DNA from: a virus
Virus record (IMG/VR): IMGVR_UViG_3300021376_000359
Span: 1 to 23,638 of that record
Strand: one strand, 5' to 3'
DNA: 23,638 nucleotides
A program made the translations under genes and the position numbers. Under the pieces are notes generated by a model. That model saw only the letters and a program-made list of their open reading frames with translations. It was not told the DNA's origin and did not search any database. Positions within the stretch are counted from its first letter, which is position 1, and every line of letters starts with the position of its first letter. Below are positions 1-23,638 of the stretch, piece after piece.

Positions 1-68
1 TTGACTAAAGTCGGCTATTTAAGCCATCAGTAAAAAATTCTTTTCTCAGATGTGTTCGGTTTTACGAT

Positions 69-96
69 TTGAACAGGTTATCTATATATGTAATAT
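69..96 (+). promoter_or_regulatory. Possible sigma70-like promoter upstream of terL
   Basis: TTGAAC (69-74) and TAATAT (91-96) are separated by 16 bases, each matching four of six consensus positions for a bacterial housekeeping promoter. A start near 103 would put the inverted repeat at 105-130 at the very 5' end of the message. It lies in the only sizeable non-coding stretch of the window, ahead of an unbroken run of co-directional late genes. The surroundings are very AT-rich, so chance matches are likely and confidence is low. Confidence 0.28.
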
Positions 97-104
97 ATTT
101 ATTA

Positions 105-130
105 CGGAGTCCCTCCGTCTAAGGACTCCG
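105..130 (+). other. Perfect 8-bp inverted repeat (hairpin)
   Basis: CGGAGTCC (105-112) pairs perfectly with GGACTCCG (123-130) around a 10-base loop. An alternative smaller hairpin (GGAC 123-126 with GTCC 131-134) shares its right arm. No T-run follows, so it is not a standard intrinsic terminator. It could cap the 5' end of the late transcript, end an upstream transcript by another route, or bind a protein. Confidence 0.5.
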
Positions 131-137
131 GTCCTCC

Positions 138-173
138 TAATATAATTAATATATAATATATATATATATATAT
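138..173. repeat. A/T-only tract ending in an (AT)9 run
   Basis: Thirty-six consecutive A/T bases, the last 18 (156-173) being a pure AT dinucleotide repeat that stops abruptly at a GGGGG run. Such tracts melt easily and slip during replication. Here it sits in the leader of the packaging gene. It could be a promoter element, a DNA-unwinding site or simply a low-complexity spacer. Confidence 0.85.
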
Positions 174-225
174 GGGGGAGATCTGTCTTTATAACCCCCT
201 AGGGGATGGAACAATACTGCCCCTA
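174..225 (+). promoter_or_regulatory. Structured terL leader: alternating G and C runs
   Basis: GGGGG (174-178) can pair with CCCCC (195-199). Immediately after, TAGGGG (200-205) pairs perfectly with CCCCTA (220-225). CCCCTAGGGG (196-205) is itself a 10-base palindrome, so other pairings compete. The Shine-Dalgarno AGGAG (233-237) of terL lies just downstream and stays unpaired in this fold. A role in transcript stability or control of terL translation is inferred only. Confidence 0.4.
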
Positions 226-241
226 AACTGACAGGAGTATA

Positions 242-2101
242 ATGGCAGAGAATTCTGCTACGATTGCTAAGCGCATTATCATCCAATGCGTAGCTGACGG
301 CATGACTGTCGACGAAGCCGTAAAGACAGCAGGCAAGTCGTACAAGACATACGAGTACTACAGACGAACCGACAAAGCGTTCGCTGACAAGATGGATAGA
401 ACCAGGCAAGGCCTGAGGGATAAAGTATTTACCGGGGGCGAAGTAGCCGAGTTAGACTTCTTCACCTTTCGAGAGCGATACTTACATAGTAAGACCTTCG
501 CCCATCAGCGCAATCTGATAGATGTGATTGAGGGCAGGGAGCCAAGGTGGCTACATCCGGCCATGAAGTACGAGCCTAACCAGGCCAACCGTATCCTGCT
601 GAACGTCCCGCCAAACCACGCCAAGTCAATGACAATTACTATTGACTACGCCACCTGGATGATCTGTAACAACCCTAACTTCCGCATCCTGATAGTTTCC
701 CAGACACAACGCCTAGCGGCAGATTTCTTGTACGCTATCAAACAGCGACTGACGCACCCGATGTACGAAGACCTACAAGCCGCCTACGCGGCCGGGGTTG
801 GTTTTAACTCTAAGTCTGCTACTTGGACCGCTACCCGTGTGGTCTTTGGTAACGAGTTGCGGGAAACTTCTGAGAAAGACCCTAACCTAGAAGCTGTGGG
901 TATTGGGGGTCAGATTTACGGTAAACGTGCGGACATGATTATTGTCGACGATGCTGTCACTTTGGCTAACGCCAACGACTTTGAGCGCCAGATTAAGTGG
1001 CTGAACCAGGACGTGCGTTCCCGTCTTAACCCGACGGGCAAATTGATTATTATTGGTACCCGTGTAGCACCCGTAGATCTCTACAAGGAGCTACTCAATA
1101 CAGACAGGTACCCAGGCGGTATCACCCCTTGGACATACTTGGCTATGCCAGCTTTGTTAGAGGTCAACGACAACCCAGACAAATGGGTTACGCTGTGGCC
1201 GGAATCAGACCAACCATTTGACGGACAACCTGCCGAACAGCAGAATCCTGAAACGGGCCTATGGCTTAGGTGGTCAGGTAGGAATCTTTATAATGAGCGC
1301 CAACAGATGGATACCTCCACCTGGGCGCTTATTTACCAGCAGCAGGATATATCCGAAGACGCTATCTTCGATCCTGTCTGCGTGCGTGGGTCGATTGACG
1401 GCATGCGTAAATACGGCAAGCTGGTTCCCCACGCCCCGGGCCACCCAACAGACCTCAATGGAATAATTGTTGTCTGTGGACTTGACCCCGCCATCGTGGG
1501 GGACACAGCTGCAGTAGCATATGCGATACATCCGGGGACGCATAAACGTTATGTCTTGGATGCAATAAAGATGACGAAGCCATCTCCGCAACAGATTAGA
1601 GATCTAATTACCGGATGGACTGACCACTATCGACCTATCGAGTGGGTCATTGAGAAAAACGCTTTTCAACAGTTTCTCACACAAGATGAGAACATCCGAC
1701 AATACCTTGCTGGCCGGGGTACATACCTACGTGAACACCACACCGGAACCAACAAGTGGGATGTCGGGTTTGGTGTTGCATCTATGGCTTCCTTGTTTGG
1801 AACACGCCAAGCAGATGGCAAGCACCACCGCGACAACTTAATACACCTACCTAGCGATCAAAGTGAAAACATTAAATCTCTTATTGAACAGCTAGTAACC
1901 TGGGAGCCCAATACTAAAAGTAAGACCGACATGGTAATGGCGCTTTGGTTTTGTGAGATCAAAGCACGAGAGATCCTTACCCGAGGACAATATGGTAAGA
2001 CTCACCTTGCTAATCCATTCTTAAGTAGATTTGAAAAAAGTAAACGCATTGTTGTTAACATTGATGAACTACTGGAAGAAAAAGACAGGATATTTTTATA
2101 A
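242..2101 (+). CDS. terL: Terminase large subunit (packaging ATPase-nuclease) with N-terminal HTH-like segment
   Basis: This is the motor that pumps DNA through the portal and cuts the concatemer, 619 aa. Visible motifs are a Walker A-like PPNHAKS (about residues 123-129), Walker B MIIVDD (about 232-237), a coupling motif IGTR (about 271-274), and RNase H-like nuclease acidic residues in GLDPA (about 412-416), VIEKN (about 468-472) and KTDMVMALW (about 560-568). Residues 1-60 precede the usual ATPase start and look like a helix-turn-helix (MTVDEAVKTAGKS followed by a charged recognition-like helix), as in small terminase subunits. The start is ATG with AGGAG four bases upstream. The stop overlaps the next start (TAATG). 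No separate small terminase gene is seen in the window; it may lie to the left. The function is confident; the N-terminal reading is inference. Confidence 0.96.
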   Translation: MAENSATIAKRIIIQCVADGMTVDEAVKTAGKSYKTYEYYRRTDKAFADKMDRTRQGLRDKVFTGGEVAELDFFTFRERYLHSKTFAHQRNLIDVIEGREPRWLHPAMKYEPNQANRILLNVPPNHAKSMTITIDYATWMICNNPNFRILIVSQTQRLAADFLYAIKQRLTHPMYEDLQAAYAAGVGFNSKSATWTATRVVFGNELRETSEKDPNLEAVGIGGQIYGKRADMIIVDDAVTLANANDFERQIKWLNQDVRSRLNPTGKLIIIGTRVAPVDLYKELLNTDRYPGGITPWTYLAMPALLEVNDNPDKWVTLWPESDQPFDGQPAEQQNPETGLWLRWSGRNLYNERQQMDTSTWALIYQQQDISEDAIFDPVCVRGSIDGMRKYGKLVPHAPGHPTDLNGIIVVCGLDPAIVGDTAAVAYAIHPGTHKRYVLDAIKMTKPSPQQIRDLITGWTDHYRPIEWVIEKNAFQQFLTQDENIRQYLAGRGTYLREHHTGTNKWDVGFGVASMASLFGTRQADGKHHRDNLIHLPSDQSENIKSLIEQLVTWEPNTKSKTDMVMALWFCEIKAREILTRGQYGKTHLANPFLSRFEKSKRIVVNIDELLEEKDRIFL

Positions 2102-2481
2102 TGGTTGCACCTAAGAACCCAATGAATAAAAAGGGCCGTGCTGCTGCAGGCAAAAAAGTAACAGCCGAAAAGACTGCTAAACTTGCAGCCGAACGTGCCG
2201 CAACCAAGAAGGCTGTTGTAGAAGCAGCCCAACTAGCCCTTCCCCTTCCTGGCCCAGCAAAACTTAGAGCAGCGGGCAGGGCGATCAAGGCTGTAGCCAA
2301 GGGAAAAAAGGTTCGAAAGCCAACACCGCCCGGGGTAGCCAAACATTATGCAGACCAAGCGCGGGCAATATTAGCAGAGCCAAATCCAGCAAAAAGAAAA
2401 AGAATGTCTAGAAATATAAAACCGTTTGTTCCTACTATTCCTAAATTAAACAAGACAAGAAAGAAAAAGAAGGGTAACTAA
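2101..2481 (+). CDS. Small Lys/Ala-rich basic protein, 126 aa
   Basis: I do not recognise a family. The protein is strongly basic, with Ala/Lys-rich predicted helices over residues 1-50 and a lysine-rich tail ending in KTRKKKKGN. It has a short hydrophobic Pro-containing stretch (QLALPLPGPAKL, about 44-55) but no convincing membrane segment. Its start overlaps the terL stop by one base, so it is probably translated by coupling. It is the first of four basic proteins between terminase and portal, which suggests a packaging or head role such as DNA neutralisation or condensation; that is inference. The reading frame is long and in the expected operon position, so it is probably a real gene. Confidence 0.75.
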   Translation: MVAPKNPMNKKGRAAAGKKVTAEKTAKLAAERAATKKAVVEAAQLALPLPGPAKLRAAGRAIKAVAKGKKVRKPTPPGVAKHYADQARAILAEPNPAKRKRMSRNIKPFVPTIPKLNKTRKKKKGN

Positions 2482-2482
2482 T

Positions 2483-2572
2483 ATGCCAAAAGTAAACGGA
2501 AAGAAATATCCATACACTAAAGCAGGAATAAAGGCAGCCAAAAAAGCAGCAAAGAAAAAGAAGGGTAAGTAA
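2483..2572 (+). CDS. Tiny basic protein, 29 aa, paralogue of the 84-aa protein at 2995
   Basis: ATG at 2483 follows the previous stop by one base and is preceded by an AAGGG Shine-Dalgarno at typical spacing; TAA ends at 2572. The product begins MPKVNGKKYPYTKAG and ends in alternating Ala/Lys. The first 25 residues match the start of the protein at 2995 (MPEVNGKKFPYTAAG) nearly residue for residue, which is strong evidence that this very short frame is translated. I recall similar short proteins with a 'GKK-(F/Y)-PYT' start from aquatic phages, from memory only. The function is unknown. A nucleic-acid-binding or head-internal peptide is possible. Confidence 0.75.
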   Translation: MPKVNGKKYPYTKAGIKAAKKAAKKKKGK

Positions 2573-2573
2573 A

Positions 2574-2993
2574 ATGCCACAACCAAAAAAGGGCGTAGCT
2601 GATTTCATTGCAAAGAAAGTAGCAAAGGGAGCCAGTAAGCGTTTAGAAAAGTCAGCAACTAAAGCTATGAATAAATCAGCAAAAAAAGAAGCCGGCAAAA
2701 CTCTTAAGAAAGCTGGCAAAGCTGGCAGTCCACTAACTTCAAAAGTTACTGTTGGACCCAAGACTCGCAAGAAAATGGCTGAAGGAAAATTTGGTTCCAA
2801 AGTAAAACAAGGCCCAGCATCCAAACAGAAAAGCAGCTCAACTGGAAACGTAAAGGTTAAGAATCAAACTGAACGAGATCCATTTGCCTTTTTTAATAAT
2901 CCTGAGAAACGAAAAGCAGCCCAAAAAGCTGCTGAAGCTCGTCGCAAAAAAACTCGCGCTAGCGGTCCAGACGAATTTTATGCGGTGAAATAA
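2574..2993 (+). CDS. Small Lys-rich basic protein, 139 aa
   Basis: This is an unrecognised, highly basic protein. Residues 1-50 form a repetitive Lys/Ala/Ser region (AKKVAKGASKRLEKSATKA), the middle (about 55-100) is Lys/Ser/Gly-rich and probably disordered, and the C-terminal third has a helical Lys/Ala/Arg stretch (PEKRKAAQKAAEARRKK) before an acidic-aromatic end (PDEFYAVK). The start is one base after the previous stop, with an AAGGG ribosome site upstream. The resemblance in composition to histone-tail or protamine-like proteins is noted, but no homology is claimed. The likely setting is DNA packaging or capsid interior, by position between terL and portal. Confidence 0.75.
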   Translation: MPQPKKGVADFIAKKVAKGASKRLEKSATKAMNKSAKKEAGKTLKKAGKAGSPLTSKVTVGPKTRKKMAEGKFGSKVKQGPASKQKSSSTGNVKVKNQTERDPFAFFNNPEKRKAAQKAAEARRKKTRASGPDEFYAVK

Positions 2994-2994
2994 T

Positions 2995-3249
2995 ATGCCA
3001 GAAGTAAACGGAAAAAAATTTCCATACACTGCCGCTGGCAAGAAAGCAGCCAAGAAGGCAGCTAAAAAAGAATCTGGCAAACCAGCTCCAATGCCAAAGA
3101 AGCCAACGCTTAATGATTATTTAAAACGTAACATGAGGCCACCAACTAAGGGCAAGAAAGCCCCACCAGATTATGATGTGATTACTCCTGACATGGGCTA
3201 CACTAAACCCACCAAGAAGAATCTTCCAAAGAAGATTAAAAAGAAGTAA
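2995..3249 (+). CDS. Small basic protein, 84 aa, longer paralogue of the 29-aa protein
   Basis: The N-terminus (MPEVNGKKFPYTAAGKKAAK) duplicates that of the 29-aa gene at 2483. A Pro/Lys-rich extension (about 26-84) then carries MPKKPTLNDYLKRNMRPP and ends KNLPKKIKKK. The start is one base after the previous stop, with GGTGA (2984-2988) as ribosome site. The pair suggests duplication followed by extension of one copy, or truncation of the other. The function is unknown. The shared PYT-containing head may be a small docking or DNA-contact element. Confidence 0.8.
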   Translation: MPEVNGKKFPYTAAGKKAAKKAAKKESGKPAPMPKKPTLNDYLKRNMRPPTKGKKAPPDYDVITPDMGYTKPTKKNLPKKIKKK

Positions 3250-3258
3250 GGAAATTCA

Positions 3259-4971
3259 TTGCTTACAGCAAAAGAAATCGCAGCTAAAGTAGCGCGTTTA
3301 ACCACGCGTTATGCTGCCCGCGACCAACGTATGCGAGATGTACTCTCCGTACGTCAAGGTGACATCAGTAAAGTTTACCCTGCTATGTTCTCAGAGGAAT
3401 ACCCGAAGCCTCTAGTCGCAAACTTTATTGATGTTGCCGCACGCGATCTTGCTGAGGCAATGGCCCCACTGCCTTCGTTTAACTGTGCAGCATCTAACAT
3501 GGTGTCTGACTCGCAGCGCAAAGCAGCCGATACCCGCACTCGCATTGCCAACTACTATGTTACCTCATCCGAATTACAGTTGCAAATGTATACTGGCGCG
3601 GATTGGTTTAATACATATGGACTACTACCGTCTATTGTAGAAATGGACTACGCAAATAACGAGCCTCGCATTCGTTTGCTTAATCCGTTTGGCACGTACC
3701 CGGAGATTGATCGTTTTGGTCGAGTCACATCGATAACCCAAGTCTTGCAAATGGATGCACAAAATCTTGCAATGCAGTACCCAGAGTATGCTGACCAAAT
3801 TATGCTGCGCAATTCTATGCAAATTGGATCTCCATATCTTGAAGTAATTCGTTACCATGATGCAGAACAAGATGTTATGATGATTCCGCAACGTCAAAAC
3901 TTAGTTCTTTCAAGGATACCAAACGTTCTTGGCAAGTGTATGGCACGAGTTGCCACAAGATTCTCTATCGACGGCGAAGCGCGTGGACAGTTTGATGATG
4001 TCCTTGCAGTACAGTTAGCGCGTGCACGATTTGCCATCCTTCAGATTCAAGCTGCCGAGAAAAGCATCCAAGCTCCAATCGCAATTCCACAGGACGTTCA
4101 GGAGTTGGCACTTGGGCCTGATTCTATTCTGCGTTCAGCAAATCCACAAGCGATCCGGCGCGTACCGCTTGAGTTGCCCAATGGTGTATTCACTGAATCC
4201 AGCTTGCTTGAGCGTGAACTTCGCGTTGGTGCTCGTTACCCAGAAGTACGATCTGGCAACATTGACGCCAGTGTTGTTACTGGTCGTGGTGTTCAAGCAC
4301 TACAGGCTGGGTTTGATACGCAAATCAAGTCAGCACAAGCACAGTTTGCGCGTTTATTCATGGAACTCGTTGGTATCTGCTTTGAGTTAGATGAAAAAAT
4401 TTATGGTTCACAGCAAAAGACTATTCGTGGTGTAGATGATGGTACGCCCTACGTATTAAAATACATTCCATCCCGCGACATCAAGGGCGATCATGCGGTT
4501 GATGTGCGCTATGGTATTATGTCTGGAATGGACCCCAACCGTGCGGTTATTGCGTTGCTGCAAATGCGTAGCGACAAATTGGTGTCCCGCGATTATGCGC
4601 GACGAGAATTGCCAATTGATATTAACGTTACCCAAGAAGAACAACGTATTGACATTGAAGAAATGCGCGATTCGTTGCGGGTGGCTATTGCCCAATATGC
4701 ACAAGCAATCCCACAGATTGCTGCAGCAGGACAAGACCCAACACAAATTGTTCAACGTATTGCTTCTGTTATTACTGGCCGTCAAAAAGGTTTACAACTA
4801 GAAAACATTGTAGAGAAAGCTTTTGCCCCAGTAGAGCAACCAGCTCCTATAGCGCAAGAACAAATGATGGCACCCGAAGTTCCGCAAGGTCCACAAGGAA
4901 TTACACAAGAGCCACAGCAACAAGGACGACCAGGAATAAGTCAATTACTAGCCGCCATCGGCGGAGCCTAG
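3259..4971 (+). CDS. Portal protein
   Basis: The protein (570 aa) forms the dodecameric ring through which DNA enters and leaves the head and to which terminase and neck attach. It has the size, position after terL and character of phage portals: an N-terminal alpha/beta region with a conserved Tyr/Pro-rich start (KVYPAMFSEEYPKPLVANF, about 34-52), and a long helical segment typical of the portal stem-wing (FDTQIKSAQAQFARLFMELV, from about 352). A Gln/Pro-rich flexible tail (about 530-560) ends in a short helix. The start is TTG at 3259, chosen because AAGGA (3248-3252) lies six bases upstream and the next in-frame ATG is 24 codons later with no such site. The stop TAG is embedded in the strong AGGAGGTG of the next gene. 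Confidence 0.88.
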   Translation: MLTAKEIAAKVARLTTRYAARDQRMRDVLSVRQGDISKVYPAMFSEEYPKPLVANFIDVAARDLAEAMAPLPSFNCAASNMVSDSQRKAADTRTRIANYYVTSSELQLQMYTGADWFNTYGLLPSIVEMDYANNEPRIRLLNPFGTYPEIDRFGRVTSITQVLQMDAQNLAMQYPEYADQIMLRNSMQIGSPYLEVIRYHDAEQDVMMIPQRQNLVLSRIPNVLGKCMARVATRFSIDGEARGQFDDVLAVQLARARFAILQIQAAEKSIQAPIAIPQDVQELALGPDSILRSANPQAIRRVPLELPNGVFTESSLLERELRVGARYPEVRSGNIDASVVTGRGVQALQAGFDTQIKSAQAQFARLFMELVGICFELDEKIYGSQQKTIRGVDDGTPYVLKYIPSRDIKGDHAVDVRYGIMSGMDPNRAVIALLQMRSDKLVSRDYARRELPIDINVTQEEQRIDIEEMRDSLRVAIAQYAQAIPQIAAAGQDPTQIVQRIASVITGRQKGLQLENIVEKAFAPVEQPAPIAQEQMMAPEVPQGPQGITQEPQQQGRPGISQLLAAIGGA

Positions 4972-4981
4972 GAGGTGCAAA

Positions 4982-5110
4982 ATGAATAAAGGTTCACGTG
5001 CAGCCGCTCCAGTAACGAAACCAGTAGAAGGTAAGAAGGATACCTCGAAGCCAAAAGGCGGAAAGGTTTACTTTGGTACTACCCCAGCAGGACGTCGAGG
5101 AAAGAAGTAA
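4982..5110 (+). CDS. Tiny basic protein, 42 aa
   Basis: ATG at 4982 is preceded by AGGAGGTG (4970-4977), the best ribosome-binding site in the window, which overlaps the portal stop. That makes this short frame likely to be expressed strongly. The product is Lys/Gly/Pro-rich, begins MNKGSRAAAPVTKP and ends VYFGTTPAGRRGKK. No family is recognised. It adds to the set of tiny basic proteins around terminase and portal. A role in head assembly or DNA binding is inferred from charge and position only. Confidence 0.75.
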   Translation: MNKGSRAAAPVTKPVEGKKDTSKPKGGKVYFGTTPAGRRGKK

Positions 5111-5122
5111 ATTAACCATTGG

Positions 5123-5153
5123 CGTATCGGCTGACCAACCATCAGCCGGTACG
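5123..5153 (+). promoter_or_regulatory. Strong intergenic hairpin before the 131-aa gene
   Basis: The left arm 5123-5134 pairs with the right arm 5142-5153 over 12 positions, with a single G-U wobble, around a 7-base loop (CCAACCA). The core CGGCTGA/TCAGCCG is perfect. It is followed by TATTAAC rather than a T-run, so it is not a textbook terminator. It lies eight bases before the AGAGGA ribosome site of the next gene. It may be an RNA-processing or stability element, a translational control site, or a weak terminator tuning expression beyond the portal. Confidence 0.65.
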
Positions 5154-5169
5154 TATTAACAGAGGAATT

Positions 5170-5565
5170 ATGACAGCAGAACCAATGAATCCAGCAGCCG
5201 GAGTATCTGGCCCAGGTCGCTATGCTAAGCGTACCGACACGTTGCCTTCTGCGTATTATGGTGAAGGTACAGAGACACAAGAGATTAGCGGTGGAGCAGC
5301 AAAAGCAAAAACTCGTGGCGTTGCCGACAATGTAGGTGGTCGACCAAAGAATCCACCACAAGTAACTGGACTCTTTGCCCCAACAGAAAGACCCGATGAG
5401 CCAGTGACTACTGGTTCTCAATACGGTCCAGGACCAGGACCAGAAATCCTTGGAATTAATCGAGGACAAGAGTCACTATCACAAATTTTAGCACAGATGT
5501 TGCCGTATGACACCAATGGTGAGATAGCCTTACTATACGATCAAGCAGTATCTAGAGGATTTTAA
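5170..5565 (+). CDS. Hypothetical protein between portal and giant virion protein, 131 aa
   Basis: An open frame extends upstream to a TTG at 5119, but that segment encodes the hairpin at 5123-5153. I therefore place the start at ATG 5170, which has AGAGGA (5161-5166) directly before it. The first half is Pro/Gly/Ala-rich and probably disordered (MTAEPMNPAAGVSGPGRYAK). The C-terminal part (about 95-131) looks structured and helical, with LSQILAQMLPYDTNGEIALL. The family is not recognised. Coupling to the giant gene by TAATG suggests co-translation and a shared role in the virion interior or portal. Confidence 0.75.
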   Translation: MTAEPMNPAAGVSGPGRYAKRTDTLPSAYYGEGTETQEISGGAAKAKTRGVADNVGGRPKNPPQVTGLFAPTERPDEPVTTGSQYGPGPGPEILGINRGQESLSQILAQMLPYDTNGEIALLYDQAVSRGF

Positions 5566-8500
5566 TGGCACAGAACCTTGATAAAGCTAATATTTATCAA
5601 GCTGCCAGACGAGCTAATCTTAACCCAGCGCAAACGCAGCAGATAAATTCATTAAGCGAAATGTATTCAACACATTCTCGTTTAACTGGTATGCCTGCAG
5701 CTGTAGCGCAACAGGAATACAGCCAACTATCACCTGAGCAACAAACATCAATGGCTGCATTCTTTGGAGAGGGAAAGAAAGATCCAGCAAAGCCGGAGCG
5801 TTCTCTTATTGAAAACGCTGCGTATATCATTAGCCGTCCTATTGTAGAACCAATCAAAGCTGTATTCAATGCAGCCAACTGGTTGAGTGACCAAACAACC
5901 AGACTATATCGTACTGGTGCTATATCAATTGCAGAGAATAAAAATCTTGCTGATGCTTGGAAGCGGTCCGGTGCAAGAGGTGAGCAGGTATTTAATCCTG
6001 ACCGAATCGACAAAGCAATTAAATTATATGGTATGGATAGAGTGGCAGTTGCACAAAAAATTGCCTCCGGTATTCCACTTGACCAAATTATTGCTGAGGC
6101 TACAAACGAGAATCAAAAGCGTATTGCAGCAGATGGTGCACAGAATAAAGATGATTTGCTTACCGAAGCAATCGCTAAAGTAAATGCAGCCAAGTATTCC
6201 CCGGGTCGACAGATTGCTAACGCATTTTTGCCAGAAGACCTTGAGGGAGAGGGTCCTATTTATACCTGGTTATCAGGTACTGGCGATGCTGCATTTCGTA
6301 TTGGATTAGATCCTACCCTTCTTTTAGGTAAAGCAGCTAAGGTATACCGAGGCGCGCAATATGCTCTGTCAAAAACTGCAGGTAGTGCAGAAAATGTAAC
6401 ACGAGCATTTGATACCAATACAGTTCGTGGTCGTAACATTACGCGATTTTGGGAAGAGTACACTAGACTTACTGATGAGTTAGTACAGGCAAGAAAAGCA
6501 AACGAACCAATGCGAATTGGTGAGATAACCGGGCAACTTCGTCGCCTCAATCCTGCCTTTATGAACAATAATGTTACTGAATCTTTAATTAAATATGCAG
6601 ATGATAACTATAACGGCGTAATAAGCCTAACAACTGCAAAGAATTTTTTAACAGATGCCCAGAATATTGCACCACTTATGTATGGACAACCAGGATACTG
6701 GGTAAAATACATGCCACGTCTTAGCGAGTTTCGTAAGAAACGCCTAGATATGTACACTAGCGGGTCTAGAGTATTTGATCTTAATAAGGATAGCGCAGAT
6801 TTTATGCGTAACGTTGCATTTGATGAGGCAGATCTTAATGGTTTAACTCCTGGTGAAGCTCTCACAAGAAGTCTTGTTGGAGATGGAACAGAGTCAGCTA
6901 AAGAAGCAGGACTCCGCACCGGCGAGCGCTTGAAAGATAAAGATAGAGCAAAGGCAATCTTTGAAAGCAGATGGTCATTAGGGGCAATTAGCCGTCGATT
7001 TGATAGATTGTCTGCTAAACTTGCCCGCGTTCCTATCCAACGCGATTTACAAAATCTTGAAAGCGACAAGTCTATCCGTGCGATAGGACAACTTGCTCGA
7101 CCAATCTATGGTCGTTTCGGTGCTCGCATTATTGAAGACACATTCCGTGTTGCAGACCTGGGACAGCGTCGTTTAATTGCACAAGGATTAGCAGCTACAG
7201 TGCTGCGTGTTCGTGGTGCAGATGCTACTCCTGGTGGCAAAAAACTCATCGAAACTATTGGGAACCTGGGACGTGAAGGTATATATTCTAACCCAGTGTT
7301 CGACCCGGTAACTGGTCTGTACAAAATTCCATCACAGAACGCTGCTGGTGTTGACAGTGCGCTTTATCCGTATCAACTAGCCGACGGTATGAAGATGCCG
7401 ACGCTTGATGAGATAGATAAGAACATTGGACGAGAAGGATTCCTTGGTAAAATATGGGGTCTTCAGTACAAGAAAGTATCGGATGACATCATTGATGGAT
7501 GGACAACCGCCACCATTCTTGGTCCACGATTTCCTGTTCGTAACGCAATTGAAGACTTTATTGTAGGCTTTGCTAGCAGCGTATCGGCCCGAGGTTTTAT
7601 ACGAGGGCGTCGTGAAGCGACAAAAATTAGAACCGCTTCCCAAGAGCTAGAACTTGGAATGATTAACAATCTTGTGCGTAGTGGAAAATCTAAAGAGATT
7701 GCATCCGAGTTTAAAGCAGTAGACGATGGCACATATGTATTGGCCAACGGTACTATAGCAACAACTACGACAGAAAAAGAATTAGCAAAACGACAGATAC
7801 TTGCTAAAGGTTTGTTGGATAACAAGTTCGACGACGCAACAAAAGGAAACTTTGGCAGTGATTACGATCGTTTTCTTTATGAGTTTGCAATGTATGGCAA
7901 TCCTGAGAATTCACTTAATGAGGTTGCCGAGGGTGCCTATAACTTTGCGTTTGGTCAAAATGCTATAAGTCAAGTAAGCAGGCAAACCAGAAAAGGTGGC
8001 CGAGTTGTAGACTATACCTTTGATGGTGAGGCCTATCGTCGACAATACAAGTCCACTTTTATTCCTCAAGCCATCGACTCTGAGACTGCAGTTGCATGGG
8101 GATTCCAAATTAAAGCTAAGGCTACAGACCCATTGGCTTCTCTTGGTATTGTACTATTGAAGACTTATGGGAATAACCAGGTTGCTTTTATTAATCAACT
8201 ATCTAAGATGATAGATGATTTACCTCAATTCCAAAAAATGAAAAAACAAATGGAGAGGTACCAAGACCTAACGTATACCTCAACAGACCATGCTGGTGCA
8301 ATCTATAATGACCTGCGGGTTCTTTTTGGAAAACGCAATGGAGATATTAATTACGACCTATTGGATAAAATTGTTAAACCAGGCAAATCTGGACGCTTAG
8401 AAATAGATGTTAATGGTATATCAAAGATATCTGATTTGCCACAGGCATTAGATGATTTGCCACCGGCATTAACTTTGCCAAAGTTTGTTCCAGTATCTCA

Positions 8501-10355
8501 ATCGGATAACTATATTTCTGATATGGTTCGTTGGGGTTGGGATAAAGCGGCAGCAGCTAACGCCAGGTTTTCACGAGATGGACTTGTGATAGATGCTTCC
8601 TTCCATATTCGTAGAGACTTGGAACCATTCCGTAAGCAACTAGAAGATTCCATGATAAAAGGTGGAATGCCCGCAAACTACGCTAAAGATGCGGCAACTC
8701 GACGTGTAGTGGAACTGTCTGAGAATCTTGCTGTTGAGCGTGTGTTATCGTTTGTCGATAACCCTGAAGTGCGTTCGTATCTAGCATGGAACACACGTAA
8801 CCTTGCTCGGTTCTATCGCGCCACAGAAGATGCTTATCGACGCTTGTACCGCGTTACTCGTTATAGCCCAGAAGGATTACGTAAAGTAGCCTTGACGTAT
8901 GAAGGAGTAACACATGCGGGATTCGTACAACGTGACGATCAGGGCGAACCATACTTTATCTATCCTGCAGTTGCTCCAGTATATAATGCGGTAAACAAAG
9001 CACTTAGTGTATTTGGATTGGGAGATAAGTTTGTATCTCCAATGCCGTTACAGTTTGGTGCATCTATTAAAATGCTTACGCCTTCGGCAGATCCAAACTC
9101 GTGGATTCCTACATTCAGCGGACCATTAGCAGCGGTTCCAATTAAAATTATTTATAAGTTAGCAGGAGCAGTCGAAGAGTCCGACATTCCTTTTGTTTCT
9201 AGAGCGGGTAAAGAAGTAGCATCAACGGAAAAGTATATCCTTGGTAAGTACTCTGAAAATACTGATCTTGTTAACGCTTTCTTGCCAGGACATATTAACA
9301 AAGCTTTAAACTTAATGGATAGGGACGAGAGAGATTCTCAATACGCATCAGCATTCCGTAAGGCGGTAACCTATCTAGAAGCAGCAGGAATGACACCTTC
9401 TATTGGTGCCACACCTGGTGAAGTACAGCAATATCAAGATAGATTAAAGGCCACCATCCACAGCGTTCTTGGCGTACGGTTTGCTTTAGGATTTTTTGTT
9501 CCTGCCAGCCCGGGTATCCAGCTTAAAAGTGATATGGCTGGTTGGGTTCGTGACAATCAACGTACTAACTTTAAACAAGTGTGGTTAGAACTTATCAATA
9601 GATATGCTGATAAGCCAGACCCGGTTGGGCGTGCTATGGCAGAATGGGTGCGTCTATTCCCAGACCAGGTACCGTTTACTGTCAGTGAGTCTGACCCACG
9701 AGTTATGGGTAGATTTAAGACTAGCGAAGAGGCATCCGCCTGGGTACAAAACAACCGTTCCCTTATTAAGAAATACCCAGAGGGATCTAGTTATTTAATT
9801 CCACAGACTGGTGAGTTTACCTTTGATGCCTATAAAACATTAAAGGCAGAAGGGTTCCGACAAAGCAAGCTTGTCGGTGATTTTATGCAGGAAGTATTTG
9901 TTTCTCGATCTCGTCAATACTATTTTGAACAACGAGATGTTTATGAAAGCTTGTTGGCTCGTGCCACAAGTGACGAGCAAAAGAAACAACTTAGAGAAAA
10001 ATGGGGTTTATGGTCCACGGAATACCGAAACGCTAGACCGTTGCTTCAATTAGATCTTGCTGAGTCAGCATCAAATACTGTAAAGCGTAAGCAATCCTAT
10101 GAGGACTTAAAACGTATGCTATCAGAAACTGACGTCAACACTCCAGCAGCAAATGTTTTACGCAAGATGGTAAAAATATATGATGAATACACATATAATA
10201 CCAACGTTGTTTACAACTCTCGCAGTGAAGCAGATATAAATATTAGAAAAAGTTTAAAAGAAGCAGTCTTTATAGAACTGAAAGAGATTGCCTCTACAGA
10301 TGCAAATGCAAGTTCGGCGTTCGACATTCTATTCGCTAATTTCTTGAGGGATTAA
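5565..10355 (+). CDS. Giant virion protein, 1596 aa (putative internal/ejection protein)
   Basis: This is by far the largest gene, about a fifth of the window, lying between portal and scaffold/capsid genes. It is mostly helical in character, with many Arg/Lys/Asp-rich amphipathic stretches and several hydrophobic stretches (around residues 642-678, 1184-1203 and 1301-1320) that could contact membranes. A conserved-looking segment rich in Trp/Tyr/Arg lies at about 1064-1098 (SYLAWNTRNLARFYRATEDA). I see no lysozyme, transglycosylase, peptidase or polymerase motif. Podoviruses commonly encode one very large protein that is stored in the head and ejected with the DNA, and position and size fit that role. 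A tape-measure protein is less likely because the gene precedes the capsid gene and lacks a clear repetitive coiled-coil rod. The gene is certain; the function is inferred. Confidence 0.7.
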   Translation: MAQNLDKANIYQAARRANLNPAQTQQINSLSEMYSTHSRLTGMPAAVAQQEYSQLSPEQQTSMAAFFGEGKKDPAKPERSLIENAAYIISRPIVEPIKAVFNAANWLSDQTTRLYRTGAISIAENKNLADAWKRSGARGEQVFNPDRIDKAIKLYGMDRVAVAQKIASGIPLDQIIAEATNENQKRIAADGAQNKDDLLTEAIAKVNAAKYSPGRQIANAFLPEDLEGEGPIYTWLSGTGDAAFRIGLDPTLLLGKAAKVYRGAQYALSKTAGSAENVTRAFDTNTVRGRNITRFWEEYTRLTDELVQARKANEPMRIGEITGQLRRLNPAFMNNNVTESLIKYADDNYNGVISLTTAKNFLTDAQNIAPLMYGQPGYWVKYMPRLSEFRKKRLDMYTSGSRVFDLNKDSADFMRNVAFDEADLNGLTPGEALTRSLVGDGTESAKEAGLRTGERLKDKDRAKAIFESRWSLGAISRRFDRLSAKLARVPIQRDLQNLESDKSIRAIGQLARPIYGRFGARIIEDTFRVADLGQRRLIAQGLAATVLRVRGADATPGGKKLIETIGNLGREGIYSNPVFDPVTGLYKIPSQNAAGVDSALYPYQLADGMKMPTLDEIDKNIGREGFLGKIWGLQYKKVSDDIIDGWTTATILGPRFPVRNAIEDFIVGFASSVSARGFIRGRREATKIRTASQELELGMINNLVRSGKSKEIASEFKAVDDGTYVLANGTIATTTTEKELAKRQILAKGLLDNKFDDATKGNFGSDYDRFLYEFAMYGNPENSLNEVAEGAYNFAFGQNAISQVSRQTRKGGRVVDYTFDGEAYRRQYKSTFIPQAIDSETAVAWGFQIKAKATDPLASLGIVLLKTYGNNQVAFINQLSKMIDDLPQFQKMKKQMERYQDLTYTSTDHAGAIYNDLRVLFGKRNGDINYDLLDKIVKPGKSGRLEIDVNGISKISDLPQALDDLPPALTLPKFVPVSQSDNYISDMVRWGWDKAAAANARFSRDGLVIDASFHIRRDLEPFRKQLEDSMIKGGMPANYAKDAATRRVVELSENLAVERVLSFVDNPEVRSYLAWNTRNLARFYRATEDAYRRLYRVTRYSPEGLRKVALTYEGVTHAGFVQRDDQGEPYFIYPAVAPVYNAVNKALSVFGLGDKFVSPMPLQFGASIKMLTPSADPNSWIPTFSGPLAAVPIKIIYKLAGAVEESDIPFVSRAGKEVASTEKYILGKYSENTDLVNAFLPGHINKALNLMDRDERDSQYASAFRKAVTYLEAAGMTPSIGATPGEVQQYQDRLKATIHSVLGVRFALGFFVPASPGIQLKSDMAGWVRDNQRTNFKQVWLELINRYADKPDPVGRAMAEWVRLFPDQVPFTVSESDPRVMGRFKTSEEASAWVQNNRSLIKKYPEGSSYLIPQTGEFTFDAYKTLKAEGFRQSKLVGDFMQEVFVSRSRQYYFEQRDVYESLLARATSDEQKKQLREKWGLWSTEYRNARPLLQLDLAESASNTVKRKQSYEDLKRMLSETDVNTPAANVLRKMVKIYDEYTYNTNVVYNSRSEADINIRKSLKEAVFIELKEIASTDANASSAFDILFANFLRD

Positions 10356-10356
10356 T

Positions 10357-11061
10357 ATGGCTGACTTTATAGAAATTGTTAATCAAACAGTATCTCCAGC
10401 ATTAATTACTTCTGCATCCAAGGTCACACTAAACTATGATCGACCTTTTGCAACCCAACAGATTGGTGTTACAAAGACAACAGAAGACGAACTAAGGGCA
10501 TCGTATAGATTGCTCAGCCCTGAACTAAAGAAATCAATTTCTGCAAAACTAAAAGCCTCAGGGTATAAGGTGTCAATTACTGACAAGTATGACCTTGCGG
10601 TAAGAGATGCCTGGGTAGATGCAAACAAGCGTTTTAGTGAAGAAGTCACCAATACCCTCAGGGCAGACCCCGATTTCTTTACTGACCAACCATTTACTAT
10701 AGATGACTACTTGTCGCTTACATCACAAGGGATTCCCGGAACTGGTGGGAAAACAAAGAGTTACACCACAGTATATAGTGAAGAAAAAGCGTCGGCACTT
10801 GTAGATACCATATTCAAAGATCTTACTGGAATGCCGGCCTCAGAAGAAGACAAGATTAAATACTCTGCTATATTGAGAGAGAAGCAAGAGGAAAATCCGT
10901 CAACTTACAATGCCAAGACAGGTTATGCTGTTGAAGGAATGGGTGCAGCCGAATCTCAAAAGATGCTCATAGATGAGATTGCTGGAACCGACGAGGCCAA
11001 ACGAATGAGAGCAATGAGCGGTTACCAGATTCTACTATCACAGTTGGGAGTTAAAGCATAA
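10357..11061 (+). CDS. Hypothetical virion-associated protein, 234 aa
   Basis: The start is ATG one base after the giant gene's stop, with GAGGG (10346-10350) six bases upstream. The protein is mixed alpha/beta and charged, without signal peptide or membrane segment, and I recognise no family. Features include a helical N-terminal half (ELRASYRLLSPELKKSISAK, about 47-66), a Gly/Ser/Thr-rich loop near residue 125 and a helical end. It overlaps the next gene by TAATG. Its place within the block between portal and capsid suggests an internal head or neck protein made together with the giant protein. Confidence 0.65.
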   Translation: MADFIEIVNQTVSPALITSASKVTLNYDRPFATQQIGVTKTTEDELRASYRLLSPELKKSISAKLKASGYKVSITDKYDLAVRDAWVDANKRFSEEVTNTLRADPDFFTDQPFTIDDYLSLTSQGIPGTGGKTKSYTTVYSEEKASALVDTIFKDLTGMPASEEDKIKYSAILREKQEENPSTYNAKTGYAVEGMGAAESQKMLIDEIAGTDEAKRMRAMSGYQILLSQLGVKA

Positions 11062-12806
11062 TGGCTGAACGCCCCAAAGGTACTTATATAGCTAACGTGT
11101 TCAATCCCGGCATAGACAAAAATATGCCATTTGGATTTGTAGATGTTGTGTATACTAATGATGGCGAAGCCATTGGTTTTATGAAGGGCGGAAACTTCTA
11201 CAATTTTGGAGAAGTTGCCGACGACGCCAAACCAAAGCGCCAAAGGGCTAGCACCGTAGGTGTTCCTACAATCAACGATCAAAGATCTGCTCAATCAGAA
11301 CGCGATACACTTAGTTCTAAATTAAAGAATATGGATAACAAAGGTGTATCTAAAGACAGTCCTGAGTATACTAAAACGTACAATGATTATCTTTCTGCAC
11401 AAAAAAGACTTGATAATATTAATTCAAAAATTGATGCTTACGTAAAGAAAAACAAAGAATATACTGATGACTGGAAAGCCACCAGAGAAAAACAAAAAGA
11501 AGGCGCGTATAAAGAAGTCCAAGATATTGTAACTCAAAAAGACGAAGTGGCAGCAGCAAAGAAAGCTGCTCAAACTGAAAAGAAAAGAAAGCAATTAGAG
11601 GCCGAGAAGGCTGATGCTGAGCGTCGTGGAGATACAGAAGGGGCGCGCAAGGCTCAAACAGATATTAACAATCTTCCTAAAACCACTACTCCAACAAAAC
11701 CCACAACTCCCACTCCGGGCGCACCCGTGTCTCCCAGAGCACAAGAGTCTGGGGTTAATAAACCAGCAGCAAAAACTACCGAGACCAAAACAACAACTAC
11801 TCCTAGCGCAACTCCCACACCAACTCCCACACCAACTCCCACCAAAAAGGGCGCTAAAGATAAGTTGCCCAAAAAGACGGAGTCTGACCGGGAACTAACA
11901 GCAGAACAGATTCTTAATAACTATCGATTTGTTGATGTTATTATTGAACAGGATCCTACACTCAAAAAAGCTTATTTAGATTTTGTCAAAAACAAAATTA
12001 CTAAAGAGCGCTTTACTAATGTTGTTGTAACATCTGACTACGTAGCAAAGAATAGCCAGACCATTCGTCAACGTATTTATAACAAAAGTATATATAACGA
12101 ACTGGGTCCGGAAGATCAAAAGTCTGGTAATAGCCAATACTCACAAGATGTTTTCAATATTAAGTCTACATTGAAAGATGAAGCACTTAATGCCGGTGCG
12201 GTTATTGACGATACTCAATTGGACATGATTGCTGATAGACTTTATATGGCCGGTCAAGATGACAATAAAGGGTCGCGCTTAGCAGCCATACGACCTTTCA
12301 TTAAAGTTGGAGTATCTCCAGTTACAGGACAAGCAACTATTGGCGGAACTGGTGGCGCTAACTATCGAGAGCTTTTGCAGACTGCTTACCAAAATGGTAT
12401 ATCCGTATCTGAACTACCAAAGGTTCTTGGATACCAAGGGATGGACCAAGTTCTCCAGGCTATTAGTGCTGGCGAACCAGTTACTACGTTCCAACAAGGA
12501 ATGCGCAACCATGTTTCTGCCGGTCAATCTGACTTTGTTAAAAATCAATTGGCTCAAGGGGTGGATCTTAGAACTGTGGCACAGCCTTATATTACCGCAG
12601 CGGCTGAAGTATTAGAGTTACAACCGGATGCTATTAAAGTCAACGATTCTACTATTCAAGCTGGGTTACAAAATGGTGGTATGAACATTTTTGATTACAA
12701 AAAGTTATTGAAGAAAGACAATCGTTGGCAGTATACAAAAAATGCTGAGCAGGATGTATCTAGTGCAACTATGAGAATCTTGCGCGACTTTGGATTTGAG
12801 GCATAA
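11061..12806 (+). CDS. Putative virion protein with coiled coil and Pro-Thr linker, 581 aa
   Basis: Three parts can be read. An N-terminal domain (about 1-70) contains aromatic beta-like segments. A long charged coiled-coil region (about 75-205) is rich in Glu/Lys/Gln (for example AAKKAAQTEKKRKQLEAEKA). A Pro/Thr linker (about 208-268, with a TPTPTPTPT core) leads to a C-terminal globular domain (about 275-581) with mixed helices and Gly-rich turns. No enzyme motif is seen. Flexible Pro-Thr linkers joining two folded parts are common in extended structural or cell-surface proteins. Together with the next gene, which also has such a linker, it may form part of the internal core or ejection machinery; this is inferred from context. 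Confidence 0.68.
   Translation: MAERPKGTYIANVFNPGIDKNMPFGFVDVVYTNDGEAIGFMKGGNFYNFGEVADDAKPKRQRASTVGVPTINDQRSAQSERDTLSSKLKNMDNKGVSKDSPEYTKTYNDYLSAQKRLDNINSKIDAYVKKNKEYTDDWKATREKQKEGAYKEVQDIVTQKDEVAAAKKAAQTEKKRKQLEAEKADAERRGDTEGARKAQTDINNLPKTTTPTKPTTPTPGAPVSPRAQESGVNKPAAKTTETKTTTTPSATPTPTPTPTPTKKGAKDKLPKKTESDRELTAEQILNNYRFVDVIIEQDPTLKKAYLDFVKNKITKERFTNVVVTSDYVAKNSQTIRQRIYNKSIYNELGPEDQKSGNSQYSQDVFNIKSTLKDEALNAGAVIDDTQLDMIADRLYMAGQDDNKGSRLAAIRPFIKVGVSPVTGQATIGGTGGANYRELLQTAYQNGISVSELPKVLGYQGMDQVLQAISAGEPVTTFQQGMRNHVSAGQSDFVKNQLAQGVDLRTVAQPYITAAAEVLELQPDAIKVNDSTIQAGLQNGGMNIFDYKKLLKKDNRWQYTKNAEQDVSSATMRILRDFGFEA
11811..11842 (+). repeat. 12-bp tandem repeat encoding Thr-Pro
   Basis: The unit ACTCCCACACCA occurs twice perfectly (11811-11822, 11823-11834) and is followed by an 8-base partial third copy. 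It encodes the Thr-Pro core of the linker in the 581-aa protein. The unit differs in codons from the Pro-Thr repeat in the following gene, so the two did not arise by recent copying from one another. Confidence 0.85.
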
Positions 12807-12808
12807 AG

Positions 12809-14125
12809 ATGACCATAGATCCCAATCAACTATTGTTTGGACAAAAGCCTAAAAAGAAAAAACTTTCAAAGCCGGCGCCACAACAAGTATCTAGTCCGTA
12901 TTACAGAACGCAAACTGGATCTGCAGGACTTTCTGGTTTGGATGCCGCAATAGCATTTGGAAACATGAGTCCAATTGAAAGAGCTAAGGCTCAGTTAGAA
13001 GCTCTTGAGGTTAGCGGTACAAAGAATTTGGCAGATGCCGCAGAAACAACAACAAGAGCTGCAAAAGGTATTGATAAAATTCAAGAACGCCAAATGGGAA
13101 TGGAAGGTAAAGCACTTCCAATTACGGCAGGATTTGACGTAAATCTGCCATCAAATTTTTTTTCAAACGTACTACCAACCCCAACACCAACGCCGACACC
13201 AACCCCAACACCAACGCCGACACCAACTGGAGGGGCAGCACCTGGTGCAGCTAATACTGATTCTGTCGCTGCAGGTGCAGGAAATAAGGTATCTGCATTT
13301 GATAAATTAAAACAACGTCTTAATGCCAGAAACCTTGGATCATTATATGATGCGGTTGTTGGATTGGTTCAAGCAGATTTACCAGAGGATGAGTTTACTC
13401 TTCAATTACGAGCTACTCCTGCATACCGACAAAGATTCCAAGCCAATCAAACAAGAATTGATAATGGATTAACTCCTGTTGGTGAGGCTGCATACCTTGA
13501 CATGGAAGATAGATTTCAAGAGGTTATGCGGAGACGTGGGTTGCCAGAGTCTTACTGGGCGCGTACTGGATTTGGAGAACAGAAAAATTTTGATGCGTTA
13601 ATTGCTAACGATGTATCTGCTGATGAACTTGATTCTCGAATTAATGCAGCACAGATGGTAATAAATGCTAACCCCCAAGTAATGAAATCCCTGAAAAGTT
13701 ACTATCCCGAAATCAAGGATGGGGACGTTCTTGGATATGTATTGAATCCTAAAGCTGGTTTAGTTGACATTGAGCGAAAGGTTCGTGGAGCACAAATTGG
13801 TGGTGCTGCATTAACAGCAGGTCTTGATGAACCAAGCGCTGCGCGCCTTAACGAACTTATTTCAGCCGGAACTTCGGAAACAGAAGCACGGCAAGGATTT
13901 GAAAACATTGCTAACATTTTACCAGAAACCAAAAAACTATCTCGAATATATGATAGTGGAGGATACACACAAGCAGAAGCAGAGGCTGAAGCCTTTGGTC
14001 TTGCGGGTGGTATAGAGTCTCAAAGAAGACGACGTAAACTGGCGTCTAGAGAAAGAGCATCCTTTGAGGGTCAAGCAGGCATAAGTAGAACGGCCCTCGA
14101 AAAAGGAAGCTCGGGAGCGTTTTAA
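12809..14125 (+). CDS. Putative virion protein with Pro-Thr repeat linker, 438 aa
   Basis: The N-terminal part (about 1-120) is helical and charged. A pure Pro-Thr linker follows (residues 123 to about 140), then a Gly/Ala-rich stretch and a helical C-terminal domain (about 160-438). That domain has Ala/Glu-rich helices near the end (YTQAEAEAEAFGLAGGIE) and an Arg-rich segment (RRRRK). The C-terminus ...TALEKGSSGAF looks like a natural flexible end. The start is ATG 12809, with GAGG (12798-12801) upstream. I do not recognise the family. It lies directly before the scaffold/capsid pair. An alternative reading frame beginning near its end is open (see 14133-14240). Confidence 0.68.
   Translation: MTIDPNQLLFGQKPKKKKLSKPAPQQVSSPYYRTQTGSAGLSGLDAAIAFGNMSPIERAKAQLEALEVSGTKNLADAAETTTRAAKGIDKIQERQMGMEGKALPITAGFDVNLPSNFFSNVLPTPTPTPTPTPTPTPTPTGGAAPGAANTDSVAAGAGNKVSAFDKLKQRLNARNLGSLYDAVVGLVQADLPEDEFTLQLRATPAYRQRFQANQTRIDNGLTPVGEAAYLDMEDRFQEVMRRRGLPESYWARTGFGEQKNFDALIANDVSADELDSRINAAQMVINANPQVMKSLKSYYPEIKDGDVLGYVLNPKAGLVDIERKVRGAQIGGAALTAGLDEPSAARLNELISAGTSETEARQGFENIANILPETKKLSRIYDSGGYTQAEAEAEAFGLAGGIESQRRRRKLASRERASFEGQAGISRTALEKGSSGAF
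13175..13228 (+). repeat. 24-bp perfect tandem repeat encoding (Pro-Thr)4
   Basis: Two identical 24-base units (13175-13198 and 13199-13222) are followed by six bases of a third copy. Each encodes four Pro-Thr pairs. Because the unit is a multiple of three, gain or loss of copies would change only the linker length, keeping the reading frame. Confidence 0.9.
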
Positions 14126-14129
14126 GTTT

Positions 14130-14154
14130 CTTGTGGACCGACCGGCCCCACAAG
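14130..14154 (+). other. 7-bp perfect hairpin after the 438-aa gene
   Basis: CTTGTGG (14130-14136) and CCACAAG (14148-14154) pair perfectly around an 11-base GC-rich loop, five bases after the TAA at 14123-14125. No T-run follows. It may act as a weak terminator, an RNA-processing site, or a downstream stimulator for recoding in the A-run at 14100-14104; all of these are inference. Confidence 0.5.
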
Positions 14155-14240
14155 CGCAAGAGTCCGGTAGATAGAGCCGTACCACTACCCCAGGTGAATA
14201 CGTGGCTATCGCAAACAACTATAGAATGGGAGAGGACTAA
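14133..14240 (+). pseudogene. Candidate small ORF interrupted by an amber codon
   Basis: In the +1 frame relative to the 438-aa gene, codons from 14085 to 14240 are open apart from TAG at 14172-14174. They read protein-like on both sides: VDRPAPQAQESGR, then the stop, then SRTTTPGEYVAIANNYRMGE and a final Asp before TAA. The TAA lies two bases before the next gene's ATG. A Tyr codon (TAC/TAT) mutated to TAG would restore about 35 residues starting from GTG 14133. A shorter alternative starts at GTG 14202 (12 aa), with AGGTGA (14192-14197) just upstream. It could be a decayed gene, a C-terminal extension reached by frameshift, a leader peptide, or a sequencing error. The evidence is suggestive only. 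Confidence 0.35.
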
Positions 14241-14242
14241 TT

Positions 14243-14713
14243 ATGTCCAATCAATGGGATGACGATGACGATGATGACTACACAACCCCAGAGGTGAATA
14301 GTGATCTAGTCAAACAACTCCGTAAGGCTAACAAGCAAAAGGAAAAAGAACTTGCTGAACTGAAATCTCAGTTTGAAGGACTTTCCAAGGCACAACGTGA
14401 GAGAGCAATTAAAGACGCTCTTGCTGCCAAAGGAGTAAATGCAAAGATTGCGGCTTTTATCCCAGGAGATATTGAGCCATCTGAAGATGCAATCTCCAAA
14501 TGGCTGACAGAATATTCCGATGTATTCGGTTTTGAGTCAGCTCCGCAAACAACCCCGAATGTCGACCCAAAGGTCGCTCAAGAATACAGCAAAATGACGC
14601 AGGCCACAAGCCAAGGGATTACGCCAGACAGGCACGAAGATATCCACCGTCGTCTTATGAATGCTAACTCTAGGGAAGAGTTGGATCAAATTATTCGGGA
14701 ATCTGGACTATAA
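14243..14713 (+). CDS. Putative capsid scaffolding protein, 156 aa
   Basis: Scaffolding proteins guide capsid subunits into a procapsid and then leave or are lost; they are usually small, acidic, helical and encoded directly before the capsid gene. This one fits. It has seven consecutive Asp residues (6-12), a coiled-coil helix at about 22-62 (KANKQKEKELAELKSQFEGL), a Pro/Thr spacer and a short charged helix at the end (REELDQIIRESGL), where scaffolds often bind the shell. The start ATG has GAGAGGA six to seven bases upstream. No sequence family is recognised, so the call rests on composition, size and position. Confidence 0.7.
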   Translation: MSNQWDDDDDDDYTTPEVNSDLVKQLRKANKQKEKELAELKSQFEGLSKAQRERAIKDALAAKGVNAKIAAFIPGDIEPSEDAISKWLTEYSDVFGFESAPQTTPNVDPKVAQEYSKMTQATSQGITPDRHEDIHRRLMNANSREELDQIIRESGL

Positions 14714-14737
14714 CCCAACTAAGAAAGGCACAAGCTA

Positions 14738-15910
14738 ATGGCAATACCTGGTGGTTCATTAACCTCTTCCAGTACCATCAGTGCGCTCGTAACCACAGCA
14801 TACGATCAGTATGTAAGAATGGCGCTTCGCTCCATTCCTGTTATGCGTGCGCTCGCTGATGTAAAGCCCGTACAACAAGCAATGCCTGGTTCTTCGGTAG
14901 TCTTCTCAATCTACTCAGATTTGGCACAGGCCACTTCAACATTGAGCGAGTCTACGGATGTGAACAGCATCGCTCTCGGTAACCCATCACAGGTTACTGT
15001 AACTCTCAGTGAGTATGGCTCTGCAGTCACTACGACTAAGAAGCTTAACCTCACTTCGTTTAATGATGTTGATGCAGCACTCGCTGACATCATCGCATAC
15101 AACGCAGCAGACAGCATCGACAATGTTGTCGGACAGGTCCTCTCTGCGGGAACCAACGTCATCTACGCAACCGGTGGAGCTACCGACCCATCGTCCTCAG
15201 CAACTGTTGAGCCAACCGATGTTATCACCGTAGCTGATATCCGCAACGCTGTTGTATCACTTCGTACCAACAAGGCATTGCCTCGTATGGGCGAACTCTA
15301 CGCTGCATACCTCCACCCACGTCAATCAGCGGATCTCCGCTCTGAGACTGGTACTGGTGGATTCCAAGACCTCACCAAGTTCGTCGAGCGCACCCCGTTC
15401 GTCACTGGTGCAGTTGGAGCAATTGAAGGCGCATACATCGTTGAGACCGCACGTGTTCTTAACGGTATGCCTCTGGCATCCGGAATCACTACAACTGTTT
15501 CCGTAACCAACAAGGCTCTTACCTCAAACGTTGCAACCCTCACCACATCCGTAGCACACGGTCTTGGTGTCGGACAGGTCATTACCGTATCCGGTGTTGA
15601 CGCTACCTTCAACGGTACCTTTACCCTTACTGCGGTTACTTCCGATACGCTTTCTTATGCAAAGACTGCGTCTAACGTTGCGTCTGCTGCAGCAACCGGT
15701 ACTGTTACCTTCACCAACAACTACCGCGCAATTATTGCCGGTCGTGAAGCACTTGCTGAGGCTCTTGCTCAGGACATCTCTACCGTTATCGGTCCAGAAA
15801 TCGACGCACTTCGTCGTTTCCGCACCATCGGTTGGTATATGTTCGGTGGCTGGAACCGTCTCCGCGAATCAGCACTCTATCGTATTGAGTCTGCCGCTTC
15901 AAACGGTTAA
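14738..15910 (+). CDS. Major capsid protein (N4-gp56-like) with inserted Ig-like/beta domain
   Basis: This is the shell protein of the head, 390 aa. The pattern of an N-terminal YDQYVRMALRSIPVMRALAD, a Thr/Ser-rich arm, an EYGSAVTTTKKL segment, DAALADIIAYNAADSIDNVV, and the closing FGGWNRLRESALYRIESA resembles the N4-gp56 family of HK97-fold capsid proteins, from memory. Residues about 251-326 look foreign to that fold: a beta-rich, Val/Thr/Gly segment (VTNKALTSNVATLTTSVAHG through YAKTASNVASAAATGTVTF) of the type often seen in tail fibres and as capsid surface decorations. The flanks (ARVLNGMPLASG and NNYRAIIAGREALAEAL) rejoin a normal capsid C-terminal part. Codons are noticeably richer in C-ending forms than in neighbouring genes, fitting high expression. 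The ribosome site is AAAGG at 14724-14728. A hairpin follows the stop. Confidence 0.9.
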   Translation: MAIPGGSLTSSSTISALVTTAYDQYVRMALRSIPVMRALADVKPVQQAMPGSSVVFSIYSDLAQATSTLSESTDVNSIALGNPSQVTVTLSEYGSAVTTTKKLNLTSFNDVDAALADIIAYNAADSIDNVVGQVLSAGTNVIYATGGATDPSSSATVEPTDVITVADIRNAVVSLRTNKALPRMGELYAAYLHPRQSADLRSETGTGGFQDLTKFVERTPFVTGAVGAIEGAYIVETARVLNGMPLASGITTTVSVTNKALTSNVATLTTSVAHGLGVGQVITVSGVDATFNGTFTLTAVTSDTLSYAKTASNVASAAATGTVTFTNNYRAIIAGREALAEALAQDISTVIGPEIDALRRFRTIGWYMFGGWNRLRESALYRIESAASNG

Positions 15911-15924
15911 TTACCGAATTGGAA

Positions 15925-15947
15925 GGGTGGGGTGTCATGCCCCACCC
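15925..15947 (+). terminator. GC-rich hairpin after the capsid gene (possible terminator or attenuator)
   Basis: GGGTGGGG (15925-15932) and CCCCACCC (15940-15947) form a perfect 8-bp stem with a 7-base loop, 14 bases after the capsid stop. The tail is AACCACAAG, not T-rich, so intrinsic termination would be weak. It may protect the 3' end of capsid mRNA or partly reduce transcription into the following small genes. It also lies in the upstream extension of the next frame, which argues for the later ATG start there. Confidence 0.6.
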
Positions 15948-15966
15948 AACCACAAGAAAGGAAGAA

Positions 15967-16290
15967 ATGCCATACATTCTTAACGGACCTTGGCGTAACG
16001 AAACGTGGGAATCACGTGGAAAGTTTGACCCATACTCACGTTTGTCAGGTCGTCGATTTAATGGTGGCACATCTGATGGCAACATACCAGTATCAATGAC
16101 TGACATCCCAAGGGGCATAGCACTTCTTGTTACTGGGACTTCTGTTGTAGCCAATCAGTATCCATCGCAAGATGACTTAGCAAATGCCGACTACTACTTC
16201 CTTGGTGGTCATGTGTACACAGTTTCAGATACCCAAGCAGCAGTACTTACAGCAGCGGGGTATGGCGATTATTTAACTCTAGTGGCATAA
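15967..16290 (+). CDS. Hypothetical post-capsid head protein, 107 aa
   Basis: An in-frame TTG at 15919 would include the hairpin at 15925-15947 in the coding region. ATG 15967 has AAGGAA at 15958-15963 and is preferred. The product (MPYILNGPWRNETWESRGKF...) is probably a small beta-rich protein, with Gly/Val/Thr-rich segments and a C-terminal GYGDYLTLVA. No family is recognised. Its place directly after the capsid gene suggests a head-decoration, head-completion or neck protein. It is linked to the next gene by TAATG. Confidence 0.7.
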   Translation: MPYILNGPWRNETWESRGKFDPYSRLSGRRFNGGTSDGNIPVSMTDIPRGIALLVTGTSVVANQYPSQDDLANADYYFLGGHVYTVSDTQAAVLTAAGYGDYLTLVA

Positions 16291-16580
16291 TGAAACGTAA
16301 TTCAAATTGCAAGACAAGTTGTCCAACGCAAGATCACACCAACGAGGCAGATTGTTGGAAAGAAAATATGCCTATGTTTGTTGGTGTAAGCCCAAGCAAA
16401 CATGGTTGGGACCAGACAAAAGTAAAAAAAGATGAAAGAGAATTATCTTCTTATTATTCGGCAGTTCGTCAAGGTATTGAGCCTCGCTCTACAAAACAAA
16501 AAGATATAGACGCAGCCGTAAAATTGTCTAATGAAACCGGAATGGCATTTGACGGCACCACTCTAAAGTTTAAACAATAA
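16290..16580 (+). CDS. Small Cys/His-containing phage protein, 96 aa
   Basis: The N-terminus holds C7, C11, H16 and C22 (CKTSCPTQDHTNEADC), spaced so that they could bind one zinc ion. The C-terminal half is a charged helical region (ELSSYYSAVRQGIEPRSTKQ, then DAAVKLSNETGMAF). I recall a similar small protein, with a Cys-Cys-TQDH-Cys start and a 'RAQGI-P' helix, near capsid genes of actinobacteriophages; this is from memory and unverified. The function is unknown. It starts on the previous stop (TAATG). The cysteine cluster stands out in a window where most proteins have few cysteines. Confidence 0.75.
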   Translation: MKRNSNCKTSCPTQDHTNEADCWKENMPMFVGVSPSKHGWDQTKVKKDERELSSYYSAVRQGIEPRSTKQKDIDAAVKLSNETGMAFDGTTLKFKQ

Positions 16581-16603
16581 CAACTACGGAGAAAGGAAAA
16601 CCA

Positions 16604-16864
16604 ATGGCAGAACAAGATTTTGTTCTAATGACGGAACCATTAAATCCAATGCTTGCTATGGCACAAGAAGCCCATAAGCTATTGGAATCTTATATGGCTG
16701 CTGGCTTCACCCGCAAGGAAGCGTTTGACCTAACGGCAAGTCAGTTGCCCGAATGGGGATTCCCTGGTCAAACAATTATTGAAGAAGGAATTACTGATGA
16801 TGATGAAGATGATTATGAACTAGACGAAGAAGAAGATGGTGAAGATATAGAAGAAGGATACTAA
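16604..16864 (+). CDS. Small protein with highly acidic tail, 86 aa
   Basis: Residues 1-60 look like a small helical domain (AQEAHKLLESYMAAGFTRKE, then AFDLTASQLPEWGFPGQ). Residues 62-86 are almost all Asp/Glu (DDDEDDYELDEEEDGEDIEE). AAAGGA at 16592-16597 is a good ribosome site. It directly precedes four basic proteins. An acidic tail could shield or chaperone such basic partners, or mimic DNA, but this is speculation. No family is recognised. The stop overlaps the start of the next small gene. Confidence 0.75.
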   Translation: MAEQDFVLMTEPLNPMLAMAQEAHKLLESYMAAGFTRKEAFDLTASQLPEWGFPGQTIIEEGITDDDEDDYELDEEEDGEDIEEGY

Positions 16865-17007
16865 TGTCTTCAGGTAAATACACTAGGCCAAAGAAATTTA
16901 ATGCAATGCAAATTAAAAATGGTTTAGTTGTACGTTTTGACAAGAGTGGTCGACTAAAAGAGGTGTTAGGTAAGTATGGCGAATACGGCAAAGAAAAAAG
17001 ATTCTAG
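16864..17007 (+). CDS. Tiny basic protein, 47 aa, overlapping the next gene
   Basis: ATG 16864 overlaps the previous stop (TAATG) and has AAGGA (16854-16858) five bases upstream; TAG ends at 17007. The product is MSSGKYTRPKKFNAMQIKNG followed by a short beta-like LVVRFDKSGRLKEVLGKY and a basic end. It shares its last 32 bases with the 99-aa gene, which starts at 16976 in another frame. Without it, 16865-16975 would be a gap unlike the rest of this compact region. The family and function are unknown. Confidence 0.65.
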   Translation: MSSGKYTRPKKFNAMQIKNGLVVRFDKSGRLKEVLGKYGEYGKEKRF

Positions 17008-17275
17008 ACTTGCTAGGGCTGGGGTTTCTGGTTACAATAAACCTAAACGTACACCCGATCACCCAAAGAAGTCTCACATTGTTGTTGCTAAATCTGGCGG
17101 ACAGGTAAGGACTATCCGTTTTGGTGAGCAAGGTGCCAAGACTGCTGGTGCACCAAAGGCTGGCGAAGGAAATAAAATGAAAAAGAAACGTGCATCTTTT
17201 AAAGCACGCCATTCTAAAAATATAGCAAAGGGTCCAATGTCTGCTGCATATTGGGCAAACAAGGTGAAATGGTGA
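16976..17275 (+). CDS. Small basic conserved phage protein ending AYWANKVKW, 99 aa
   Basis: The protein is basic, with a distinctive pattern: GYNKPKRTPDHPKKSHIVVA, then a beta-like GGQVRTIRFGEQG, a Lys-rich spacer and the ending KARHSKNIAKGPMSAAYWAN-KVKW. I recall proteins with this ending in many aquatic phages, often near structural genes and with no assigned function; this is from memory. The ARHSKNI and AAYWANKVKW blocks suggest a compact fold binding nucleic acid or a partner rather than a disordered tail. It starts inside the 47-aa gene and its end overlaps the start of the next gene. Confidence 0.82.
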   Translation: MANTAKKKDSRLARAGVSGYNKPKRTPDHPKKSHIVVAKSGGQVRTIRFGEQGAKTAGAPKAGEGNKMKKKRASFKARHSKNIAKGPMSAAYWANKVKW

Positions 17276-17454
17276 AAAAGAAATCTAAATCAAAAGTCAA
17301 CCAGGCCGGTAACTACACTAAACCAGGTATGCGTAAAGCCTTGTTTAATAAAATTAAAGCAGGCTCTAAAGGTGGCGACCCTGGAGAATGGTCTGCTCGC
17401 AAAGCACAGCTTCTTGCTGCTGAATATAAAAAGGCAGGCGGAGGCTATAAGTAA
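17269..17454 (+). CDS. Small basic conserved phage protein, 61 aa
   Basis: The product reads MVKKKSKSKVNQAGNYTKPG, then MRKALFNKIKAGSKGGDPGE and WSARKAQLLAAEYKKAGGGY plus a final Lys. The 'VN-AGNYTKP-MRK' and 'WSARKAQ' blocks are ones I recall from small proteins of cyanophages and other aquatic phages, function unknown and unverified here. The ATG at 17269 lies only one base after AGGTGA, so the GTG at 17272 (60 aa, spacing four) may be the true start. It overlaps the end of the previous gene by seven bases, and the next gene by one. Confidence 0.8.
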   Translation: MVKKKSKSKVNQAGNYTKPGMRKALFNKIKAGSKGGDPGEWSARKAQLLAAEYKKAGGGYK

Positions 17455-17690
17455 TGGCGCTAGCAAAATCGCAACAGTCTTTGAAAAATTGGGGTAATCA
17501 AAAATGGCGCACCTCCGATGGCAAACCATCTAAAGGTAAAAAACGCTATTTACCCGACGCTGCATGGAATGCTTTATCTCCAGCAGAAAAGGCTGCTACT
17601 AACAAAACAAAGGCTAAAGGTAATAAAAAGGGCAAGCAGTTTGTAGCCCAACCAAAAAAGATTGCCAAGAAGACTGCTCGCTTTAGATAA
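17454..17690 (+). CDS. Small basic conserved protein (possibly DUF5872-like), 78 aa
   Basis: The pattern 'SLKNWGNQKWRTSDGKPSKG' then 'RYLPDAAWNALSPAEKAATN' and the ending 'GKQFVAQPKKIAKKTARFR' belongs to a small basic family that I recall as DUF5872 from phages and large viruses; the name is from memory. The tryptophan-containing head plus Lys-rich end suggests nucleic-acid contact. It is coupled to the previous gene by TAATG. With the 47-, 99- and 61-aa proteins it forms a second group of tiny basic proteins, on the far side of the capsid gene from the first. Confidence 0.8.
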   Translation: MALAKSQQSLKNWGNQKWRTSDGKPSKGKKRYLPDAAWNALSPAEKAATNKTKAKGNKKGKQFVAQPKKIAKKTARFR

Positions 17691-17706
17691 TTTGAAAGGG
17701 TAAAAA

Positions 17707-17997
17707 ATGCCTACATATGGTGTAGCTGGTTCAACTTATGTGGACGAACTTAATCGTCTTGCCAACGGTGGCGCTTCATACCCTGCTCGGATTAACTACT
17801 TAGATGCCGCATCAGCAGCACGGGCTTGGGCTGCGGCCAGAGCGGTAACCCTGCAAGTAACAGATACTGTCGGAGTCATTAATGAGATTGCTGGACTCAC
17901 TCGCAATAATTGGTTAGACCTTGCCGGAGTATGTAACTACATTGCGGGAACTTCTAAGTTAGATCCGGCGGCAGCGCTACGAGAGGTGGCTTCGTGA
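17707..17997 (+). CDS. Hypothetical small structural protein, 96 aa
   Basis: The product is MPTYGVAGSTYVDELNRLAN, with Ala-rich helical segments (AASAARAWAAARAV) and a C-terminal WLDLAGVCNYIAGTSKLDPA. I have an impression of similar short proteins beside neck genes in actinophages, unverified. It is near neutral, unlike the basic genes before it. AAAGGG (17695-17700) lies six bases before the ATG. The stop TGA overlaps the GTG start of the adaptor gene (GTGA), so the two are probably co-translated, and a connector-related role is plausible. Confidence 0.72.
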   Translation: MPTYGVAGSTYVDELNRLANGGASYPARINYLDAASAARAWAAARAVTLQVTDTVGVINEIAGLTRNNWLDLAGVCNYIAGTSKLDPAAALREVAS

Positions 17998-18899
17998 GTA
18001 TTCAACTTACAGATATAATTAATGAAGTAACTTTAAATCTTGCTGGTTATACTTATCAACAAGATAGAACCACCTATATAACTTCTGCCGTATCTTCCAC
18101 TACACAGACCAGTTTGAGTCTTGGCTCAACTGAAAACATTGGTAAAGGTATTATAGAAATTAATGATGAGTTACTATGGATAGATACTTTTGACCGTGTG
18201 GCTAACACTGCAACAGTTGCTCCATATGGACGTGGTTATTTGGGTACCACTGCAGCAATCCATACCGAAAATAGTAAAGTAACAATTGCTCCTACCTTTC
18301 CTAGATTTTCTGTTAAACGCGCAATAAACGATACCATTAGAGCATTGGGTGCGTCTATCTTTGCAGCAAAAGTGACTACATTTACCTTTAGTGGTGCACA
18401 AAATACATATGACTTTGATGGTTTAGAAATTCAAAACATTCTTGATATGTCTTATGAAAGTATTGGTGCTTCTAGGGAATGGATACCAATACGCAGGTGG
18501 AGATTTGATTCGGTAGCAGACGCAACCACCTGGGGTGCAACCGCACAGACAGTTAGTATTTATGATCATGTTACATCTGGTAGAACGGTTAAGGTTGTAT
18601 ACGCTACAGACCCGACTGAATTTACGGCAGACAATCAAGTATTCACAACACAAACCGGACTACCAGCGTCCTGCAAAGATGTGGTAGTTCTTGGGGCATC
18701 TTATCGTTTGCTAACCTATCTAGACCCAGCACGTTCAGCGCAACAATCTCCACAGGCTGATGAGACAGACAGCAAACGTCCTTATGGTGCATCTCAAACT
18801 GCAACAAGACAATTGTTTACTTTGTATACACAACGTTTACAAGAAGAAATACTACGCCAACAAAACTATTATCCAGTTAGAGTCCACTACTCTCGATAG
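17994..18899 (+). CDS. Putative head-tail adaptor/connector protein, 301 aa
   Basis: The GTG start within the previous stop (GTGA) is preceded by GAGAGG at typical spacing. The protein begins with a helix (MSIQLTDIINEVTLNLAGY). It then has a beta-rich domain at about 28-97 (GIIEINDELLWIDTF, APYGRGYLGTT) and helices typical of connector proteins (PRFSVKRAINDTIRALGASI). After a second beta region (REWIPIRRWRFD, TVKVVYATDP) comes a C-terminal helix with a Gln/Arg/Tyr end. This order (N-terminal helix, beta insert, helical core) resembles neck proteins of actinobacteriophages as I recall them. It lies directly before the fibre gene, where tail-tubular-A-like adaptors occur in podoviruses. The role is inferred from pattern and place. 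Confidence 0.7.
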   Translation: MSIQLTDIINEVTLNLAGYTYQQDRTTYITSAVSSTTQTSLSLGSTENIGKGIIEINDELLWIDTFDRVANTATVAPYGRGYLGTTAAIHTENSKVTIAPTFPRFSVKRAINDTIRALGASIFAAKVTTFTFSGAQNTYDFDGLEIQNILDMSYESIGASREWIPIRRWRFDSVADATTWGATAQTVSIYDHVTSGRTVKVVYATDPTEFTADNQVFTTQTGLPASCKDVVVLGASYRLLTYLDPARSAQQSPQADETDSKRPYGASQTATRQLFTLYTQRLQEEILRQQNYYPVRVHYSR

Positions 18900-18907
18900 G
18901 TGCATAA

Positions 18908-20899
18908 ATGACAGTACGTAAATATTCATCCCGTTCTCAACAAACAACTCTAGCATCCAGCCTTTCTGCGGGTGCAACAACCATGTTAGTTGGTTCTGGT
19001 GCAGCTTTAATGGGTGGAAAAACACCGTTATCATCTGAAACATATACAGTTGTTATTGACCCAGATACTGCACTTGAAGAAATTGTAGATGTAAGTAATT
19101 ACTCAACTGGTAATACCCTTGCTATTACTCGCGCTAGAGATGGCTCCTCTGATGTGGCTCACTCTGCCGGTGCGGTAGTACGACATATGGTTATTGGCCG
19201 AGATTTACAAGAAGCTAACAACCATTCAGTTGCACCTACTGGTGTTCATGGAATTACAGGAGCTGTTGTTGGTACAACCGACGCTCAGACCTTGAGTGGT
19301 AAAACACTAACCACTCCAACTATTGCCTCTTTCACAAATGCAACCCACGACCATAGCAATGCTGCTGGTGGCGGCACTCTTGGTTCTGGTGTCATTACCA
19401 GCACAATGATCGCTAATGACACAATTGTTAATGCTGATATTAACTCATCTGCCCAGATTGCTTACAGTAAATTAAATCTTACCAACTCCGTTGTTAATGC
19501 TGACATCAACGCTTCGGCTGCCATTGCTCTCAGCAAGTTAGCAACTGACCCACTAGCCCGCGCCAACCATACAGGTACTCAGTTGGCTAGCACTATCTCT
19601 GACTTTGACACACAGGTAAGAACAAACAGACTAGACCAAATGGCAGCACCCATTGCCAACGTAGCCCTTAATAGCCAGAAGATTACCGGTTTGGCTACGC
19701 CAACAGTCAGCACCGATGCAGCAACTAAGGATTATGTAGACACGCAGGTAACCAACCTGGTGGATGCTGCTCCTGGAGCACTTGATACTCTCAACGAGTT
19801 GGCTGCTGCCCTTGGCGATGATGCTAATTTCTCAACTACAATAACCAACTCTTTGGCTACTAAGTTAAGCCTATCTGGTGGCACCATGACCGGTGCCATC
19901 GCAATGGGAACTAGCAAGATTACTGGACTAGGAACCCCAACTGTTTCAACTGATGCTGCCACCAAAGCATATGTAGATGGCGTTGCAATTGCTCCTAGCA
20001 ACCTTACAGGTCCTATCACATCGGTGGGTTCTGCTACTGCTATTGCTGCTCAGACTGGTACAGGTACCACCTTTGTGATGCAAGCCAGCCCAACGCTTAC
20101 TACTCCAACATTGGGTGTGGCTACTGCTACCAGCATCAATGGCACATCTATCCCATCTAGCAAGACCCTAGTTGCTACCGACTCTACTCAGTATGTAGTA
20201 CCTAGCCAAACAGGAAATGCCGGTAAGTTCTTAACTACTGACGGCACTGCATCTTCCTGGGATTCTGCAGTTACTCCAACAGGCAGCCAGACCCTAACCA
20301 ATAAAACTTTAACCTCACCGGTCTTGGGCGGAACAACTACAACTGCTTCAGGCAATTTAGTAGTAGAGCCTGCTACATTTATTCTTGAAGTAAAAGGTGG
20401 CGGTGCAACCGTTGGGCAAATTCAACTTAACTGTCCTGTAAACAGTCATGGGCAGAAGATTGCTTCTCAGCCCCACGCTCAGGAAGCATCAAACACCTTG
20501 ACTTTGCCAGGTGGCAATACAATTGGTAATAATGATGCCATCCTTGTTTCTGATACCGGAACACAAACGCTTACCAATAAGACCATTAATGGTTCTAGCA
20601 ATACTATTACAAATGTTTCCTTAACATCTGGCGTAACTGGAACACTACCAATTGCTAATGGTGGTACTGGTCAGACAACAGCGTCTAATGCAATCAACGC
20701 TCTTGTTCCTAGCCAGGCTTCTAATAGTGGTAAGTATCTTACAACCGATGGTTCTGCAGTTTCTTGGGGAACCGTAGATGCACTACCAAACCAGGCTGGA
20801 AACTCAGGCAAGTATCTCACTACGAACGGAACTTCTGCTTCGTGGGCTTCAATCACAACCGACCCAACACCAACCGTATTTCTCTTGATGGGAGCATAA
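18908..20899 (+). CDS. Tail fibre protein, 663 aa
   Basis: This is a long repetitive Ser/Thr/Gly/Ala-rich protein, typical of trimeric phage fibres. The N-terminal domain (about 1-105) has a beta-rich attachment-like fold and a TRARDGSS-HSAG motif. Repeats follow: paired VNADIN-S segments (about 180-215), two copies of TPTVSTDAATK-YVD (near 263 and 345), four TLT-KT-type segments, and three copies of Q-xx-N-x-GK-(F/Y)-LTTDG/NG (near 433, 602 and 628). The end (TPTVFLLMGA) is short and hydrophobic. I see no chaperone or lyase domain. It probably forms a fibre rod attached to the neck, with receptor-binding parts supplied by the small genes that follow. The ribosome site AGGTG overlaps the previous stop. 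Confidence 0.85.
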   Translation: MTVRKYSSRSQQTTLASSLSAGATTMLVGSGAALMGGKTPLSSETYTVVIDPDTALEEIVDVSNYSTGNTLAITRARDGSSDVAHSAGAVVRHMVIGRDLQEANNHSVAPTGVHGITGAVVGTTDAQTLSGKTLTTPTIASFTNATHDHSNAAGGGTLGSGVITSTMIANDTIVNADINSSAQIAYSKLNLTNSVVNADINASAAIALSKLATDPLARANHTGTQLASTISDFDTQVRTNRLDQMAAPIANVALNSQKITGLATPTVSTDAATKDYVDTQVTNLVDAAPGALDTLNELAAALGDDANFSTTITNSLATKLSLSGGTMTGAIAMGTSKITGLGTPTVSTDAATKAYVDGVAIAPSNLTGPITSVGSATAIAAQTGTGTTFVMQASPTLTTPTLGVATATSINGTSIPSSKTLVATDSTQYVVPSQTGNAGKFLTTDGTASSWDSAVTPTGSQTLTNKTLTSPVLGGTTTTASGNLVVEPATFILEVKGGGATVGQIQLNCPVNSHGQKIASQPHAQEASNTLTLPGGNTIGNNDAILVSDTGTQTLTNKTINGSSNTITNVSLTSGVTGTLPIANGGTGQTTASNAINALVPSQASNSGKYLTTDGSAVSWGTVDALPNQAGNSGKYLTTNGTSASWASITTDPTPTVFLLMGA

Positions 20900-20902
20900 T
20901 AA

Positions 20903-21238
20903 ATGCCAGTAGCATATAAAATCCTAGGTCGCAAGGCTGCAGCAGCCACGACAGAGGAAACGCTTTATACAGTACCCGCGGCAACGCAAACAATTGTTTC
21001 TACAATTGTTGTAGCAAACATTTCTTCTTCTGCCCGTACATACCGTATTGCAGTAAAGCAAGGAACTGGAACTTCAATAGCAAACGAACACTACCTTGCC
21101 TACGATGTAGCAATTGCAGCAAATGACTCAACGGCGCTTACGCTAGGTATTACGCTAGATGCAAACAACACCATCAGCGTGTATGCCTCGGCAGCATCTT
21201 CGTTGACCTTCACCGCATTCGGCTCGGAACTATCGTAA
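20903..21238 (+). CDS. Small beta-rich tail-associated protein, 111 aa
   Basis: The product begins MPVAYKILGRKAAAATTEET. It is dominated by short Val/Ile/Thr/Ala beta segments (TIVSTIVVANISSSARTYRI) and looks like a single beta-sandwich domain without transmembrane helix or cysteines. GGGAG lies eight bases before the ATG. Position between the fibre and the tip-gene array suggests a fibre-associated or tip-linking protein. Similar short domains are common after fibre genes, but I assign no family. Confidence 0.68.
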   Translation: MPVAYKILGRKAAAATTEETLYTVPAATQTIVSTIVVANISSSARTYRIAVKQGTGTSIANEHYLAYDVAIAANDSTALTLGITLDANNTISVYASAASSLTFTAFGSELS

Positions 21239-21239
21239 T

Positions 21240-21854
21240 ATGTCAACCAGTAGGCTATCTACTCTCTCATTAAAGAATGGACTGCCTAAGTCCAATAACA
21301 TTTGGGATGGCATTACCGGATTCTTTGAGTCTATTGCTACTATTACTGTAACTTCAAATCAGTCCAATGTTGATTTCTTAAACATACCATCAACATATAC
21401 TCATTTGCAGATACGGGGAATATCCCGCAGTAATTACTCAACGGGAAACTATGTCTCTACTGGTATTAGATTTAACTCTGATGCTAGTAGTCTTTATGCA
21501 GCACACTATCTTATAGGTAACGGAGCAAGTGCCAGTGTGTATGGGTGGCAAAATGAAAATAGAATTTATGGCTCTTTTTCTCCATCAGCAAATGCTATAT
21601 CAAGTAATTTTTCACCATTTATTATAGATATATTAGATTATGCAAATACAAATAAATTCAAAACAACACGAACACTCAATGGCTATGACAATAACAATAC
21701 TGGTTCTACGGATTTTAACAAAGGAATAGTTGGAATATCATCTGGTTTATGGCGTAGCACTAACGCTATTACAAGCGTAAGATTGTTACCACCAGATTCT
21801 TACTACTGGGTTCCATATACTACTTTTGCACTCTACGGGATTAGGAGTTTCTAG
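21240..21854 (+). CDS. Tail-tip / receptor-binding-type protein, copy A, 204 aa
   Basis: This is the first of five related genes. The N-terminus (SRLSTLSLKNGLPKSNNIWD, then FFESIATITVTS) and the phrase IPSTYTHLQIRG match the gene at 22875 closely. The middle holds a RFNSDAS--Y--HYL motif and IIDILDYANTNKFKTTRT. The end is FALYGIRSF. I recall this pattern (STYTHLQIR, FNSDT-SNY, DILDY-NTNKYKT, ALYGI) as frequent in phage tail-tip proteins, from memory. It is probably a beta-sandwich that binds host surface sugars. The ribosome site is weak (GGAA). Its last codons provide the AGGAG used by the next gene. Confidence 0.75.
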   Translation: MSTSRLSTLSLKNGLPKSNNIWDGITGFFESIATITVTSNQSNVDFLNIPSTYTHLQIRGISRSNYSTGNYVSTGIRFNSDASSLYAAHYLIGNGASASVYGWQNENRIYGSFSPSANAISSNFSPFIIDILDYANTNKFKTTRTLNGYDNNNTGSTDFNKGIVGISSGLWRSTNAITSVRLLPPDSYYWVPYTTFALYGIRSF

Positions 21855-22357
21855 TGCCAGCCACTTATGATAAGATTGCAAGCAATACTTTAAGTACCGC
21901 TCAATCAACAGTTACTTTTTATAGCATAAGTGGGAGTTATACTGATTTAGTGTGTATTGTAAATGGCAGAACTACTGCTGATGGAATATATGTAAACTTA
22001 AGATTGAATAATGATACTAGTAATACGCTATCTGCTACACGTTTAACAGGTAGCGGTTCTGCTGCTGCATCAAGCCGTGTTTTTAATAGCAATCTTTTAA
22101 CCCTTACACCTAATGCGGCGTGGGATAGTGTAAGTCCTTGTTCAACAATTATTAACATACAAAACTACAGCAACACAACAACTCATAAAAGTATATTAGT
22201 AAGAAGCAATGTTGAACGTGGAGCATACGGAGAGGTGTCTGCAATAGTAGGAAGGTGGGCATCTACTGCAGCAGTAGATAGGGTAGATTTTATTACTGGA
22301 AGTTCTACATTTTTAGCCGGTACAACTTTTACTATTTACGGAATTAAGGCGGCATAA
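21854..22357 (+). CDS. Tail-tip-type protein, copy B, 167 aa
   Basis: The start is GTG overlapping the previous TAG by one base; AGGAG (21843-21847), inside the previous gene's C-terminal codons, lies six bases upstream. The N-terminus MPATYDKIASNTLS recurs at 23450 (MPATYELIQTTTTT). It shares SYTDL, an LRLNNDTSN segment, NYSNTTTHKS and the ending TIYGIKAA with the array. It is shorter than copy A because the A-specific linker (KSNN-WDG) is missing. The likely role is a fibre tip subunit; no direct evidence is visible. Confidence 0.72.
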   Translation: MPATYDKIASNTLSTAQSTVTFYSISGSYTDLVCIVNGRTTADGIYVNLRLNNDTSNTLSATRLTGSGSAAASSRVFNSNLLTLTPNAAWDSVSPCSTIINIQNYSNTTTHKSILVRSNVERGAYGEVSAIVGRWASTAAVDRVDFITGSSTFLAGTTFTIYGIKAA

Positions 22358-22866
22358 TGGCAGCAATACATCCTATATCCACCATTACTGTTGGTTCAGG
22401 CATGAGTGCGGCTCTTGATTTTAATCCTATTCCATCTACCTATACTGATTTACTTATTGTTCTTTCAACAAGAGATGGTAGCACTACTGCTGGCTTTAAT
22501 AGCCCAACCATTAAATTTAACAATTCCTCAGCAAATTATAATTTTAAGTATTTAGGTTTTGCTGCCGGTGGAGAAGTTTCTTACAATTATTCAATTTTTG
22601 GAATTAATATTTTAGGGTATCAACCCGGTAGTGGTTCACTTGCCAATTGTTTTATGAATACTTCTATATATATTCCAAATTATACTAGCAGTAATTATAA
22701 ATCTATTTTTATTGATAATGTTTATTCATTAAATGCTACGGCAACTAATGTTTACTGGGGATGTTCTGCTGGATTATGGTCGCAAACGGCAGCAATAAAT
22801 CAATTTACAATTTCTGCTGGTTCTTTTGCTCAACACTCAACCGCAACGCTTTACGGAATCAAGTAG
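22357..22866 (+). CDS. Tail-tip-type protein, copy C, 169 aa
   Basis: The start overlaps the previous stop (TAATG), with AAGG (22346-22349) from the previous gene's last codons. The N-terminus MAAIHPISTITVGSGMSAAL is unlike A and B, but IPSTYTDLLIVLSTRDG, IKFNNSSANYN, IYIPNYTSSNYKSIF and the closing ATLYGIK follow the shared scheme. It is rich in Asn, Ser and Tyr, with AT-rich codons. It is probably an exposed beta-sandwich. It is the most diverged of the five visible copies. Confidence 0.72.
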   Translation: MAAIHPISTITVGSGMSAALDFNPIPSTYTDLLIVLSTRDGSTTAGFNSPTIKFNNSSANYNFKYLGFAAGGEVSYNYSIFGINILGYQPGSGSLANCFMNTSIYIPNYTSSNYKSIFIDNVYSLNATATNVYWGCSAGLWSQTAAINQFTISAGSFAQHSTATLYGIK

Positions 22867-22874
22867 GGAGAATC

Positions 22875-23450
22875 ATGGGAGTACGTAAACTTTCTACTGC
22901 ATCTATTAAAAGCAACAACAAGTCAACTAAGTTCTGGGATGGCAATGTTGGCACCTTTGAGTCTATTGCTACATTTTATTTAACATCACCAGCCGGTTCT
23001 GTAACATTTTCTAGTATACCAACCGCATATAAACATTTACAAATTAGAATTATTAGTGAAAATATTGGTGGTTCTAACTATAATTTTATGAGATTTAATT
23101 CAGATACTGCCAGTAATTATTATAATCACTTTACTTTTTCAGTTGGTTCTTCTACACCTTCAGGTTCTTATCTCAATTCTTCTTCTCTATATACTGGCCA
23201 AAGTTTTGCTGGTGATAATACATATTGGGGTGTTTCAATTACAGATATACTTGATTATAACGACACTAATAAATACAAAACAATTAAAACCGTTAGTGGC
23301 GAATCACAAAATGGAAGTGGACTTGTTTTGATAATTTCCGGTTATTGGTCCAACACCAACGCAATTACATCCATTGAGTTTAAGCCTCAATTGGGCGGAA
23401 ATTTTAGAACAAATTCAAGATTTGCTTTATACGGAATTAGGGGTGTTTAA
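22875..23450 (+). CDS. Tail-tip / receptor-binding-type protein, copy A', 191 aa
   Basis: An open frame extends upstream to 22761 inside copy C, but ATG 22875 is chosen: GGAG (22867-22870) lies four bases before it, and the product then aligns from its first residues with copy A (RKLSTASIKSNNKSTKFWDG, then FESIATFYLTS). Shared blocks include IPTAYKHLQIR, MRFNSDTASNYYNHF, ITDILDYNDTNKYKT, SGYWSNTNAITSIE and FALYGIRGV. Differences from copy A concentrate in the middle loops, as expected for binding surfaces. It is probably a receptor-binding tip protein. Confidence 0.77.
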   Translation: MGVRKLSTASIKSNNKSTKFWDGNVGTFESIATFYLTSPAGSVTFSSIPTAYKHLQIRIISENIGGSNYNFMRFNSDTASNYYNHFTFSVGSSTPSGSYLNSSSLYTGQSFAGDNTYWGVSITDILDYNDTNKYKTIKTVSGESQNGSGLVLIISGYWSNTNAITSIEFKPQLGGNFRTNSRFALYGIRGV

Positions 23451-23638
23451 TGCCAGCAACTTATGAATTAATACAAACAACAACTACAACAACAAGTTCT
23501 GCTGGAATTACTTTTGATAACATAAGTTCTAATTTTACTGATTTAAGAATAATAATAACTCCAATTTCTGTTGTTGCTAGCAATTATTTTTATTTAAGAT
23601 TTAATAATGACGCTTTTAGTAATTATTCTTTTAATGAA
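23450..23638 (+). CDS. Tail-tip-type protein, copy B' (partial, cut by window end)
   Basis: ATG 23450 overlaps the previous stop (TAATG), with AGGGGTG (23439-23445) four bases upstream inside the previous gene's C-terminal codons. The 63 visible residues begin MPATYELIQTTTTTTSSAGI and include NFTDLRIIITP and YLRFNNDAFSNYSF, matching copy B (21854). The gene continues beyond the window, and a second C copy may follow. Codons are very AT-rich. Confidence 0.72.
   Translation, partial: MPATYELIQTTTTTTSSAGITFDNISSNFTDLRIIITPISVVASNYFYLRFNNDAFSNYSFNE

Follow-up and report, generated by a model that had tools for sequence, protein, structure and literature searches.

Our findings indicate that freshwater phages carry a new and widespread three-gene adhesin module, a conclusion we consider well supported. 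Its genes, here called A, B and C, form an obligate triad with a fixed order. We lean towards the view that their products make up an obligate hetero-oligomeric adhesin docked through A, of which the phage studied here encodes two different copies. The analyzed stretch of DNA, referred to below as the window, is a complete virus record of 23,638 bases, apparently itself a fragment. The array lies at its right end, where the genes A, B, C, A' and B' follow one another on one strand:

18908..20899, + strand: tail-fibre-like gene; N-terminal ~140 aa and C-terminal 65 aa conserved (80% identity to E7)
20903..21238, + strand: gene for a 111-aa protein upstream of the array, with an E7 ortholog (50% identity); context, outside the family
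21240..21854, + strand: gene A; docking peptide (about residues 1-28), then a 12-strand beta-sandwich core
21240..21323, + strand: putative docking peptide of A, N-terminal; MSTSRLSTLSLKNGLPKSNNIWDGITGF
21854..22357, + strand: gene B; core domain only, GTG start, 1 nt overlap with the stop of A
22357..22866, + strand: gene C; core domain only, ATG start, 1 nt overlap with the stop of B
22875..23450, + strand: gene A'; opens the second triad, docking peptide of the WDG class as in A, plus core
22875..22952, + strand: putative docking peptide of A', N-terminal; MGVRKLSTASIKSNNKSTKFWDGNVG; 46% identity to the docking peptide of A
23450..23638, + strand: gene B'; first 63 codons, then the end of the record

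The array consists of one triad, A-B-C, and the beginning of a second, A'-B'. The record stops at the expected place of C', and its end sequence was found in no other contig of the viral collection searched. The start of A' was set at the ATG at 22875; a longer frame, from 22761, overlaps C.

All five genes encode paralogous all-beta domains of about 165 residues. The proteins align along their full length, with an extra N-terminus of about 25 residues in A and A', while B, C and B' start right at the core. Local alignment of all copies revealed homology in all ten pairs (z-scores 6.4 to 31), and for no pair did any of 500 shuffles reach the observed score. The motif scheme noticed in the original prediction is present, in the forms IPSTY/ISGSY, FNSD/FNND, (N/D)TNK(F/Y)K and YGI(R/K), and the homology extends well beyond these few residues. 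The suggested correspondence of A with A' and of B with B' was also confirmed. In the tree, A' falls inside an A clade with support 97/94; the tree also has a C clade with support 99/98 and a more weakly supported B group. For B', the B profile reaches 81.7 bits, versus 28.4 for the A and 24.3 for the C profile. In the survey of loci described below, the profiles assigned members clearly to A, B or C. The 111-aa protein encoded upstream is not a family member by pairwise alignment against shuffles. An assembly artefact was considered and rejected, since identity between the copies is just ~43% and 9 other loci also have tandem triads.

Pfam returned no match above cut-off for A, B, C, A' or B', and PHROG 35103 and 35501, which match the domain weakly, are both of unknown function. 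The AlphaFold2 model of the window A protein (125 sequences; pLDDT 88, pTM 0.82) is an all-beta domain of 12 strands whose N-terminus is floppy. Many predicted viral proteins have this fold according to Foldseek, with E-values down to 2.5e-20, and some of these are labelled as tail fibre, collagen-repeat, fibronectin or glycine-rich proteins. Against solved structures, the profile of A gave no match by sequence. Foldseek gave weak matches to L-type lectins (such as ERGIC-53 and Emp47) and TNF-like lectins, with probability up to 0.96; these proteins share the all-beta sandwich, and at TM-scores of about 0.3 or lower and 9-17% identity the likeness is no evidence of membership. We also modelled a natural in-frame A-B-C stretch from a related locus (L130), in which the two stop codons were translated as glutamine. 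The read-through model, built on a shallow alignment of 6 rows and of low overall confidence (pLDDT 64, pTM 0.51), has 12 strands in each third and supports, at the level of fold rather than packing, a fold common to A, B and C, which would follow one strand pattern rather than have unrelated folds.

The nearest relatives in the annotated collection are the isolated 'Ca. Planktophila' phages LanE43AprE7 and LanE43AprF5 (E7 and F5; OX376640 and OX376641), described in PMC10202952. Their records carry no annotation, and the portion of that article consulted contains no description of the A-B-C triad. The window is colinear with both phages over the terminase, portal-position, capsid-position, neck and tail-fibre genes, with 38-67% identity for most pairs. 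E7 carries an A-B-C triad at the same place, with each of its members the best match of its counterpart (A 39%, B 42%, C 41%). Unlike the window, E7 has one triad only, located after two glycine-rich adhesins with docking peptides, of which the first, the one tested, is a Gly_rich_2 (PF21722) protein. The same single triad is present in F5, split across the ends of the linear record. Synteny breaks at the tail-fibre locus, where the conserved genes for a 301-aa protein, the tail fibre and a 732-aa protein flank a variable cassette. In 80 viral contigs found via the 301-aa neighbour, the stretch from the tail-fibre and 111-aa genes to the ~732-aa tail gene is highly variable, and contains A-B-C triads, single family members, glycine-rich proteins and others. 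The array sits in this cassette directly behind the tail-fibre-like and 111-aa genes, in line with the tail-adhesin location initially assigned to it. A small gene lies no more than 250 nt behind 123 of 171 triads; in E7 it encodes 74 aa (INCETGE... AEEIAALSK; L003:26926-27150), it has no Pfam or PHROG match, and its product is possibly an assembly factor. The window record stops short of the position where this gene would be expected.

Other parts of the record also deserve mention. The probable major capsid protein (14738-15910) contains a ~76-aa domain (about residues 220-295; HGLGVGQVITVSGVDATFNGTFTLT...) that is 50% identical to a stretch of the E7 732-aa tail protein, and hence common to capsid and tail. 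A 1,596-aa open frame (5565-10355), unusually large for its region and sharing ~25% identity with an E7 protein of 1,764 aa, possibly encodes an internal or ejected virion protein. Three small, very lysine-rich proteins are encoded in a row between the terminase-like and the portal-position gene (2101-3249), and two adjoining proteins (11061-12806 and 12809-14125) have long Pro-Thr repeats (TPTPTPTP).

A single-protein search with A found no relatives in the viral collection; these were obtained with separate A-group and C-group alignments as queries. The resulting survey, with several hundred relatives listed per search, covered at least 388 loci and 231 distinct gene runs. Loci were retrieved through A or C, and the presence of the other two members was not a requirement of the search. 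Among the matches listed, members less than 100 nt apart occur in the order A>B 206 times, B>C 208 times and C>A 9 times in the 231 distinct runs, and no BA, CB, AC, BB or CC pair was found among them; three additional adjacent pairs in the survey involve weakly assigned members. Again among the matches listed, runs away from contig ends comprise 118 ABC, 6 ABCABC and 2 ABCABCABC, and AB or BC alone is confined to contig or locus ends. The commonest junction in the surveyed triads is a 1-nt stop/start overlap (AB 80, BC 136). One locus (L033) has a separated C-B pair, 539 nt apart, in which a B-like domain follows a different N-terminus later in the cassette. In an Acidimicrobiaceae MAG contig (L242), three consecutive family members are more divergent, and are perhaps an older form of the triad. 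The triad is present in fixed order in hundreds of freshwater phage contigs, and its complete arrays comprise one, two or three triads. The earlier idea of A-B-C as a unit, with a second unit begun at A', is borne out by this survey.

The N-terminal segment distinguishes A from its partners. The A N-terminus, of which MSTSRLSTLSLKNGLPKSNNIWDG is an example, is one of a group of short N-termini found likewise at the start of unrelated cassette adhesins, glycine-rich proteins among them. Among non-family cassette genes, 22/103 score at least 50 against A N-termini, with a top score of 86; shuffles go no higher than 42, and control genes located further downstream no higher than 35. Against the A N-termini of other loci, the same score is reached by 165/216 A, 0/221 B and 1/220 C proteins; B and C lack the peptide, and their N-termini score at background. 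Conserved N-terminal peptides have been proposed to attach secondary receptor-binding proteins (RBPs) in Klebsiella phages (PMC6872550), and by analogy the N-terminal segment of A may attach adhesins to the tail. The tail-fibre-like protein is one candidate docking platform, and the 732-aa protein is another. Docking peptides within one genome share their class in 26/34 pairs versus 10.3 expected, a count that relies on a coarse classification and includes several related genomes.

Since the docking peptide is found on the first protein only of each set, each set is probably one multi-part binding device. A different reading would have A, B and C as three independent homotrimeric adhesins placed side by side, with their order kept by cassette inheritance. 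Phage fibres are mostly homotrimers, and related single-domain family members occur outside triads, so the fold can work alone. Such independent adhesins are hard to reconcile with B and C lacking the docking peptide borne both by A and by unrelated cassette adhesins, and with a triad that is never broken or permuted among the matches listed despite the highly variable cassette around it. We therefore consider this reading unlikely. Because the three paralogs never separate among the matches listed and there is one docking peptide per three of them, an A:B:C complex would be the simplest account.

Extensions of the core are also distributed unequally. N-terminal extensions of at least 40 aa occur on 23/216 A, 1/221 B and 0/220 C proteins (Fisher 6e-11), and the long additions on A include fibronectin type III domains. 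C-terminal extensions show the opposite distribution, with A 0/222, B 9/224 and C 16/216 (B and C together 25/440; 4e-5). Nearly all of them are glycine-rich domains of ~280 aa, mostly Gly_rich_2 (PF21722), and in the complete triads examined B is extended only where C is extended too. This asymmetry is consistent with a single device that A anchors close to the tail while B and C supply the binding tips. It could also bring to mind a serial fibre, stacked end to end with A proximal and C distal, which further triads would lengthen. N-terminal additions on A and C-terminal additions mainly on C agree with such a stack, as does a single reading frame (L228:5986-7287) in which the C of a first triad is fused to the A of a second, joining the two. 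However, the ~280-aa glycine-rich tip on B comes together with a tip on C, and side-by-side display fits tips on both proteins better than a B in mid-stack; moreover, A' has a docking peptide of its own. A serial fibre thus appears improbable.

What is the origin of the second triad? The original prediction proposed that A-B-C had been duplicated as a block. If this had happened recently in the window phage, it would explain the repeated gene order and the similar N-termini of A and A', and tree testing neither supports nor rejects a sister placement of A and A' (p-AU 0.36; the trees are star-like). The cores speak against it. A and A' are 43% identical in the core, a match that exceeds only 17% of the matches of A to the A proteins of other phages and, from the side of A', only 26%; the B-B' match exceeds only 38% of the scores of B with other phages. 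Only the N-terminal ~26 residues of A and A' are unusually alike, scoring above the match of A to 98% of other A proteins. At the DNA level, the similarity of A to the rest of the record is confined to 69 bases, matching at 74%. The window is no exception in this respect: in 12 co-resident A pairs, a set in which same-genome pairs are not fully independent, docking peptides have a mean percentile of 0.79 and cores of 0.31 (paired test, p 0.007), so that the cores of co-resident triads are less alike, and their docking peptides more alike, than between genomes. A recent block duplication is therefore very improbable. The similarity of the N-termini had been seen correctly, and to judge from these comparisons it would be due to a docking peptide that A and A' have in common, not to recent copying.

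The same percentiles suggest that the triads of an array differ from one another and are mounted through docking peptides that are compatible. The second triad may be either an old duplication or an acquisition from other phages. Within tandem arrays, the match of A to its own B or C does not surpass that to the B or C of the adjoining triad (5-6 of 9 arrays), which lends no support to strict partner specificity. A distance correlation (Mantel r 0.39-0.45) was considered as a measure of triad coherence and dropped, because an internal control inside arrays failed to tell own from neighbouring partners. In two genomes with triple arrays (L111 and L169), the docking peptide of each A copy, first to third, resembles that of the A copy in the corresponding position of the other genome, a hint that such arrays are long-lived.

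Two known systems offer useful comparisons. In Dishui Lake virophage 2 (DSLV2), three consecutive tail proteins co-purify as a heterotrimer and bind cells (PMC12724248). The array resembles this tripartite tail in having three consecutive paralogs with position-specific clades and a fixed order. The DSLV2 proteins have a T4 gp37-like collar domain (PF07484) and belong to a virophage, whereas the array has no Pfam match and another predicted fold. As none of the five array proteins has a PF07484 match above cut-off, the likeness would be a functional analogy and not membership. A heterotrimer would be a form well suited to a phage adhesin. With DSLV2 as precedent (PMC12724248), a 1:1:1 A:B:C stoichiometry is plausible. 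The second comparison is with Klebsiella phages, which have several RBPs each, divergent proteins with a common short N-terminal attachment peptide (29 aa in KP32 viruses; PMC6872550). The short N-terminal peptide on otherwise unrelated adhesins (scores to 86, null maximum 42) is a shared feature, but in our case it resides on one of three obligate partners, and no depolymerase or T4gp10-like domain was identified in the array.

Taken together, these observations can be accommodated in the following model. A, B and C would be lectin-like beta-sandwich paralogs, translated from overlapping genes in a fixed order to give one tail-adhesin unit. The ~25-residue docking peptide of A would plug this unit into the phage tail, and B and C would reach the tail through assembly with A; an A:B:C heterotrimer would be the simplest such assembly. 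Binding would be performed by the cores, in some relatives together with the glycine-rich domains at the C-termini of B and/or C. Two different units of this kind, A-B-C and A'-B'-[C'], would be present in the window phage. Both would have a docking peptide of their own, and as these peptides are of one class, the two units could be mounted on the same tail. Of the functions first suggested for the array, the hetero-oligomeric tip is kept as a live option by the fixed-order triad and the docking peptide present only on A; a widening or switching of host range is plausible. We offer more tentatively a general form of the model, in which freshwater tailed phages have an obligate A:B:C pseudo-threefold spike docked via A, and some of them mount two or three different heterotrimers in parallel.

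The isolated relatives infect 'Ca. Planktophila', of the order 'Ca. Nanopelagicales', which is among the most abundant freshwater bacteria. Since the cultured phages E7 and F5 carry one triad each, the proposed complex is directly testable. If it exists, tailed phages would have, in a different fold, an equivalent of the sole tripartite heterotrimer found in our literature search, that of a virophage. Such an obligate adhesin of three subunits, its docking peptide separable, would reveal which genes set host contact in these phages, and the docking peptide would provide a sequence handle to find adhesins in uncultured freshwater phages.
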